64,000 nt of DNA, taken from NCBI RefSeq assembly GCF_003060865.1, contig NZ_CP028918.1, positions 2,158,001 through 2,222,000 on the forward strand, written 5' to 3'. The number at the start of each line of letters is the position of its first letter. The stretch's first letter is position 1. The DNA comes from Gemmobacter aquarius (GTDB lineage Bacteria; Pseudomonadota; Alphaproteobacteria; Rhodobacterales; Rhodobacteraceae). This document shows, piece by piece, positions 1 through 64,000 of the stretch. A program made the translations under genes and the position numbers. Under the pieces are notes generated by a model that saw nothing but the letters and a program-made list of their open reading frames with translations, did not search any database and was not told the DNA's origin.

Positions 1-724
1 AACGGTTCAGGAAATGCGCCACGTCCGGCGTCGCGGGGCGGTCATACACCTCGCCAGGCGTTCCGGTCTGGATGATCGTGCCTCGGTCCAGCACGACCAC
101 ACGGTCGCCCATTGCCAAGGCTTCGGTCTCGCTTCCGGTCACATGCAGGAAGGTGACGCCCAGCCGTTCGCGGATCGCCCTCAGTTCGTTGCGCATACGT
201 GACCGCAGGTTGGCGTCCAGCGCGCCGAGCGGTTCGTCCAGCAACACCAGCTTGGGCTTCATTGTCAAAGTCCGCGCCAGCGCCACACGCTGCCGTTGCC
301 CGCCCGAAATCTGGTCGACCCCGCGCCCCTCCATCCCCGACAGACCGACAAGTTCGATCATCTCGGCCGCCCGCCGCTCGACCTCGGCAGCCGCCAGCCC
401 CGATTTGCCATGCGTCAGGCCGAAACCGACGTTCTGCATCACCGTCAGATGCGGAAACAGAGCAAAGTTCTGAAATACGAACCCGATCCCCCGCTCGTGC
501 GCCTGCACGTTCGTGATGTCGCGCCCCTCGAAATAGATGCGCCCCGCCTCGGGCGCCTCGAATCCCGCGATGACCCGCAGAAGCGTCGTCTTGCCCGAAC
601 CCGACGGCCCGAGGAACGAAAGATATTCGTTCGCCCCGACCTCGAGCGACGCATCATTGAGAGCGACCAGATCGCCGTAGCGCTTGGTCACGCCCTCCAG
701 TCTGAAGACCGACGTGTCCACCAT
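1..724 (-). CDS. ABC transporter ATP-binding protein (partial, C-terminus beyond window)
   Basis: Energises import of a small solute, probably spermidine/putrescine-like or an amino-acid derivative, on the inner face of the membrane. The 241 visible codons start at an ATG at 724 and show Walker A (GPSGSGKTT, about residue 38), Q-loop (FVFQNFALFPHLTV), signature (ISGGQRQRVALARTL) and Walker B (LVLLDEPLGALD). The PotA-type regulatory C-domain would lie outside the window. Oddity: the switch-loop His of the usual VTHDQEEA motif is Gly here (HVTGSETEAL), which is directly readable. The gene follows the solute-binding protein and GntR genes on the same strand after a 257-bp gap, so it probably has its own promoter. 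Permeases are expected beyond position 1. Confidence 0.9.
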   Translation of the reverse strand, partial: MVDTSVFRLEGVTKRYGDLVALNDASLEVGANEYLSFLGPSGSGKTTLLRVIAGFEAPEAGRIYFEGRDITNVQAHERGIGFVFQNFALFPHLTVMQNVGFGLTHGKSGLAAAEVERRAAEMIELVGLSGMEGRGVDQISGGQRQRVALARTLTMKPKLVLLDEPLGALDANLRSRMRNELRAIRERLGVTFLHVTGSETEALAMGDRVVVLDRGTIIQTGTPGEVYDRPATPDVAHFLNR

Positions 725-829
725 AACCTCGCCTGAAGTTCGACCTGCCCTCATGGGACGGATCTGATTGTTTTTGGTCCGGACCGCAGGCCGCACATCG
801 CACGACCTACGGCTAAAACTGTACTTCGT

Positions 830-866
830 ATAACATAGGTGTTCCCACCACCTGTCAACATGTTAT
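830..866. promoter_or_regulatory. Imperfect inverted repeat in the 257-bp gap (725-981) upstream of the ABC ATPase
   Basis: Arms ATAACAT (830-836) and ATGTTAT (860-866) flank an inner AGGTG/CACCT dyad, in the most AT-rich stretch of this region. The position suits an operator or promoter for the ATPase gene, possibly bound by the adjacent GntR protein; that assignment is inference. No gene is seen in 725-981. Confidence 0.4.
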
Positions 867-981
867 TAAATTGCGAAATCACGCTTTTTTGGGCAAGTTA
901 AACAATAATTGGCCCAGTTTATGAACAGACCGCGAAGAGACCGCAACTGCCTTAATTGAACATTGCGTACGGCATTCGTTT

Positions 982-1965
982 TTACTGTGGACTAAGATAT
1001 GGTGCGAACGATCCGGTTTCGTTAATCACAGCGACGATCTTCATCCGCGCCAGATACCTTCGTGCCGTGATCGAAAGATGGTAGCGCAGATATTCGCACG
1101 CGGAATCAATGGGATGGTGCGTGATTAGGTCCAAGAGGGTCTGGTATTGCTCGATCGTATCCTCGTCCCGCGGCAGTCCCAGCAGGATCAGAGCACGGTC
1201 GACCGACGACAAAAGCAGCCTGTTCGACCGGATCATTTCAACCAGCGCCGCGTTTGGTGCCTGCGCAATGCAAAGTTCCAACAGCGCATCGCCGAGGTAT
1301 TGTGGCGTGATCCCCGGATCGGCGCCAATCCGCCCGAGCAATATCTCTACTTCGGCATAACGGATATGCGGACCGGCAAGACGCAACGCGGCAGGTTCCA
1401 TGATTCCGCGCAACTCGAACTTCTCGCTCACCGTCCGCGCCGTCAGTGGGCCTGCGATCCAGTGCGAGCTTGGGCTTTTGCGAACCAAGCCCCGTTCCTG
1501 CAACCGCGCCAGCACATCGCGCACCACGGTGCGGCTGACACCCAGATGATCGGCCAATTCGGTCTCGACGATCCGGAATTCGCCGAAGATCTGGCACGAG
1601 GCCACCTCTTCTTCGACCTTGTCATAGACATGCCGCCACGTCCCGCGCGTTTGCAGCGCCTGATCCACGACTTGCGGAATATCCAACTCCAACTCGCGGA
1701 TATCGCGCCTGATCGGGATGACGTCATCGCCGCCACTCCCGACCAGATAACCGCGCCCGTCGAAGCGGTTGATCAGCCCTTCCTCCAGCAACTGCCGCAG
1801 GGCAGATTGTACCGGAACGCGGCTGGTCTGCATTACGGCGGCAATCGGCCCTTCCAGCAGCACGAATCCTTGCGGCAGCACACCAGACAGGATGTTCTCG
1901 CGCAGCACGCGTCCGATCAACTCGTATCGCGGTTCCTGCGCCAAGGGGTTGACCGACCGGATCAT
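982..1965 (-). CDS. GntR/FCD-type transcriptional regulator with two winged-helix domains
   Basis: DNA-binding regulator of 327 residues. Two GntR-like winged helices can be read: one near residues 12-70 (SRVPVQSALRQLLEEGLI) and a second near 105-170 (VSRTVVRDVLARLQERGLV). A helical FCD-like ligand domain follows (about 180-310). Most GntR/FCD proteins have one HTH and about 230 residues, so the duplicated HTH and extra length are unusual. The start ATG overlaps the stop of the upstream solute-binding gene (ATGA), so it is translationally coupled to the transport/catabolic operon it probably controls. The ligand is unknown; 5-oxoproline or a hydantoin is a guess from context. Confidence 0.8.
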   Translation of the reverse strand: MIRSVNPLAQEPRYELIGRVLRENILSGVLPQGFVLLEGPIAAVMQTSRVPVQSALRQLLEEGLINRFDGRGYLVGSGGDDVIPIRRDIRELELDIPQVVDQALQTRGTWRHVYDKVEEEVASCQIFGEFRIVETELADHLGVSRTVVRDVLARLQERGLVRKSPSSHWIAGPLTARTVSEKFELRGIMEPAALRLAGPHIRYAEVEILLGRIGADPGITPQYLGDALLELCIAQAPNAALVEMIRSNRLLLSSVDRALILLGLPRDEDTIEQYQTLLDLITHHPIDSACEYLRYHLSITARRYLARMKIVAVINETGSFAPYLSPQ

Positions 1966-3193
1966 GCCGCCGCCCCCAGATTCACGCGACGCACGAAACG
2001 GTCCCAGGCGCGGGCTGCGTAATTGTATTCGTCCATGACCGTATTCCAGATCACGATTCGCCGCGCGCGGTCGACATAGGGACCGCCCGCCCGCCTCTCA
2101 CCGGCCCTGATCGCCACGTCGCCATCCGGCCCGGCAAGATCACGCGACGCGGCGGCCCCTTCGTACCAATAGGCCCATTCTTCCGGCGCCAGCCATTCCC
2201 GCGCCCGCTGCGGGTTCGAGATATAATAGCCCTGCCGCGCCATCACGGCTCCCGCATAGCCTGAAAGCCACCAGTTCAGGTATTCGTAGGCCATGTCGAG
2301 TTCGGCCCCGCGCAGATGCCGCGACAGGCTGCCCCCGCCATGCCACGCGCGATACCCCTCGGAGGGGGCCGATTCCACGAAATGCGGCCGCGCCTTGCGC
2401 AGCTTGCCATAGACAGGCGACCACATGCTCTGCACCGCCACCGCGCCGCGCTCGGCCAGTTCCGCCGCCTCGATCCCGTCGCGCCAGGTGCCGCAGAAAT
2501 ACCCCTCGGTCCGCCGCTCTTCCAGCAACGCCATAAGCGCATTGATCTCTTCGATGGTCATATTGCCGATATCGGCGAACTCGATCTCGCCCGTCGCCTC
2601 GGCAGCCAGCGCGGCGTCGAAGAACCCGATGGCAGGTTCGTCCACCAGCGCGATCCGCCCCTTGGCGCGGCGGTCCAGAAGCCATGCCCAGCTTGGCCGC
2701 ACATCCGGCCCCGCCCCGAACACACGGGCATCGTAGCCAAAGCTGTCCATATTGTGGACGGTGGGTAACATGCTGATATAGCGAGATTGTTTCGGCCCCA
2801 GAAATCCGCCCGGCTGAACATACAGCTTCTTGGCCGGCGCATCGCCCCGCCCGCGCCCTGCGTATTTGCTGACCCCGCCCAGCTTCACAAGGTCCGAGAT
2901 ATTGTCCCACTCGGGCACGCGCCCGATATCGATGGGCTGCAACGCCCCCAGAACCACACGATGTCGAGGTTATGGAAGCACTGCTCGTAGACGTCATAGC
3001 TTTCCGGCTGCATCGCTGCCCATCGTTGGCAGCTCAGGAAATCCTTTTTCTCGAACGCGATATCGAACCCCAGATCGGCCTTGGCCCTTTCGCGCACCGG
3101 ATCGAGCAGCGTGATCGAAGTGCCAAGCACCCGCAGCTTGCGCCGCGGAACGACCATGGGGGTCGCCAGCCCCGATTTCGCTTCATCTTTCAT
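1962..3193 (-). CDS. ABC transporter solute-binding protein, PotD-like (frameshifted)
   Basis: Binding component of an ABC importer, encoded by two overlapping frames: an N-terminal part from 3193 and a C-terminal part ending at 1962. The frame breaks in a C5 run at 2945-2949. Adding one base gives a continuous product of about 410 residues reading ...DIVWFWGALQPIDIGR... across the join. The C-terminal part has PotD-like features (VQSMWSPVYGK, LNWWLSGYAGAVMARQGYY). No signal peptide or Tat motif is visible after the ATG (MKDEAKSGLATPMVV), which is odd for a periplasmic protein. It lies downstream of pxpC and overlaps the GntR gene. I read the break as a sequencing error, but a pseudogene is not excluded. 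Confidence 0.75.
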
Positions 3194-3259
3194 CGTCCCT
3201 CGCGTCGGGTGCGGGCGGGGGCATGTGTCCTTGCCCCCGCCCCGTTTCGGTCGCCCCCT

Positions 3260-4231
3260 TCAGACCAGTGCCGCGCCGATGGCGTCAAGCACTGCCTTGC
3301 GGTCGCGGCGCGCTTGCAAGGCCTGCTCCATCGTCACCTTGACGAAACGGGTCGGCGTATGGGGCTGCAACTGCCCGATCAGGTCCATATCGGCAGACAC
3401 GACGGTTCCGAGCATGAAATATCCCCCGCCCGAAACCGCGTCGCGGTGCAGCACTATGGGTTCGGTGCCGCCGGGCACCTGAACCGAGCCATAGGGGTAG
3501 CAGGCATCCACAATGTTCGACGGATCCGACCCCGCGCCAAAGGGCTGCTCGCGGTCGGCAAACTCCAGCGGATGACCCGCCTTGAACCGGTAGCCGATAC
3601 GGTCCGCCTCAGGCGCGACCTTCCACGTATCCTCGAAAAAGGTCTTGCCCGCTGCTTCAGTGATGCGGTGCCAATAAAGCCCCGGCAGCATCCGCAATTC
3701 CGCAGGCGTGCCGGGCTTGCGCCGCAACGCCTCGGGCAGGCTGCGCCCTTCGGTCACGCCGCGCCCCGCGCTTACGGGCAACACATCGCCCGCCGCCAGC
3801 TTGCGCCCTTCGAAACCGCCCAGCGCGCCCAAAGTATAAGTCGACCGCGACCCCAGCACGACCGGCACGTCGATCCCGCCCGACACCGCAATATAGGCCC
3901 TCGCCCCCGCCTTCAGGAACCCGAAGGACAAAACCTGCCCCTTCTTCACCATGAACGCAGTCCAAGCCGCCCGCTCCTCGCCATCCACCTTCGGTGGCAT
4001 ATCCGCTCCGGTCACGGCAACCATGGCGTCGGCTGTGAATTCCAGTTCCGGCCCCAGAAACACCGCCTCCAGAACCGCTGCGCCTGAGTCATTGCCGACC
4101 AGAAGGTTTGCAGCCGCCAGCGATAGCATGTCCATCCCGCCCGAGGTCGGAATCCCCAGATGGTAATACCCCGGACGGCCAAGGTCTTGCACCGTCGTCG
4201 AAAGGCCCGGCTTGATGACATTAATGGCCAT
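3260..4231 (-). CDS. pxpC: 5-oxoprolinase subunit PxpC (KipA / biotin-dependent carboxyltransferase family)
   Basis: Subunit of the prokaryotic ATP-dependent 5-oxoprolinase PxpABC, which opens 5-oxoproline to glutamate in the cytoplasm. The 323-residue product has the family start (KPGLSTTVQDLGRPGYYHLGIPTSGGMD) shown by residues GLSTTVQDLGRPG and the cyclophilin-like core with LGSRSTYTLGALGGFEGR. Length and domain are normal. It overlaps pxpB by 11 bp, which fits PxpB-PxpC complex formation. The older name is allophanate hydrolase subunit 2-like. Family assignment is firm; the physiological substrate rests on context. Confidence 0.9.
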   Translation of the reverse strand: MAINVIKPGLSTTVQDLGRPGYYHLGIPTSGGMDMLSLAAANLLVGNDSGAAVLEAVFLGPELEFTADAMVAVTGADMPPKVDGEERAAWTAFMVKKGQVLSFGFLKAGARAYIAVSGGIDVPVVLGSRSTYTLGALGGFEGRKLAAGDVLPVSAGRGVTEGRSLPEALRRKPGTPAELRMLPGLYWHRITEAAGKTFFEDTWKVAPEADRIGYRFKAGHPLEFADREQPFGAGSDPSNIVDACYPYGSVQVPGGTEPIVLHRDAVSGGGYFMLGTVVSADMDLIGQLQPHTPTRFVKVTMEQALQARRDRKAVLDAIGAALV

Positions 4232-5096
4232 TTAGAGCCTCCATGATACGGGCATTGGTCCCGTCGATATCCTTCTGGAATTCGGTCAGCGAAAAACTCA
4301 CCGGGGCGATGCGCGGCATCCAGCGGCCCGCGTCGACCTCGGCCACCGTGTGGTCATATTCGGCGCGGTCGATGGGCTTCCATTTGACGATATCGCCGGG
4401 GCTGAACAGGCACATGAAATCGCGCAGATAGGGGACCGTCTGGTTCGGATCATAGATCGGCATGGGCGTGATGCCGAACATCTGGTAGCCCCCCGCACCC
4501 CGCACCGAATAGATGCAGGCAAAGCAGCCGCCATGCCCCACGGTCAGGCGCGGGGTATCGGTGCGCGGGCGCAGGTATTTGGGCGACTGGATCTGCCGCG
4601 GGCGATCCACCATCTGATAGAGGAACGGCAATCCCGCAACGAAACCCACCATTGACACGAACCACGGCGCGCCGGAATGCGCCTTGATGAACCCGTCCAC
4701 GCCATCAAGCCCGTTGATCCGCGCGGTGTATTCGATATCGGTCGAGGTCGGGTCCTGATGCCGTTCGCGAAACCGCATCAGCGTTTCGTGCGTCCACGGA
4801 TCGTTGTAAAGCACCGGAACCTCGATGATCCGCGTCTGCAAGGTAGAAGGCGCCGCCTGCGCGGCCGCCTCCAGCGCCTTCAACTCGGCCATCATCGCCT
4901 CGGGCGAGATCACGTCGGGATCGAAACGCACCTGAAACGACGCGTTCGCAGGGCAAATCTCGGTCACGCCCTTGATCTTGGCCTCGCGCAGCGCGCTGGT
5001 GATGGACATGCCCTTGAAAAAGGCTTCCAGCGACATTTCCTCGTCGCACTCGACAAAGATATGTTCGTCGCCGCCATAGGAGTATCTTGTCTTCAT
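4221..5096 (-). CDS. pxpB: 5-oxoprolinase subunit PxpB (KipI / allophanate hydrolase subunit 1 family)
   Basis: Partner of PxpC in 5-oxoproline hydrolysis. The 291-residue product is longer than KipI-type proteins (about 220) and has an N-terminal extension (about residues 1-60). The conserved core reads GFVAGLPFLYQM, SPKYLRPRTDTPRLTVGHGG and FGITPMPIYDPNQ. The start overlaps the end of the biotin carboxylase gene by 4 bp (ATGA) and the end overlaps pxpC, so the block is translationally coupled. Confidence 0.88.
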   Translation of the reverse strand: MKTRYSYGGDEHIFVECDEEMSLEAFFKGMSITSALREAKIKGVTEICPANASFQVRFDPDVISPEAMMAELKALEAAAQAAPSTLQTRIIEVPVLYNDPWTHETLMRFRERHQDPTSTDIEYTARINGLDGVDGFIKAHSGAPWFVSMVGFVAGLPFLYQMVDRPRQIQSPKYLRPRTDTPRLTVGHGGCFACIYSVRGAGGYQMFGITPMPIYDPNQTVPYLRDFMCLFSPGDIVKWKPIDRAEYDHTVAEVDAGRWMPRIAPVSFSLTEFQKDIDGTNARIMEALNGH

Positions 5097-6467
5097 TCAG
5101 CTTTCCCCTCCAGCCGATGTGCGTTCCGCTCAAGCCACGGCTCAAGCCAGCGTGTGTGGAAATCGGCCCGCGCCACATCGGCGTCACGGGCCAGCAATTT
5201 GTGCAAGGGTGCTGTGGTCGGCAGCCCTTCGACCGCCAATTCGTCCAACGCCCGCCGCATCCGGGCAATGGCCGACGGCCGGTCCTCGTCCCAGACGATC
5301 AGCTTGCCCAGCAGCGAGTCGTAAAACGGCGGCACGGTGTAGCCCTGATACAGCATCGTATCGAAGCGCACCCCTGCGCCCCCCGGAACCCGCAGCGCCG
5401 AAATGGTGCCGGGTGCGGGCTGAAATCCCTTGGACGGGTCTTCCGCGCAAATCCGCACCTCGATGGCGTGGCCGGTCAGGCGGATATCTTCCTGCCGGTA
5501 GCGCAGCGGCTCGCCCCCGCGATGCGAAGCATCTCGCGCACAAGATCGATGCCCGTGACCATTTCCGTCACCGGATGTTCGACCTGGATACGGGTGTTCA
5601 TTTCGATGAAATAGAACTGGTCGGCGGCATCGTCATACAGATACTCGACCGTCCCCGCCCCGCGATAGCCCACCGCCTCGGCCAAGGCCACGGCTGACGC
5701 GCACAGCCGTTCGCGGATGTCTTGCGGCAGGGTGGCCGAGGGCGCTTCTTCCCACACCTTTTGCCTGCGGCGCTGCAAGGAACATTCACGTTCAAAGCAA
5801 TGCACGGCGCTGCTGCCATCGCCCAGCACCTGCACCTCGATATGGCGGGCGCGTTCGATCACCTTTTCCATGTAAAGCCCGCCGTCGCCAAAGGCGGCTT
5901 TCGCTTCGGCACTGGCCTGCGGCATCAGGCGTTCGAATTCTTCCATGTCATGCGCGATGCGGATACCGCGCCCGCCACCGCCTGCGGCGGCCTTGATCAT
6001 CACCGGAAAGCCGATGGCAAGGGCGATGGCACGGGCCTGATCGGCGTCGTCCACGCGGCCATCTGACCCCGGCACTACGGGCACGCCTGCCGCTTCGGCG
6101 GCGATGCGGGCGGCGACCTTGTCGCCCATCACGCGGATGCTGTCGCCCTTGGGGCCGACCCAGACCATCCCCGCCGCTTCCACCGCATCGGCGAAATCGG
6201 CGTTCTCGGCCAGAAAGCCATAGCCCGGATGCACCGCATCGGCCCCTGTCAGGCGCGCAGCCTCAAGGATCGTGTCGATCTTCAGGTAGGATTTCGCCGC
6301 TGCGGGGGGCCGATCGGCACCGCCTCGTCTGCCAGTTTGACGGCCAGACTGTCGGCATCGGCAAGGCTGTAGACAGCAACCGTCTTTATCCCCAGTTCCT
6401 GCGCGGCGCGGATGATCCGCACCGCGATCTCGCCCCTGTTGGCGACGAGCAGTTTGCGCAGTGCCAT
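5093..6467 (-). CDS. accC: Biotin carboxylase, AccC-like (two frameshifts)
   Basis: ATP-grasp biotin carboxylase that charges the carrier protein encoded just upstream. Three overlapping frames make one protein. The N-terminal part ([21 protein letters not shown]) runs from 6467. The frame shifts at a G6 run (6304-6309). The central part has [14 protein letters not shown], the Gly-rich loop [12 protein letters not shown], and [15 protein letters not shown]. It shifts again at a C5 run (5514-5518) into the C-terminal part ([12 protein letters not shown]). One extra base at each run gives a normal protein of about 458 residues, reading [13 protein letters not shown] and [16 protein letters not shown] across the joins. 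Biotin carboxylases occur next to pxpABC in many bacteria; their role there is unclear. Confidence 0.82.
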
Positions 6468-6470
6468 CGC

Positions 6471-6707
6471 TCAGCCCAGCTCGACCAGCGGTTGGCCCGC
6501 CATCACCGGTTCCTCGTCATCGGCCGGAAAAGCGGTGATCGTGCCCGCCTGATCGGCGGCAACCTCGTTGAACGACTTCATTACCTCGATCAGGCCGATT
6601 ACATCGCCCACGGCCACGCTGTCGCCCACCTCTTTGAAGGCGGGCTTGTCGGGCGAGGGGCGGCGGTAGAAGGTGCCGGGAAGCGGGGACAGGATTTGCT
6701 TGGTCAT
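6471..6707 (-). CDS. Biotin carboxyl carrier protein, AccB-like (biotinyl domain only)
   Basis: A 78-residue biotinyl-domain protein. The biotinylated Lys lies in IEVMKSFNEV, preceded by PLPGTFYRRPSPDKPAF, which is typical of BCCP. It lacks the long N-terminal part of housekeeping AccB (about 150 residues), so it is a stand-alone carrier. The ATG at 6707 was chosen because the domain begins there. It lies 3 bp upstream of the biotin carboxylase gene and 20 bp after pxpA. Confidence 0.85.
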   Translation of the reverse strand: MTKQILSPLPGTFYRRPSPDKPAFKEVGDSVAVGDVIGLIEVMKSFNEVAADQAGTITAFPADDEEPVMAGQPLVELG

Positions 6708-6726
6708 CGTCTTTTTCCTTTGTCTT

Positions 6727-7446
6727 TCAAGCGGCCGAGGTGACTGCCGCGCGCACGGCTTGCGCCACCTGCACGGCGTTCGGGGTGTCGGAATGCACGC
6801 AGATCGCATCGGCGCGCACGGGAACGTCAACACCGCCCACAGAGCGCACCACCCCGTCGCGCATTGCCCGCAGACAGGCGCTGGCTGCGGCATCCGGGTC
6901 GGTCGCGGCGTGTTCGCGGGTGATGATCAACCCGCCCTGATCATTGTAATCGAGGTCGGCGTAGAATTCCGACACAAAGGCATGGCCCCGTGCGGTGTAG
7001 ACGGTTTCGTGCAGCGTGCCCGCCATGCCGTAAAGCGGCACGCGGAAGATATCGGCCACATCGGCCACCGCATGGGCCACATCTTCCATCCGTGCCGCCA
7101 TACCGTAAAGCGACCCGTGCGGTTTGATATGGTTCAGCGCCATGCCTTCGGCCTGAAGAAAACCTTTCAACGCGCCGATCTGGTAGATCATGCAGTTGAC
7201 CAGTTCCTCGCGCCCGATCTTCATCTCGCGGCGGCCAAAGCCTTGCAGGTCGGGCAAGGACGGGTGCGCGCCCACCTTGACGCCGCATTGCTTGGCAAGC
7301 TGCACCGTCCGGCGCATGTGGTTGAAGTCTGACGCGTGAAAGCCGCAGGCCACGTTGGCCACGTCGATCAGCGGCATCAGCCCTTCGTCGTCACCGATGC
7401 GGTAAAGGCCGAAGCCTTCGCCCATGTCGCAGTTGATGATGGTCAT
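6727..7446 (-). CDS. pxpA: 5-oxoprolinase subunit PxpA (LamB/YcsF family)
   Basis: Third subunit of the PxpABC 5-oxoprolinase. The 239-residue product shows the family landmarks INCDMGEGFGLYRIGDDEGLM at the N-terminus (19-residue core NCDMGEGFGLYRIGDDEGL), NVACGFHASD, GAHPSLPDLQGFGRR and VKPHG-like IKPHGSLYG. Length is normal. Its ATG overlaps the repaired hyuA stop (ATGA). Together with pxpB and pxpC on the same strand, this makes the 5-oxoprolinase assignment strong. Confidence 0.9.
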   Translation of the reverse strand: MTIINCDMGEGFGLYRIGDDEGLMPLIDVANVACGFHASDFNHMRRTVQLAKQCGVKVGAHPSLPDLQGFGRREMKIGREELVNCMIYQIGALKGFLQAEGMALNHIKPHGSLYGMAARMEDVAHAVADVADIFRVPLYGMAGTLHETVYTARGHAFVSEFYADLDYNDQGGLIITREHAATDPDAAASACLRAMRDGVVRSVGGVDVPVRADAICVHSDTPNAVQVAQAVRAAVTSAA

Positions 7447-9528
7447 GCAGCACCCCCGTATAGTCGAGCAGATAGACGCCCGATTCCGTCAGTTCCGCCG
7501 TCCAGTCCGGTTCCACCACCAGCGTGGTGGTCACTTCCTCGATCACGGCAGGGCCGATGATGCGGTCACCCGCGCCCAGCTTGTCGCCCGCATAGACCGG
7601 CGTGTCCTGTGCCACGCCATCGGCGGCAAAGATCATCGCGCGCGTTCCGGCCAAGGCCTTGTCGGCCCCTGCCCCTTTGCCAATGCTCATCCGGCGCGGC
7701 TTGTCGACCCGCCCCGAAATCGCGCTTTCCACGTTCACCACCTCGACCACGCTAGCGGGTTCGGAATAGGTGTAAAGCTCTTCGTGCCGCGCATGGAAGG
7801 CCGCCTTGAGCTGTTCCAGCGCCGCCTCGTCCAGTGCGAAGGGATCGACATCGACGGTGCATTCATGCACCTGTCCAACGTAGCGCATATCAAGGCTGCG
7901 TCGAATGGAAATGCGGTCTTCGGTAAAGCCGTCCTTTTTCAGGTCGGTCACGCCGCGCGCTTCCAGCCCCTTGAAAAGCCCGTCGAGTTTCGCCGCTGCC
8001 GCAGCTCCTTCCAGACGCACAGGCGCGGGGGCCATGTAGTTGTATTTCACGTCCGAGATGATCTGCCCGTAAGCGCACAGCCCCGAAGCCAGCTTCGAGA
8101 CAAGCACCCGCGTGATGCCCATTTCGCGCGCCAGCGCCGTGATATGCGCCCCTGTCGCCCCGCCCGCGCAGTTCAGCACGAAATCGCGCGGGTCATAGCC
8201 GCGTTCCACCGACACGCGGCGGATGGCATTGACCATGTTGTTGTTCACGATGGTGAACATGCCGTAAGCGGCCTGTTCGATGCTCAGGGAAAGCGGCTTG
8301 GCCAGCCCCGCGTCGATGGCCGTTCTTGCGCGGTTTACCGCCAGCGGCAAGCGCCCGCCCACAAGACCATCGGGGTTCAGATAGCCCAGCACAAGGTTCG
8401 CATCGGTGGTTGTGGGCTTGTCGCCGCCTTGGTCATAGCAGGCAGGCCCCGGTTCGGACCCCGCCGATTGCGGGCCCATCTGCAGCAGACCCATGCTGTC
8501 GATCCAGCCGATCGACCCACCGCCTGCCCCCAGCGTTTCCACCTGAATCATCGGAATCCCGATGCGATAGCGCAGGAAGTCGATGTTCTTGGATACATTC
8601 GCCCGACCGTCCCGCGTCAGCGTGATGTCGAAAGACGTGCCGCCCATGTCGACGGTGATGATGTTCTGCAAGCCCCAGGGCTCGCCGATGTAAAGCGCCG
8701 CCTGCGGGGCCGAGGCGGGGCCGGAATTGATCGCATAGACCGACTGGTCGCTGACCACCGACCCCAGCGCCAACCCGCCATTCGACTGGAAATAGCGCAC
8801 CGGATTTTTCGCACCGAGGCTGCGGAAATAGCCGTCCACCGCTTCGACATAGCGCGACAGGATCGGCGCAAGATAGGCGTTCACGATGGCTGTCGATGTG
8901 CGGGTATATTCGCGCACCTGCGGATACAGCAGACTGCCCACGGTCAGGCGCACGCCGGGCATCATCTCGCGCACGATATCGGCGGCGCGCAGCTCATGTT
9001 CGGGTGAAGCACCGACCAGACGAAGCTGATGGCCACCGAATCCACGCCCTCGCGCAGGAAATGGCGGCAGGCATCGCGCACATCTTCTTCGTGCAGGGGT
9101 GTGTGAACCGCTCCGGTCGACACCACCCGCTCGCGCACGCCGCGCCGCAGATAGCGCGGTACCAGCATTCGGGCGGGCGGATATTCGGGATCGTAGCGGT
9201 AGCCGTCTTCCTTGTGGCCCAGACGGATTTCGATGCTGTCCTCGTGCCCCGAGGTCGCGATCAGCCCCGTTCGCGCGCCCTTGTGCTGGATCAGCGCGTT
9301 TAGACCCACGGTCGTGCCGTTGATGCACAGATCGGCGTTCGACACGATCTCGGTCGCGGTGATCCCCGTTTCTTCCTCGATCAGCGCCAAGCCGTTCCGG
9401 ATGGCCTGTGTGGGGTCTTGCGGGGTGGAAAGCGCCTTGAAAATCCGCACCTCGCCCGTGCGGTCGGCAAGGATGAAATCGGTGAAGGTGCCGCCGGCGT
9501 CGATGCCAAGACGATAGGTGTTCTGCAT
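7443..9528 (-). CDS. hyuA: Hydantoinase/oxoprolinase HyuA family subunit (two frameshifts)
   Basis: ATP-dependent N-methylhydantoinase/5-oxoprolinase subunit A, which opens the lactam or hydantoin ring with HyuB. The N-terminal frame from 9528 has the ASKHA phosphate loop GIDAGGTFTDFILADR. The frame breaks near a G3 run (9002-9004). One added base restores VLHPEHELRAADIVREMMPG and leads into the rest (GGTSFDITLTRDGR, GAGGGSIGW, GSEPGPACYDQGG, TDANLVLG). The C-terminus needs one more G in the C5 run at 7453-7457; it then ends DYTGGAA and its TGA overlaps pxpA. The repaired length, about 695 residues, matches the intact paralogue at 17305-19404. Confidence 0.85.
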
Positions 9529-9546
9529 GGTGTTCTTCCTTGTCCG

Positions 9547-11300
9547 TCAGGCAGCGGTTGCGCGCAGGGCAGCGGTCGCGGCGGTATCGACCGCCAGCGT
9601 GTCGCGGTCGATGATCACCACGCCATAGTCGAGCCGCGCTCCTTCGAGGCTGACCAGACCGTTCCGCACATCCTCGACCACCTTCTGCACATCGCGTTCA
9701 AAGGCGTTGCCGTAACCCCCGCCGCCGGGGTTCTTGTTGGCGGCCCGCTCGCCGGGCTGGATGGTCTCGATCACGTTGTCGGTGATGATCTGGGTCGCAC
9801 CGTTGCGCGTCAGTTCCAGCCGCCCGACCTTTTTCGACACCATGGCCGATTTCGCCCCCGCAGCCCCCATTGCCGGTATCCGCCGCCCCTCGCCAAAGGT
9901 GATCAGCGTCATGGGACTGTCTAGCGGTTCGACCTCCCAGCAGGTGCCCGACCCGCCCCGGTTCTTCCCCGCGCCGCCGCTGTCTTCCATCAGCGAATAG
10001 CGGTGGATGATGATGGGATAGCTGTGCTCCAGCATCTCGATATCGCCGCTGGTCAGCGCGCCGAAGCAGCATTCCGGCCCCACCGCGTGCCAGCCGTCGG
10101 CCTGCGACGTGGCTCCTGCCCCCGAGATGATCGACGCCAGCACCATGGTCACATATTCCTCGTCATGGCGCTTGTCCCAGCCTGCGATGTTGCAGCCGTT
10201 GGCATGGCCCCAGCTTGCCGAAACCTTGTGCGGGGCAGCCTGTTCGAATGCCAGACGCACGGCATCGGTCAGCGTCTCCATCGGCGTCGTGGTGCAATTC
10301 ATATGGGGCGCAGGCGACTTGGCGTTGCACAGCGTCCCCTTCGGACCCATGTCGGTACTGACACAGCGATACAGCCCCTCGTTATAGGGGGGCGGCAGTT
10401 GGGCGAACATCATCAGGCCAAGGTAGACGCCCGAATGGCTGTTTCCTTCGTAGCTGTTGATGAAATAGGGTATTTGCGGCGGCGACTGGATGGCGATGTG
10501 GCAACCGTCCCCCTTGATCGTCACCGTCGCCGTTATCTCGAAATCGCCATAGCCATGGCCCGCGTCCTCAAGGATCGCGGTGCCGGTATAGGTGCCGTCG
10601 GGCACCTCGGCGATCAGGCTTCGCATGTGGTGTTCGGCCATGTCGAGAAGCTCGGCGATGCAGTCCTGAACCATATCTTTGCCGTATTTGTCCATCAGCC
10701 GCTTGAGGTTGCGCGCCCCCACCTGACAGGCCCCGATCAAGGCGTTGAAGTCGCCCTCTTGATCGCGGCGCGCGCGCATGTTGGACAGGATCATGTTCAT
10801 CACGTCATGGCGCGGCTTGCCCTGATCCCAGATCTTGATCGGCGGAATCCGAAGCCCCTCGGCGTAGATCTCGGTGGCATTCGGGTTATAACCCGCAGGC
10901 ACCGGCCCGCCGATATCGGTCAGGTGGCCCTTGCACACCGTCCAGAACACCAGCTCGCCCTGATAGAACACGGGCATATACATGCAGGTATCGATGATGT
11001 GCGACCCGCCGTAAGCCGGATCGTTGTGCAACATCAGATCGCCATCATGGATGTCGCCCTCGAAATACTTCGCCACCGATTTCATCGCGGGGATCAACGA
11101 TCCAAGGTGGATCGGAATATCCTGCCCCTGCAAGATCATCTCGGGCAGGTGATTGAACAGCGCCGTGGAATAGTCATGCGCAAGGTTGAACACAGATGAC
11201 CGCGCGGTCTGCTCCAATGCAAGCGTCATCTCGCGCTGCGTTGTCTCGAGCACCCCCGCACTACCGAAAGCGTGATCGGATCGACGTTCCTCTTGGCCAT
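9547..11300 (-). CDS. hyuB: Hydantoinase B/oxoprolinase HyuB family subunit (frameshifted near N-terminus)
   Basis: Partner of HyuA in ATP-dependent hydantoin or 5-oxoproline ring opening. The true N-terminus, MAKRNVDPITLSVVRG, is encoded from ATG 11300 in one frame; the rest (VLETTQREMTLALEQT onward) is in another. The break is a C5 run at 11253-11257, where C6 restores VVRGVLETTQRE. Family motifs include HNDPAYGGSHIIDTCM, KGHLTDIGG, FGALTSGDIEMLEHSYP and GGAGKNRGGSGTCWEVE. The ending is NPGGGGYGNAFERD. It is the first gene of the minus-strand operon. Confidence 0.85.
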
Positions 11301-11606
11301 TACTGTCTCCTGTTGCAGCGCGCGAGCCCGCCGGCACAGGGCGACACCGCCCGCCTCCAGGCAGGGGAAGTGTCGGAATCTCCCTGTCTCCGGCCGAATC
11401 CCAGCCTTGTCATTCATTGCGATACAGGTTGCCCCCTTCCCCGCCCCCCGTCTTGACGCTCAGCGCACAAGCATTTGTCACCCAGCGTGCCCGAGTGCTG
11501 CTTTGCACGCGAAAGATCGCCTCACATCGCCGTCATGCCGCTGCGGAATTGACTTCTTCCCCGCAAGGACGATCATTGACCCTAAACGCAAAAAGCGGAC
11601 GCAAAC
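11301..11606. other. Divergent intergenic region between hyuB and the AraC gene (306 bp)
   Basis: It separates the minus-strand hyu/pxp operon from the plus-strand AraC gene, so it should hold promoters for both. Reading frames here are short and have no recognisable domain. I see no clear -35/-10 pair or palindrome that I would defend. Confidence 0.5.
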
Positions 11607-12566
11607 GTGGCCAACGGGACGCACAGCACAGACGGTCTTCCAGCATCGGCCCGCGCCGATCACTGGAATTCCGTCATTGCGCAGGCCTACTTCCCGCTCG
11701 ACCTGACCTTCCGCGACGCAGCCCGCTTCGAAGGTCGGCTCGAATCCGGCACGCTAGGCGACCTGTCGCTGTCCCGCCTGCAGACAGAGTCGGTGCAATA
11801 CGAACGGCACCGCCGCCACATCTCGCGCACCACCGAAGAGCAATATCTCATCACCATCCCGCGTCAGTCGCCCGTCGAATTCAGCCAGTCGGGACGCGAG
11901 GTGCGCTGCGATCCGGGCGGTTTCATCCTCGAACGCGGCGACGAACCCTACCGCTTCTCCTATGGCGCCGCGAACGACCTGTGCGTCATCAAACTCGCCA
12001 AGCCCATCCTTGCCGAAAGACTGCGAAACCCCGACCGTTTCTGCGCGCTCGTCTTCAACGGACGCGAAGGGATAGGGTCGGTCTTCACCACCATGGCCCA
12101 GCAGATCCAGCACCAGACCGTAGCAGGAACCGCCGTAGACCCCGTGGCGGGCAGCGTCATCGGGCGTCAGCTGGTCGAACTTCTGGCCCTGACGCTCGAC
12201 CGCAGCAGCGATGTCGAAACGGGCGCCGCCTCGTCGGTGCGCGAAGGTCACCGCCGCCGCGCACAATCGGTGATCCTGTCGAACCTCTCGAATCCCGGCC
12301 TCTCGCCCGAGATCGTGGCCGACCGTATCGGGATTTCGAAACGCTACCTGCACGAATTGTTCGCCGAGGTGAACTTGACCGTCTCGCAATTCATCCGCGA
12401 ACAGCGCCTGCACGCCGCACGTGACCTGCTGCACATGGCCAATCCGGGCCCTCTGTCCGACATCGCCTATCGCTTCGGTTTCTCCGATCAGGCGCAGTTT
12501 TCGCGTCTGTTCAAGGCCATGTTCGGCCAGACGCCTAGCAGCTACCGCGCCAGCCGCACGATTTAG
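11607..12566 (+). CDS. AraC-family transcriptional regulator
   Basis: Activator-type regulator of 319 residues starting at GTG 11607. The N-terminal AraC-binding-like half (about residues 20-200, with TTEEQYLITIPRQSPVEF) is followed by a double HTH: IVADRIGISKRYLHELFAE and then DIAYRFGFSDQAQFSRLFKAMFG shown by YRFGFSDQAQFSRLFK. It is divergent from the hyuB operon and convergent with the hydratase gene, whose end overlaps it by 4 bp. It is a candidate regulator of one or both flanking catabolic operons. Confidence 0.87.
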   Translation: MANGTHSTDGLPASARADHWNSVIAQAYFPLDLTFRDAARFEGRLESGTLGDLSLSRLQTESVQYERHRRHISRTTEEQYLITIPRQSPVEFSQSGREVRCDPGGFILERGDEPYRFSYGAANDLCVIKLAKPILAERLRNPDRFCALVFNGREGIGSVFTTMAQQIQHQTVAGTAVDPVAGSVIGRQLVELLALTLDRSSDVETGAASSVREGHRRRAQSVILSNLSNPGLSPEIVADRIGISKRYLHELFAEVNLTVSQFIREQRLHAARDLLHMANPGPLSDIAYRFGFSDQAQFSRLFKAMFGQTPSSYRASRTI

Positions 12567-13380
12567 ACGGCCTTACCCGTCATCGTGACCGGCCCGCCCA
12601 CGCGCCGCACGCGCATCTCCAGCCCTTCCGCCCCGCCATAGGCCTCGACCAACGCTTCCTGCCCCAGCGTCAACGGCGACAGCCCGCGATAACTGAACCG
12701 CTCCGGCACCCGCCCCAGCACACGACCGGCCAGAACCATCATCGCCACCGCCTGCAACGGCCCGTGCACCACCGGCCCCGCATAGCCTTCCACATCCCGC
12801 GCATAATCGGCATCGTAATGGATGCGATGCCCGTTGAAGGTAAGGGCCGAAAACCGGAACAACCGCACCGGATCGGCCAACAGGGGCAGCATAGCGGCAG
12901 GCGGCCCAAGGTCCGGCGCATCGGGGTATGCCGGCGGCGGTGTCCCCGCCACGGGGTCTTCGCGATAGACCAGATCCTGCCGCTCGGACAAGACAACCGC
13001 CCCGCCGACGCTATAATCATGTCGCACCGACACAAAGATCAACGGACCCGTCGACCCGGTCTTTTCCGCAATCCGCTCGATCCGGCTGTCGCGCACCACC
13101 TCGTCACCTGCACAAAGCGCGCCGTGGAACGCAATCTCACCCCCGCCCACATCCGCCGCGTTAGCGGCAAGGGCGGCAGCTCCAACCCCAGCCGAGGATG
13201 CCCGTCGCGGCCCAGATCGGCAGGAGAATAGGCATCAGGGCACAGCGTCCAGAACATTCCCGTCGGCACCTCTCCATCGGCAAGGTCAGGCAAGGTGGCG
13301 CGATACTGCGCGATCAGCCGCACCGAGAGTGTATCCACCCGCCGCGACCCGCACCCGATCCAGTCGTCAAATGCAGACAT
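12563..13380 (-). CDS. MaoC/HTD2-like acyl-CoA hydratase (frameshifted)
   Basis: Hot-dog-fold hydratase of the HTD2/mesaconyl-C4-CoA hydratase type, acting on an enoyl-CoA or related thioester. The frame from 13380 (DDWIGCGSRRVDTLS) breaks at a C5 run (13140-13144). One added base gives LTRRMWAGGEIAFHGALCAGD and continues to the C-terminal half (FSALTFNGHRIHYDADYA and VVHGPLQAVAMM, which hold the substrate-binding His/Asp region). The repaired length is about 272 residues, normal for the family. It is the last gene of the minus-strand cluster that begins with the acyl-CoA dehydrogenase. Confidence 0.8.
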
Positions 13381-13392
13381 GCGCCCCCCGCG

Positions 13393-14573
13393 TTACGGCT
13401 GCGGCCACTTCGGATCGACCAGCCCCATCGGATAAGCGTGGCCAAAATCCAGCGGCGGCTGGATCACGTATTTCCGGTCGAACGGCAACCACGGATAGGC
13501 CGCCCCCGACCGCACGATATAGGGCCAGTCGGGATGGGCAAAGAGCGGGCGGCCGAGCGCCACCATATCCGCCGCCCCAGATGTCAACGCCGCTTCCGCA
13601 TCGGCCCCCTCGGCAATACCGCCATTGGTGATCACGGGCTTGCCCGAAGCGCGTTTCAGCACGGTCGGCATCGGCGTCGGATCAGCAGGAAAGCGGTTGT
13701 CGAGGTAATCGAAGCTCGCCCAGTGCAAGGCATCGTAAGCCGACTCCCTCAGCGCAGCCCCCACAGCCTCGGCATAGGCCGTGCCGCCCGGCCAAGCGCC
13801 GGTGAAATCGTCAACCCCGTCTTGCGACAGCCGCAGGATCAGCAGCTTGTCCGGCCCGATCGCAGCGCGAATCTTCTCTCCGATCAACTTGGCGAAGCGC
13901 ACGTTGTTCTCGGGGCTGCCGCCGAACTCGTCCGTCCGCAGGTTGATTTTCGGCGTGATGAACTGCCAGAGGAGATAGCCGTTGGCCCCATGCACCTCGA
14001 CCCCGTCCGCCCCCGCCTCGACCGCCCGCTTCGCCCCTGCGGCGAACCCGTCCGCAATGGCGTGCAATTCGGCAACCGACAATTCACGCGCCTTGCCGAA
14101 CGTGACCTTCGGCCAGTCGCCCTGAATGTTGCGGATCGTCTTTTCGTAGTCATTGTCCGTGTAAAGCGTCCACCCCCGCTCTGCGTGGCCGAAGCACTGA
14201 CCGGAGGCTCACCCCCGAGTGTGCGCGGATCGCAGACGCGTCCGCCATGCATCAGCTGGATGACGATCTTCGCACCATTCTCGTGCACGGCATCGCATAC
14301 CTTCTTCCACCCCGCCACATGCGCCGCATTCGCGATGCCGGGCTGCGACAGGTATGCCCGCGACTGGAACGCATCCTGTTCATATGTGCCTTCCGTCACG
14401 ATCAGACCCAACCCGCCCCGCGCGCGGCGGGCGTAATAGGCGACCATCTCGTCGGTCGGCGTGCCATCTGCATCCGCCATCTGCCGCGTCAACGGCGCCA
14501 TAGCGATCCGGTTGCGCAAGGTGACACGCCCAAGCGTGACGGGCGAGAACAGGGTGGGAAAGGCTTCGGCCAT
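13393..14573 (-). CDS. NADH:flavin oxidoreductase, old yellow enzyme family (frameshifted)
   Basis: FMN-dependent ene-reductase or dienoyl-CoA-reductase-like TIM barrel. The N-terminal half (LFSPVTLGRVTLRNRIAMAPL, core TLGRVTLRNRIAMAPL) has the substrate-contact region IQLMHGGR. The frame breaks at a C5 run (14173-14177), where C6 gives SATQSGGWTLYTDNDYEKT. The C-terminal half has VEVHGANGYLLWQF, FGGSPENNVRF and the FMN phosphate site ITNGGI/ADMVALGRPLFAHPDW. The repaired length is about 393 residues. It sits between the hydratase and LysR genes. Confidence 0.82.
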
Positions 14574-14592
14574 CTATCGAAACTCCTCTAGG

Positions 14593-15513
14593 TTACAACC
14601 GTCCAGCCCAAACGCCGGACCGTACAAGATCGGAAATCTGTGCGCGGATCAGCCGCACCACCGCCTTGGTGACGGGGGCTGCGGCGCGATGCGGCGCATG
14701 GGCAAGGATCAACTCGCGGCTTATCGAGGGCAGGATACGCTGCGCCATCAAGCGCCCCGCCTGCAATTCGCGGCTTACGGCGGTCAGCGGAAGGATGGTG
14801 CGGATGCCGCCCGTGCCGACAAGATCGTGAATCGTTGGCAGGGTTTCCAGCTCTATCGAGACGTTCAGGGTAATGCCCGCCTTAGCTGCCGCGTCGTCGA
14901 CCAGCACACGCAGACCATGCGGCGGGCCGGGCAGGACCAATTCCTCCGCCGCAATCTGGGCCATAGTCACGCCCGAGGGGTCGCCCAAGGGCGCCGCATC
15001 TGGGGCGGAAATCAGGAACATATCCTCGAACAACAGGTGTTCGGCATCCAAGAGCGCGCTCGACTTCATCTTGTAAAGCACCGCCAGATCGACCTTGCCC
15101 GCAGCGAGCCAGTCGGCCACATGGCCGCTGAACCCCTCCATCACGCGCATCCGCACGCGCGGCAGTTCGGCCCGTATCTGACGCAGCAAGGGAGCCAGCA
15201 GCACCAGCCCGACCGACGGCGGCACCGCCAGCTTCACCGTACCGTCCAATTCACCGGCCGACGCGCGCATATCCTGACGCAGCGCCTCGCGCTCGGCCAG
15301 GATCCCGCGCGCACGGGCCAGAAACACCTCGCCCGCATCGGTCAACACCACGCCCCGCCCGTTTCGATAGAACAGAGCCGTACCCAACTCTTCCTCTAGA
15401 TCGCGCACGCGGCGGCTCAGCGCCGATTGCGCCATGTTGTTCTGCAAGGCCGATTTGGTGAAACTCCCCGTCTCGGCGATGCTGACGAAGTAGTGCAGGT
15501 CCAGAAACTCCAC
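14593..15513 (-). CDS. LysR-family transcriptional regulator
   Basis: Regulator of 306 residues with an N-terminal winged HTH (LHYFVSIAETGSFTKSA, then ALSRRVRDLEEELGTALFYR) and a periplasmic-binding-like effector domain (about 90-295). It is co-directional with, and lies 4 bp downstream of, the second hyuB gene, so it appears to be inside the operon it may control. LysR genes are more often divergent from their targets. Confidence 0.88.
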   Translation of the reverse strand: MEFLDLHYFVSIAETGSFTKSALQNNMAQSALSRRVRDLEEELGTALFYRNGRGVVLTDAGEVFLARARGILAEREALRQDMRASAGELDGTVKLAVPPSVGLVLLAPLLRQIRAELPRVRMRVMEGFSGHVADWLAAGKVDLAVLYKMKSSALLDAEHLLFEDMFLISAPDAAPLGDPSGVTMAQIAAEELVLPGPPHGLRVLVDDAAAKAGITLNVSIELETLPTIHDLVGTGGIRTILPLTAVSRELQAGRLMAQRILPSISRELILAHAPHRAAAPVTKAVVRLIRAQISDLVRSGVWAGRL

Positions 15514-15516
15514 CGC

Positions 15517-17301
15517 CTATGCAGCCCGCATCCGCGCCCGCAAAGCATCGGTCGCCCCCGCGTCCAGCCCCCAGCCGTAACCGTTCTTCACCGGCTCGAA
15601 GACCACGCCATAAACCTGCTGTGCATGGTCGAGCGTGATATAGCCGTCCAGAAGATCGTCCAGCACCTTGGCCGGATCGCGGTTCAACGGATGGCCATAG
15701 CCCCCGCCGCAGGGCGAAAGGTAGGTGACCACATCGCCCAACTCGGCCCGCATCCCCGAAAACTTGGCATCCACATCCCGCGCAGGCGCCCCGCTGACCG
15801 AATTCTCTATCCGCACGATGGCCGTCGCCCCCTCGTGCCCTCCAAAGATGCCCCACGGCACATCCTCGTTCCGGTCGCTCTCATGCGTCATGAACCCCGG
15901 CGTCAGGAAGCGTTGCGACTTCACAACCCCCATGCCGCCGCGATATTCCCCCGCACCCGGGAACACATCGTCGCGGATTTCGTAGCGGTCGCAGATCATC
16001 GGCAAATGCATGCCAAGGTCTTCCAGCGGATTGTTGCGGGTGTTGCGCATCAACTCCTCGATCGTATCCGGCCCGTCCGATTGCGGGCGCGCCCCCATCG
16101 CCGCCTCGTTCACCTCGATCAGCACCCAATAATCCCCGCTGTCGCGCAGCCCCGAATAGGATGCAAACGACAGGCAGGCGGCGTTTCCGGCGGTGCATTT
16201 GTCGGGCAGCACCGGGGCCAGCGCCTTGATGATCAGATCGACCACGCGTTGTATCTGGTTGAACCGGGCCTCGCAGGCCGCAGGCGCGATGGGATTGAAG
16301 ATCGACCCAAGGGGCGCGGTCACCGTGACTGGGCGGAACGAGCCTTCGTTCTGCGGAATGTATTCCTGATGGGTATAGGTATCCAGCAAGAGTGCTCGAA
16401 AGGCAAAGTAGCACGCCACCTTGGTCGAGCCCTCGAAAGGAACGTTGAACGCGGTCGGCACCTGCGGCGACGATCCGGTCAGATCGACCTCGACCCCGTC
16501 GCCGCGCACCCGCACCGTCACCTTGATCGGCAGGCGAACGCCCCGCGTGCGGCCGTCGTCATCCATGAAGCCTTCGGCAAAGTAATCCCCGTCCGGTATC
16601 TTGGCGATTTCGCGCCGCAGCATGGTTTCGGAATAGTCCATCAGTTGCTTGGCCGCCTGCTCCACCGTGTCGCGGCCATAGCTGTCCATCAACTCGCAAT
16701 ACCGCTTCACGCCCAACTCGGCCGAAGCGATCTGCGCTTCCAGATCGCGCATCACCAGCCCGGGCACCCGCGTGTTGCCGCTGATATAGCGCCAGAGCGT
16801 ATCGTTCCGCTTGCCCGCCTCGACCAGCTTCAGCCCGTTCAGCAGCATCCCTTCGGCAAAGACATCTGGCACATCAATGATCAGCCCCGGCGTGGCCGCC
16901 CCGATATCGAGATGGTGCGCGGTATTGGCCGAAAAACCCACCAGCTCGCCATGGTAGAAGATCGGCATGACGATCCCGATGTCGGGCGAATGGCTGGCCC
17001 CGAAATAGGGGTGGTTGTGGATCACCACATCCCCCTCGCGCCAGTCACCTTTTGGAATGCTCTTCTCGATCCCGCGCAGATAACCGGGGATCGACCCGAT
17101 ATGCATCGGCGTGGAATCGCTTTCGCACAGCGTGTTGTAATCCAGATCGAACAGCCCCGCGCCAAGGTCTTGGCTTTCGCGGATGATCGACGAATAGGAC
17201 ATGCGATACAGCACGTTGCCCATCTGTTCGGCGATGGCATGCAGCGCCCCGCCGATGACCTGAAGCGTGATCGGATCGATGGTCTTGGTGATCGTCGTCA
17301 T
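15517..17301 (-). CDS. hyuB: Hydantoinase B/oxoprolinase HyuB family subunit (second, intact copy)
   Basis: Subunit B of an ATP-dependent hydantoinase/oxoprolinase. The intact 594-residue frame has DPITLQVIGGALHAIAEQMG (core TLQVIGGALHAIAEQ), NHPYFGASHSPDIGIVMP, GHPLNRDPAKVLDDL and the C-terminal DHAQQVYGVVF typical of the family. It starts 3 bp after the hyuA stop. It is clearly diverged from the first copy (9547-11300), so the pair is not a recent duplication and the two may differ in substrate. Confidence 0.9.
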   Translation of the reverse strand: MTTITKTIDPITLQVIGGALHAIAEQMGNVLYRMSYSSIIRESQDLGAGLFDLDYNTLCESDSTPMHIGSIPGYLRGIEKSIPKGDWREGDVVIHNHPYFGASHSPDIGIVMPIFYHGELVGFSANTAHHLDIGAATPGLIIDVPDVFAEGMLLNGLKLVEAGKRNDTLWRYISGNTRVPGLVMRDLEAQIASAELGVKRYCELMDSYGRDTVEQAAKQLMDYSETMLRREIAKIPDGDYFAEGFMDDDGRTRGVRLPIKVTVRVRGDGVEVDLTGSSPQVPTAFNVPFEGSTKVACYFAFRALLLDTYTHQEYIPQNEGSFRPVTVTAPLGSIFNPIAPAACEARFNQIQRVVDLIIKALAPVLPDKCTAGNAACLSFASYSGLRDSGDYWVLIEVNEAAMGARPQSDGPDTIEELMRNTRNNPLEDLGMHLPMICDRYEIRDDVFPGAGEYRGGMGVVKSQRFLTPGFMTHESDRNEDVPWGIFGGHEGATAIVRIENSVSGAPARDVDAKFSGMRAELGDVVTYLSPCGGGYGHPLNRDPAKVLDDLLDGYITLDHAQQVYGVVFEPVKNGYGWGLDAGATDALRARMRAA

Positions 17302-17304
17302 GGC

Positions 17305-19404
17305 TCAGGCCTCCCCGTCCGTGCGGGCGATCACCAGATCGCCCAGTTTCATCACCGTCGCCACAAATCCCGGCGGCACGATGGTGGTGGAATTCTGCTG
17401 TACGATCACCGCAGGCCCCGCAACCGTATCCTGCGCCCGCAGCTTCATCCGGTCAAAGCGCGGGGTCTGGATCGTCTCGCCATCGTCGAATGTGGTGGGC
17501 CGCGCATAGAGCGCCGCTTCCGACGAGTTGCGCCGCCCACCCTTTTCCAGCACCGGCAAACGCAGCGTTTCCGACCGCGACGACCCTATCACACGCAGAG
17601 TCACCATCTGCACCGCCTGATCTTCGAAGGCATGGCCATATTCCGTGCGGTGCACCACAAAGAACCGCCGCGCCATTTCCTGTGCGGTGGCAGCGGTAAA
17701 CGGCCCCTCGGGCACTGCCACCCGCAACTCGAACCCTTGGCCCACATAACGGCATTCCGCGATCCGCTCGAACCGCTGCCCTTCGTGCGCGAACCCGTCC
17801 GCTGCCAATTGCGCCGCAGCCTCGGCCTGCAAATGGTCGAACGCCGCATTCGCTACCGCGAAATCCCCCTCGCTGCCCGCTTGCAAAATGGTCAGCGACG
17901 ACCGCGTGAACTCGTAGCGCGGCTCGGTCACCAACAGCCCCATCGCCGCCGTGATCCCGGGATGCAGCGGCGCGATCACATTCTTGGCCGCGATGATCTG
18001 GCCCAGCGCCACCCCGTGCAGCGGGCCCGCCCCGCCAAATGCCATGAGGCTGTAATTGCGTGGATCGATCCCCCGCGCTACCGAGTTCGACGCAATAGCT
18101 AAGGCCATGGTGTTGTTGATGATCTTCAACACCCCCAGTGCGGCATCCTTCACGCTCAGCCCCATCGGGTCGGCCAGATGCGTCTTGATCGCCGCTTCCG
18201 ACAGTGCCGCGTCGATATGCAGACCTCCGCCAAGGAAATGTTCGGGATCCAACCGCCCCAGCACCACCTGCGCGTCCGTCACCGTCGGAAGTGTGCCGCC
18301 CTTTCCGTAACAGGCCGGCCCCGGTTCCGCCCCCGCCGATTTAGGCCCCACGCGGAACGCGCCGCCGCTGTCGACATAGGCGATAGACCCGCCCCCCGCG
18401 CCGATGGCGTCGATGTCGATCATCGGCACCAACACGGGCATATAGGCAACCTCGGTGTCGCGTGGGTTCTTGATCGTCAATTCGCCGTTCCGGATCACGC
18501 TGATATCGGCCGAGGTCCCGCCGATATCGATGGTAATGATCTCGCGCTGGTCGCAAGCCTCGCCCGTCCAACGCGCCCCGATCACCCCGCCTGCAGGCCC
18601 CGACAACAGTAGCCCCACGGGGTTGCGGCTCGCCTGTTCAACCGTGGTGACACCGCCATTCGACTGCATGATGCGGACGTAAGCGTTCACTCCCGCTTCG
18701 GCCAACCGCCGTTTCAGGTTGTCGAGATAACGCGCCACTTTCGGTCCGATGTAAGCGTTCATCGCCGCCGTCGAAAACCGCTCGTATTCGCGGATCGTGT
18801 TCACCACTTCGCAGGAGGCACAAACGAACGCATCCGGCAGCACCCGCCGCACGATCTCGGCCGCCTTCATCTCGTGGTCGGGGTTCAGAAAGGAATAGAG
18901 GAACCCCACCACCACCGCATCCAGCCCCCGTTCCGCGAACAGTTCCGCCGCCGCCTCGACCTGATCCAGCGCCAGCGCCGTCTCGACCCGCCCCGTCGGC
19001 GGCAAGATGCGCTCGTCCACCACAATCCGGTTGCGCCGCTTGATCAGGGGCGAGCTTTGCCAAGGCACATCGAATTGTAGGCTGAAATTATGCGGCCGCT
19101 TGTGCCGTCCCATATGCAGGATATCGCGGAAGCCGCGTGTGGTGATCATCCCCACCTCGGCCCCGTTCCTCTCGATCACGATGTTGGTTGCGACCGTGGT
19201 GCCATGAAACAGCGCGTCGATCTGTGTAGGCTGCACGCCCGCGATGGCGCAAAGCTCGACCACGCCGCGCACAACCGCAATCGACTGGTCCGCGATGGTA
19301 GACGACACCTTATGCGTGAACACCCGCTGCCTGCCGCCCGCCTCGACCTCCTCCAGCACAAGGTCCGTGAACGTCCCGCCGACATCGACACCGACACGTA
19401 TCAT
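17305..19404 (-). CDS. hyuA: Hydantoinase/oxoprolinase HyuA family subunit (second, intact copy)
   Basis: Subunit A, ATP-dependent ring opening of a hydantoin or oxoproline. The start MIRVGVDVGGTFTDLVLEE is at ATG 19404; upstream codons in the frame lack family similarity. The 699-residue product shows LFHGTTVATNIVIERNGAE, GGTSADISVIRNGEL, GAGGGSIAYVDSGG and AGAEPGPACYGKGG. The intact frame supplies a length reference for the frameshifted paralogue at 7443-9528. Confidence 0.9.
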   Translation of the reverse strand: MIRVGVDVGGTFTDLVLEEVEAGGRQRVFTHKVSSTIADQSIAVVRGVVELCAIAGVQPTQIDALFHGTTVATNIVIERNGAEVGMITTRGFRDILHMGRHKRPHNFSLQFDVPWQSSPLIKRRNRIVVDERILPPTGRVETALALDQVEAAAELFAERGLDAVVVGFLYSFLNPDHEMKAAEIVRRVLPDAFVCASCEVVNTIREYERFSTAAMNAYIGPKVARYLDNLKRRLAEAGVNAYVRIMQSNGGVTTVEQASRNPVGLLLSGPAGGVIGARWTGEACDQREIITIDIGGTSADISVIRNGELTIKNPRDTEVAYMPVLVPMIDIDAIGAGGGSIAYVDSGGAFRVGPKSAGAEPGPACYGKGGTLPTVTDAQVVLGRLDPEHFLGGGLHIDAALSEAAIKTHLADPMGLSVKDAALGVLKIINNTMALAIASNSVARGIDPRNYSLMAFGGAGPLHGVALGQIIAAKNVIAPLHPGITAAMGLLVTEPRYEFTRSSLTILQAGSEGDFAVANAAFDHLQAEAAAQLAADGFAHEGQRFERIAECRYVGQGFELRVAVPEGPFTAATAQEMARRFFVVHRTEYGHAFEDQAVQMVTLRVIGSSRSETLRLPVLEKGGRRNSSEAALYARPTTFDDGETIQTPRFDRMKLRAQDTVAGPAVIVQQNSTTIVPPGFVATVMKLGDLVIARTDGEA

Positions 19405-19660
19405 CCCGAACCCTCCGCCGCTGTGCATCGTTCGGACGATTGAGACACGGAACCGCCCCCGCACAAAGCGGATTTTGCATACCGCCGCGCCGGGCAGTCC
19501 TGGCGAAACCCCAAATAGAGTCCACGAAAAATTGAATGTTTGCAGGGATTTGCAGTACTCGCTATGCGTTCAACGCACAACCCGTCGAGCAGCCATACCG
19601 CAAGCCGATAACTGCTTTCGCACCAAAGCCACCTACGGTGCACAACATGCGGGCGCTCAC
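19405..19660. other. Intergenic gap (256 bp) between the amidohydrolase and hyuA
   Basis: No supported gene. The gap is long for this otherwise tightly packed cluster, so hyuA-hyuB-LysR-OYE-hydratase may have its own promoter here. I could not assign a convincing -35/-10 pair. Confidence 0.4.
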
Positions 19661-20602
19661 TCAGCCTTCCGGCGGCAGGATCGCCCCCGTCCGCTCGACG
19701 ATAAGCCTGTAATGTTCCGGCCTGCGGTGGCGGGCGAAGTTGAAGATCGTCTCCTTGTAGATGCGCCCCATATCCAGATCGCACTTCGCGGTGATCACCT
19801 CGTCTTCCACCGTGACCGCCTGCGCCACGATCTCGCCCGAGGGCGCGATGATCACGCTTTGCCCGCCCATGCGCGACCCTTCCTCGGTCCCGCATTTCGC
19901 CGTGCCCACCACCCAGGTCGCGTTCTGGTAGGCCCCGGCCTGCATCGACAGGTGGTTATGAAACAGCGTCAGGCTGTTCACGGCCTCGTCGCCGGTGTGG
20001 TCGAAGGGCGTGTTGTAGCCCAGCATGACCATATCGACCCCCTGCAAGCCCATGACCCGATAGGTTTCCGGCCAGCGCCTGTCGTTGCAGATCGCCATGC
20101 CCATGACCCCGCCAAAGCCACGAAACACAGGAAAGCCCAGATCGCCCGGTTCGAAATACCGCTTTTCCAGATGCTGGAACGCCCGCCCCGCCTGCGGAGC
20201 GTCATGGCCGGGCAAATGCACCTTGCGGTACTTCCCGATGATCCGGCCCGAAGCATCGACAAGAATGCTGGTGTTGAACCGCCGCTTCACCCCGCCTTCC
20301 TCTACCAGTTCGGCATAGCCAAGGTTGAAGCCGATCCCCAGCCGCTGCGCCTCGTCGAACAGGGGCATCGTGGCTGCACAAGGCATCTCGGCCTCGTAGA
20401 AACTGTCCAGCTCCGCCTCGTCCTCGATCATCCAGCGCGGAAAGAACGTGGTCAGTGCCAGTTCGGGAAACACCACAAGCTCGCAGCCTCGCGCTTTGGC
20501 CTCGCGCATCATTGCAACCAGCCGCCGCACGGTATCGATCCGCGTCTCGGAACGCCCAATCGGCCCCATCTGCGCCGCTGCCGTGATCAAATGCCGTGCC
20601 AT
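19661..20602 (-). CDS. N-carbamoyl-D-amino-acid hydrolase-like carbon-nitrogen hydrolase
   Basis: Nitrilase-superfamily amidohydrolase. Close family features of N-carbamoyl-D-amino-acid amidohydrolase are readable over 313 residues: catalytic Glu in FPELALTTFFPRW, catalytic Lys in KYRKVHLPGH, catalytic Cys in MAICNDRRWPETYRVMG, plus QHLEKRYFEPGDLGFPVF. It would release ammonia, CO2 and an amino acid from an N-carbamoyl amino acid, the product of hydantoin ring opening. That matches its place upstream of hyuA/hyuB. Confidence 0.88.
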   Translation of the reverse strand: MARHLITAAAQMGPIGRSETRIDTVRRLVAMMREAKARGCELVVFPELALTTFFPRWMIEDEAELDSFYEAEMPCAATMPLFDEAQRLGIGFNLGYAELVEEGGVKRRFNTSILVDASGRIIGKYRKVHLPGHDAPQAGRAFQHLEKRYFEPGDLGFPVFRGFGGVMGMAICNDRRWPETYRVMGLQGVDMVMLGYNTPFDHTGDEAVNSLTLFHNHLSMQAGAYQNATWVVGTAKCGTEEGSRMGGQSVIIAPSGEIVAQAVTVEDEVITAKCDLDMGRIYKETIFNFARHRRPEHYRLIVERTGAILPPEG

Positions 20603-20614
20603 GCCCGCACCTTC

Positions 20615-21736
20615 TCAGGAAAACTCGCGCCGCAGCGCCACCCCGTGTTCGTCCTTGGCAGGCACCGGCCCCGTGCCGATGCCGCCATCGTCGAAGCGCA
20701 CACCCCGCGCCATCATCCGCACGGGGCCAGTCGGGCTGTCCACCGTCACATGCCGCGCCTGCGGATGGGCCTGCAAATCGTCCAGATCGGCCACCCGCGC
20801 ACAGGCGATGCCCGCCCCGCGCAGCACATCGATCGCCGCGTCCCGGGTTAACAGTTGCAACACCGGCGCGATCAGCGCCTCGACCTCGTCGCGATGCGCG
20901 ACGCGGGCCACATTGGTGGCATAGCGCGGATCTTGCCCCAAGTCGGGCCGCCCAATTACATCAGTGCACATGGCCTGCCATTCGCGGTCGCTTTGCACCG
21001 CGAGCAGCACCTCGCCCCCTACGGCACAGGCAAAACCCGCATAGGGCGCGATCGAGGGATGCCGCAACCCCACCCGCCCCGGCGCTACGCCACCATAGGC
21101 GGCCTGCAGATAGGGAACATTCATCCAGTCGGCCATAGTGTGGAACAACGAGACCTCGACATGCCGGCCCTGCCCTGTCCGCCCCCGCGCGATCAAGGAT
21201 TGCAGCACGCCGGCAAAGGCCGTTTCCCCGGCCGCGATATCGCAGACCGAAATTCCCACCCGCGCTGCACCCTCCGGTGTGCCATTGATCGACAAAAGCC
21301 CACTTTCGCCTTGAATCAGCATGTCATAGGCCTTGGCATCACGGAAAGGCCCGTCTTCGCCATAACCCGAAATCGACACGTAGATCAGCGCCGGATGCGC
21401 GGCCCGCATCGCCGCGGCCCCCACGCCCAGCCGGTCGGTCGCGCCGGGCGCAAGGTTCTGCACGAACACATCCGCCTGCGCGATCATCCGCTTGAGCACC
21501 GCCAGATCGTCACCCTCCCGCAGGTCGAGGCAGATCGATTCTTTCCCGCGGTTGATCCAGACGAAATAGGCACTTTCGCCATGTACCAGCCGGTCATACC
21601 CCCGCGAGAAATCGCCCTCGGGCCGTTCGACCTTGATCACCCGCGCCCCGGCATCCGCCAGACGCGCGGTTGCCAGCGGCGCCGCCACGGCCTGCTCCAG
21701 CGACACGACCAAAAGCCCCTCTAGATCGCGGCTCAT
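20615..21736 (-). CDS. CaiB/BaiF family (class III) CoA-transferase
   Basis: Transfers CoA between carboxylic acids in the cytoplasm. The 373-residue product starts MSRDLEGLLVVSLEQAVAAP at ATG 21736, which overlaps the acyl-CoA dehydrogenase stop. Family features are ADAGARVIKVERPEGDFSRGYD (core ARVIKVERPEGDFSRGYD), the catalytic Asp region GESAYFVWINRGKESICLDL, and SGYGEDGPFRDAKAYDM. With the neighbouring dehydrogenase and hydratase it suggests CoA activation of a short-chain acid. Confidence 0.87.
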   Translation of the reverse strand: MSRDLEGLLVVSLEQAVAAPLATARLADAGARVIKVERPEGDFSRGYDRLVHGESAYFVWINRGKESICLDLREGDDLAVLKRMIAQADVFVQNLAPGATDRLGVGAAAMRAAHPALIYVSISGYGEDGPFRDAKAYDMLIQGESGLLSINGTPEGAARVGISVCDIAAGETAFAGVLQSLIARGRTGQGRHVEVSLFHTMADWMNVPYLQAAYGGVAPGRVGLRHPSIAPYAGFACAVGGEVLLAVQSDREWQAMCTDVIGRPDLGQDPRYATNVARVAHRDEVEALIAPVLQLLTRDAAIDVLRGAGIACARVADLDDLQAHPQARHVTVDSPTGPVRMMARGVRFDDGGIGTGPVPAKDEHGVALRREFS

Positions 21737-22902
21737 GCCGATGGTCCATAACTTTTGGGCAGGCCCAGCACCTGTTCGGCGATATAGCATAGGATCAGGT
21801 TGGTGCTGATCGGGGCCACCTGATACAGGCGCGCCTCGCGGAACTTGCGCTCCACGTCGTATTCCTCGGCAAAGCCAAAGCCGCCGTGGGTCTGCAGGCA
21901 GGCCTCTGCCGCCTCCCAACTCGCATCGGCGGCCAGCATCTTGGCCGTATTCGCCTCGACACCAGGATTTTGACCTGCATCATACATCGCGGCGGCACGA
22001 TAGACGATCGCCTCGGCCCCCAGCATATGTGCGTAGGCCCGCGCCAGCGGGAACTGCACCCCCTGATTGCGCCCGATCGGGTGCCCGAACACCACGCGCT
22101 CGCGGGCATAGGCCGACCCTTTTTCCAAAAACCACTTGGCATCCCCGATACATTCGGCCGCAATCAGGATGCGCTCGGAATTCATCCCCGACAGGATATA
22201 GCGAAACCCCTTGTCCTCCTCGCCCACCAGCGCATCGGCGGGGACGCGGACATTCTCGAAGAACACTTCGGTGGTGGCATGGTTCATCATCGTGCGGATC
22301 GGCCGGATCGTCACTCCGTCCAGCCCGCGCAGATCGACCAGAAACACGGACAAACCCTCGGTACGAGACGTTGCCTGTTCGCGCGGCGTGGTGCGCGCCA
22401 GCAGCACCATCAGGTCGGAATGCTCGGCCCGACTGGTCCACAGCTTCTGCCCGTTGATGACGTAATGGCCCCCGTCCCGCCGCGCTGTGGTCTGCAAGGC
22501 CAGCGTATCGGTGCCACTTGTCGGCTCGGTCACGCCAAAGGCCTGCAAGCGCAACCGCCCGGCTGCGATCTCGGGCAGGTAGCGCAGCTTTTGCGCGTCC
22601 GACCCGTGGCGCAGCACCGTCCCCATCGTATACATCTGTGCATGACAGGCCGCAGCATTGCAGCCCTGACGGTGAATTTCCTCTAGGATCACCGCTGCCG
22701 CCGTGAGGCTTAGCCCAGATCCACCATATTCTTCGGGGATCATCGCGGCCAGCCACCCCTCGCGCATCAGCGCGCTGACAAAGTCTTCCGGATAAGCCCG
22801 CAGTGCATCAAGATCGCGCCAATAGCTCCCCGGAAAACCCGAGCAGACCGCAGCCACGCCTTGGCGCAAATCATCATATCCGGCCGTGGGATGATGGCCC
22901 AT
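21733..22902 (-). CDS. Acyl-CoA dehydrogenase family protein
   Basis: FAD-dependent acyl-CoA dehydrogenase, alpha-beta desaturation. The 389-residue product has an N-terminal helical domain (MIPEEYGGSGLSLTAAAVILEE core PEEYGGSGLSLTAAAVILE), the FAD/substrate site FGVTEPTSGTDT, VINGQKLWTSRAEHSDLM, and the C-terminal THGGFGFAEEYDVERKFREAR (core THGGFGFAEEYDVERKFR). It is the first gene of the minus-strand cluster and is coupled to the CaiB gene by ATGA. Confidence 0.9.
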   Translation of the reverse strand: MGHHPTAGYDDLRQGVAAVCSGFPGSYWRDLDALRAYPEDFVSALMREGWLAAMIPEEYGGSGLSLTAAAVILEEIHRQGCNAAACHAQMYTMGTVLRHGSDAQKLRYLPEIAAGRLRLQAFGVTEPTSGTDTLALQTTARRDGGHYVINGQKLWTSRAEHSDLMVLLARTTPREQATSRTEGLSVFLVDLRGLDGVTIRPIRTMMNHATTEVFFENVRVPADALVGEEDKGFRYILSGMNSERILIAAECIGDAKWFLEKGSAYARERVVFGHPIGRNQGVQFPLARAYAHMLGAEAIVYRAAAMYDAGQNPGVEANTAKMLAADASWEAAEACLQTHGGFGFAEEYDVERKFREARLYQVAPISTNLILCYIAEQVLGLPKSYGPSA

Positions 22903-23375
22903 TCAACACCTCGCAACGCTCAACTTCTTTCTGGCAGAAAAGTCCGCGTGGATGATGACGGTATTCGGCGCATCCAGTTATCCGCTGGGGATATGGGTAG
23001 GAAGCCAAGAACGGCCACGCGGCGCGATCTTCAACAACGTCCCGATCATTCTGGCGAAATCAGCGGGCGTCACCAGCCTTTCACCCTGACTGAAGCCGGA
23101 AAACTCTGCCTTCGGACTTGAGATCGTTTCCAAGATGTCCTCGCCGTTGACAGCTTGGGCGACAATCCAACCGAGCCGCGAACCCGTACGAGGGGAACCG
23201 GCTGCCAGTCAGCGCGTCTTTCACGTGCGGATAAGCACTCCGAACGCCAGATAGGCCTCTATCGCATCGCGCCCGCGTCTAAGCGATGAGAGTTCGTCTC
23301 GCATGTAGGGCTCCGCCCGATGATGCTGCGTCAGCACGTTAAGCCCGCCGGACAAGATCATACAGGGAAAAGCTC
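22903..23375. other. Intergenic region (473 bp) between acyl-CoA dehydrogenase and tRNA-Cys
   Basis: No supported gene. A short minus-strand frame (23221-23361, 46 codons) follows the tRNA, but it has no recognisable domain or ribosome site. Between 22990 and 23220 all minus-strand frames are interrupted. A degraded mobile-element remnant is possible but not shown. The promoter for the dehydrogenase operon should lie near 22905-23000. Confidence 0.4.
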
Positions 23376-23449
23376 TGGAGGCGGGTACCGGAATCGAACC
23401 GGTCTTCACGGATTTGCAATCCGCTGCGTAACCTCTCCGCCAACCCGCC
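23376..23449 (-). tRNA. tRNA-Cys (GCA)
   Basis: Complete 74-nt cloverleaf with encoded CCA. The acceptor pairs GGCGGGT with ACCCGCC and is followed by U73 and CCA (23376-23379). The anticodon stem-loop reads GCGGA-TTGCAAA-TCCGT, giving GCA, and the T-loop GGTTCGATTCC is normal. It is the prophage attachment site: the 5' half (23413-23449) lies inside the 38-bp repeat and so came from the phage, while the 3' half is original host DNA. The integrase stop codon ends 15 bp upstream of its 5' end. The duplicate 5' half is at 42309-42345. Confidence 0.96.
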
Positions 23450-23450
23450 A
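23413..23450. repeat. attL: 38-bp prophage attachment repeat within tRNA-Cys
   Basis: Identical over 38 bp to 42309-42346. It runs from the anticodon loop to 1 nt past the 5' end of tRNA-Cys, so the crossover lies in the 5' half of the gene rather than the more usual 3' half. Confidence 0.93.
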
Positions 23451-23463
23451 GAGCCTTGCGTTC

Positions 23464-23490
23464 ACTATGTTTTCTCCCCGTCGCCGTCAA
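23464..23490 (-). promoter_or_regulatory. Phage-supplied replacement promoter for tRNA-Cys, overlapping the integrase stop
   Basis: Reading the minus strand, -35 TTGACG (23485-23490) and -10 CATAGT (23464-23469) are 15 nt apart, and the tRNA begins 14 nt after the -10. The integrase stop TAG lies inside the -10 hexamer. The displaced host promoter at the other prophage end (42360-42386: TTGCAC, 15 nt, TATAGT, 14 nt to the tRNA half) has exactly the same geometry. The sequence match is direct; promoter activity is inference. Confidence 0.65.
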
Positions 23491-24538
23491 GGCGTATCGT
23501 TTCGCGTATCACGTCCTTTTTTGTTCCGTATCTGTTCGCCCGCTTGGTCGCCGCCGTGTCCGATCGCATGACTTGCCGCGCAAGCCCCGCATACTTGACC
23601 ACCATCGCCCGCGAATTGTGCCCGCTGTAGGCTTGTATTTCCTCATCATCGCAGCCGGACCAAGCCAGCTCCATGATCCCCCGGTATCGCAAGGCGTGCA
23701 GGTCGAACGCCTCGAGGCCAAGCCGCTTACGCTCTTGCAGCATCACCCAAGCCAAGGGCCTATAGCTCATCGGGTCGCCGTCGCGCTTGCGCAAGATCGC
23801 GCCCTTCGGGTTGCCGCCCGCCGCCGCCTTGGCCGCGTCCAGCGCCGCCCTTAGCTCCGCCGTGCAGGGCAAGGAAAGCGCCTTGTCGGTCTTACCCTGC
23901 ACCAGCTCGAGCCGTTCGCCGTCATAGTCCGACCACTTGAACCGGCACCAATCGGCGGGCCGCTGGACGCTCCCCACCCCAAGCTCAAAGATCAGCCGGG
24001 GCAACGGCTCCGCCTTTTCCCGCCAAAGCGCCACCGCCTCATCCGTCCAAGGAAGGTGCGGGGCTTGCCGGTCCTTCGGCATCTTCAAGGGTCGCGCCCC
24101 TCGAGCTGCGTTTTCCGTCTGCCATCCCAAGTCAATCGAGACTTCCAGCAAGACCACAAGCACCGTGCGCAAGAGGTTCGCAAAGCGCACCCTATGCCGG
24201 TTAGCCTCGAGGGCGGCAAGCACATCGGCCCGCCGGGTCTTGGTCGCATCCTTAGTGCCGTTGCGCTCTAGGATGTATTCAAGCACCTGCTCATAATCAG
24301 CCCGCGTCCGGGTTTTAAGGGACAACCACCGATCGCCCGCCCGGTATGCCTTGACCAGCTCCGCCCAAGAGGTTCGGCCCGCCGTCCGCCCGTTGATTAT
24401 ATCCCAATACGCCCGGTCAAATTCTTCGGTTCCATGCGTGCCAGAAATGCGGAAATACTTTCCGGCCCGCCGCACATACCATCGCCGCCCGTCCGGGGTC
24501 CAAGGCTCGAGGGGCTTTGCCTTTGGTCGCCTCACCAT
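23465..24538 (-). CDS. int: Phage integrase, tyrosine recombinase
   Basis: Site-specific recombinase of 357 residues catalysing insertion at tRNA-Cys. An N-terminal arm/core-binding region (about 1-160, with LVKAYRAGDRWLSLKTRTRADY core AYRAGDRWLSLKTRTRADY) is followed by the catalytic domain. Candidate active-site residues are Arg in GSVQRPADW, Lys in QGKTDKAL, His-x-x-Arg in DLHALRYRG, His in YSGHNSR and the nucleophile Tyr in VVKYAGLA. It overlaps the excisionase-like gene by 7 bp. Its 3' end carries the putative tRNA-Cys promoter described separately. Confidence 0.93.
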   Translation of the reverse strand: MVRRPKAKPLEPWTPDGRRWYVRRAGKYFRISGTHGTEEFDRAYWDIINGRTAGRTSWAELVKAYRAGDRWLSLKTRTRADYEQVLEYILERNGTKDATKTRRADVLAALEANRHRVRFANLLRTVLVVLLEVSIDLGWQTENAARGARPLKMPKDRQAPHLPWTDEAVALWREKAEPLPRLIFELGVGSVQRPADWCRFKWSDYDGERLELVQGKTDKALSLPCTAELRAALDAAKAAAGGNPKGAILRKRDGDPMSYRPLAWVMLQERKRLGLEAFDLHALRYRGIMELAWSGCDDEEIQAYSGHNSRAMVVKYAGLARQVMRSDTAATKRANRYGTKKDVIRETIRLDGDGEKT

Positions 24539-24738
24539 TGCATCGCCCCGCCGCCTATCATTTCCCCCCGGATCACCGCCGCCAGCTCCGCCACGTCGAA
24601 CCGCTCGAGGCCCCCGATATTCCGGGGGCCGGGCAAGTGTCCTGCCGCGACCAGCCGCCGAAGATCGGCGGGGGCCATGTCCAAGAGCTGCGCCGCCCGC
24701 TTCTCCGTTGCAAAGATCGGCTCATCACGCTTTGCCAT
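24532..24738 (-). CDS. Excisionase-like small HTH protein
   Basis: A 68-residue protein with a MerR/AlpA-like winged HTH (ATEKRAAQLLDMAPADLRRLVAAG then LPGPRNIGGLERFDVAEL; cores ATEKRAAQLLDMAPADLRRL and LPGPRNIGGLERFDVAEL). Its position directly upstream of, and overlapping, the integrase gene suggests a recombination directionality factor. It could also be a small regulator. Confidence 0.65.
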   Translation of the reverse strand: MAKRDEPIFATEKRAAQLLDMAPADLRRLVAAGHLPGPRNIGGLERFDVAELAAVIRGEMIGGGAMQW

Positions 24739-24982
24739 GTCGCACCGTCCGCCATGTTGCGCCCCACCCCTCGAACGGCATGGGGTCGCCCGCCTTCTTC
24801 TTTGAAACCGGGTCTTGCGCTCGATCGCCGATCACATGCGGGCGCCCTAGGTGCGACACCACGGCATAGACCTTGCCGACCGTGTAGCGGGCCGGGTTGT
24901 CCGTTGTGACACACAAGACCTCATCGCCGGGTTGCGCCCCGGTTTCCCCGATCGAGGGGAACACACCGACACGCGCATTCAT
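24725..24982 (-). CDS. Hypothetical phage protein (85 aa)
   Basis: Not recognised. It reads MNARVGVFPSIGETGAQPGD followed by a beta-rich stretch (VLCVTTDNPARYTVGKVYAVV) that resembles small SH3-like barrel proteins of phage early regions; this is only an impression. It overlaps both neighbours (14 bp with the excisionase-like gene, 4 bp with the zinc-ribbon gene), which supports that it is translated. Confidence 0.55.
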   Translation of the reverse strand: MNARVGVFPSIGETGAQPGDEVLCVTTDNPARYTVGKVYAVVSHLGRPHVIGDRAQDPVSKKKAGDPMPFEGWGATWRTVRHGKA

Positions 24983-25236
24983 GCCCTAGCCCTCCGCGCC
25001 CCGTTCGGGTCACCCCAAACAATTCCCGCAGCCAAGGACGCCGCCCGCCACCTGTTATTCCACCGCGCAACCACCAGCTCCGCCCGGTTGCCTTCCTCCC
25101 AATGCCCGCAGCCGGGGCAATGCAGGTAGTAGGTCAAGGGCGGGGCCATCCACCCGCTGCAAGGCTCGATCATGCCGCAGGGGCACGCCTCGAACCGCAA
25201 GCCATCAAAGGCATGATCCGCTTGATTGCTCATCAT
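24979..25236 (-). CDS. Lar-like (restriction alleviation type) zinc-ribbon protein
   Basis: An 85-residue protein with Cys pairs FEACPCGMIEPC and LHCPGCGHWE, then the characteristic ending VVARWNNRW. This C-x-C...CxxCG...WN.R layout is that of Lar-type restriction-alleviation and related small phage zinc ribbons. The role is inferred: modulating host restriction or simply binding nucleic acid. It overlaps both neighbouring genes by 4 bp. Confidence 0.6.
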   Translation of the reverse strand: MMSNQADHAFDGLRFEACPCGMIEPCSGWMAPPLTYYLHCPGCGHWEEGNRAELVVARWNNRWRAASLAAGIVWGDPNGARRARA

Positions 25237-25433
25237 TCTTCCCCCTCAAGGAAAATTCCGAACGCTTGGTGCAGCCCGTGCGGATCGAGGCCCGACGATT
25301 GCCCAAGAGCCTTAGCTGCGCAGAAAAGCGCCATGATCCGTTCCGAAGTGCTGCCATCGGGCAGGGCTTGCACAACCGCACCGATTGCCGCGACACCCGC
25401 GCCGCGCACCCGGCTTTCCGTTGCCCGCTTCAT
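25233..25433 (-). CDS. Hypothetical phage protein (66 aa)
   Basis: Not recognised. It is predicted helical and acidic at the end (GIFLEGEE), with 4-bp overlaps on both sides inside the early operon, which is the main support for translation. Confidence 0.5.
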   Translation of the reverse strand: MKRATESRVRGAGVAAIGAVVQALPDGSTSERIMALFCAAKALGQSSGLDPHGLHQAFGIFLEGEE

Positions 25434-25684
25434 TCGCTCACACCCTCAGCCATCGCCCGCCGCGCCGCCGCCGCAGTCAGGGCCAAGCCCGCCGCCGAAC
25501 CGCCGCCGCCGTTCCACGTCGCAACCGCCAAAGCCGGGGATGCTTCCGCCCCGCCTTCCGCGCCGCACCCGCCAAGCTCAGGATCGCAGACAACGCGCCA
25601 GCCGCCGGGGCCGTCCCGCAGCTCCGCTACGTCATACTTGCAACTGCACACGTTCAGCCAAACCGGCTTAAATGACATTTTCAC
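25430..25684 (-). CDS. Second Lar-like zinc-ribbon protein
   Basis: An 84-residue protein with LNVCSCKYDV, a second Cys pair VVCDPELGGCGAEGG, and the W-N-G ending ALAVATWNGG. The layout matches the protein at 24979-25236 but the sequence is quite different. It is a candidate anti-restriction or nucleic-acid-binding protein; the C-terminal 20 residues are Ala-rich. Confidence 0.5.
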   Translation of the reverse strand: MKMSFKPVWLNVCSCKYDVAELRDGPGGWRVVCDPELGGCGAEGGAEASPALAVATWNGGGGSAAGLALTAAAARRAMAEGVSE

Positions 25685-25863
25685 GCCGCCACCCCTTCGG
25701 CTTTTCCGTCAAGGTCGGGTTGATCCTGCGGCACGGTAAAGCCGCGCTCGATCAGCAAGAGAACCTCGCTGTTGATGCTCCGCCGGTTGCGCTCCGCCGA
25801 AGCCTTGATTTTGTCGCGCATATGCTCAGGCCAGCGCACGTTGAATTGCGGGGTGCGGTTCAT
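25681..25863 (-). CDS. Arc-like ribbon-helix-helix DNA-binding protein
   Basis: A 60-residue RHH protein: the strand QFNVRWPEHMRDKIKASAER is followed by NRRSINSEVLLLIERG, the typical Arc/MetJ helix pair. It is the first gene of the leftward early operon leading to integrase. It is divergent from another RHH gene across a 120-bp control region that contains a dyad. Confidence 0.78.
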   Translation of the reverse strand: MNRTPQFNVRWPEHMRDKIKASAERNRRSINSEVLLLIERGFTVPQDQPDLDGKAEGVAA

Positions 25864-25881
25864 GTTAGGTCTTTCCTTTCA

Positions 25882-25922
25882 TAGTTAGTCACTACCACCC
25901 GCCAAGATGTAGTAACTAACTA
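25882..25922. promoter_or_regulatory. Putative operator dyad between the divergent RHH genes
   Basis: Near-perfect inverted repeat: TAGTTAGTCACTAC (25882-25895) and GTAGTAACTAACTA (25909-25922), one mismatch, 13-bp spacer. It sits in the AT-rich gap 25864-25983 between two genes for Arc-like proteins, so it is a natural binding site for one or both and a likely lysogeny control point. Binding is inference. Confidence 0.6.
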
Positions 25923-25983
25923 TTATTGCGGCAAGCTCTTTTTCATACCAGCTTACTACCATACCGGCCCAAGGGGTTCCCAA

Positions 25984-26328
25984 ATGCCCGATCCGATCCG
26001 CCACACCTACCCAAGCGGCACGCAAGACCAATTCAACCTCAGGCTACCCGGCGGCTTGCGGGAACGGATCAAGAAGGCCGCAGAGGACGAAGGCCGCAGC
26101 ATGAATGCGGAAATCGTCGCAACCCTTCTCGAGAAATACCCCGAGCCAACAGAGGATTACCGCCCGATCCTCGAGCTATTCCGCCACATCAACGCCGCCG
26201 AAAATGACGCTGAATTTTTCGCCCGCGTGCAATCCATCAACGAATTTTTCCACCGATCGAACGCCGATATTGTCGCCAAGACTTCGGACGGGGGAACCCT
26301 GACAATCGAAGTCAAACACCGCCGCTAG
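25984..26328 (+). CDS. Arc-like ribbon-helix-helix regulator with C-terminal extension
   Basis: The only plus-strand gene in the prophage. The product is 114 residues; the RHH unit reads FNLRLPGGLRERIKKAAEDE then GRSMNAEIVATLLEKYP. A C-terminal extension of about 60 residues (ending GGTLTIEVKHRR) may mediate oligomerisation. Its isolation, divergent from the early operon, is how phage repressor genes are usually placed. It ends 4 bp into the last lysis-side gene (convergent). Confidence 0.75.
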   Translation: MPDPIRHTYPSGTQDQFNLRLPGGLRERIKKAAEDEGRSMNAEIVATLLEKYPEPTEDYRPILELFRHINAAENDAEFFARVQSINEFFHRSNADIVAKTSDGGTLTIEVKHRR

Positions 26329-26651
26329 GCAAAGATCGCATCGAAGATATCGCCGGAAAGCTCACCCGCGATAACTGGACGGTCAGACCGCGCCGCCTGC
26401 AACCAAACCGCATCCAAGGCCCGGATCAGGGCGAAGTGACGCGACCCGAACGGCAAGCCGGTAATCTGCCCATAGGCCACCAGCTCCGCCGCCGTGATCG
26501 GCAAGGGCACGCCCTGCGCAAACCGCCGCCCGTCAGACAGCGCCGAAAACGCTTGCCAGAACACCACGCCCGCCTCAGGCACCCTTACCCCCCGGCGGGT
26601 TGCTAGGCTTTGCTCAAGCGCCGCCACAAGAAGCCGGGTAAGGTTATTCAC
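26325..26651 (-). CDS. Hypothetical phage protein, possibly tail-chaperone-like (108 aa)
   Basis: The start is taken as GTG 26651 because it overlaps the Rz1 stop (GTGAATAA); upstream codons are Arg-rich and fall inside Rz1. The part PLPITAAELVAYGQITGLPF plus ALIRALDAVWLQAARSDR resembles a small family seen near tail-tube genes in alphaproteobacterial prophages, but here it closes the lysis cassette. Function unassigned. Confidence 0.5.
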   Translation of the reverse strand: MNNLTRLLVAALEQSLATRRGVRVPEAGVVFWQAFSALSDGRRFAQGVPLPITAAELVAYGQITGLPFGSRHFALIRALDAVWLQAARSDRPVIAGELSGDIFDAIFA

Positions 26652-26868
26652 CGCCGCCCCCGATCGTCGCCACCGCCGCAAGCTTTGCGTTCGCACACAA
26701 GCGCCCCGATCGCTCCGCAGCGCCCGCCCGCAAAAGCTCCCCTTCGGTCGCGGGCGTTCGGCCCTGCCATCCGGGGCACGGGGTCAGCATATCCGGCGGA
26801 ATGATCGGCAACGGGTCAGGGCCACACCCTGCTAGAACCGCGCCGCAGATAATCAGACAAAGGCGCAT
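26644..26868 (-). CDS. Rz1-like outer-membrane spanin lipoprotein
   Basis: Starting at ATG 26868, MRLCLIICGAVLAGCGPDP is a lipoprotein signal with lipobox LAGC, followed by Pro-rich PDPLPIIPPDMLTPCPGW. The gene begins inside the 3' end of the Rz-like gene in another frame, the classic Rz/Rz1 arrangement. With Rz it would span the periplasm and fuse membranes in the last step of lysis. Confidence 0.75.
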   Translation of the reverse strand: MRLCLIICGAVLAGCGPDPLPIIPPDMLTPCPGWQGRTPATEGELLRAGAAERSGRLCANAKLAAVATIGGGGE

Positions 26869-27091
26869 CGGCCCCGACCCCCTCTTGCAATTCCCGATCG
26901 AGCCGCGCCGCCTCGAGCTGCGCCGCCTCGAGCTTGGCAACGGTTTCCCGTCGCGCCTTCTCAGTCACCACCAGCCGCGCCGCCTCGAGCTGCGCCGCGT
27001 CCCGTTCCTCGATCGCCCCGGATAGCCGCCACGATTGCACCGCGACCAGAACCACCAGGGCGAATATTACCGCCGCCGCCGCCCGGATCAT
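26816..27091 (-). CDS. Rz-like inner-membrane spanin
   Basis: The 91-residue product starts at ATG 27091, which overlaps the endolysin stop (ATGA). One N-terminal membrane segment (AAAVIFALVVLVAVQSW) precedes a long charged coiled coil rich in Glu/Ala/Arg with a near-repeat AAQLEAARL (twice). This matches an i-spanin. The coiled-coil DNA repeat makes the region locally repetitive (gccgcctcgagct, several times near 26905-26995). Confidence 0.75.
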   Translation of the reverse strand: MIRAAAAVIFALVVLVAVQSWRLSGAIEERDAAQLEAARLVVTEKARRETVAKLEAAQLEAARLDRELQEGVGADAPLSDYLRRGSSRVWP

Positions 27092-27564
27092 TGCAGCCCC
27101 GCAAGGCAAAGATCGCGCTCCGCCGTCCGCCGGTTGACCAGCCCGCGAACCACGCGCCCGCCCGCCTTGGTCCACATCATCAGGGCGTCACATGAACCGC
27201 GCAGATTTCCGGCCATCGCCCGCCGCGCCATGCTCGAGGCGCAAAAGGCATCGGCCCCGATATTGTAAGCCGTGACCGTAAACGCCGCCCGCGACGGCAA
27301 GGGCAGATCACCGGGCAAGCAAGGCCGAATTGCCGCCTCGAACTCCGCAACCGCCGCCGCCGTCATGCGGTCACACTCCGCCGGGGTCGCCGTGTCGCCC
27401 ATGCGAACCCCGCGTGTTTCGCCGTCGCAGATCGTGGCCTTGCCGACTAGATCGGCATAGGCCGCAAGCCGCCGCCCCTCCCATGCCTTGACCATCGGCA
27501 CGGCCAGCGCGACCACCAGCGCCGCCGCACCCGTTGCCCCGGCCAGCTTTCCCGGCCCCCTCAT
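27088..27564 (-). CDS. Endolysin, SAR-type lysozyme (GH24-like)
   Basis: Peptidoglycan hydrolase of 158 residues from ATG 27564. An N-terminal hydrophobic stretch (GATGAAALVVALAVPMVKA) is only weakly hydrophobic with Ala/Gly, like a signal-anchor-release segment. The lysozyme motif E-x8-D/C-x5-T is seen as WEGRRLAAYADLVGKATICD with GETRG after it; the catalytic Glu follows W. The C-terminus has AFTVTAYNIGADAFCASS and VNRRTAERDLCL, typical of R21-like endolysins. Confidence 0.85.
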   Translation of the reverse strand: MRGPGKLAGATGAAALVVALAVPMVKAWEGRRLAAYADLVGKATICDGETRGVRMGDTATPAECDRMTAAAVAEFEAAIRPCLPGDLPLPSRAAFTVTAYNIGADAFCASSMARRAMAGNLRGSCDALMMWTKAGGRVVRGLVNRRTAERDLCLAGLQ

Positions 27565-27755
27565 TGCATCCACCGCTTGCGGGCGTAGCCTGCAATCTGG
27601 ACGGCCAGCCATACCGCCGACAGGATCGGCACCAACTCCGCCGCGACCTCTGAAACCCGCTCGAGGGACGGCCACCAAACCGGCATAGAAATTCCGCCGA
27701 CCGCCACCCCGTCAGTTACCCGCCTTATCAATGCCTCGCCCTTTCTTTTTGTCAT
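27561..27755 (-). CDS. Putative holin
   Basis: A 64-residue protein with one clear membrane segment (AAELVPILSAVWLAVQIAGY) and a basic C-terminus (ARKRWMQ). It sits directly upstream of the endolysin gene with a 4-bp overlap. Size, single segment and position fit a holin or pinholin partner of a SAR endolysin. No family identified. Confidence 0.6.
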   Translation of the reverse strand: MTKRKGEALIRRVTDGVAVGGISMPVWWPSLERVSEVAAELVPILSAVWLAVQIAGYARKRWMQ

Positions 27756-28183
27756 TACGCACGGATGGACATTGCCAGCCGGAAAAGCTCATCAACGGCC
27801 AAATCGTCCAAGTCCATCGCCCCGGCCAAATGGGCAATCGTCGGGCTATCGCGGTAGAATTCGCCCGCCTCGTCCCATGCCAGCTTGTGCATGAAGTTTT
27901 CGGATTGGCTCAAAAGCCGCTCGACCGTAGGCAAGAGGCCCGCTTGATAAAGCGCCGCCTTGGCTTGGAACCGGCTTGCCCGCATCGCCGCCCGCTCGAT
28001 CGGCAACGGATCACCGGCAACAAATTCGGCTGGCTGCATTTCAAGGGCGGAACGGTAGATATCTTGCCCCGCTTTCTCCACGTCAGTTTCAGACGCGGTA
28101 AACGGTATCCAGCCAAATTCGGGGTGCAGAATTTCGCAATCAATGCTGCCGAACCTGTTGAATTTTGGGTTTCTGATTTCCAT
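27755..28183 (-). CDS. Hypothetical phage protein, possibly tail-fibre-assembly-like (142 aa)
   Basis: The start is set at ATG 28183, which overlaps the upstream stop (TGATG). The N-terminal MEIRNPKFNRFGSIDCEILH and EFGWIPFTASETD resemble the opening of tail-fibre-assembly-type proteins that describe a substrate position. The rest is helical. It lies between the last virion gene and the holin. Confidence 0.5.
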   Translation of the reverse strand: MEIRNPKFNRFGSIDCEILHPEFGWIPFTASETDVEKAGQDIYRSALEMQPAEFVAGDPLPIERAAMRASRFQAKAALYQAGLLPTVERLLSQSENFMHKLAWDEAGEFYRDSPTIAHLAGAMDLDDLAVDELFRLAMSIRA

Positions 28184-28593
28184 CACGCAATCCTCTGGAA
28201 AAGTGTTGCATCGGTCGTGCCCGCGCCACGCGAACCCATCGCCCGCCACGTCCCTGTCAGCGTCCCGCCGCTAAAGTTACTCGTAGACGAATATTGCAAA
28301 GACGAACCGGCAAGGGTTGCGCCCGCAGTAATCGCAGACGTGCCGGAAACCGTGCGCAAAAGGGCATACGTTCCAACCCCGCCCGCGCCCGGATCGATCA
28401 CACGCGCAGCCACCCACGCCCGCCCCGCCGCCGTTGAAGCGCCAGTATCAAGCGCCGCGTCTTGCAACCTTGGGGCACCCGCCGCGCCCTCAAATCCGGC
28501 CCGCCAGTTTTCAAACCACCGCTGGAAATGCAGGGCTGTTGCCGGGGCATCGGGCGCATATTCTGCCGGGGTATAGGTAAGATAATCGGTCAT
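28183..28593 (-). CDS. Hypothetical virion-associated protein (136 aa)
   Basis: Ala/Thr/Gly/Ser-rich, beta-prone (TVSGTSAITAGATLAGSSLQ), as in distal tail or decoration proteins. It begins at the stop of the large tail protein gene (1-bp overlap) and is followed by the assembly-like gene. Function unassigned. Confidence 0.5.
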   Translation of the reverse strand: MTDYLTYTPAEYAPDAPATALHFQRWFENWRAGFEGAAGAPRLQDAALDTGASTAAGRAWVAARVIDPGAGGVGTYALLRTVSGTSAITAGATLAGSSLQYSSTSNFSGGTLTGTWRAMGSRGAGTTDATLFQRIA

Positions 28594-30364
28594 TAGATCG
28601 CCCTATATGGTTCGTCGCCGTTGGACATTTTCAGGGTTGTATTGTCGCAGGCATACATGCCGCGCAGCTTTTGCGCCGGGGTTGACAGGGTATAAGCGGG
28701 CCGGGTGTTTTCGGTCGCGTAGCCGTATTTACTGTTGAAGTCGAAATCCTGCGCTGTGACCTCGATTTCATGCCCCGGCACAAGATCGGCAATTCCTATC
28801 GCCTGCATCCGGCGATTACCCGAGGCCCCGGTTGCATCTTGGAACGCCCCGGTTTGAACCTCGAGAACGTCAACCAAGCTTATTGCACCGTCCTTTTGAT
28901 CGAGATGGACGCGCGCGCGGATCGGCTGCTTTGCAAAGCGATTTAGAACCCGCTTAGAAATGACGGTGATAACCGCATCCGCGCCTTGGTTCAGCCACCG
29001 GCAATAGACTTTTCGGATCTTGGTATCATTGAAGGCGTTGACGCCCTTTGCCTCTAGGTCCGGGGTCAAGGTGACGCGGGCGTAATTGTCGGTTGAGTTT
29101 GCCGCCTTGGTCGGATCGAGCTGGACAGAAAAAAACATGACTTCTGTAATTCGGTCTTTTTCCCGATCTTCAAAAGTAATCGCCTTGATATTGGCGGCAT
29201 CGGACAAGAGCTTGACGCTTTCGCCGTCAACTGGACGGGTCGCCCGCAAGCCGATTTCCTGCGCCACATCATCCCACCAAACCGCAATGCCCAAGATGGA
29301 CAATTCGGCAATCAGCTTGGCAACGCCGGTCGGGCTGCAAACATCGGTTGTCAGCAAAACTTGCGGCATCCACCGCGTTATTTCCGCGACCCATTTTGCC
29401 TTGGGGATATAGGCCGTTGGCACCCCGGCATAATCGCGCAAGAGGATTTCAAGCGCGTCGTCAATCCGCATCGCCACCGGGGAAAACGTCTGTTGAACGG
29501 CATCGCCCGCGCTATGCGCCGCCGCCTTGGTCCCGCTCAAGCCGCGCCCGGTCAGGGTCAGCACGTCGCCCGATCGGGTGTAGCTCACCAGCTCCGAACC
29601 GATCACCGCCCGACCGCTTGCCGGATAAGAGGCCGCACCCTCGCCCGCCGGGGTCAAGGTTAGGGTTGTGGCAACATCGGTTATTCCAGCCGCAAGCGCC
29701 CCCCTCGACGGTTTAGGGCAAACCGCCTTTTCATCATCCGCAAGGGCCAGAATATCCTTTGCCTCAAAAGTCCAAGTCCGGCCATCTTCGCTCCCTGTCA
29801 TTTCGGTAAGAATGAAATTTCGCGTCCGGGTGTTGACCAGCGCACCGCCCTCAAGCTCACCCTGCACCACGCGCAAAGCCCGCCCCGCGTAGTATGGCCA
29901 CCGCGCCCGCAGCTTGCCAAAGAACGTGCCCCGCGTTGCCGGGTCGTAACCCACGCCGCCGAACTGTGCCGCGCCGCTCAAGCGTTCGGCTTGGTATCTG
30001 TCGGTTAGCCGATCGTGATAGGGGAAATCCCGCAGCTCGACCGTGACCGTTCCGCGCCGCCCGAGGGGCCTAGGCTATCATCGGCCCCCGCAATGTTGAC
30101 GGTTTGGCTAAAGGTCGTGACGCGCTCGAGGGCCGGAAAGATCGTCGCCCCCTTGGGCAAACCGGGGCGCGGATCGGCAAAGCGCAGGGTCAAGGGCACC
30201 CGAGAAAATGCCGCCTTAGCGCCGCAGGTTGCAAAGGTGTTGTGACATTTGTTTGGGCGTCCAGCGTTTAAGACAGCCGTGCATGGCGCAATGCCGAATG
30301 TCAGGGCGCACCCGTCAACATCGATTTCAACGACTGTGACAGGTTCACGCGGCATAGGCGGCAA
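28593..30364 (-). CDS. Phage tail tip/hub protein (frameshifted)
   Basis: Large distal tail protein. An N-terminal frame from 30364 carries the paired-Cys motif NKCHNTFATCGAKAAF. It breaks at a G4 run (30065-30068), where one added base gives SLGPLGRRGTVTVELRDFPY and continues into the 462-residue C-terminal frame (RVVQGELEGGALVNTRTRNF, SELVSYTRSGDVLTLTGRGL). The repaired protein is about 590 residues. The second frame has no plausible start of its own (it would begin at TTG in mid-sequence), which supports one gene. Confidence 0.72.
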
Positions 30365-31139
30365 GCTCCATCCCTACGTCAACCCACTTGCCGCCCGCTT
30401 GCAGGGCGGGGCGCATTTCGCCCGCATCCACAGACCGCCACGCATAGGCGCAATCTTGCGGCAAGAAGGAAGGCGAACCGGCAAAGAAGAATGCGCCGCC
30501 CGCGTCATAATGCGCGTTGAAGGGCACTAGGTCAGCATCGGCCCAAGTCCGGGGCAGGACAGTAAATTTCACCGACATATCCGCGCCGCGCCGCGTTACC
30601 CGGTTGCCGAGGAAATGCCCGCCCAAGGTCGAACCGCCCAAGAGCTGCACCCGCCGCGCTCGATCGAATGGAACGTATCCGGGCTGTATCCCGCCGGGGA
30701 AAACCAGCCGCTTTCCGATCGAGGCAATCCCGATCGAGGGGATACTTGCCCCGGCAACAGTCAGCCGCAAACGCCGCGCCGACACCGCCGGGAAAACCAG
30801 CATTTGCGCATCGTCGTCGGTCGGGGTCAGGGTTGCCACATCGATATAGGCCGCGACCAGATCGACCGAATAGGCAAGCGTTACCGTCGCCGCCTTGGTC
30901 CCGAGGTTATGCGCGGCAATGGCGAAACAATCGACCAGCTCCGCCGCAGGTAGCGTAGCGGTCAAGGTCGCAGGCATCGCGGTTGGCGTCCAAAAGTCGT
31001 AGGTTTGGGGGCCAAGCGCATTTGCGGCCGCACCGTCCGCCGCCGCTGTAGACGCAACCAGCGTGCCCCGGCCTAGGGCATTGCTCCAAAGCACCGCGGG
31101 GTTTGCCGTATCGACCGCCCCGGACAAGCAAGTAATCAT
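30345..31139 (-). CDS. Phage distal tail protein (264 aa)
   Basis: The start is ATG 31139, overlapping the tape-measure stop (ATGA). The sequence alternates beta-rich segments (FDRARRVQLLGGSTLGGHFL, RRGADMSVKFTVLPRTWADA) and ends MELAAYAA. Following the tape measure and preceding the tail-tip protein, it takes the place of a distal tail (Dit-like) protein. The functional name is inference from position. Confidence 0.65.
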   Translation of the reverse strand: MITCLSGAVDTANPAVLWSNALGRGTLVASTAAADGAAANALGPQTYDFWTPTAMPATLTATLPAAELVDCFAIAAHNLGTKAATVTLAYSVDLVAAYIDVATLTPTDDDAQMLVFPAVSARRLRLTVAGASIPSIGIASIGKRLVFPGGIQPGYVPFDRARRVQLLGGSTLGGHFLGNRVTRRGADMSVKFTVLPRTWADADLVPFNAHYDAGGAFFFAGSPSFLPQDCAYAWRSVDAGEMRPALQAGGKWVDVGMELAAYAA

Positions 31140-33298
31140 CGCCCCGTCTCCCAAACAATGCCCCGGTTGCCCGCCTCTTTTTGAATAGCCGTCACCAGCT
31201 CGAGCAAAGCGCCGCCCTCGTAAAGCTTGGCCGGGTCGATCCCCTCGAGCCGCGCCCGCAAGGGTGCCGCCTCGCTTTGGCTCGAGCTGGACCCGCCCGA
31301 GCTGGACCCACGCCCGCCGCCGGACCCGCCGCCGCCGCCACCGCCGCCGCCCTTGATCGCCGCGACCATGCGAAAGCCCGCCGCGCCGATCGCCGCCGCC
31401 GCCGCGAATTTGCCAAAGAAGGGAACCGAGGGGTCAGCAAGCACTTGGGCTTGCGCCCGATAGGTATTGATAAGGGCTTCCGCCGCGCCAAAGATTTGCG
31501 TGGCTTTCACCATCTTATTCCCGCCCGCAGCCGTTAGGGTCGCCATAGACCCGAAAAAGCTTTCGGCATTGGCAAGCGCCCCCTCATCCCCATTCGATCG
31601 GATCGCCCGCAAACGCTCTTGGTGTTCAACCTCGAGGCGCTCCAAAGCCTCATGCCGCCCGCCGATCGCCTCTAGCTGTTTGTCGGTCGCTTGCGTCAAA
31701 AGGGCTTGGCTTTCCTCATACCAAGCGGAAAGCAATTCGCGTTCGGTCTCCAGATCGGCCACAAGAGCCGCCACGCGGCTAGACGTGTTATCGCCGCCCC
31801 CACCACCGCCGGAACGCTTGGGGGTATCTGGCAAGCCCGCGTCAATGTCAGACGGGGCACGCCGGGGCCGGGGGGTATTAGGCCCCGCTTCCTGCACCAC
31901 GATTGCCGGGGGTGCAGAACCGCGCCCCCCGCTCTCGAAAGCGGGGCCGGTTCCCAAACCCTCGATCGTTCGGATTTCCGCCGCCGCCTCTTGCGCCGCC
32001 GCCGGTATTTGCTTGATCCAATCGAGCAACCCGGACACCGCCCCGGACACGCCCGCAAGGCGGGCTTGGTCAAGCTCGCTCATTTTGGAAATCGCGTCGC
32101 CGGTTTCGGTTGCAATGCGCTCGAGCTTGGCCGCGTATTCCTCGCCCGTGATCTTGCCATCCGCGAAGGCTTGCGCCGCGTCCGACATTTCCGCCGCAAG
32201 GTCAGTCAGCACCACCGCCGCCGCCTCATTGCCAAGGCCGCGCATCATTGTTGCGCCCTCAGCCAAGGCCGGAACCAAGAGCCGCGCCTCAGCTCCTAGA
32301 GCTTGGTATTCGGCAATCAGGCTTTCGAGCTGGACCTTTGTTCCTTCCTGCACATCCTCCAAAGCCGCAAGCTGCGCCGTCAATTCTTCGCCGATCACCC
32401 GCGCCGCTTGGTCCGGCACAAATTCCGCCGCCGCCCGCGCCTCTCGATCGACAAGCCCAAAGAAGGTTGCCGCCTCGACCACCCCGACCTTAAAGACGTT
32501 GCCGAGCCGGGTTGCCAGCATGTCAAATTTATCGTCAAGCTCCGCCGCCCGACGAAGCAAATCTTCCTCGATCACATAGCCGCCCTCGATCGCGGCTTGC
32601 TTCATTGCGTCCAAACCTTCCGCCCCATCGGCAAAGGCCAGGGTCATGTTTTTGCCCGCCTTCCCGAAAGCATCGGTTGTCAGGGCCATCCGGGCCGCTT
32701 GGTCCGGGGCATCCTTCACCAGCCCCGCGAAATCCCGCAGCAAATCCACCGTTGGCCGCAGGTTCCCGGCTTGATCGGTCAGCGCGATATTGTTGCGCTT
32801 CAAGACCTCGTAAAGCGCACCGCTGCCCTTTTGCGCATCCCCAAGCCGATCGACAAAGTTTTTCAGGCCGCTTTCGGCTTCTTCGGTCGCCACGCCGGCC
32901 AAGCCCATACCCTGCACAAGCCCTTGGAAATCATCGGTAGACATTGCCACCGCGTCCGCCACGTCGACCAAATCGGCCATTTGCTTGACCGCCGTTGCCG
33001 CCGCCGAACCGATTTGACTTAGGGTCGCCGCAAGCCCGCCCGCGATAAGGCCACCGACGAACGCTTGCCCGAATGCACCGATACGCCCGGATATCGAGGC
33101 CATCGATTGATTGACGGACGCCGCCGCCCGCGCCGCGTCCCGCTCCATTTCACGGGTTGCGCGGCTCGAGCTGTTGCGCAGGCCGGTATAAGTCCGGGTG
33201 CCGCGCCTTTCGGCTTGCTGCATCCGCTTTTCAAATTCTGCAATCCGAGCCTCGAGCATGACAACCAGTCGCTCATCGGCCCCCGCGCCTTCCGACAT
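31136..33298 (-). CDS. Phage tail tape measure protein
   Basis: A 720-residue protein that sets tail length. The N-terminal coiled coil (AEFEKRMQQAERRG) is followed by tape-measure features: SGRIGAFGQAFVGGLIAGGL, helical Ala-rich core with TDDFQGLVQGMGLAGV and GKAGKNMTLAF, and a low-complexity Gly/Ser stretch near residue 660 (KGGGGGGGGGSGGGRGSSSG). At about 720 residues it predicts a tail of roughly 100 nm if the usual 0.15 nm per residue holds. Confidence 0.85.
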   Translation of the reverse strand: MSEGAGADERLVVMLEARIAEFEKRMQQAERRGTRTYTGLRNSSSRATREMERDAARAAASVNQSMASISGRIGAFGQAFVGGLIAGGLAATLSQIGSAAATAVKQMADLVDVADAVAMSTDDFQGLVQGMGLAGVATEEAESGLKNFVDRLGDAQKGSGALYEVLKRNNIALTDQAGNLRPTVDLLRDFAGLVKDAPDQAARMALTTDAFGKAGKNMTLAFADGAEGLDAMKQAAIEGGYVIEEDLLRRAAELDDKFDMLATRLGNVFKVGVVEAATFFGLVDREARAAAEFVPDQAARVIGEELTAQLAALEDVQEGTKVQLESLIAEYQALGAEARLLVPALAEGATMMRGLGNEAAAVVLTDLAAEMSDAAQAFADGKITGEEYAAKLERIATETGDAISKMSELDQARLAGVSGAVSGLLDWIKQIPAAAQEAAAEIRTIEGLGTGPAFESGGRGSAPPAIVVQEAGPNTPRPRRAPSDIDAGLPDTPKRSGGGGGGDNTSSRVAALVADLETERELLSAWYEESQALLTQATDKQLEAIGGRHEALERLEVEHQERLRAIRSNGDEGALANAESFFGSMATLTAAGGNKMVKATQIFGAAEALINTYRAQAQVLADPSVPFFGKFAAAAAIGAAGFRMVAAIKGGGGGGGGGSGGGRGSSSGGSSSSQSEAAPLRARLEGIDPAKLYEGGALLELVTAIQKEAGNRGIVWETGR

Positions 33299-33309
33299 TC
33301 TGTCACCCC

Positions 33310-34917
33310 TCAGACCGTAAAGAAGTCATCCTCAAACCACGTCGCCGAGGTGGTGAACCGCTCACCGCCCGCCGCCGCCCGCGCCACCGCCATTGCCGTT
33401 GCAACCGCGCCGTCGATTTTGTTTCCCGACCGGCCCTTGTGCATCATGCGGTTGCCCGCCCGGTCGGTTTCGACTTGCACGTTTTCAAAATTCCAGCGCA
33501 ACACCGGGTGCCCGCCATGCCGCAGCCCGCCGGAAATCACCGCCCGTTCCAGCTCTTTGACCGCCGGGGCCATGCTTGCCCAACCTTGCCGAAACTCGAC
33601 CGCCGGTATTCCGTCCGCGTTAAGGTTCGCCATCATCACCCGGCCAAAGGTCGGGTCGAATGCGACCTCTTGAACCGCGAACCGGGCGCAAAGCTCCCTG
33701 ATTTGATCTTCAACGGCTTGCAAATCGACCGTGTTTCCGGGGGTCGCGGTAATAAAACCATCCTCCGCCCAGCTCACATAATCGACCCCGTGCAATTCGC
33801 CGCGCTTGCGCAGGGCATCGGCGGGACAGAAAAAGAACGGATGCACGATAAAGCCGCCGTGACCGTCGCGCCACGCCGCAACAATCACCGTCAAATCCTC
33901 ATTTTTGGAAAGATCGACCCCAAGCCAACACGGCTCTTGGCTCATTTCCAAATCGTCAAGATCGACTTCCGCCGCGCCCTCATCGTAAACGTGCATTTCG
34001 ACAAACGGCGACGTGGAACTGTCAAGCCATCGGTTAAGGTTGAATTGCAGGAAGCCGTCACGCTCGAACGGGGAAAACTCCGCCTTGCGGGCCTTATCCC
34101 GGAAACCCGTTATATCCGGGTAGCCGTGCGCCATGCCGGGGTTAACCTCCGACCAAAGCCGCTCATCCTGCCAATCGTCCTCAGGCTCGAGCATGAAAAT
34201 TACAGGCAGGGTCGCCGGGTCGTGTATCTGGCCTTTCTGGACCTTGATCGCGTAGTCAATCGTTTGCCATGCAAGGTTTTCTTGGCCGCGCCCCGAGGTT
34301 GTCGCCACAATCATCAAGGTTCCTTTGACCTTGACTAGCGCACTGTCTAGCGCCTCCCACATGCGCAGGCCCTTTGCCCCGGCCCATGCGTGCAGCTCAT
34401 CGGCAATAACGACATTCGGGGTCTTGCCGTGGGTTGCGTTGCCCTCAGCCGCCACGGCGATGTAACGGGTTTTCAACTCGTTATAGGCAATCCGAGAAAC
34501 GTATTCCCGAACCTGCAACTTTTTGGCAAGCCGCCGATCGAACTGGACGATCATCGCCGTTTCTTGAAAAAGCTCCATTGCCTGTTCATGCGCAGACGCC
34601 GCCGAAATAATCAGGCCACCGGGCAGACGTTCCGGCCCGATCAGGTGCAAGAGGTTGATTGCCGCGCAAAGGCTCGTTTTGCGGTTGCCACGGGGAACGT
34701 TGATAACCACGCGCCGAACAATCCGGGTTCCGTCCTCATGGCGCGGGCCATAGATCGCCCGAATAATATTCTCTTGCCACGGGTCCAACTGGAACGGGTT
34801 GCCGGGGGCCGGGTTTTTCGGGTGCCGCAGCGCCCGCAAGAACTTAACCGCCCGCTCCCCATAGCCGAACGGGTCCGCAATGCTCGAGGCATCATTGATC
34901 CAATCAGGAACCAGCAT
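33310..34917 (-). CDS. terL: Terminase large subunit
   Basis: DNA-packaging motor ATPase and nuclease of 535 residues from ATG 34917, overlapping the small-subunit stop (TGATG). Visible are a Walker-A-like VVINVPRGNRKTSLCAA, Walker B VVIADELHAW, the coupling motif VATTSGRGQENLAW, and nuclease Asp motifs WLGVDLSKNEDLTV and EVAFDPTFGRVMMANL, with a late Asp in GNKIDGAVATAMAVA. It lies between TerS and the tape measure gene, which is not the usual place at the start of the late operon. Confidence 0.92.
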   Translation of the reverse strand: MLVPDWINDASSIADPFGYGERAVKFLRALRHPKNPAPGNPFQLDPWQENIIRAIYGPRHEDGTRIVRRVVINVPRGNRKTSLCAAINLLHLIGPERLPGGLIISAASAHEQAMELFQETAMIVQFDRRLAKKLQVREYVSRIAYNELKTRYIAVAAEGNATHGKTPNVVIADELHAWAGAKGLRMWEALDSALVKVKGTLMIVATTSGRGQENLAWQTIDYAIKVQKGQIHDPATLPVIFMLEPEDDWQDERLWSEVNPGMAHGYPDITGFRDKARKAEFSPFERDGFLQFNLNRWLDSSTSPFVEMHVYDEGAAEVDLDDLEMSQEPCWLGVDLSKNEDLTVIVAAWRDGHGGFIVHPFFFCPADALRKRGELHGVDYVSWAEDGFITATPGNTVDLQAVEDQIRELCARFAVQEVAFDPTFGRVMMANLNADGIPAVEFRQGWASMAPAVKELERAVISGGLRHGGHPVLRWNFENVQVETDRAGNRMMHKGRSGNKIDGAVATAMAVARAAAGGERFTTSATWFEDDFFTV

Positions 34918-35344
34918 CAGCCGCCCCACCCAAAAAGCCCATCGTCCTCATCATCCTCATCGACCGTTGGCCGCGACCGCGAAACCGGGGTGCAACCAAG
35001 CTCCGCCGCCAAGAGCCGCGCCCGTGTGATCGCGTCCGACTGGACGGAAACCGCCGGGTTTTTGCGCAGGCCGATCACCCGGCTTTCGCCCTCTTTGTCG
35101 ATCGCATAGACCATCATGACCGCCCCGAGCTTTTGAATTTGGCGCTCCATTTCCCGCGCCTGCCCGACCGCCATGCAGTAATTTTCCAAGCTGCCAAGAT
35201 CGGCGGTTGTCAGGATTTTCCGCCGCGCCAAGATCGGCACCACCCGCAACCATTCCGCCGCCGCGTCCGCCGTGAACCAATCCGGCGGGGCATGTTTTCC
35301 AAAGGCTCTCGCTCAATGGCGATATGCGGCTTTGTCCCGCGCAT
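34917..35344 (-). CDS. terS: Terminase small subunit, P27-like (frameshifted)
   Basis: DNA-recognition subunit of the packaging motor. The true N-terminus MRGTKPHIAIEREPLENMP starts at ATG 35344. The frame breaks at a G4 run (35287-35290), where one added base gives ENMPPPDWFTADAAAEWLRV and enters the C-terminal frame (RVVPILARRKILTTADLGSL). The repaired product is 142 residues, ending in an acidic tail DEDDEDDGLFGWGG. Both ends overlap neighbours by 1-3 bp. Confidence 0.8.
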
Positions 35345-35673
35345 CAGGTGCCCCCGTCCAGTTGATCGGACAAGACCAGCTCGAGGCCGCGCCGCCGCCC
35401 GATCACCTCGACCCGATCGACAGAGTAAGTTTTGCCCCGGAACGTCACCCGGTCCGCCGCCGTGATATCGACCGCCGCCCGGACCCGGACGGTTAAGCCC
35501 GCCTCTTGTGTCAGCCCGGTTTGCCCCGCCCCCGCTTCCTGCCCTTCCTGCACCAGCTCCGCCCGCAGCGTTGCCAGCGTCGGCCACGTCCCTTGCTGCG
35601 TGCCGTTCGCATCAACCCCGGACGGTTGCCAGCGCAGCACGGCCAACGGGTGAACCATCTTGCCCGCCCTCAT
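35344..35673 (-). CDS. Phage head closure / head-tail adaptor protein
   Basis: A 109-residue protein; the start MRAGKMVHPLAVLRW at ATG 35673 overlaps the upstream stop (ATGA). The fold pattern (VRVRAAVDITAADRVTFRGK then YSVDRVEVIGRRRGLELVLS) is that of the SPP1 gp16/HK97 gp7-type adaptor: a small beta barrel that joins connector to tail. It sits in the head-tail joining block. Confidence 0.72.
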   Translation of the reverse strand: MRAGKMVHPLAVLRWQPSGVDANGTQQGTWPTLATLRAELVQEGQEAGAGQTGLTQEAGLTVRVRAAVDITAADRVTFRGKTYSVDRVEVIGRRRGLELVLSDQLDGGT

Positions 35674-36080
35674 TGCCCCGGCTCCGTAACCATCAGCTCC
35701 ACCACAAGCACCCCGTGCGCCGCTTTGCCGTCCGGGCTGCGCATGAAACGCACCGCGCTTACCCTGCACCCGCCGCAGATCAGGCCCGCCGCAAGGGGCA
35801 ACCGCGCAGACAGGGCACGCCGCACGGCACCTGCCAGCGTGCGCACGCCCGCTAGACTTTCCTCCCGCCGCCATAGGTGCAGGGTATGGGCAACCGTGAA
35901 TTGCGACCGAACCACCGCGCCCGCGTCGATCAATTCGCCCTCGCCGATAATGATTGACGGCATGGGAACCGGCACCGGCCCGCCGTTGATAACCGAGGCC
36001 GCAGGCACGAAGGAAAGAACCTCGCTCGAGGCCACCAGCGCCGCCCGGACCGCCGCCAAGGTTGCAATTTCCGCCGTCAT
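35670..36080 (-). CDS. Tail completion/terminator protein, DUF3168-like
   Basis: A 136-residue protein from ATG 36080. The pattern fits DUF3168 tail terminators: N-terminal helix (EIATLAAVRAALVASSE), then SIIIGEGELIDAGAVVRSQF and HTLHLWRREESLAGVRTLAG, ending VELMVTEPGQ. It overlaps both neighbours by 4 bp. It would cap the growing tail tube. Confidence 0.75.
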   Translation of the reverse strand: MTAEIATLAAVRAALVASSEVLSFVPAASVINGGPVPVPMPSIIIGEGELIDAGAVVRSQFTVAHTLHLWRREESLAGVRTLAGAVRRALSARLPLAAGLICGGCRVSAVRFMRSPDGKAAHGVLVVELMVTEPGQ

Positions 36081-36487
36081 TTCTTGGACCCCCGAACGGC
36101 TTTGCCGATCCCGCGCTTGATCTTGGCAAGGGCCTTGGTGCGCCCGAACCGAAACCCCGGCCAAAAGAACGGTTGCGCCGGGGCGTGCGTGGTGCCGTAT
36201 TCCACCAGATGCGGATAGCGAACGTTGGTATTTCCGACCGTGATTGCCGCTTGCGTCGGCCCCACAAGAGCCTCGCCGCCGGGTTGACTATAGGCCGGGG
36301 TCAGCTCACCCGGACCAGTAACGGCGATGCTTGTGCGCATGTCGCCCTCATCCACCGGGGCAAGTCCGCGCATTATGTCCGCGATATCGTCAGCCGCCGC
36401 GACCAATGCAGGGCCAGCCGCTTGCACCACGGCTTGCGGCAAGGCCCGCAACCGGCGCTGAAACGAGGAAAGCCCGCCGTCACTCAT
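36077..36487 (-). CDS. HK97 gp10-like head-tail joining protein
   Basis: A 136-residue protein: FQRRLRALPQAVVQAAGPAL, then APVDEGDMRTSIAV and the family signature VRYPHLVEYGTTHAPAQPFF. It ends with a basic tail (AVRGSKK). It is a member of the HK97 gp10 putative tail-component family acting at the neck. Confidence 0.85.
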   Translation of the reverse strand: MSDGGLSSFQRRLRALPQAVVQAAGPALVAAADDIADIMRGLAPVDEGDMRTSIAVTGPGELTPAYSQPGGEALVGPTQAAITVGNTNVRYPHLVEYGTTHAPAQPFFWPGFRFGRTKALAKIKRGIGKAVRGSKK

Positions 36488-36490
36488 GGC

Positions 36491-36790
36491 TTAGAAACTC
36501 CAATCCCGGAAATCTGAAATGATATCGGCCACGCCGAACGGGATTTCCCGCGCTTCCGCGCCGGTCACTTCCCGGTTTTCATACCAATGGGCGGCAAGCA
36601 TATTGACGGCCAGCAACAGAGGATCAGGCCACCCGGCGGGAAACTGGACCGCGACGGCGAAGCCAAGCCGCCGCTCGATTGTTGCCGTCGCCGCCCCAAG
36701 CATCTGCTCGAGCAAGGCCACATCATAACCCGCCATGTCGTCGGTAAACGAAAGGTGGTCTTGCAAGCCCGCTAAGGTTGGTGCCGTCAT
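36491..36790 (-). CDS. Phage head-tail connector protein (gp6-like)
   Basis: A 99-residue helical connector. The hallmarks are a helix with ERRLGF, then DPLLLAVNMLAAHWYENREV and IPFGVADIISDFRDW. It would form the ring beneath the portal. It starts at ATG 36790 after a 107-bp non-coding stretch that carries a C8 run and a hairpin (36843-36880), the only sizeable gap within the late operon apart from those around capsid and portal. Confidence 0.82.
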   Translation of the reverse strand: MTAPTLAGLQDHLSFTDDMAGYDVALLEQMLGAATATIERRLGFAVAVQFPAGWPDPLLLAVNMLAAHWYENREVTGAEAREIPFGVADIISDFRDWSF

Positions 36791-36897
36791 GCCCGAAAAT
36801 CCCTATTTACCGCAAATAATGCGCGCTCCACCCCGCGCCGGTCCCCGAGGGGGTGCCAAAGTTTGGAACCACCCCCCCCGGTTAGATCGCCGCCGGA

Positions 36898-37377
36898 TCA
36901 GGTCGGGCTTGCGTGCGTCACAACGAGGTTGCTGTTCGGTTGCAGGGTCGCAACCAGCTTGCCAATCCCATCGGTCGTATCGTTGCAGGCCATAACCTTT
37001 GCGATAAACATTCGAGTGCTGTTCTTCGGGGCCGCGCCCGCAGTCGGCTTGTCGGCAAGCTCGATCTTGAAGGCAAAGTCACTCTCGGACAGGAAGGCCG
37101 CACGCAAGGCAAGCTGCCCCGGGTCGGTCGGATCGAGGGCAAATGTCAGCTCGATCGCGCCCGCCTTGCGGTTACCCTTCGCAACCTTGGTTCGGCCATC
37201 GGTCACGTTGTCGAATGCCAGCTCTGCGAACGTGTCGCCGATCGCGCCCATAACTTCCGGCTCTTTGATTTCGACCCACGTTTGCGACGTGAAGTCACCC
37301 GACACGAAGTCCGCAGACTTCATAGCCAAAGCACCGCCAATGCTCCATTTGCTGCCCTTGATCGAATAGAACGCCAT
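36898..37377 (-). CDS. Major tail tube protein
   Basis: A 159-residue protein with GALAMKSADFVSGDFTSQTW, AGAIELTFALDPTDPGQLAL and a strongly beta-structured C-terminus (LVATLQPNSNLVVTHASPT). Size and sequence fit siphovirus tail-tube proteins. No tail-assembly chaperone pair follows it, so the usual tube-chaperone-tape order is broken; instead joining and terminase genes come next. Confidence 0.75.
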   Translation of the reverse strand: MAFYSIKGSKWSIGGALAMKSADFVSGDFTSQTWVEIKEPEVMGAIGDTFAELAFDNVTDGRTKVAKGNRKAGAIELTFALDPTDPGQLALRAAFLSESDFAFKIELADKPTAGAAPKNSTRMFIAKVMACNDTTDGIGKLVATLQPNSNLVVTHASPT

Positions 37378-37382
37378 GCGCC

Positions 37383-37733
37383 TTACCTCTTGCTCTCGCG
37401 CCGCTCGATCATCTGTTTCGAGCTGCTATGACAGGTGATGCACAAGGGTTGCCAATTGCTCTTATCCCAGAACAAAACCGGGTCGCGCTTGTGCGGTTTG
37501 ATATGATCGACCAGCGTTGCCGCCTTGCCGCAGAACCGGCACCACGGGTGCCGATCGAGAAAGCCTTTCTTGGCCTTATCCCAAGCCCCGGTATATCCGC
37601 GCTGGCTCGAGCTAGGCCGCTTCCGATCGTGCCGCGCCTTCCTGTCCGCATCCCCCGCCGCCTTGCAGCCGCACCGCTCCCCAAAGGGCACGGTCAGGCC
37701 GCAATCACAAAGGCGGGGGGCGCGGCTAGGCAT
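37383..37733 (-). CDS. HNH endonuclease
   Basis: A 116-residue phage HNH nuclease from ATG 37733. CxxC pairs (CRFCGK and CITCHSS) frame the HNH core ATLVDHIKPHKRDPVLFW then NWQPLCITCHS. HNH proteins beside terminases assist genome cleavage during packaging in HK97-like phages. Here it lies between a head gene and the tail tube, about 2 kb from terS. Confidence 0.88.
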   Translation of the reverse strand: MPSRAPRLCDCGLTVPFGERCGCKAAGDADRKARHDRKRPSSSQRGYTGAWDKAKKGFLDRHPWCRFCGKAATLVDHIKPHKRDPVLFWDKSNWQPLCITCHSSSKQMIERRESKR

Positions 37734-38116
37734 CAGGGCACGGGCCGAACGGTCGGCTCGACCACCGCCACCGCGCCGATAATGGCCGAGGTGCCAGAGG
37801 CAAGCGTAAAGACGGGGCGAATGTAGCGTTTGCCGCCGATATAGCCGAGCCGGTAAGAGAAGCTCGCAGCCAGCACCGCCGGGGCGTCCGACTGGACGAA
37901 AGCCGCCGGAACATCGGTCCACGTCGAATTGTCCGAGCTTTCTTGCAGCTTGACCGAAAACGCCGCCGCGCCGGTAATTGCGCCAACCGCCACAAACACC
38001 GCCGCCGATTTCATGCCGAAAAGATCGACCGAAAGGCCGTTGGTCGTTGCCGCCAAAGAGGCCGGGGCAAGAGCAAGGCGGGTTGCCACGCTCGAATAAA
38101 GATCACGCATTGCCAT
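37733..38116 (-). CDS. Hypothetical head-associated protein (127 aa)
   Basis: Small beta-rich protein (AAAFSVKLQESSDNSTWTDV then RYIRPVFTLASGTSAIIGAV) directly downstream of the capsid gene. Proteins like this in prophages are usually unannotated virion proteins, possibly decoration. It overlaps the HNH start by 1 bp. Confidence 0.6.
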   Translation of the reverse strand: MAMRDLYSSVATRLALAPASLAATTNGLSVDLFGMKSAAVFVAVGAITGAAAFSVKLQESSDNSTWTDVPAAFVQSDAPAVLAASFSYRLGYIGGKRYIRPVFTLASGTSAIIGAVAVVEPTVRPVP

Positions 38117-38179
38117 CGTGGGTTGCTCCTTTCAAAGCAAAGGGGGAAAGGCAGGGCGCGAACGCCCCTGCCACGGGCC

Positions 38180-39721
38180 TTAGGCCATCTTGAGCTTTTT
38201 GAACTTGATCGCTTGCAGCACGCGCCCCCCGACACGCCGCCCCATATGGTAGCGGGTGCGCTTCAAGGTCGCTTGGCTGTAGGGGTCCACCAGAACCGAC
38301 AGGGCCAGCCGGTCGATGATCCGATAGCCGCTGAAATCGCCGTAAAGGATCGGGAAGGCGTTGGCCGCCACATCATCCATATCGATGATTTCGGCGACGG
38401 GACGGCCAAGGATCGTTTCGGGTTGCCCTTCGGTCAGGCCGGGACGCCAGATGTAATTGCCCTGCCCATCCTTGACGGTCCGCAAGAGGCCGAGCGTGGT
38501 GCCGTTCATCGCCCAAGCGCCCTTGCTGCGATAGGACGGCGGGATGGAATACAGCATCTTGATGAGGCTGTCCGACTGCAAAACGGTCGCGTGACCGTTC
38601 AGGTATTGCGGGATATCCGCGTTGACCATCAACCCTTCGGGCTGCATCACGCCATCGCCCTTGATAAAGGCCAGCGTTTCCTTTTTCTCGAAATCTTCCG
38701 CCGCCGCTTCCCGAACCTCCGCCTCGACCATCGGGGCATCCTGAAGCATGACGTTCGGGATATCGACAAAGGTTGACATACCTTTGCCGATGATTTCGAG
38801 CTGCCCGAAAATGTTGGTCGTGGTCGTTTCCGGCTCCGGCGTGGTCTCATCATCCCACGTCGCGTTGCCCATCGGCTTGCGGGTCGGGTAGATCACCGAG
38901 GGCGCATTGGTGCCCTTGACCGAGGCCAATGAACGGATCGGCGAAATCTCGACGATATCCTTGATAACTTCCGACGAAAATTCAGCCGGGGCCAGATAGC
39001 CGCCGTTCGGGTCGCTCGACAGGGAAAGCAACTTGCGTTCGGTTTCCGGGGCCAGATCTCCGCGCTGCAAATAGGCGGCAAACGCTTTGCGCTCCGGGGT
39101 CGGCTCGACCGTTCCGCCCTCGATCGCGGGCCGCAGGGCCTTTGCCTCGAGCTGCGCCACCTGTGCGACATAGGGGGCAACCGCCGCCGCCACCGCCGCT
39201 GCAATCTTGGTTTCGATTTCCTCAGCTTCCATCGGTTTTCCGTCCTTCCCGCCCGCTTGGGCTTTTACAGAGGTAACTTTCGCGCCGGGGTGCATGGGCA
39301 CCGCGACAATTGAGACCTCGACCAGCTCGACCTTGAAAAGATCGCGCCCGCCGCCCGATCGAGGGGCCTTCTTTGTGGCAACGTAGCCAATGGACAAACC
39401 GGGCATTGCCCCGGCCAAGATCAGCGCCCGGACCTCAGAGGCCCGCACCACGTCACCCACCAGCAAGCGCCCCTTCACGGCCAAGCCTTCCGAGGTTTCT
39501 GCCAGCTCATCCCACACGCCCACCACGTCCGCCGGGTCATGACTTGCCAGCATGGGCAGGGGCACCGAGGCACCGGCAAAGGCCCCCTTATGCACAATGT
39601 CGCCGCCCCGGTCGGGGGTGCCGAAGATCGAGGCAAGGCCCGTAACCGTGCCCGCCTCATCCACCGCCAAAGCCGCCTTGAAACTCAGCCGATCGGCCCC
39701 GGCTTCCTTGCGCTCGATCAT
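38180..39721 (-). CDS. Fused HK97-type prohead protease and major capsid protein
   Basis: One 513-residue frame. Residues 1-150 form a prohead protease: SLASIFGTPDRGGDIVHKGA-like region, catalytic His61 in LASHDPADVVG and Ser110 in MPGLSIGYVATKK, then KVELVEVSIVAVPMHP. Residues about 150-210 are a Glu/Ala-rich helical delta-domain-like linker. Residues about 215-513 form an HK97-fold capsid (DPNGGYLAPAEFSSEVIKDI, GNATWDDETTPEPE, RPVAEIIDMDDVAANAFPIL; cores within 20). In most phages the two are separate genes. Start at ATG 39721 overlaps the upstream gene by 4 bp. Confidence 0.9.
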   Translation of the reverse strand: MIERKEAGADRLSFKAALAVDEAGTVTGLASIFGTPDRGGDIVHKGAFAGASVPLPMLASHDPADVVGVWDELAETSEGLAVKGRLLVGDVVRASEVRALILAGAMPGLSIGYVATKKAPRSGGGRDLFKVELVEVSIVAVPMHPGAKVTSVKAQAGGKDGKPMEAEEIETKIAAAVAAAVAPYVAQVAQLEAKALRPAIEGGTVEPTPERKAFAAYLQRGDLAPETERKLLSLSSDPNGGYLAPAEFSSEVIKDIVEISPIRSLASVKGTNAPSVIYPTRKPMGNATWDDETTPEPETTTTNIFGQLEIIGKGMSTFVDIPNVMLQDAPMVEAEVREAAAEDFEKKETLAFIKGDGVMQPEGLMVNADIPQYLNGHATVLQSDSLIKMLYSIPPSYRSKGAWAMNGTTLGLLRTVKDGQGNYIWRPGLTEGQPETILGRPVAEIIDMDDVAANAFPILYGDFSGYRIIDRLALSVLVDPYSQATLKRTRYHMGRRVGGRVLQAIKFKKLKMA

Positions 39722-40110
39722 TCGCCCGCCTCCATGAAATTGCGCCGATCGCCCGCGAAGGCGTCCACCTGCGCTTGCAGCCATGCCGCCGCCCGGATCA
39801 CCCGGACCACGTTTTCAAACTTGAAGGGCACCGGCTCCCCATCCTCGAGGATTTCCCAAGCCTTGACGCACCGGGCCAAAGCTCGAACCCGAACCTTGTC
39901 CCGCGCCTCTGCGCTCACCCGGCCCTCATCATCGGTCGCCCGCGCCAGCTCATCGGCCATCGCCAGACGCCCCGCCGATTGCGTGGCGCTATCCGGCCCG
40001 ACAATCAAAAGCTTGATCCCGGTCCGCTTACCGCTCACCGGGTGCCGCAGCTCGAGCCACGCGCCGCGCTCTTGGTCCTCAGCATTCCCGAGAATTTGGT
40101 TAAGCTGCAT
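39718..40110 (-). CDS. Hypothetical phage protein (130 aa) between portal and protease-capsid
   Basis: The start is set at ATG 40110 (MQLNQILGNAEDQERGAWLE), overlapping the portal stop by 11 bp. It has charged strands (LELRHPVSGKRTGIKLLIVG) and a helical C-terminal half (ARDKVRVRALARCVKAWEIL). The pattern recalls small proteins beside HK97 heads that describe capsid or tail assembly, but I do not recognise it. Confidence 0.6.
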   Translation of the reverse strand: MQLNQILGNAEDQERGAWLELRHPVSGKRTGIKLLIVGPDSATQSAGRLAMADELARATDDEGRVSAEARDKVRVRALARCVKAWEILEDGEPVPFKFENVVRVIRAAAWLQAQVDAFAGDRRNFMEAGE

Positions 40111-41272
40111 CCTCGCCCCCATCATCCGCCGCCGCAGGGGCCGGGGCTTGATCCGTGTTGATATTCGGGTTTTCAAAAACGTCGCCGCCCGCGACAGGGG
40201 CCATATTGAGCCAAGCCCGCCCCTCATTGCGGTTCAGAACCTTGGCCGCGACAAGGCTTGCAATCGTCGTGGCGCGGGTTGCCAGATCGGCCCGCGTCAT
40301 GTCGTCCCGATCGAATTTCACCATCAAGCCGCACTTGGCAAAGGCACCCTCGAGGGCTTCAAGCCAAGGCTCGAGGCAATAGACCAAGAACTCTTGCCCC
40401 ATCTGTTCCGTGTTGCCCCACGTTGCCCGGTCCAGCTCGAAAAGCATGGACGGCGGCACCCGGAATGCCCGCGAAACCTCTTGGATTTGGAATTTGCGGT
40501 TTTCGAGGAATTGCGCATCGGTTGACGAAAACGACAGGGGCTTGAACTCTGCCCCGTCATACAAGATCGCCGTTCGCCCGCCCGCGCCCGCGTCCTCGTG
40601 GGTTGCCTTCCAGCCCGCCCGCGCCTTCTTAACGCTTTCCTCGCCCATCCCCTTCGGGAACATCAGCACGCCGCCCGGACGTGCCGCGCTTTGGAACAAC
40701 CGCGCCGCGTGTTGCTCGAGCATCAGGGCAACGCCGATCGCCTCCCGGTAAAGCGACAACGGGGCGCGACCGAACGGGGCGCGAAGATGCACCACGTCCC
40801 GCGCCGGAACCCGCATGTTCGCCCCAAGCCGGTAAGACGGTTCACCCGTGAACGTGTCGTAATCCACCAGCCAAGCCCCGGACCGATACCGGACCAGCTC
40901 GAGGGGTTCGCCGTTCGGCTTTCGGGTGATGTAGGCAAGCCCGCCGTTATCGTCGGTCAAGGCATCAATCACCAAATCCCGCACCATCTCAAACGAGCTT
41001 GTCCAGCCGTTCGCCGCCTTGCCCTTCTCGAGAACCGCCGCCGCAGGTCCAGAACAATCCCGATCGAGACAGGCCACCGCCTCAGAAATGACCCGAAGGG
41101 CAGACCCTACAGCCGGAACCCTCAGGGCCGCATCAGCGGAAACCGCAGCACCGCTTGCCGTGACCTCGAGGCCAAACAAGGCGGAAAAAGTCGGGTAGGG
41201 GTCCGCAAGGCCCTTTGCCTCGAGCTGGACGCCCCGACCGAAAAAACGACTTAGGATTGATTGCTTTGCCAT
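40100..41272 (-). CDS. Phage portal protein (HK97 family)
   Basis: A 390-residue portal that forms the dodecameric DNA channel at one capsid vertex. Family features: SADAALRVPAVGSALRVISE, LLV-type core ITRKPNGEPLELVRY, RVPARDVVHLRAPFG, RPGGVLMFPKGMGEES, and FRVPPSMLFELDRATWGNTE followed by EQMGQEFLVYCLEPWL. The C-terminal tail is acidic and Ala-rich (PAPAAADDGGEDAA). Confidence 0.92.
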   Translation of the reverse strand: MAKQSILSRFFGRGVQLEAKGLADPYPTFSALFGLEVTASGAAVSADAALRVPAVGSALRVISEAVACLDRDCSGPAAAVLEKGKAANGWTSSFEMVRDLVIDALTDDNGGLAYITRKPNGEPLELVRYRSGAWLVDYDTFTGEPSYRLGANMRVPARDVVHLRAPFGRAPLSLYREAIGVALMLEQHAARLFQSAARPGGVLMFPKGMGEESVKKARAGWKATHEDAGAGGRTAILYDGAEFKPLSFSSTDAQFLENRKFQIQEVSRAFRVPPSMLFELDRATWGNTEQMGQEFLVYCLEPWLEALEGAFAKCGLMVKFDRDDMTRADLATRATTIASLVAAKVLNRNEGRAWLNMAPVAGGDVFENPNINTDQAPAPAAADDGGEDAA

Positions 41273-41449
41273 AGCGCCATTTTCAGCACTAACGCCGACC
41301 GATTTGGCAAGACCTATTTTTAATAACCGGCGGTTTTTTGGCTTAATTTCCGCCGCCGTAATATCATTGCGCTATCGTTTTACTACCATTTTAATATCAC
41401 CGCGCTACCATTTTAATATGATAGCGCGGCGCTACCCCCTTTCTTGGTT
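41273..41449. promoter_or_regulatory. AT-rich intergenic region with direct repeats upstream of the portal gene
   Basis: A 177-bp gap, the most AT-rich stretch of the prophage right half. CTACCATTTTAATAT occurs twice, 22 bp apart (41383-41397 and 41405-41419). ATATCATTGCGCTATCG (from 41361) is matched in inverted form by ATATGATAGCGCGG (from 41416). It is probably the late promoter/operator or part of the origin; which one is not clear. Confidence 0.5.
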
Positions 41450-42190
41450 CTAAGCAATCGCCCTCAGCCATTCAGCGAACCGCTTTGCAATCCGGGTGCC
41501 AGTCTCATCCGAGGCCGAAGGTGGCCACCGCGTCGGGAAATCCCACCCCTCGAGCTGCCCGGATTTGATCCGCCGCCCGATCGCCTCGACCCCGGCAAAC
41601 CCGTTCGCCCTGAGCCAAGCATCCCACGCCGCCGCCGCATCGCCCCCCGGCTCGACCACCTGACAAACCTGCGTCGGGCGTCCAGCATTCGGCACGATGA
41701 TTTTCGTCGCAAAGCGGGGGGCGGGCCTTTGGTTCATATTTGGTTGATCCTTATAGGGGGGTGCAGGGGGGATTTCCTCACAGTGCCGCGCCTGCGGCAT
41801 TGACTGTTCGTTTTGGCGGCACTGTTCACTACCGCCGTCGCGGCACTGTTCACTACCGCCGTCGCGGCACTGTTCGCCCGACTTGAAGCGATACACCGCC
41901 CGCCGTCCGGGGGCATTGCCGCCGCCGCGCTCGAGCCATCCGGCGTTGACCAGCTCCGCCACGGCATCCACAACCGCCGTGCGTTTCATTGAAACCGCCT
42001 CGCAAAGCTTCTCGAGGCCGGGGGAACATTCGGGCACGCCACGCGCCGCGAATTGTTCGGTCATGACGTGCGCCAATAGTTTCGCAAGCGGCGAAAGGCG
42101 CGGGTCTTTGGTCAGGGATTTTATCCAAGCCCATCGCTCACGCGACCACCCATCGGGGGCCGCGCCATGAAAGGGAATTACTTTTGCCAC
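41450..42190 (-). CDS. Helix-turn-helix protein, probable phage replication initiator
   Basis: A 246-residue protein from GTG 42190, with GAGGGG just upstream. The N-terminal winged HTH reads LSPLAKLLAHVMTEQFAARG, GLEKLCEAVSMKRTAVVDAV and ELVNAGWLERGG, the HTH_36-like layout of phage/plasmid replication proteins. A repeated stretch EQCRDGGS occurs in tandem near residues 108-125, encoded by 24-bp DNA repeats. The C-terminal domain (AWDAWLRANGF, IAKRFAEWLRAI) is unassigned. It is the only replication-type gene in the prophage. Confidence 0.62.
   Translation of the reverse strand: MAKVIPFHGAAPDGWSRERWAWIKSLTKDPRLSPLAKLLAHVMTEQFAARGVPECSPGLEKLCEAVSMKRTAVVDAVAELVNAGWLERGGGNAPGRRAVYRFKSGEQCRDGGSEQCRDGGSEQCRQNEQSMPQARHCEEIPPAPPYKDQPNMNQRPAPRFATKIIVPNAGRPTQVCQVVEPGGDAAAAWDAWLRANGFAGVEAIGRRIKSGQLEGWDFPTRWPPSASDETGTRIAKRFAEWLRAIA
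41815..41880. repeat. 24-bp direct repeats (iteron-like) inside the HTH gene
   Basis: The unit ACTGTTCACTACCGCCGTCG+CGGC starts at 41821 and 41845, with a third partial copy at 41869. GCGGCACTGTTC occurs three times (41817, 41841, 41865). It encodes the tandem CRDGGSEQ octapeptide. Direct repeats inside an initiator gene recall the lambda origin inside gene O. Confidence 0.7.
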
Positions 42191-42198
42191 CCCTCACA

Positions 42199-42214
42199 CC
42201 CCGCTAAAACGGGG
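42199..42214. terminator. Short perfect hairpin between the attR-side promoter and the HTH gene
   Basis: CCCCG-CTAAAA-CGGGG. It lacks a following T-tract on either strand, so it is at best a weak terminator. It lies where transcription from the displaced tRNA promoter would enter the prophage, just before the GTG of the HTH gene. Confidence 0.35.
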
Positions 42215-42308
42215 CGGAATGGCTGTATCATGTTGCCGGATTGTGCCCGGTTTGTCCTGATACGGTTTTTTAGGTAAAGCGGTTGATTGTTTTACGCTAT
42301 TGCACGCC

Positions 42309-42346
42309 TTTGCAATCCGCTGCGTAACCTCTCCGCCAACCCGCCA
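42309..42346. repeat. attR: 38-bp prophage attachment repeat (5' half of tRNA-Cys)
   Basis: Perfect 38-bp copy of 23413-23450, ending in the anticodon loop. It is the orphaned host 5' half of the tRNA-Cys gene; the sequence inward from 42308 no longer matches a tRNA. Confidence 0.93.
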
Positions 42347-42359
42347 AGAGCGTTGTCCG

Positions 42360-42386
42360 ACTATACGACCCGGTGGCGCGGTGCAA
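42360..42386 (-). promoter_or_regulatory. Displaced host tRNA-Cys promoter, now reading into the prophage
   Basis: On the minus strand: -35 TTGCAC (42381-42386), 15-nt spacer, -10 TATAGT (42360-42365), then 14 nt to the first base of the truncated tRNA (42345). In the unoccupied chromosome this would directly precede tRNA-Cys. It now points into the phage right end and could make a 37-nt tRNA-half leader followed by phage mRNA. Activity is inference. Confidence 0.65.
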
Positions 42387-42417
42387 GCCCTTGCCGCCAC
42401 CTGGCCGCACTTTCCGC

Positions 42418-43340
42418 TCAATAGGCAGCCAGCCCCTCGGCCACGCGCAACCGGTTGTGGATCGCCACAGCCGCAACCTCGCCCTGCGCCATCGCCACGC
42501 CGATCTGGTTCAAACCCGTTACGGAATCGCCCGCAGCGAACAGCCCGCGGATCGAGGTTTCCTGCCCCTCGCCCGTCACCACGCGCCCGTCGGACGTCAC
42601 CGTCAGCCCTGCAACTTCGGGCAGACGCACATCCACCCCCATCGCCGAATAGGCCATATCGAAAGACGTCTCGCCACCTCCTTCAAACCGCACAGTGACA
42701 CCGTGGCCAACCCCCGCGTCCACCGCCGTCACCGGCGTTTCGACCACAGGGATCGACCATCCGGACAGTTGCTCCCGCGTTGTGTTTTCCACGGAAAGCT
42801 GCGCCCCCAGCGTGACCACGGTCACGTCGCCACTATAGCTGCGCAAAAACAGCGCCTCGCCCGCTGTACCAGGCAAGGCACCGATGACCGCGATGCGCTT
42901 GCCTTGCGCCTCGTAGCCGTCACAAACAGGGCATTGCCGCAGCACACCTGCCTGCACCAGCGCCTCGGCCCCTGAACCGGTGCAAGCCTGTCGCGCACCC
43001 CGCCTGCAAGTATCACGGCCTGCGCCTCGACCACGCCTCGATCAGTCTCGACGCGAAACGTACCGCCCAAAGGGACTACCCGCCCGACCACCGAGCGAAG
43101 CGGTTTGCGCCCGTAAGCGGCAAACTGTGCGTGCATGCGGTCCAGCAATTCGACCCCACGGATTCCGTCGGGAAATGCCGGATGGTTGTGAGAGCGCGGG
43201 ATCAGCCGCGCCCTGCTCTCGCCCGCATCGACAACCAGCACGCGCCGCCGGAACCGCGCCAGATAGATTGCTGCCGTCAACCCCGCCGGCCCCGCGCCCA
43301 CCACCACCACATCGACCTCGGCCACTTCCCGCCCTCCCAT
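42418..43340 (-). CDS. Thioredoxin reductase-like FAD/NAD(P) oxidoreductase (frameshifted)
   Basis: Pyridine-nucleotide disulphide oxidoreductase of the TrxB type. The start is at ATG 43340; the FAD motif [20 protein letters not shown] begins at residue 9. The frame breaks at a C4 run (42969-42972), where one added base gives [19 protein letters not shown]. The redox pair [18 protein letters not shown] follows, replacing CATCDG of TrxB, and the C-terminal FAD-contact region is [20 protein letters not shown]. Repaired length about 307 residues. It is the first host gene right of attR; its relation to tRNA-Cys is only positional. Confidence 0.8.
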
Positions 43341-43427
43341 GCTGTCTGCAAGGGAAGGAAACCAGCCCGCCTCCACCCCGTTCCCCGGAAGCAAGCGGAT
43401 CCGACGCGCGCTGCTTTTACACCCGCT

Positions 43428-43444
43428 CAAATATCCTCGGGGGG
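43428..43444. repeat. Rhodobacterales-type intergenic repeat, copy 1
   Basis: CAAATATCCTCGGGGGG is the exact reverse complement of 63304-63320. Elements of this kind (gaggatattt next to a C or G run) are common between genes in this order. It lies in the 211-bp gap between the TrxB-like gene and tdh. Confidence 0.6.
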
Positions 43445-43551
43445 AATGGACGCGGAAACTGCGGCACGTGGGAGCGAGACGACCCGTCAGCCCTTTTGTG
43501 CGCCGAAGGGTGCGCAAAAGGAAAAGAACGCTCGCGCTGCACGCGCTATGC

Positions 43552-44589
43552 TCAGGTCCAGTCGAGCACGACCTTGCCAGACAGGCCCGACCGCATTACC
43601 CCGAAGCCACGAGCGAAATCATCCACCCCGAAGCGATGGGTGATCACGCGCCGCACGTCCAGCCCATTCTCCAGCATGGCGATCATCTTGTACCAGGTCT
43701 CGAAAATCTCGCGCCCGTAGACCCCCTTGATCGTGATCGCCTTGAACACGATGCGGCTCCAGTCGACCGGCGATTTGCCAGGCGGTATTCCCAACATGGC
43801 GATCCGCCCGCCCATCACCAGAGCCTCGACCATCTGGTCGAGCGCGGCCTGCGACCCGGACATCTCCATGCCCACATCGAAACCCTCGGTCATCTTCAAC
43901 CGTGCCTTCACGTCGGCCAAACTCTCTTCGGCCACGTTCACCGGCACCACATCCGCCACCTGCGAGGCAAGTTCAAGGCGCTCCGGATTTATGTCGGTAA
44001 TCACGACGTGCCGCGCACCGACATGACGCGCTACGGCGGCCGCCATTATACCGATCGGCCCGGCGCCGGTGATCAGCACGTCCTCGCCCACCAGATCAAA
44101 GCTGAGAGCGGTGTGCACGGCATTTCCCAAAGGGTCGAGAATCGCCCCGATCTCGTCATCGATGTCGTCGGGCAAAGGCACCACGTTAAACGCCGGAAGC
44201 CGCAGATACTCGGCAAATGCCCCTTGTTCGTTCACCCCGATCCCCCGCGTGGCGGGGTCGAGGTGGAATTTGCCCGCACGGCTCTGCCGCGACTGCCGCC
44301 CGATCAGATGCCCTTCGCCGGAACAGCGCTGGCCGATATGCAAGCCTTCCACATTGCGGCCCATCTCAACGATCTCGCCCGCGAATTCATGGCCGGTGAT
44401 CAAGGGCACCGGCACCGTCTTTGCCGCCCACTCGTCCCAGTTCCAGATATGGATATCTGTCCCGCAAATCCCTGTCTTGCGGATCTTTATAAGCACATCG
44501 TCTGGCCCGATTTCGGGCACCGGGCGGCGCTCCATCCACAAGCCCGGCTCTGCCTTGGCCTTTACCAGCGCCTTCATCTCGTTGGACAT
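43552..44589 (-). CDS. tdh: L-threonine 3-dehydrogenase
   Basis: NAD-dependent zinc alcohol-dehydrogenase-family enzyme converting threonine to 2-amino-3-ketobutyrate. The 345-residue product has the catalytic zinc region [16 protein letters not shown] and [28 protein letters not shown], the Rossmann motif [20 protein letters not shown], and [19 protein letters not shown]. Oddity: the structural-zinc lobe, CGHCRNCRGGRTHLC in E. coli Tdh, reads [15 protein letters not shown] here, so all four Cys ligands are replaced. It begins 1 bp after kbl ends. Confidence 0.93.
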
Positions 44590-44590
44590 G

Positions 44591-45780
44591 TCATATCACC
44601 CCCAAAGTGCGGCCCGCATCGCGAAACGCGGCCAGCCCGAAATCCAGATCATCGCATGACAGTCGCGCATTCATTTGCGTCCTGATGCGTGCAGCTCCCT
44701 TCGGGACGACCGGGAAGAAGAACCCGGCAACGTGCACGCCCCGCGTCGCCAGTTCCTGCGCCATGCCCTGCGCCAACTTCGCATCGCCCAGCATCACCGG
44801 CACGATCGGATGCCCGCCTGCCAGAAGCGTGAAGCCGGCATCCTGCAGGCCTGCGCGCCAATAGTCGGCGTTGGCGAACAATTGCGCCCGCAGGGAATCC
44901 GCAGCCTCGACAATATCCAGTGCCGCCAAGCCCGCCCCAACGACTGCCGGCGGCAAAGCGTTCGAGAAAAGATAAGGCCGTGCCCGCTGCCGAAGCAGGT
45001 CGATCACCGCCTGCGGCCCCGCAATATAACCCCCAAAGCACCGCCCAGCGCCTTGCCCAACGTGCCGGTCAGGATATCGACATCCACCCCGAAATGCGCC
45101 GCTGTCCCACGCCCCTCGGGCCCAATGAAACCCGTGGCATGGCAATCGTCCACCATAACCAAAGCTCCAAAGTGCTCCGCCAAAGCGGTGATCTCGGGAA
45201 GCTTCGCCAGATACCCGTCCATCGAAAACACGCCATCCGTCGAGATCATGACGAACCGCGCCCCGTCAGCCCGCGCCGCAACCAGTTGCGCTTCCAGATC
45301 GGCCATGTCCGAATTGGCATAGCGATAGCGCCGCGCCTTGCACAGGCGCACACCGTCGATGATCGACGCGTGATTCAAACTGTCCGAGATGATCGCATCC
45401 TCGGCCCCGAGCAGCGGCTCGAAAAGCCCACCGTTCGCATCGAAACAGGCGGCGAACAGAATGGAATCGTCCTTGCCCAGAAACCCCGCGATCCGCTTTT
45501 CCAACTGCCGGTGCAAATCCTGCGTCCCGCAGATGAAGCGCACCGATGCCATCCCGAAGCCATGCCCCGCCATAGCCGCTTCCGCAGCCGCGACCAGACG
45601 CGGATCATCGGCCAAGCCGAGGTAATTGTTGGCACAAAGGTTCAGCATCTCGCGCCCGCCCATCGAGACGCGCACGCCCTGCGCTCCCCCGATCAGCCGC
45701 TCGCGCTTGAACATGCCCTCGGCCTCGATGCCCTCAAGCACCCCGCCGATATGCTCCAGAAACGCCGCCTTATCCGCCAT
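44591..45780 (-). CDS. kbl: 2-amino-3-ketobutyrate CoA ligase (frameshifted)
   Basis: PLP enzyme splitting 2-amino-3-ketobutyrate with CoA to glycine and acetyl-CoA, the step after Tdh. The N-terminal frame from ATG 45780 has [51 protein letters not shown] and the PLP Lys in [11 protein letters not shown]. The frame breaks at a C5 run (45030-45034), where C6 gives [18 protein letters not shown], and continues ([35 protein letters not shown]). The repaired length is about 396 residues, as in E. coli. Confidence 0.88.
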
Positions 45781-45890
45781 GACAGAACTCCTTCCGCTTT
45801 TACGGAAATCTCGCACACCAAGGCCCTTCCGTCAATATAGCGGAAACTTATCCGCCAAACCGGACGAAAATACTTCAGAAGAAATTGCCC

Positions 45891-46451
45891 TCAACTGTCC
45901 TGCACAATCAGGATCGCCCGCGCAGCACCGCCCACCGCCCGGATCGCATGGTCGCGGTCCGCAGGATAGCGCGCCACATCGCCCGCGCCCAACCGATCCA
46001 CCTCGTCTCCCGACTGCACCGACAGCACGCCTTCGATCACAGTCAGATGCTCGCGGCACCCCGACGAATGCGGCGCCGACACCAGCGCACCCCCCGCAGC
46101 GAAAGCCAGATCGTAAACCTCGTGCTCGCCCACCGCCTCGGCAGGCGACAGGATCCGGATCGTCACCCCTTCGCCCCGCCCCGCGATCACGGGGGCCGCG
46201 CCCGCCCGCGTCACCTCGATCCCCGCCGTAGGCTTGCCTTCCAGCAACCCTGCGAAATCCACCTGCAGGGCCTGCGTCAGGTTCCATAATGTGGCAACCG
46301 TCGGGCTGCTTTCGCCCCGTTCGATCTGGCTGACCATCGAACGCGACACGCCCGACAGCTTTGCCACCGCATCCAGCGAAAGTCCCCGTGCCTTGCGTGT
46401 TTCGCGCAACGACACTGCCAAACGCTCGTGAATGTCACTTCGCTGATCCAT
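45891..46451 (-). CDS. XRE-family regulator with C-terminal cupin domain
   Basis: A 186-residue protein from ATG 46451. The HTH_3 reads AVSLRETRKARGLSLDAVAK and GVSRSMVSQIERGESSPTVA (about residues 9-62). The cupin (about 105-180) has HSSGCREHLTVIEGVLSVQS and GAGDVARYPADRDHAI. This architecture is common in regulators of amino-acid catabolism. It lies 110 bp upstream of kbl on the same strand and is divergent from the sensor kinase, so control of kbl-tdh is likely but inferred. Confidence 0.87.
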   Translation of the reverse strand: MDQRSDIHERLAVSLRETRKARGLSLDAVAKLSGVSRSMVSQIERGESSPTVATLWNLTQALQVDFAGLLEGKPTAGIEVTRAGAAPVIAGRGEGVTIRILSPAEAVGEHEVYDLAFAAGGALVSAPHSSGCREHLTVIEGVLSVQSGDEVDRLGAGDVARYPADRDHAIRAVGGAARAILIVQDS

Positions 46452-46552
46452 GAAGCGCAAGATGCACCCCCTCTCCCGTGACGTCAACGTGCGGTCAAAT
46501 CGGCGCCACGGTGCTTGCCCCGCTCTGTGTCAGGAAATTCCCCGCAACAAAC

Positions 46553-46577
46553 GGAACCATGCGCGGCGCAGCGCGTT
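46553..46577 (+). promoter_or_regulatory. EcfG-like promoter upstream of the sensor kinase
   Basis: GGAAC (46553-46557), 16-nt spacer, CGTT (46574-46577), matching the GGAAC-N16/17-CGTT general-stress consensus of alphaproteobacteria. It lies about 55 bp upstream of the preferred GTG start of an HWE-type kinase gene. Many Rhodobacterales lack EcfG, so this could be chance. Confidence 0.35.
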
Positions 46578-46632
46578 CGCGTCCGACCCGGAAATTGGCG
46601 ATGTTCCAAAAAAGGAGCGAGGGAATGACGCA

Positions 46633-48042
46633 GTGAGAAAGAAGGAACTGACCTTAACCAACGACAGCAACCCGCCCGTCTTGTCCCATCCCGAGGCATG
46701 GGCGATCCTTGAGACCACCCCGGCCATGGTCTGGCTGGGCGATGCTGCCGGAAACTGCATCTTCCTCAATCGCTCCTTGCGCGACTTCTGGGGAGTGGAC
46801 GACATTGAAACCTTTACTTGGGCTGAAACGCTACACCCCGACGATCACAACCTGCTTAGCGGGCCTTACGGGCAGGCTATGGCTGACCGGACCCCGCTCT
46901 GCATCGAAGCCAGATACCGGCGCGCCGACGGCGCTTGGCGCTGGCTCCGGACCGAGGCCAATCCCCGTTTCGATGCGACCGGCCAGTTCACCGGCATGGT
47001 AGGCGTCAACTTCGACGTGACCGACCAGCGCGAGGCCGAGGCAGGATTGCGCCGTTCGCGCGACCAGCTTGAATTCGCCATCGAAGCAGCCGGTGAGGTT
47101 GGCACTTGGCTCTGGGACGTCGATCGCGATGAAATCCGCGCCGACAAACTGGCATGGTGTGGTCTCGACACGTCGGTGGACGGCTCGGCGCCAGGTCATT
47201 TGCAGCAGTTTCTCGCCGCCATTCACCCCGATGACCGGCCCCGCGTGACAGACGAGATCACAGTTGCAGTTAAAACCGGAGATGCCTACCGCACCGAGTT
47301 CCGCATCAAGGGCGATGGGGGCGAGCGCTGGCTTTCTGCTTCGGGCCGTTGCCAACGCGACGCTACGGGAAGACCGATCGTCTTTGCCGGTCTGACAGTC
47401 GATGTCACCGACCGACGCCAGCGCGAAAATGAAACACTTATTTTATCACGAGAGCTTTCGCACCGCCTGAAGAATGCGTTTGCCGTGATACAATCGATGG
47501 TCGCACAAAGCTCGCTGCGCTCTCCGGCATCTGCGCCAGAGCTGAAAGACCTTTCGGGTCGCATCCGTGCGCTGAGCAAGGCGCATTTCCTGTCGCTTCC
47601 CGACCGGCCCCTGCAGATAGGAACATCAAGCCTGCGCGAACTCGCCATATCCATCGTGACCCCCTATTGCGAAACCGGCGACTCCTTCGTGTGGAGCGGT
47701 CCCGACATTGACATTCCTTCCGGTACCACGACCGCATTCGCCCTGACGATCAACGAACTTGCGACCAATGCAGCGAAATATGGTAGCCTTGCTGGCAAGG
47801 GACAGGTGCACCTGACCGTCAGCGCCGGGGAAGCTGGTGCAAGCCTCGTATGGCGCGAAAGCGGTGGCTTGCCGCCTGATACGGGGATGCTACGCGAAGG
47901 GTTCGGCACGGTGCTGATCCGTCCCAGCGTCGAAACCCTGAACGGCATATGCAGCAAGCAATGGCACGCCGACGGTCTGGAATGGACGCTGCTTGTTCCG
48001 TGGGGCGGAATCATGCTGCGCGGCACGAGTTTGCAGGACTGA
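46633..48042 (+). CDS. PAS-domain sensor histidine kinase, HWE/HisKA_2 type
   Basis: Cytoplasmic sensor kinase of about 469 residues. I prefer GTG 46633 because AGGAGCGAGGGA precedes it; the open frame extends to 46450 but without similarity. Two PAS domains are seen (LETTPAMVWLGDAAGNCIFL; then FAIEAAGEVGTWLWDVDRDE), each ending in a PAC segment (GMVGVNFDVTDQREAE; FAGLTVDVTDRRQREN). The dimerisation helix carries the phospho-His in SRELSHRLKNAFAVIQSMVA. The ATPase N-box is FALTINELATNAAKYGSL. No membrane segment and no response regulator nearby, so an orphan. Confidence 0.85.
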   Translation: MRKKELTLTNDSNPPVLSHPEAWAILETTPAMVWLGDAAGNCIFLNRSLRDFWGVDDIETFTWAETLHPDDHNLLSGPYGQAMADRTPLCIEARYRRADGAWRWLRTEANPRFDATGQFTGMVGVNFDVTDQREAEAGLRRSRDQLEFAIEAAGEVGTWLWDVDRDEIRADKLAWCGLDTSVDGSAPGHLQQFLAAIHPDDRPRVTDEITVAVKTGDAYRTEFRIKGDGGERWLSASGRCQRDATGRPIVFAGLTVDVTDRRQRENETLILSRELSHRLKNAFAVIQSMVAQSSLRSPASAPELKDLSGRIRALSKAHFLSLPDRPLQIGTSSLRELAISIVTPYCETGDSFVWSGPDIDIPSGTTTAFALTINELATNAAKYGSLAGKGQVHLTVSAGEAGASLVWRESGGLPPDTGMLREGFGTVLIRPSVETLNGICSKQWHADGLEWTLLVPWGGIMLRGTSLQD

Positions 48043-48044
48043 CA

Positions 48045-48066
48045 CCCCAATCCTGCAGGCTTGGGG
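48045..48066. terminator. Hairpin after the sensor kinase
   Basis: CCCCAA and TTGGGG separated by 10 nt, starting 3 bp after the kinase stop. No run of T follows, so it is a modest terminator candidate. The remaining gap to 48303 holds a tandem 12-bp repeat CGTGACAGTTCC (48224-48247) and no gene. Confidence 0.45.
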
Positions 48067-48303
48067 GTAGGCCCGTTTCGGCAGCTTCGCAAGACGATCA
48101 AGGGGCCGTCCGGGCAGGTGACCGTTGCCCGCTCGAACTAACTGTGGTTTCCAATTGGAACGCACAACCGCATCCCATTCCGGACCAAGCATGAAGCCCG
48201 CCTTGCCCCTCGACCGCGCAGACCGTGACAGTTCCCGTGACAGTTCCCGTGACCTTGGCGATACACGCCCGTTGTGCAATGCCACCCTTGGCGAGGTGAC
48301 CTG

Positions 48304-50495
48304 ATGGACCGTTGCGACATCGTCCACGCCAACTTCCTGTCCCGGGTGGCGGCCGGTGACCTGCCGCAAGGCTGCAAGCCCGCCGGACCGCTGACCCGCG
48401 ACCTCGCCGTGTCGCTGTTCCGATCAGGCTGCACCAGCCGTGCGCTCGACCGGCAAAGCCGCGCCATGCAAAAGGCGGGACAGGGGTTCTACACCATCGG
48501 CTCCTCGGGCCACGAAGGGCTTGCCGCCGTCGCCGCCGCCCTGCGCCCGACCGACATGGCCTTTCTGCATTACCGCGACGCCGCCTTCCAGATCGCGCGG
48601 GCCGAACAGGTGCCGGGTCAGACGATGACGCGCGACATGCTCCTGTCCTTCGCCTCGTCCTGCGAAGACCCGATCTCGGGCGGCAGGCACAAGGTGCTGG
48701 GCAGCCGTGCGCTGATGATCCCGCCGCAAACATCAACCATCGCGAGCCACCTGCCCAAGGCGGTGGGGGCCGCCTATTCCATCGGTGCCGCCCGCCGCCA
48801 CCGGCCCGAACACGCCCTGATGCCCGATGATGCGCTGGTCTATTGCAGTTTCGGCGACGCCTCGGCCAACCATTCCACGGCCCAAGGGGCGTTCAACGCC
48901 GCGCAATGGACGGCCTATCAATCCATCCCCCTGCCGCTGCTGTTCTGCTGCGAGGATAACGGCATCGGCATCTCGACCAAAACCCCCAAGGCTGGATCGC
49001 GGCCACCTTCGCCAGCCGCCCCGCGCTGAAATATTTTGCCTGCGACGGGCTCGACCTTTACGACACCTATGCCACCGGCCTTGCCGCCGCCGACTATGTC
49101 CGCACGCGCCGCAAACCCGCCTTCCTGCATGTGCGGACCCTGCGCCTTTACGGCCACGCAGGGGCCGACATGCCCACAACCTACCTACCCCGAGAAGAGG
49201 TCGAGGCCGACGAGGCCAACGATCCCCTGCTCCATTCCGTCCGCCTGCTTGGCCAAGCGGGTGCGCTGACACCACGTGACGCATTGGCGATCTATACCGA
49301 AACCGCCGACCAAGTGGCCCGCATCGCCGCCGAGGCCGTCACCCGCCCGCGCCTGCAAACCGCAGCGCAAGTCATGGCCGCGATCACCCCGCCCCGCCGC
49401 GCGAACCGCGCCACGAACGGCCCCGCCCCGCAAGCCCGCGCTAGCGCCTTCGGGGCTGACCTCAAAGCGATGGACGACCCGCAGATCATGTCGCGCCTGA
49501 TCAACTGGACGCTCACCGACCTTATGCTGACCCACCCCGAACTGGTAATGATGGGTGAAGACGTCGGCAAGAAAGGCGGCGTCTATGGTGTGACGCAAAA
49601 GCTGCAAGCCCGCTTCGGCCCAGACCGGATGATCGACACGCTGCTCGATGAACAATCCATCCTCGGCCTTGCCATCGGCATGGCGCAGAACGGTTTCGTG
49701 CCGCTGCCCGAAATCCAGTTTCTCGCTTATGTCCACAACGCCGAAGACCAGATCAGGGGCGAAGCCGCGACACTGCCCTTCTTTTCCGAAGGGCAATTCA
49801 CCAACCCCATGGTGATCCGCATCGCAGGGCTTGGCTATCAGAAAGGCTTCGGCGGGCATTTCCACAATGACAACTCGCTTGCCGTGCTGCGCGACATTCC
49901 GGGCGTCATCCTTGCGGTGCCTTCGGACGGGGCCGATGCCGCGATGATGCTGCGCGAATGTGTCCGCCTTGCGCGTGAAGAACAGCGCGTCGTGGTCTTT
50001 GTCGAACCTATCGCGCTTTATCCGATGCGCGACCTGCACACCGAAAAAGACGGCGCATGGCTGCGCCGCTATCCCGACCCGTCGCGGACCATCCCCTTGG
50101 GTCAGGTGGGCACCGAGGGCAAGGGCACCGACCTTGCCATCGTCACCTTCGGCAATGGCCGCTTCCTGTCGCATCAGGCACTTCCCGCGCTTCAGGCCGC
50201 AGGCATCGCCACCCGCATCATCGACACGCGCTGGCTGTCGCCCCTGCCGAAACCTGCGCTGACCGCAGCGGTCGCAGGCTGCCGCCACATCCTGATCGTC
50301 GATGAAACCCGCCACTCGGGCGGCGTGGCCGAGGCGCTGATGGCGCATTTTTGTGAAACCGCCCCCGGCGTCCCGCTTGCCCGCCTGACCGCCGAAGACA
50401 GCTTCATCGCCACGGGCCCCGCCTATGCCGCAACCCTGCCCTCGCACGATAGAATTATCGCCGCCGCCTTGTCGCTGATGCAGGCCAAGCCATGA
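48304..50495 (+). CDS. Fused alpha-beta 2-oxoacid dehydrogenase E1 component (frameshifted)
   Basis: Thiamine-diphosphate-dependent decarboxylating dehydrogenase with alpha and beta chains in one polypeptide (about 730 residues). The start is ATG 48304 with GAGG 9 nt upstream. The alpha half has YCSFGDASANHSTAQGAFNA and LLFCCEDNGIGISTK. The frame breaks at a C5 run (48983-48987), where C6 gives KTPQGWIAATFASRPALKYF. The rest runs through FLHVRTLRLYGHAGADMPTT to the beta half (MMGEDVGKKGGVYGVTQKLQ, IVDETRHSGGVAEALMAHF). No E2 or E3 gene is adjacent. Confidence 0.83.
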
Positions 50496-50571
50496 CCGCC
50501 ACGCTGCGCCCCCGCGCTTGACAATCTGTCCGAATGCAACAGCTTTCTGAACGGACATCAGGGAGAAAGAC

Positions 50572-50922
50572 ATGCGCGTCCTTCGCAACACCGCCGCGAT
50601 CCTTGCCTTCGCGGCACTGCCCGTTTCGGCGCAGACATTTGCAACCGGCGACCAGATCAAGGCTGCAATCGCCGGCAACACGGTGCAGGGCAACATGCTC
50701 GCATCCGGCGCCTACACCGAATTCTATCAGGCTGACGGGGTGATCAAGGGCGCTGATTACACCGCCAAATGGTCGGTCAACGGTGACGAGATGTGTTTCG
50801 ACTACGGCGAGGGCGCAAGCTGCTGGTCGGTCCAGATCAAGGGCGATGCCGTGACCTGGATCAAGGACGGTGTCGAAGATGGCACCGGCACCCTCGTCGC
50901 GGGCAATCCCAACAAATACTAA
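50572..50922 (+). CDS. Small secreted protein of unknown function
   Basis: A 116-residue protein with a Sec signal peptide (NTAAILAFAALPVSAQ, cleavage probably after SAQ or before TFATG). The mature part is beta-rich with two Cys (DEMCFDYGEGASCWSVQIKG) that could form a disulphide. Good ribosome site GGGAGA 5 nt upstream of the ATG. TTGACA at 50518-50523 may be a -35. Similar proteins are common and unnamed in this group. Confidence 0.75.
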   Translation: MRVLRNTAAILAFAALPVSAQTFATGDQIKAAIAGNTVQGNMLASGAYTEFYQADGVIKGADYTAKWSVNGDEMCFDYGEGASCWSVQIKGDAVTWIKDGVEDGTGTLVAGNPNKY

Positions 50923-50994
50923 ACGCAGTCCAGCCAAGACCGCGCCGTTGCGCCTTTTTGGGCATAGAGCCAGCGCAGCGGCCCGGCACCCTGC

Positions 50995-52425
50995 TTACGT
51001 GCCGCAATAGGTGACGTAACGCCCAAAACCGCTTGGCGCGGGCAGCATGAAGGCCTCGCGTTCGACGAAAGGCTCGGTCACGGCGGCGAGCAGCGCGTGA
51101 AACGGGGCCATATCGCCGCCCGTCGCCGCCGCAAGCGCCGCTTCGACCTGATGGTTGCGCGCAATGACCGCCGGATTGGCCGCCAAGAGCCGCGCCTCGG
51201 CCCCGTCCGACAGCCGCGCGCGCCACCGCCCGAGCCATGCCCGCATCGGGCCTGCATCGGCAAACAGCGGCAGAACTGCCCCGTCATCGGCCACCGCGGC
51301 CGCCAGACGGCGAAAGGTCAGCGTCCAGTCCGCACCCTGCCCCTCCATCGCGGCAAGCAGCCCGTCGGCCAAGTCAGCATCCCCGTCCTCCACTCCGACC
51401 AGCCCCAGCTTGGCCCGCATCACCGCCAGCCATTCCGCCCGATACCGCCCCGCGATCCCTTCGAGCAGGCCGTTGGCGATATCGACCGCCCGGTCGCCAT
51501 CGGCATCGAACAGCGGCAACAGCGCCTCGGCCAACCGCGCGAGATTCCAGCCAAGGATCAGCGGCTGGTTGGCATAGGCATAGCGCCCGCCATGGTCGAT
51601 TGACGAAAACACCGTCCCCGCCGCATAAGCTTCCATGAAAGCGCAAGGCCCGTAATCGATGGTCTCACCCGACAGCGCCATGTTATCGGTGTTCATCACC
51701 CCGTGGATGAAGCCCACCCCCATCCACCCTGCGATCAGCCGCGCCTGCGCGCCCGTGACCGCCTGAAACAGCGCGACATAAGGGTTATCCGCCGTCGCAC
51801 ATTCGGGATAATGGCGCGCGATGGTGTAATCGGCCAAGGCGCGCAGCTTTTCCACCTCGCCGCGTGCGGCAAAGAACTGGAAGGTGCCGACGCGGACATG
51901 GCTTGCCGCCACCCGTGTCAGGACCGCACCGGGCAAGGCGGTTTCGCGCCAGACATCCTCGCCGGTCGCCACCACCGCCAAGGCCCGTGTCGTGGGAATG
52001 CCAAGCGCGTGCATCGCCTCGCCCAGCAGATATTCACGCAGCATCGGCCCCACCGCGGCCTTGCCATCGCCACCGCGAGAAAATGGCGTCCGGCCCGACC
52101 CTTTTAGCGCAATGTCCCGTCTGCGGCCTTTCGTGTCGATTACCTCACCAAGCAGATGCGCGCGCCCATCCCCGAGCTGTGGTGAAAACCCGCCGAACTG
52201 ATGGCCCGCGTAGGCCTGCGCGATCGGCTCCGCCCCCTCGGGCAGACTGGCCCCGGACAAAACCGCCGCCGCATCCTCGCCCAGCGCGACCCCCAATTCC
52301 TGCGCCAAGGCATGATTCAACACCAGTGCCTTCGGCGCTGGCGCGGGCACTGGGTCGACCGCAAGCCACATTCCCGGCAAGGCGCGCTTGTAAGTGTTGT
52401 CGAAGCGGAACGCAGGTATCGTCAT
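50995..52425 (-). CDS. selO: SelO/YdiU family protein adenylyltransferase
   Basis: Pseudokinase-fold enzyme that transfers AMP to proteins. The 476-residue product from ATG 52425 (FRFDNTYKRALPGMWLAVDP) shows AYAGHQFGGFSPQLGDGRAH, the ATP-binding DIALKGSGRTPFSRGGDGKA, GVMNTDNMALSGETIDYGPC, and HNQ-region IARNHQVEAAL. It ends YCGT, with Cys at the third-last position where vertebrate SelO has selenocysteine. Length is typical. Confidence 0.93.
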   Translation of the reverse strand: MTIPAFRFDNTYKRALPGMWLAVDPVPAPAPKALVLNHALAQELGVALGEDAAAVLSGASLPEGAEPIAQAYAGHQFGGFSPQLGDGRAHLLGEVIDTKGRRRDIALKGSGRTPFSRGGDGKAAVGPMLREYLLGEAMHALGIPTTRALAVVATGEDVWRETALPGAVLTRVAASHVRVGTFQFFAARGEVEKLRALADYTIARHYPECATADNPYVALFQAVTGAQARLIAGWMGVGFIHGVMNTDNMALSGETIDYGPCAFMEAYAAGTVFSSIDHGGRYAYANQPLILGWNLARLAEALLPLFDADGDRAVDIANGLLEGIAGRYRAEWLAVMRAKLGLVGVEDGDADLADGLLAAMEGQGADWTLTFRRLAAAVADDGAVLPLFADAGPMRAWLGRWRARLSDGAEARLLAANPAVIARNHQVEAALAAATGGDMAPFHALLAAVTEPFVEREAFMLPAPSGFGRYVTYCGT

Positions 52426-52512
52426 CGGCTGGGACTCCGGAACGCGCCACGAAGAAAAAAGGCGCCTGCCTGATATGGGCGGCGCCTTCATCCTTGGCAA
52501 GCGAAGCAAACG

Positions 52513-53043
52513 TTACTTAGTCACTTCCATCTTTGCGACCTGCCAGATCGAGCGGGCATAGACGACCTCGCTTTGGTAATCCTTGCTCGAATCGTAGGGG
52601 TAGATCACCCAGAGCGGCCCCTTGTCACGGACCGAAAGCCCCTCGCCGTTCGCCTCGAACGCCAGCACCGCACCGCCCTCGACCGCGTCTTCCATCGGGA
52701 TCTGCACGGTGTAGTCATTCAGCGCCGAAGCGGCGATCATGCTACCCTGAGCGCCCACTTCCTGCATCAACCGAACCAACGGCACGCCACGGAACTCCTG
52801 CACCCCGTCGGTCCAGATCGTCGAAGTCGTTACGGTCACCGGGTCCATGGCTTCCAGCATTGCCAGATCGAACTGCGCGGACTCTCCGGCATTCTTGCGT
52901 TCGATCGCGCCTGTGATGGTCATCAAGACCTCACCGGTCGGGGCACCCAGATCTTGGGCCACCACGGCCGTAGCAGCCAAGCCGAACAGGCCCGCAGCGG
53001 CCAAAGCTTTGAAAAATCCCATATCGACGAACCACCTTTTCAT
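52513..53043 (-). CDS. Periplasmic protein, molybdopterin-binding-oxidoreductase-like domain
   Basis: A 176-residue protein with a signal peptide (FFKALAAAGLFGLAATAVVAQ). The mature region (VTVTTSTIWTDGVQEFRGVP then LVRLMQEVG, SALNDYTVQIPMEDA, DKGPLWVIYPYD) looks like the SUOX-fold domain of sulfite-oxidase-type proteins without an obvious Cys ligand, as in small periplasmic homologues of this group. Cofactor binding is not shown. Confidence 0.68.
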   Translation of the reverse strand: MKRWFVDMGFFKALAAAGLFGLAATAVVAQDLGAPTGEVLMTITGAIERKNAGESAQFDLAMLEAMDPVTVTTSTIWTDGVQEFRGVPLVRLMQEVGAQGSMIAASALNDYTVQIPMEDAVEGGAVLAFEANGEGLSVRDKGPLWVIYPYDSSKDYQSEVVYARSIWQVAKMEVTK

Positions 53044-53206
53044 CTGTCCGCCCCTCATACGTCCGAATGTGGAAGAACACACCTATCCAAAGGGGGTACT
53101 ACTGTCATCTTTCGTCGGCAAAACGGTTTGCAACCCAAGCGTAGAACGCTCTGGCGACTTTCACAACGAACGTCACAAATCCGTGTAGTCCAAGCGTTGC
53201 GGCACG

Positions 53207-54868
53207 CTAGGCCGGCAGACCCGCCCGCCGCTCATAGGCTGCCGGCACCGGCACGCGACGTACTGCGCCTATTGTCATCCGTTCGATCCGGAACTGACCG
53301 TGCATCGCCAGATGCGACAACCGCAGATGGCCCGTCTCGCCATCAAGGATCAGGTCCAGCACCGCATGCACTGCCGCATCAGGGCGCTCCTGCGCCTGCG
53401 TTTCGACGACCAGCCCGCTCGAAAAGCGAAACCGCAGCCGTCGCCCGTCGGCCATCCGCTCGGCACGGATCACACCAAGCACGGGGCGCGGACCAAGCGT
53501 CAAACGACGCATTTTGCAGGCTTCACGCAGCGCAAGTACCAGCACTTCGTCTCCCTGCACCGAAAAGAGCGCCTCGACCGCCTCGGACTTTTCGGGGCGC
53601 CACCACCCCGGTCGTTCTAGCGTGGGATGCGAAAAACTGCCGGTCTCGCAGAGGTCCGCCACCGCAGTGCCCAAGGCCGTAAGACGTGGCGGCATGCTCC
53701 GCACGTCGAAGGCCCCGCATTCGTAATGCCCGGCCGTGCTCACCAGAAGCGAGTTCCAATCGGTCGTGCCGAGCAGTGACCAGACGGCTACTGCCTTGAC
53801 AGCTATCCCTTCGGTGCGCGCCAGCTGCGCCGCCTCCCAGGCTTCGGCGAGCCAACGCAACTGCTCCTCACGGGTCGAGCCATTGTGCACTTCCGTCAGT
53901 GCGATGGGCAGGCTGTACCGGGCATGGACCTCGCGGATGCGATGGATCACGCCGCACTGGCCTTCCAGCGCCGCGACATGCACCGCCGACACATCGACAT
54001 AGCGGTCCCGGCCATTTCCGCCGGGACGGGTATGCGGATGCGCGGCAAGATCGGGGTCGAGATACCGGTCCGATGTCAGATACTGGTCGATACCGATGAT
54101 GTCGGGCGGGCACGGAGCATCACAAAGCGTCTGCAACTCGCTGACCTGCACCCCCACCGCCACCAGCTTGCACCAAAACCCGTGCGACGGGTCGACACGG
54201 CCACATATCAGATCGAAGAACAAAAACCGTCGCAGGTTTTCGTAATCAGCCTGATAGCCAAGCCCCGGCCCGGCAAAGACCCGTCCGACATCCTCGGTCT
54301 GAACCAGCTTGGCCCGCGGGATGACAGCCCGTATCCGCCGCATGGCCATGACCGTTGCCTGCGCCGACCCGAAGACCATGCGCAAGAACGAAGCCTCGTC
54401 GCGGCGGTGCGGATGCCATATGCCGTAAAGACAGTTGAACCGCGCCGTCGTCACCGGCTCGTTGATCGGTGTGAACATCCGCAACCACGGATAGCGCCGC
54501 GCCACGGCTTCGGCGTAATCACCGAAATCCTCGGCAAAGCCAGCGTCCATGGGCGAGAGGTCATCCGGCCCCAGCCCGTGATGCAAGAGTCCCGCGACGG
54601 GCCTGATCCCCAGCGCCTGCATCTTTGCCAACCGCGCATCATGCCAGCGCCAGTCGCGTCGCCCGTTCCGCTCGACCGAAGCCCAAAGTACCGGATAGCG
54701 CAGCGTGCGTATCCCCAGACCTGCGATCCGCTCCAGATCGCCGCGTCGTGCGCGGTGCCCGTTCTCGACAATCTGGTCGCGGTAACCGTCACCCACCCTG
54801 ACATGCGTGCATTCGATCCCGCCCCAGACCTCGGGACTGCTCCACCATTGCTCCCGATCATCCCGCAT
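53207..54868 (-). CDS. GH1-like (beta-glucosidase fold) protein in a glycan gene cluster
   Basis: A 553-residue protein from ATG 54868. The N-terminal 400 residues form a TIM barrel: IRTLRYPVLWASVERNGRRD, acid/base region FTPINEPVTTARFN, and nucleophile region ALTEVHNGSTREEQLRWLAE. A further 150-residue beta domain follows (MADGRRLRFRFSSGLVVETQ). Some related proteins are fused or linked to dTDP-4-dehydrorhamnose reductases. Overlap with glf (11 bp) and the glycosyltransferase upstream point to synthesis or trimming of a galactofuranose-containing glycan. Confidence 0.68.
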   Translation of the reverse strand: MRDDREQWWSSPEVWGGIECTHVRVGDGYRDQIVENGHRARRGDLERIAGLGIRTLRYPVLWASVERNGRRDWRWHDARLAKMQALGIRPVAGLLHHGLGPDDLSPMDAGFAEDFGDYAEAVARRYPWLRMFTPINEPVTTARFNCLYGIWHPHRRDEASFLRMVFGSAQATVMAMRRIRAVIPRAKLVQTEDVGRVFAGPGLGYQADYENLRRFLFFDLICGRVDPSHGFWCKLVAVGVQVSELQTLCDAPCPPDIIGIDQYLTSDRYLDPDLAAHPHTRPGGNGRDRYVDVSAVHVAALEGQCGVIHRIREVHARYSLPIALTEVHNGSTREEQLRWLAEAWEAAQLARTEGIAVKAVAVWSLLGTTDWNSLLVSTAGHYECGAFDVRSMPPRLTALGTAVADLCETGSFSHPTLERPGWWRPEKSEAVEALFSVQGDEVLVLALREACKMRRLTLGPRPVLGVIRAERMADGRRLRFRFSSGLVVETQAQERPDAAVHAVLDLILDGETGHLRLSHLAMHGQFRIERMTIGAVRRVPVPAAYERRAGLPA

Positions 54869-56003
54869 GTGCAGCCCCCCCCAGCTTGTGCCCGCGCCGC
54901 GAGACACCGCCAAGGCGCGCGTCGATACGGGAAAAGGTCGAAAGTGCCTGGGCCACGACCTGATCCATATTGTAATAGCGATAGGTAGCTAGCCTTCCTG
55001 CAAACCACACGTCCGGTTCCTCGGCCGCCAAAGCCTCGTAGCGCTTGAACAGTGCCTCGTTCTCGGGGCGTGGCACGGGGTAGTAGGGGTCGCCCGTCGC
55101 TGACGGATATTCGTAAGTGACACTGGTCTTGGGGTGCGACTGACCCGTCAGATGCTTGTATTCGGTGATCCGCGTGAACTCTTCCGTCTGCGGGTAGTTC
55201 ACCGTCCCCACCGGCTGTGCCCATTCCTCGTCGCGCGTGACATGTTCAAAGCGCAACGACCGGTAAGGCAAACGCCCCAAGCGAAAGTCGAAGTACTCGT
55301 CGATCGGTCCGGTATATACCACCCGCCCCCAGTCAGGCGTATCCTTCAGGTCGCGGTAATCGACCCCAAGACGCAGCTCGATGTTGGGATGGTCGAGCAT
55401 CCGCTCGAACATGCGCGTATACCCGTCACGCGGCATCTGCTGGTAGGTGTCGGTGAAATAGCGGTCATCGCGGTTGGTGCGCGTGGGTATCCGCGCCGTC
55501 ACCGATTTCGCCAGTTCCGACGGGTCAAGCCCCCATTGCTTGCGAGTGTAGCCTTTGAAAAATTTTTCATAAAGATCGCGCCCAACGGTCGAAACTACCA
55601 CATCTTCGGACGTCTCGATTTTGGCCACCGGCTCGCGCACCGTCTCCAGCCACTTTTCCATCCCCTCGCTGTCGAGGTCCATTCCATACAGGCGGTTGAC
55701 CGTGTCTAGGTTGATCGGAATGGGCAAAAGCATCCCGTCGACCATCGCCAGAACGCGGTGTTCATAAGGTCGCCATTCCGTAAACCGGCTCAGATACTCG
55801 ACAATAGCCGCCGAATTGGTGTGAAAGATATGCGGCCCATAGCGGTGGATCATCACCCCCGCCGCATCGGGATGGTCATAGGCATTCCCCGCGATATGAT
55901 CGCGCCGGTCGATTACCAATACCTTTTCGCCCCGCTCCGTCGCTATCCGTTCCGCAATCACCGACCCCGCAAAACCGGCACCCACGATAAGCCAATCATG
56001 CAT
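54858..56003 (-). CDS. glf: UDP-galactopyranose mutase
   Basis: FAD enzyme converting UDP-galactopyranose to UDP-galactofuranose. The 381-residue product has WLIVGAGFAGSVIAERIATE, HIAGNAYDHPD, GVMIHRYGPHIFHTN, FFKGYTRKQWGLDPSEL and RFEHVTRDEEWAQPVGTVNY, all typical. The C-terminus runs into a C8 run (about 54874-54881) whose length may be miscounted, so the last dozen residues are less certain. Confidence 0.93.
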   Translation of the reverse strand: MHDWLIVGAGFAGSVIAERIATERGEKVLVIDRRDHIAGNAYDHPDAAGVMIHRYGPHIFHTNSAAIVEYLSRFTEWRPYEHRVLAMVDGMLLPIPINLDTVNRLYGMDLDSEGMEKWLETVREPVAKIETSEDVVVSTVGRDLYEKFFKGYTRKQWGLDPSELAKSVTARIPTRTNRDDRYFTDTYQQMPRDGYTRMFERMLDHPNIELRLGVDYRDLKDTPDWGRVVYTGPIDEYFDFRLGRLPYRSLRFEHVTRDEEWAQPVGTVNYPQTEEFTRITEYKHLTGQSHPKTSVTYEYPSATGDPYYPVPRPENEALFKRYEALAAEEPDVWFAGRLATYRYYNMDQVVAQALSTFSRIDARLGGVSRRGHKLGGAAHAG

Positions 56004-57192
56004 CCGAAGCCTCCAACCCCGAAGTCGGGGTAAAGGTCTTCAACCTGCGGAAATTCTGCGTCCGCTTCCGCACGCCGGCACGCACTAATTCCGCTTCCAT
56101 TTCTTCCCAGGTCGCGTCCCAGCTCGTGGTAGCAAGATGGCTGTCCACGCTCGCCAGCCATCCCGAAGAGGGCTTGGCCAACAACCCGCGTAAGACATCG
56201 GTCACCGCCTCGTGCCCCTCGGCAATAGTCACAAGCCGACCCTCGCCGTAACCCCGCACCACATCGGGCACGGGCGTCGACATCAGGGGCAGTCCGGCCG
56301 CGAGAAATTCCGGCGTCTTGGTCGGGCTGATGAAACGCGTCGACTCGTTCAACGCAAACGGCATCCAGCCCGCATCCCAGTTCGCCATATAGGCCGGAAG
56401 CTGGGCGTACGCTTTCGATCCAAGCCAGTGAAGGTTCGCCGGACGCGGCAAAGCGGCTTGGTCGATCTTCACGATCGGCCCCAGCATGACGAATTGCACA
56501 TCCGGCAAAGCAGCAGACACTTGACCCACCAGATCGATGTCCATCCGCTCGTCGATCACTCCGAAGAAGCCGACCCGCGGATACGCGATACCGCGCTGGT
56601 CGTCGGGGTCGGCCAGATCGCCCCGCGCCCGCCCGAAATGCGCCGAGTCCACACTTGACGGGAAAGCGAACACCCGCGGATGCTTGTCGCGCTTGGCCTC
56701 GTAAAGGCTCATGCCGCCGGTAAAGACCACATCGGCCTGCCGGAACAGCCGCTCTTCGTTGGCCCTTAACCCTGCCGGCGGATCGCGGAAGGCAGAGAGT
56801 TCATCCATGCAATCGTAAACGGTCACATCCGCCGCCACATGGCCTGCGAAATCGAGCGCCATTGGGGTATAGAACCACATCACCAGACGGTCATGCGGCT
56901 CGGAGCGGACCAGACCATCGACCAGTCCCTTCAAGGCCCCCGACACATCCTGGCAATCGGTGGGCAAAATCGGCGTAGCAACCCGCACCCCCGACCGGTC
57001 CAGCCGCATCCGCAGCGAAGGCCGCTTGCCCGCCTCGCGGAGTGGTTCTTCGAAATAGATCACATCATGCGTCGCAGCAGCCCGTGTCATCAGGTGCTGC
57101 GGACGCTGGAACACAAGGTCCCAGCGCAGGTGTGAAAGGCAAAGAATCAGGCTTTTCGGGCAAGGCCGCGCAAAGGCCGTTGGCGTGTCCAT
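55996..57192 (-). CDS. Glycosyltransferase (GT-B fold, group 1-like)
   Basis: A 398-residue cytoplasmic glycosyltransferase. The N-terminal half has CLSHLRWDLVFQRPQHLMTR, the opening typical of GT-B enzymes beside glf genes. The C-terminal half has PRVGFFGVIDERMDIDLVGQ and the donor-binding ETRFISPTK-like stretch STRFISPTKTPEFLAAGLPL. It overlaps glf by 8 bp and probably uses UDP-Galf or a related donor for surface polysaccharide; that is inferred from context. Confidence 0.85.
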   Translation of the reverse strand: MDTPTAFARPCPKSLILCLSHLRWDLVFQRPQHLMTRAAATHDVIYFEEPLREAGKRPSLRMRLDRSGVRVATPILPTDCQDVSGALKGLVDGLVRSEPHDRLVMWFYTPMALDFAGHVAADVTVYDCMDELSAFRDPPAGLRANEERLFRQADVVFTGGMSLYEAKRDKHPRVFAFPSSVDSAHFGRARGDLADPDDQRGIAYPRVGFFGVIDERMDIDLVGQVSAALPDVQFVMLGPIVKIDQAALPRPANLHWLGSKAYAQLPAYMANWDAGWMPFALNESTRFISPTKTPEFLAAGLPLMSTPVPDVVRGYGEGRLVTIAEGHEAVTDVLRGLLAKPSSGWLASVDSHLATTSWDATWEEMEAELVRAGVRKRTQNFRRLKTFTPTSGLEASDA

Positions 57193-57397
57193 CGGCAGTC
57201 TCCGGTCGCTAAATGTGGTGGTTCATCCCCCACACAACCTGAATTTGCGGCCTTGGTTCCGCACCGCGTTCACGACCCGCCACGCCTTAGGCGGGTTCGC
57301 GCCGTCAAGTCTTTGAGCAGACTTGTATTTGTCAAAATCGATGGCCCTTGGCCTTCGCATCCCGCCCCGATGCGCCCGTGCAGGGCCACTTATGGGT

Positions 57398-58435
57398 TCA
57401 ATCCGCCACGGGCACCCAGATCACATCATCGATCCGCGGCGCACCCGTCGCCAGCATCACCAGCCGGTCGAACCCCAGCGCGATCCCACTCGCCGCAGGC
57501 ATATGCGCCAGAGCGGCCAGAAAATCCTCGTCCAAAGGATAGCGTTCCCCGTAAACCCGCGCCTTTTCATCCATCTCCAGCCCGAACCGCCGCCGCTGCT
57601 CGGCGGGATTGGTCAATTCGCCGAACCCGTTGGCCAGTTCAACCCCGCAGGCGTAAACCTCGAAGCGTTCGGCTACGCGGCCGTCACCGACCACGGGCCG
57701 TGCCAGCGCCGCCTCGGCGGCCGGGTAGCGGTCAAGTACAGTGATCCGACCGTTGCCAAGGTTCGGCTCGACCTTTTCCGACAGCGCGCGGCTCAGCATG
57801 TCCGACCACGTGTCATCATCGGCCACCCGCACGCCTGCCTGCGCCATCTGCCCGCGCAAGGCAGCGGCATCGGTCGCCCCGTCCGGCCCGACCGTCGCCA
57901 AAAGGTCGATCCCGGCATGGGTGGTAAAGGCTTCGGCCACACTGATCCGCTCGAACGGCAGGAACGGATCGCAAACCCGGTCACGGTAGCGCAACACCTC
58001 GCCCCGCGCCGCCTTGACCGCCAGCCGCAGGAAGGCTGCGGTATCCTCCATCAGGACCGAGTAATCCTCGCCCGCACGATACCATTCCAGCATGGTGAAT
58101 TCGGGGCTGTGCAGCGCCCCGCGCTCGCGGTTGCGCCAGACATGGGCAAAGGCCGCGATCCGCCGCTCTCCGGCAGCCAGCAGTTTCTTCATCGCGAATT
58201 CGGGGCTGGTGTGCAGATACATCGTGCGCGCCACCCCGTCATTGCCGATAGCTTGGGTGGCAAAGGCGTGCAGATGCGCCTCGTTCCCGGGGCTGACCTG
58301 CAAAGCCACCGGATCGACCTCGGTAAACTCGTGCTCGGCCAGCCAGACCCGCAGCGCCGCCTGTATCCGGTTGCGCGCCAAAAGTACGCCCCTCCGGTCC
58401 GCATGCCGCGCCTTGTCCCACCACTGCCCGCCCAT
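57398..58435 (-). CDS. epmA: EF-P lysine aminoacylase EpmA (GenX/PoxA)
   Basis: Truncated class II lysyl-tRNA-synthetase paralogue that attaches beta-lysine to EF-P. The 345-residue product from ATG 58435 lacks the tRNA anticodon-binding domain. Motifs: FTEVDPVALQVSPGNEAHLH, motif 2 RNRERGALHSPEFTMLEWYR, and motif 3 ASGIALGFDRLVMLATGAPR. It is divergent from efp, whose product has the matching Lys, across 105 bp. No epmB (lysine 2,3-aminomutase) is in the window. Confidence 0.93.
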   Translation of the reverse strand: MGGQWWDKARHADRRGVLLARNRIQAALRVWLAEHEFTEVDPVALQVSPGNEAHLHAFATQAIGNDGVARTMYLHTSPEFAMKKLLAAGERRIAAFAHVWRNRERGALHSPEFTMLEWYRAGEDYSVLMEDTAAFLRLAVKAARGEVLRYRDRVCDPFLPFERISVAEAFTTHAGIDLLATVGPDGATDAAALRGQMAQAGVRVADDDTWSDMLSRALSEKVEPNLGNGRITVLDRYPAAEAALARPVVGDGRVAERFEVYACGVELANGFGELTNPAEQRRRFGLEMDEKARVYGERYPLDEDFLAALAHMPAASGIALGFDRLVMLATGAPRIDDVIWVPVAD

Positions 58436-58540
58436 CAGACCTGCCCGCTTTCGATTGAGATTTCCCGCGAGATGCGCTAGACGCCCCGCCAACCGGCGCG
58501 AAATACGCGCCTCTGTCTGGAACCGCAAGGAAACGACCCC

Positions 58541-59107
58541 GTGAAAGTCATCGCCTCCTCCCTCCGCAAGGGCAATGTCGTCGAAATGGACGGCAAACTC
58601 TACGCCGTGCTGAAAGCCGAAAACTTCCACCCCGGCAAAGGCACGCCTACGACATCGGTGGACATGCGCCGCATCTCGGACGGGGTGAAGGTCGCCGAAC
58701 GCTGGCGCACGACCGAGATGGTCGAAAAGGCAAGCGTGGACGAACGCGAATACGATTTCCTCTACAGCGACGGCGAAGGCCACCATTTCATGGAACCCGC
58801 CACCTATGAACAGATCACCGTCACCCCCGATGTGGTGGGCGACGATGACGTGTTCCTGTCCGAAGGCATCAAGGTCTATCTCAAAACATTCGAAGGCGTC
58901 TGCATCGCACTGGAATTGCCGCAAAAGGTGACGGTCGAGATCACCGAGACCGAACCGGTCGTCAAGGGTCAGACCGCGTCGTCCTCCTACAAGCCCGCCA
59001 CCTGCTCGAACGGCGTCCGCGTGATGGTGCCCCCGCACATCGGCGCAGGCACCCGCATCGTGATCAACACCGAAGACCGCTCCTACGTGGAACGTGCCCG
59101 CGACTAA
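58541..59107 (+). CDS. efp: Translation elongation factor P
   Basis: Relieves ribosome stalling at polyproline. The 188-residue product has three beta-barrel domains in order: KOW-like ([20 protein letters not shown]), central OB ([20 protein letters not shown]), and C-terminal OB ([20 protein letters not shown]). The modification-site Lys33 is in NFHPGKGTP, consistent with beta-lysylation by the divergent EpmA. Confidence 0.95.
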
Positions 59108-59129
59108 GCGTCAGCCCCAAAAACTGCCT

Positions 59130-59152
59130 GGCGCGGGGCTAAAACCCGCGCC
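59130..59152 (+). terminator. Hairpin terminator candidate after efp
   Basis: GGCGCGGG (59130-59137), loop GCTAAAA, CCCGCGCC (59145-59152), an 8-bp GC-rich perfect stem 22 bp after the efp stop. No strong T-tract follows. Confidence 0.6.
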
Positions 59153-59262
59153 TGCCTTGCCGCACAGCAGCCCGGCCCGGATGCATCGGCAGCGCCATGT
59201 TCCTTGACCGCCACGCACAAGCGAACCTGCCAAATCCCGCAACAGGTTTTTTCTTTTCTCGA

Positions 59263-59306
59263 CCGGCGAACGCCGCAGGGTATCGGCCGGCGAACGCCGC
59301 AGGGTA
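59263..59306. repeat. Tandem 20-bp repeat upstream of tRNA-His region
   Basis: CCGGCGAACGCCGCAGGGTA occurs at 59263-59282 and 59287-59306 (24-bp period). Each copy contains the small palindrome GGCG/CGCC. It lies in the non-coding gap 59153-59355 on the 3' side of tRNA-His. No function assigned. Confidence 0.6.
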
Positions 59307-59355
59307 CCGACTTGGCCACCGCCAATGGCGGATCCACGATCATCAAAGCGAAGGA

Positions 59356-59432
59356 TGGTACAGCTTCCCCGGCTCGAACGGGGGACCCCCAGATCCACAA
59401 TCTGGTGCTCTAACCAACTGAGCTAAAGCTGC
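59356..59432 (-). tRNA. tRNA-His (GTG)
   Basis: A 77-nt cloverleaf including encoded CCA. Acceptor GCAGCTT/AAGCTGT (first pair G-U), D-arm GCTC...GAGC, anticodon stem CCAGA/TCTGG with loop TTGTGGA giving GTG, T-stem CCCCG/CGGGG. The base before position 1 is T and the discriminator is A73, so the canonical G-1:C73 histidine identity pair is absent. That is the known alphaproteobacterial form. Confidence 0.94.
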
Positions 59433-59570
59433 ACTGCGGGCGATTTACCGCCACGCCCTGCCGATTGCAAGAGGCAGATGCAACCGATCGGCACGGGATC
59501 GCCTTGCCTCGCCCGCAATCCCGCGCTAGGCCCGAAGCCAACGCAAACCGGCAGATAAACGGGGACTGAC

Positions 59571-59783
59571 ATGGGCATCGACAAGCAAAGCGACATCGCC
59601 GCCAACATCCAGATCGGGCCGACCGACCTTGGCATGGTGCGTATATATATCGAGGCCGAGGGCGGCATCGAACTTCCTCTCGACTTCGACCCCGAAGAGG
59701 CCGAAGAAATCGCCGAAGAACTGCGCGCAGCAGCAGAAGCTGCCCGCCTTGTCGCCGACGGCGGCAAACCCAAGCGCCGCTAA
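59571..59783 (+). CDS. DUF6324-type small conserved protein
   Basis: A 70-residue acidic protein. NIQIGPTDLGMVRIYIEAEG is followed by the Glu-rich helix DPEEAEEIAEELRAAAEAAR and a basic end (KPKRR). Small proteins with this sequence pattern are conserved in Rhodobacterales with no known role. It is convergent with mmcB, overlapping by 4 bp. Confidence 0.75.
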   Translation: MGIDKQSDIAANIQIGPTDLGMVRIYIEAEGGIELPLDFDPEEAEEIAEELRAAAEAARLVADGGKPKRR

Positions 59784-60238
59784 AGCCAGACTCCCCCTGT
59801 CGGATCGCGCAATGACTGCAAGCGCAAAGCCGCATGGCGTGCGAATTTCTGCACCACTGCCTTGCGCCGCGCCGGTGCAAGCGGCACCGCAGGTGGCATC
59901 CGCAGTATCTCGGCATCATAGGCGTCGGCCAGAATCAGCCCGTTGCCGGCAGGCAGCAGGTCGACCGGAAACTCCGCATCGACCGCCCAGAAAAAGCGGT
60001 CGCACCAGTCCAGATATCCCTGCCACTTGCGATCAGCCGCATAATCTGCCCGCCCCGATTTGCACTCGATCACCCACACTTCGCCCTTGGGACCCAGCGC
60101 CATCACATCGACACGCAACCCTGGCGCGGGCACCATTTCCTCCACTGTCACGAAATCGAGCGACCTGAGCGCTCGGCACACGCCCCGCGCAAGGCGCTGG
60201 CCGGGCATAACGGGCAAAGTGTCGAGCGATCGGTTCAT
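59780..60238 (-). CDS. mmcB: MmcB-family DNA repair protein
   Basis: A 152-residue protein from ATG 60238. The nuclease-like core reads GLRVDVMALGPKGEVWVIEC then KSGRADYAADRKWQGYLDWC, with the PD-(D/E)xK-like pattern D...EcK. Homologues are SOS-induced with DnaE2 in Caulobacter; that link is family knowledge and no LexA box was identified here. Confidence 0.83.
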   Translation of the reverse strand: MNRSLDTLPVMPGQRLARGVCRALRSLDFVTVEEMVPAPGLRVDVMALGPKGEVWVIECKSGRADYAADRKWQGYLDWCDRFFWAVDAEFPVDLLPAGNGLILADAYDAEILRMPPAVPLAPARRKAVVQKFARHAALRLQSLRDPTGGVWL

Positions 60239-60583
60239 GGTCAAAAGATGAACCAAACAGGAACATCCTGCAAGCCGCCCCAAGCCTGTCTTGCATCCCC
60301 CCGCCCCACGCCCTATGTCTGTTCTCGGCGGGTGCTGCTCTTCGCGTGCGAGGCTCTTTTCCAGTGGCCGATAAGCAAACGAATGGATGCTGGCTCTGAC
60401 AGGATCCTGGTCCTGTTACCTGGTGCCCACCTGAGACCTCTGGCTCTCGGGAAACCATGCCATCCACGGTCGCTGCGGGCCCGCCACCTGCCTATCCGTA
60501 AAATCTGCCTGACAGGGCGCAACGACAAATCGAAATCCCCGCTTTCGCGGGGACCAAAGCCGTTTCTGTCTTGCGATAACCGC
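60239..60583. other. Intergenic region (345 bp) with several inverted repeats
   Basis: No protein gene supported. It contains small stems such as ACAGGA/TCCTGT (near 60396-60414) and GGCAGGTGGCGGGCCCGC-type GC-rich dyads near 60475-60493. It could hold a structured RNA, but it lacks the tetraloop of SRP RNA and I could not fold it into a 6S-like rod. Confidence 0.35.
60537..60552 (-). terminator. Terminator of the rib-nusB transcription unit
   Basis: CCCCGC-TTTC-GCGGGG, a perfect 6-bp stem. On the minus strand it is followed by ATTTCGATTTG, moderately T-rich. It lies 31 bp beyond the stop of the membrane-protein gene, in the right place to end that unit. Confidence 0.6.
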
Positions 60584-60901
60584 TCAGCGACGGCGCGGCG
60601 TGACCTGACGCGACCGCGCCACGGCCTCGACGCGAATCGGAATCATCCGCCCGCCACGTGGCCCGCGGTCATCATCGTCATCTTCGGCCATCAGCATGAT
60701 CGCAATGGCGAATTGCATGCCCGAAAACACCACGCCGTTGAACATGATCATCATCAGCGCCGCGACCCAGCCCATATCGGTCGACAGGATCAGCCGTTGA
60801 AAGCCCGCCACATCCATCACGACCAGCGCTGTCACGAACCCCACGGCAAGTGCAAAGCCGATAGCGCAACTCTTGATATACAGGCGGACGAGTTTCGGCA
60901 T
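60584..60901 (-). CDS. Small two-helix membrane protein, unknown function
   Basis: A 105-residue protein with two membrane segments (SCAIGFALAVGFVTALVVMD; AALMMIMFNGVVFSGMQFAI), an acidic cluster EDDDDDR and an Arg-rich C-terminus (RSRQVTPRRR). It is downstream of nusB in the same direction after a 142-bp gap. Conserved-looking, unnamed. Confidence 0.7.
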   Translation of the reverse strand: MPKLVRLYIKSCAIGFALAVGFVTALVVMDVAGFQRLILSTDMGWVAALMMIMFNGVVFSGMQFAIAIMLMAEDDDDDRGPRGGRMIPIRVEAVARSRQVTPRRR

Positions 60902-61043
60902 TCGGACGTATCCTTCCCTATCACTTAGAGAGAGCCTAGCCTCATTTCCGCCACGATCCAGTCAAAATCGCGCTCACAGCGGAAACATTGGGCGGGTATT
61001 GGCGCAAAAACTGCGGCCAAGTGGTCAAAGCCGCAAGTTGCCT

Positions 61044-61508
61044 CTAGAACGCCTGCGGTTTCGCCTCGCGCGCCATGTGGTCGAGCACGGCATTGACGAA
61101 TTTCGACTCCTTCCCCTCGGGAAAGAACGCTTTGGCGACATCGACGAATTCGTTGATCACCACCTTTGGCGGCGTGTCCATGTCGACCATCTCGGCACCC
61201 GCGGCCCGAAACAGGGCGCGCAGGACGGGATCGATCCGGTCGATCGGCCATTTGGCGACAAGCGCGCGGTCGGTCATCTGATCGATCTTGGCTTGCCAGT
61301 TCACTGCCCCGTCCACCACGGCGCGGAAATGCTTTGAATCGCCCTCGGCCATTTCGACACCGTCGAAAATCTCGCCGAAACGATGCGTCTCGAACTCCCT
61401 CTGGATCGTTTCGACCGTCTGGCCCGAAACCTCCATCTGGAACAAGGCCTGCACGGCGTAAAGCCTTGCTGCCGAGCGCATCTGTTTCTTGTCCGTCTGG
61501 GTGGTCAT
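61044..61508 (-). CDS. nusB: Transcription antitermination factor NusB
   Basis: Small all-helical RNA-binding protein that with NusE recognises boxA in rRNA leaders. The 154-residue product from ATG 61508 has RSAARLYAVQALFQMEVSGQ, PIDRIDPVLRALFRAAGAEM and PPKVVINEFVDVAKAFFPEG then KFVNAVLDHMAR. The start overlaps the ribH stop (ATGA), the usual ribH-nusB arrangement. Confidence 0.95.
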   Translation of the reverse strand: MTTQTDKKQMRSAARLYAVQALFQMEVSGQTVETIQREFETHRFGEIFDGVEMAEGDSKHFRAVVDGAVNWQAKIDQMTDRALVAKWPIDRIDPVLRALFRAAGAEMVDMDTPPKVVINEFVDVAKAFFPEGKESKFVNAVLDHMAREAKPQAF

Positions 61509-62005
61509 GCCCGAAATCCGATCCCCTTGGTCTGGGTCGCCCATTTGCGGGAAAGCGCCACAAGATGCAAGGCAGCAGCGGCGGCCCCGCCCCCCTTGTT
61601 CTGACCCGCAGGATCAGCCCGCACCTCGGCCTGCGCGCGGTTCTCGACCGTCAGGATCCCGTTTCCGATGCAGGCCCCCTGCAGGCCCAGAAGACTGATC
61701 GCGCGGCTGCTGTCATTGCAGACCGTATCGTAATGAGTAGTCTCTCCCCGGATCACACAGCCAAGCGCCACGTAACCATCGAATTTCGCCTGCCGTTCGG
61801 CCAGCGCGATGGCGGTCGGCACCTCGAGCGCACCGGGCACCTCGATCACCTCGACCTCGGCCCCGCAGGCCGCCGCCGTGGCACGGGCGCCTGCCACCAG
61901 ATTGTCGGCGATGTCCTTGTAATAGGGTGCCACCACGACAAGCAATTTCACCGGTTTGTCGAACACCGGCAGGGCCAGCGTGTAATGCGTCTCGTTCGCA
62001 GCCAT
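61505..62005 (-). CDS. ribH: 6,7-dimethyl-8-ribityllumazine synthase
   Basis: Penultimate riboflavin step, condensing the RibB product with the ribitylaminopyrimidine. The 166-residue product has VEVIEVPGALEVPTAIALAE, ALGCVIRGETTHYDTVCNDS with catalytic His, and GNGILTVENRAQAEVRADP. It lies 5 bp downstream of ribB. Confidence 0.95.
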   Translation of the reverse strand: MAANETHYTLALPVFDKPVKLLVVVAPYYKDIADNLVAGARATAAACGAEVEVIEVPGALEVPTAIALAERQAKFDGYVALGCVIRGETTHYDTVCNDSSRAISLLGLQGACIGNGILTVENRAQAEVRADPAGQNKGGGAAAAALHLVALSRKWATQTKGIGFRA

Positions 62006-62010
62006 CGCCG

Positions 62011-63105
62011 TTACTCCGTGATCGGGCGCGTGCCCGTGATCGAAAGGCCATAAGCTTCCAGCCCAACGACGCGCGGCGCTTTGGAATTGGTTACCAGCGT
62101 GATCTTCGAAAGCCCCAGCGCCGACAGGATCTGTGCGCCAAGCCCGTATTGCCGCAGGGTCTGGGGCGAATGCTCGCCGCCTTCGACCATCTTCATCGTG
62201 GTGTCGCGGAGCAGCACCACCGCCCCCCGCCCCTCGGCAGCGATCAACCGCATCGCGGCTGGCAAATCCCCAGCCCCGCCGATGCCAAGCACATCTTCCA
62301 GCGGGTTCAACGCATGGACCCGCACAAGAACAGAGCCGTCACCGGTCAGATCGCCCTTGGTCAGCACGACATGTTCGGCACCCTGCGTCTCGTCGGAAAA
62401 GACCCGCATAAGCCAGTCGCCGCCATGCGCCGAGGTGATCGGCTTTACAGCCTTTTCGTTCACCAGATTGTCATGCCGCCGCCGATATGCGATCAGGTCG
62501 GAAATCGTGCCGATCTTCAGCCCGTGCTTCTGGGCAAAGGTGATCAGGTCGGGCAACCGCGCCATGGTGCCATCGTCGTTCATGATCTCGCAGATCACGC
62601 CCGAAGGATTCAGCCCCGCCAGACGGCTGACATCGACCGCCGCCTCGGTATGGCCCGCCCGCACCAGCACGCCGCCATCGCGGGCGCGCAGCGGAAAAAT
62701 ATGTCCGGGAGTGGCAATATCCTGCGGCCCCTTGGTCGGATCGATCGCAACCGAAACCGTCAAGGCCCGGTCGGCGGCCGAAATTCCTGTGGTCACACCC
62801 TCGCGCGCCTCGATCGACATGGTAAACGCGGTCTCGTGTCGGCTCGAATTCTTGGCGCTCATCAAGGGCAAACCCAGCGCATCGACACGCGCGGCGGGCA
62901 TCGCCAGACAGATCAGCCCGCGGCCATAGGTGGCCATGAAGTTGACAGCCGAAGGCGTGCACATCTGCGCGGGGATGACCAGATCGCCTTCGTTCTCGCG
63001 GTCTTCGTGGTCCACCAGAATGAACATCCGCCCGTTGCGGGCGTCTTCGATGATCTCCTCGACCGAGGAAATCGCATCCGAATAATCCGTCTTCATCTCG
63101 CTCAT
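62011..63105 (-). CDS. ribB: 3,4-dihydroxy-2-butanone-4-phosphate synthase with degenerate GTP cyclohydrolase II-like domain
   Basis: RibB converts ribulose 5-phosphate to dihydroxybutanone phosphate. Residues 1-205 have the acidic site ILVDHEDRENEGDLVIPAQM, TGISAADRALTV and VLVRAGHTEAAVD. Residues about 206-364 resemble RibA, but the zinc motif CLTGD...CDCG is missing: the region reads VRVHALNPLEDVLGIGGAGD. GTP cyclohydrolase II activity is therefore unlikely here. Start ATG 63105. No FMN riboswitch was seen upstream. Confidence 0.93.
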   Translation of the reverse strand: MSEMKTDYSDAISSVEEIIEDARNGRMFILVDHEDRENEGDLVIPAQMCTPSAVNFMATYGRGLICLAMPAARVDALGLPLMSAKNSSRHETAFTMSIEAREGVTTGISAADRALTVSVAIDPTKGPQDIATPGHIFPLRARDGGVLVRAGHTEAAVDVSRLAGLNPSGVICEIMNDDGTMARLPDLITFAQKHGLKIGTISDLIAYRRRHDNLVNEKAVKPITSAHGGDWLMRVFSDETQGAEHVVLTKGDLTGDGSVLVRVHALNPLEDVLGIGGAGDLPAAMRLIAAEGRGAVVLLRDTTMKMVEGGEHSPQTLRQYGLGAQILSALGLSKITLVTNSKAPRVVGLEAYGLSITGTRPITE

Positions 63106-63303
63106 CGTCAGGCTCCTGCCGCTCTTGGCCCGTCCTAACCAATGTGACGGCCGATTGCCAGTGCAAGGGCGCCGCACAGCATCTGTGCAACGACACCGCC
63201 GCGCCCCGCGCGCACGAATTTTCTACGAAAATTCAGGCCCGCGCGCGTCACTGCGTCCTCCGCGCCTGTGCCCGCCCGCGACGGGGGGCTGTCCGCCCCC
63301 GCA

Positions 63304-63320
63304 CCCCCCGAGGATATTTG
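63304..63320. repeat. Rhodobacterales-type intergenic repeat, copy 2
   Basis: CCCCCCGAGGATATTTG, exact reverse complement of 43428-43444, within the 366-bp non-coding gap 63106-63471. Nearby, GGGGGG...CCCCC (63281-63300) forms a GC-rich hairpin. No gene is supported in this gap; it should hold the ribB promoter. Confidence 0.6.
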
Positions 63321-63471
63321 GGCAAGTGTGAAAGCTCGAAGGGCCAGAACCGTCACAGTTTCAACACCTATTGGCATTGCCTTAGCCGTGAGCCCATACA
63401 GCCAGCGGACAAGAGCGCACAGCCCGACAGCAGACGAGATCGACCAGCTTTGGCCGAACGAGGCTATGCAC

Positions 63472-63927
63472 ATGCAAACCGCCACATTCCGCCCCTGCCG
63501 CCCCGACGACTTGCCCGCCTGCCTCGTGGTTTTCGACAGCAGTATGCGCGTCGCCTTCGCCTTTGAAGAACGCGAAGAATTTCAAGGCCATCTCGAGGCC
63601 TTGGAAGCAACCCTCGATTCCTACATCGTTCTGACTGAATGTGGGCGATCATCGCCTGCGGCGGGCTGACCGTTTCACCGAACCTGCGCCACGCCTCATT
63701 TCCATGGGGTATGGTCCGCAAAAGGCGGCAAGGCCAAGGTATCGGCGCGCTTCTGATGCAGGCCAGACTGGACATGGCACGCTCGATCCGGTCCGGGACG
63801 GCTCGACCTCGCAACCAGCCAACACAGCCGGGGTTTCTACCAAGCCTTCGGCATCGAGGTCTGCAAGATCACACCCTCGGGGTTCGGTGGCGGGCTCGAC
63901 CGATGGGACATGTCTCTAAATCCATGA
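63472..63927 (+). CDS. GNAT-family N-acetyltransferase (reading frame disrupted at least twice)
   Basis: Acetyl-CoA-dependent transferase fragments in successive frames. The start MQTATFRPCRPDDLPACLVV is at ATG 63472 (an ATG at 63466 is also possible). The frame breaks near a G3 run at about 63643-63645; one added base gives ECGAIIACGGLTVSPN. The CoA-binding motif GQGIGALLMQARLDMARS follows. A second shift near 63790-63800 is needed to reach ATSQHSRGFYQAFGIEVCK and DRWDMSLNP. The second break is not explained by a single lost base, so this may be a true pseudogene. Confidence 0.6.
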
Positions 63928-64000
63928 CCGCGACAATCCCCAAGCCCCGTCCATCGTTCTCGTTGGTCCCAACATCCTCGGGGAGAGGCGCGCCCTTGCG

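Follow-up and report, generated by a model that had tools for sequence, protein, structure and literature searches.

The prophage analysed here very probably carries in its attachment site (attP) not only the 5′ half of tRNA-Cys but also a dedicated tRNA promoter, from which the only tRNA-Cys gene of the lysogen would be transcribed. This tailed prophage of 18.9 kb splits the sole tRNA-Cys gene of its host within the window, i.e. the whole stretch of 64,000 nt of Gemmobacter aquarius DNA at G000:C1:2158001-2222000 that was analysed. According to the proposed mechanism, attP would consist, in this order, of the integrase gene, arm-site-like repeats, a σ70-type tRNA promoter and the tRNA-Cys 5′ half up to the anticodon loop. 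Recombination at attP would join the block of promoter and 5′ half to the host 3′ half. The sole tRNA-Cys gene would thereby become whole again and be transcribed from the phage promoter, with the native promoter left at the far end in front of a truncated tRNA half. RNA polymerase would thus start at the phage-borne promoter, the tRNA supplied in this way is presumably what lets the lysogen live, and selection for this supply probably keeps the promoter sequence. The prophage, the tRNA, the attachment cores and the integrase gene were assigned as follows:

23451–42308, no strand: prophage body (PHROGs and Pfam matches of 20 selected ORFs)
23376–23449, minus strand: intact, regenerated tRNA-Cys(gca), with the 5′ half from the phage attP and the 3′ half from the host (ARAGORN)
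23413–23450, minus strand: attachment core at the integrase end, from the tRNA 5′ end through the anticodon (repeat search and sequence)
42309–42346, minus strand: attachment core at the far end, i.e. the displaced 5′ half of the host tRNA-Cys (repeat and DNA search)
23465–24538, minus strand: tyrosine recombinase (integrase) of 357 aa, PF00589 (open ORF and Pfam)

The 20 ORFs encode portal, head protease/capsid, terminase, head-tail adaptor and completion proteins as well as a major tail protein, tape measure, tail fibre, endolysin and a replication-initiation-like protein, according to the PHROGs and Pfam matches. An HNH endonuclease gene (window 37383–37922) adjoins the major tail protein gene. 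The element is bounded by a direct repeat (23407–23450 and 42303–42346) with 42 of 44 positions identical. Its exact part of 38 nt (23413–23450 and 42309–42346) begins one base ahead of the tRNA, ends with the anticodon and is followed by the host 3′ half at the integrase end and by phage DNA at the far end. The repeat at both ends confirms the proposal of an earlier note, made from the sequence alone, that the core covers the tRNA-Cys 5′ half and that integration displaces the native promoter. The intact tRNA gene, in which the host 3′ half follows the core, likewise bears out its proposal that the phage restores the missing half. The end of the identity and the dyad CGGATT-GCA-AATCCG suggest that the exact crossover point would lie in the anticodon loop.

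The tRNA-Cys at 23376–23449 is the only one among the 45 tRNAs found in the assembly. The earlier note had suggested looking for other copies; the DNA search of the genome yielded no full-length one besides it, only the displaced 5′ piece and, at the place of the tRNA-Phe gene, a weak match to positions 23–62 (83%). The window contains just two tRNA genes, this one at the junction and a tRNA-His at 59356 outside the prophage. The arrangement of an element with a displaced 5′ tDNA fragment is complete: an intact tDNA, a 5′ fragment on the same strand upstream of it and the integrase gene between them. It is not that of tRNA-dependent lysogeny, in which a complete phage tRNA of the same isotype is present and the host gene is not rebuilt.

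The integrase gene is read towards tRNA-Cys and ends 15 nt before it with the stop codon TAG (23467–23465). Its product contains the PF00589 catalytic domain (51.2 bits against a cut-off of 27.1), and residues R193, H281, R284, H307 and Y316, which we take to be the catalytic ones, are invariant in an alignment of eight sequences. A tblastn search of 50,697 phage records with the integrase gave 18 records, all below 60% identity (26–31% among the matches listed), which means that a cultured phage of this type did not turn up in that set.

Promoters were sought with a two-box model trained on 41 non-Cys tRNA upstream regions of the same genome (45 were fetched). The consensus of the model is CTTG[AC]..-17-TAAA.., mostly 7–15 nt before the tRNA. 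It placed a promoter at each end of the prophage:

23485–23490, minus strand: −35 element TTGACG, 17 nt from the −10 element (tRNA-promoter model)
23462–23467, minus strand: putative −10 element TAGTGA, whose TAG is the integrase stop codon (tRNA-promoter model)
23450–23461, minus strand: leader of 12 nt from the −10 element to the tRNA (sequence and model)
42358–42386, minus strand: displaced native host promoter TTGCAC-17-TAGTCG-12 (model and genus comparison)

The integrase-end sequence matches a σ70-type tRNA promoter (CTTG[AC]..-17-TA..) and scored 12.0, whereas the displaced host promoter scored 11.8. Within the prophage, 24 of 37,552 positions on both strands scored as high as the former and 30 of 37,552 as high as the latter, in a model that is imperfect on its own training set (27 of the 41 upstream regions reach the cut of 9.1). 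A promoter-like string arising by chance in an arbitrary stretch could be argued from the modest hexamers, TAGTGA being a modest −10 element, and from a generic E. coli σ70 scan of 23300–24700, which reported no promoter. The rarity of equally good positions and the presence of the pattern in all the 31 co-directional relatives counted below make this explanation hardly credible. The case for a promoter is built on the tRNA promoters of the genome itself and on the comparison with relatives.

The earlier note had read the promoter as TTGACG and CATAGT separated by 15 nt, with 14 nt to the tRNA. Both hexamers are present (TTGACG at 23490–23485, CATAGT at 23469–23464), but TAGTGA with 17-nt spacing and 12 nt to the tRNA is the better parse, and CATAGT was rejected as the −10 element because both the model and all 31 co-directional relatives set TA 17 nt after the −35 hexamer. 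The integrase stop does lie within the −10 element, as had been proposed, with its TAG opening TAGTGA. The host copy (TTGCAC at 42386–42381, TAGTCG at 42363–42358) has the same geometry under the model; both ends are parsed as TTG-17-TA-12, and the claim of equal geometry therefore stands with 17 and 12 nt. As an argument for selection, also put forward in the note, the equal spacing is modest evidence and alone no proof: among the other tRNA genes of the genome the 17-nt spacer is usual (30/41), while the 12-nt gap occurs in 5/41.

A single full tRNA-Cys match was found in 18 of the 19 genus genomes, including that of the window, and none in G016. Fourteen of the 17 native upstream regions share both the 17-nt spacer and the 12-nt gap (TTG-17-TA-12), 13 of these 14 scoring above 9.1; in the three exceptions (L264, L267 and L268) a promoter-like sequence can be seen by eye several nt further upstream of the tRNA. 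The far-end flank of the prophage lies directly upstream of the whole tRNA in element-free genomes: the right flank (from 42303 on) aligned by blastn beyond the core at this place in 11 of the 17 genus loci. The displaced promoter is therefore the native one. The left flank matched all 17 loci over the tRNA and a few nt only and is hence uninformative.

Relatives of the integrase were collected from 61 and 394 genomes, from GTDB contigs (80 of 130 loci kept) and from viral contigs (42 loci). In the search of the 394 genomes only matches with E ≤ 1e-40 were taken, and loci were given for the best ones. The 135 rows with at least 45% identity, which include some duplicates between sources (genomes are repeated, e.g. 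L075, L107 and L184), were sorted by what follows the integrase gene; L016 was dropped as a wrong HSP with 27% identity. The integrase is co-directional with a tRNA 5′ end in 32 of the 135 rows (28 tRNA-Cys, three tRNA-Trp and one tRNA-Cys half) and faces a tRNA 3′ end or 3′ half (convergent) in 80 (78 tRNA-Cys, one tRNA-Asn and one tRNA-Phe). The remaining 23 were left uncounted, with no tRNA or half recognised near the integrase, in several cases because the record ends at the integrase stop. Row L089, a co-directional one having an inner stop in the integrase and no displaced half in its genome (G276), is among the 26 spacers of the strict test. In the conservation analysis, the looser scan and the counts of repeats and stops it was left out and the viral contig L212 was included, again giving 26 distinct spacers; the 31 co-directional rows share ancestry, and some of them are duplicates.

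Elements that integrate into tRNA genes mostly rebuild the 3′ half and leave the gene under the host promoter. A 5′-half element cuts the tRNA off from its native promoter and has to bring one of its own, which is not required of a 3′-half element; the 3′-side relatives do leave the host promoter in place. In the strict test, all 26 distinct co-directional spacers exceeded the 99% null of 9.1, whereas none of the 45 distinct intact convergent spacers did (highest 7.6); the median scores were 13.75 and 1.6, respectively. The looser scan gave 11.4–15.0 for the 31 co-directional rows and 3.9–11.0 for the 80 convergent ones, 79 of which remained below 10. The one convergent row past this cut, L128, has its match 55 nt off and without TTG or TA. 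Apart from this weak match, the counted rows fit the expectation that a promoter would be needed in 5′-half elements only. Related integrases lacking a promoter at this place, which the earlier note had named as evidence against its proposal, were looked for; all 31 rows (26 distinct spacers) have a promoter-like sequence at the same register. The spacer is 17 nt in all of them, and the gap to the tRNA is 12 nt for tRNA-Cys and 11 nt for the three tRNA-Trp. As a separate observation, the convergent rows L077, L088, L094, L172 and L182 have a TTGAAA-like stretch immediately past the 3′ end of the tRNA, on the strand of the integrase. In L006, L076 and L078, which come from different genomes, convergent integrases stand beside a 3′ tRNA-Cys half only, followed by a common sequence beginning with GGGAAAAATTGTAAACGGACTTG.

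Across the 75 columns of the 23 distinct co-directional tRNA-Cys spacers, invariance is confined to TTG (−41 to −39) and TA (−18 and −17) of the promoter; columns −34 to −28 are nearly random (0.03–0.49 bits), and AAAAC at −24 to −20 is also well conserved. This pattern bears on the possibility that tRNA-Cys is transcribed by read-through from the integrase promoter or another phage promoter, as proposed for archaeal pTN3-like elements, the TTG...TA block being incidental. The integrase gene and tRNA-Cys are indeed co-directional and 15 nt apart. Against read-through, the block agrees in 26 of 26 distinct spacers with the tRNA-promoter model, which was trained separately, stands in the register of 14 of the 17 native genus copies and holds the only invariant columns. 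Moreover, integrase genes are usually quiet in lysogens. We consider read-through highly improbable, and a dedicated tRNA promoter is the preferred reading.

The promoter is adjoined by repeats:

23493–23511, minus strand: repeats TGATACG (23511–23505) and CGATACG (23499–23493), just upstream of the −35 element (sequence)

At least two copies of [TC]GATA within the 150 nt before the tRNA were found in 30 of the 31 co-directional rows and in 76 of the 80 convergent ones, and these repeats are probably the arm sites of the integrase. The conserved block might be a site for the integrase, an excisionase or a host factor and a promoter in appearance only. It lies between the arm-like repeats and the core, the conservation of AAAAC would suit such a site, and its register is constant with respect to the crossover as well; tRNA-Cys and tRNA-Trp have gaps that are one nt apart, which would allow a lock to the crossover. 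Integrases of the same family in the opposite orientation, however, keep the repeats (76/80) and the core without the block (0/45). Furthermore, the distance between the second repeat and the −35 element is 12 nt greater in L104 (tRNA-Trp) than in L194, whereas the promoter stays with the tRNA. These comparisons leave a recombination site only a very small probability and favour the tRNA promoter.

The promoter overlaps the end of the integrase gene in the window, as the earlier note had stated, but this does not hold for most relatives: the integrase stops 59–99 nt before the tRNA, upstream of the promoter, in 21 of the 31 co-directional rows, and 135 nt before it in L173. The stop coincides with TA(A/G) of the −10 element in six of the 31 (L001, L102, L103, L158, L160 and L203) and with TGA of the −35 element in L156, and the frame followed in L159 and L176 runs past the tRNA start.

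The metagenomic viral contig L212 contains the integrase gene, the promoter and the tRNA 5′ half, followed by DNA matching the phage arm at the displaced end in genome G119 (82% over 123 nt, core included, and 66 of 86 aligned positions beyond it). By this order of elements the contig is an attP, and the presence of the promoter in it indicates that the promoter travels with the phage. In both G107 and G119, the displaced host half was found at a distance of about 10.2 kb, and the elements with this integrase there (G107:C8 and G119:C10) are about 10.2 kb long, in comparison with 18.9 kb in the window; they are possibly satellites or defective. The displaced host sequences scored 8.1 (G107) and 4.4 (G119) within the same limits, the latter rising to 12.8 if a 17-nt gap is allowed. 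For row L082, searches of 60 kb and of the genome (G384) gave no displaced half. We also considered that the phage promoter is a copy of that of the present host and rejected it: the two match at 13/41 positions in the window, 17/41 in G107 and 13/39 in G119, with shuffle p values of 0.18, 0.017 and 0.18, respectively, so only G107 stands above the shuffles. In G344, a more distant integrase (38% identity) at tRNA-Leu has the same 5′-half arrangement with a displaced 39-nt 5′ half 39 kb away. There, 28 of 40 upstream nt agree with the displaced host copy by raw count, and the phage promoter may be a copy of the host one; the model scores are 10.9 and 12.9, with no TA in the −10 element.

In a quick integrase tree of 99 rows, orientation changes at least five times by parsimony, and at least three changes are forced by well-supported branches. 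This tree includes L089 and L092 and excludes proteins shorter than 240 aa, rows below 36% identity, identical proteins and rows without a tRNA; the integrase trees are quick searches in which long branches were flagged. Among the 94 rows of a closer set, orientation changes three times and promoter presence (cut 10) four times, the extra row above the cut being L128. Promoter presence goes with orientation in three independent pairs in most of 200 pairings, a number of contrasts that puts significance in a sign test out of reach, and in an unrooted tree gain and loss of the promoter look alike.

The 5′-half arrangement is known but rare. The Islander database lists 159 islands with a 5′ tDNA fragment against 3760 with a 3′ fragment (PMC4383910), and the former resemble the present prophage in having a tyrosine integrase, an intact tDNA and a displaced 5′ fragment. 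The word "promoter" does not occur in the main text of that paper as far as available, whereas here a phage-borne promoter was identified and traced through one integrase family. In the archaeal pTN3-like integrases, according to the passages available, attB also lies in the tRNA 5′ half and the tRNA is parted from its original promoter (PMC8371274, PMC5495485). In those elements, however, the integrase gene is disrupted by integration and transcription of the tRNA is ascribed to the integrase promoter, while the window has its att site inside the tRNA 5′ half too but an integrase ORF unbroken over 357 aa, with a tRNA-type promoter after or inside its end. According to the available part of the review, recombinant tRNA genes of bacteria keep to their original promoter "with very few exceptions", and expression of a tRNA from the promoter of the element is "seldomly encountered in bacteria" (PMC8371274).

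Related solutions are known for other genes and phages. In dusA-specific islands the 5′ end of the target gene is replaced, and putative −10 and −35 elements were reported before and after insertion; the target there is protein-coding, and the available text contains no register or comparative test (PMC4482086). In actinophages with tRNA-dependent lysogeny, the lysogen depends on the tRNA function supplied by the phage, and the phage tRNA promoter was demonstrated with a reporter, but, as described in the passages available, a complete tRNA gene is present on the phage and the host gene is not reassembled on integration (PMC10865867). In SpyCI a promoter within the integrase ORF drives the interrupted host gene (mutL rescue); as described in the accessible text, this promoter is cryptic, lies in a decayed integrase and precedes a protein operon (PMC3430984), unlike the open integrase and the conserved lineage here. 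The open-licence literature, including the available portions of PMC11476347, PMC9897764, PMC2647930 and PMC8224337, yielded neither a description of this integrase family nor a dedicated tRNA promoter in a bacterial attP, an absence that is weakly supported. As far as these searches show, what would be new is a dedicated, conserved promoter for the tRNA and the way in which, within one family, it is coupled to orientation.

Besides the tRNA half, a 5′-half element has to provide a promoter that its hosts can use, which is a candidate reason for the dominance of 3′-half elements. As both solutions occur in one bacterial family, among relatives of about 50% identity, this reason becomes testable. 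The family is, in addition, a source of phage-borne promoters for a single-copy tRNA that are conserved within a lineage, and it includes cases of a −10 box doubling as a stop codon. A broader reading, which we put forward tentatively and regard as rather doubtful when taken as a whole, is that, by virtue of a near-palindromic anticodon stem-loop (CGGATT-GCA-AATCCG), one integrase family can flip the tRNA half that it restores, each flip being tied to gain or loss of a portable attP promoter. The 5′-half elements would then put the only tRNA-Cys of the host (or a tRNA-Trp or tRNA-Leu) under a phage promoter whose −35 element adjoins the arm sites of the integrase, and binding of the integrase at induction could thereby shut down an essential tRNA.

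Some further observations concern the tRNA-Cys genes themselves. In the window (23376–23461) and in most genus relatives (L258–L274), the leader GCTC is able to pair with the trailer GAGC across the tRNA, and this applies to the phage-borne leader in the window too. Such pairing was dismissed as a feature imitated by these phages, being absent from most other co-directional elements. A second D-arm type of tRNA-Cys (GGTGGGCAGGCAGGCTATGC, one mismatch allowed) was found in 14 of the 394 family genomes (L082, L108, L117, L129, L187 and L233–L247). It stands beside some co-directional integrases, but a phage origin was rejected: only two of the 14 genomes (G139 and G384) had the integrase at E ≤ 1e-40, and the type therefore looks native. 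Finally, a genus relative contains at G012:C70:2859-2902 (L276) an extra fragment that is exactly tRNA-Cys 31–74, as a 3′-half element would leave.
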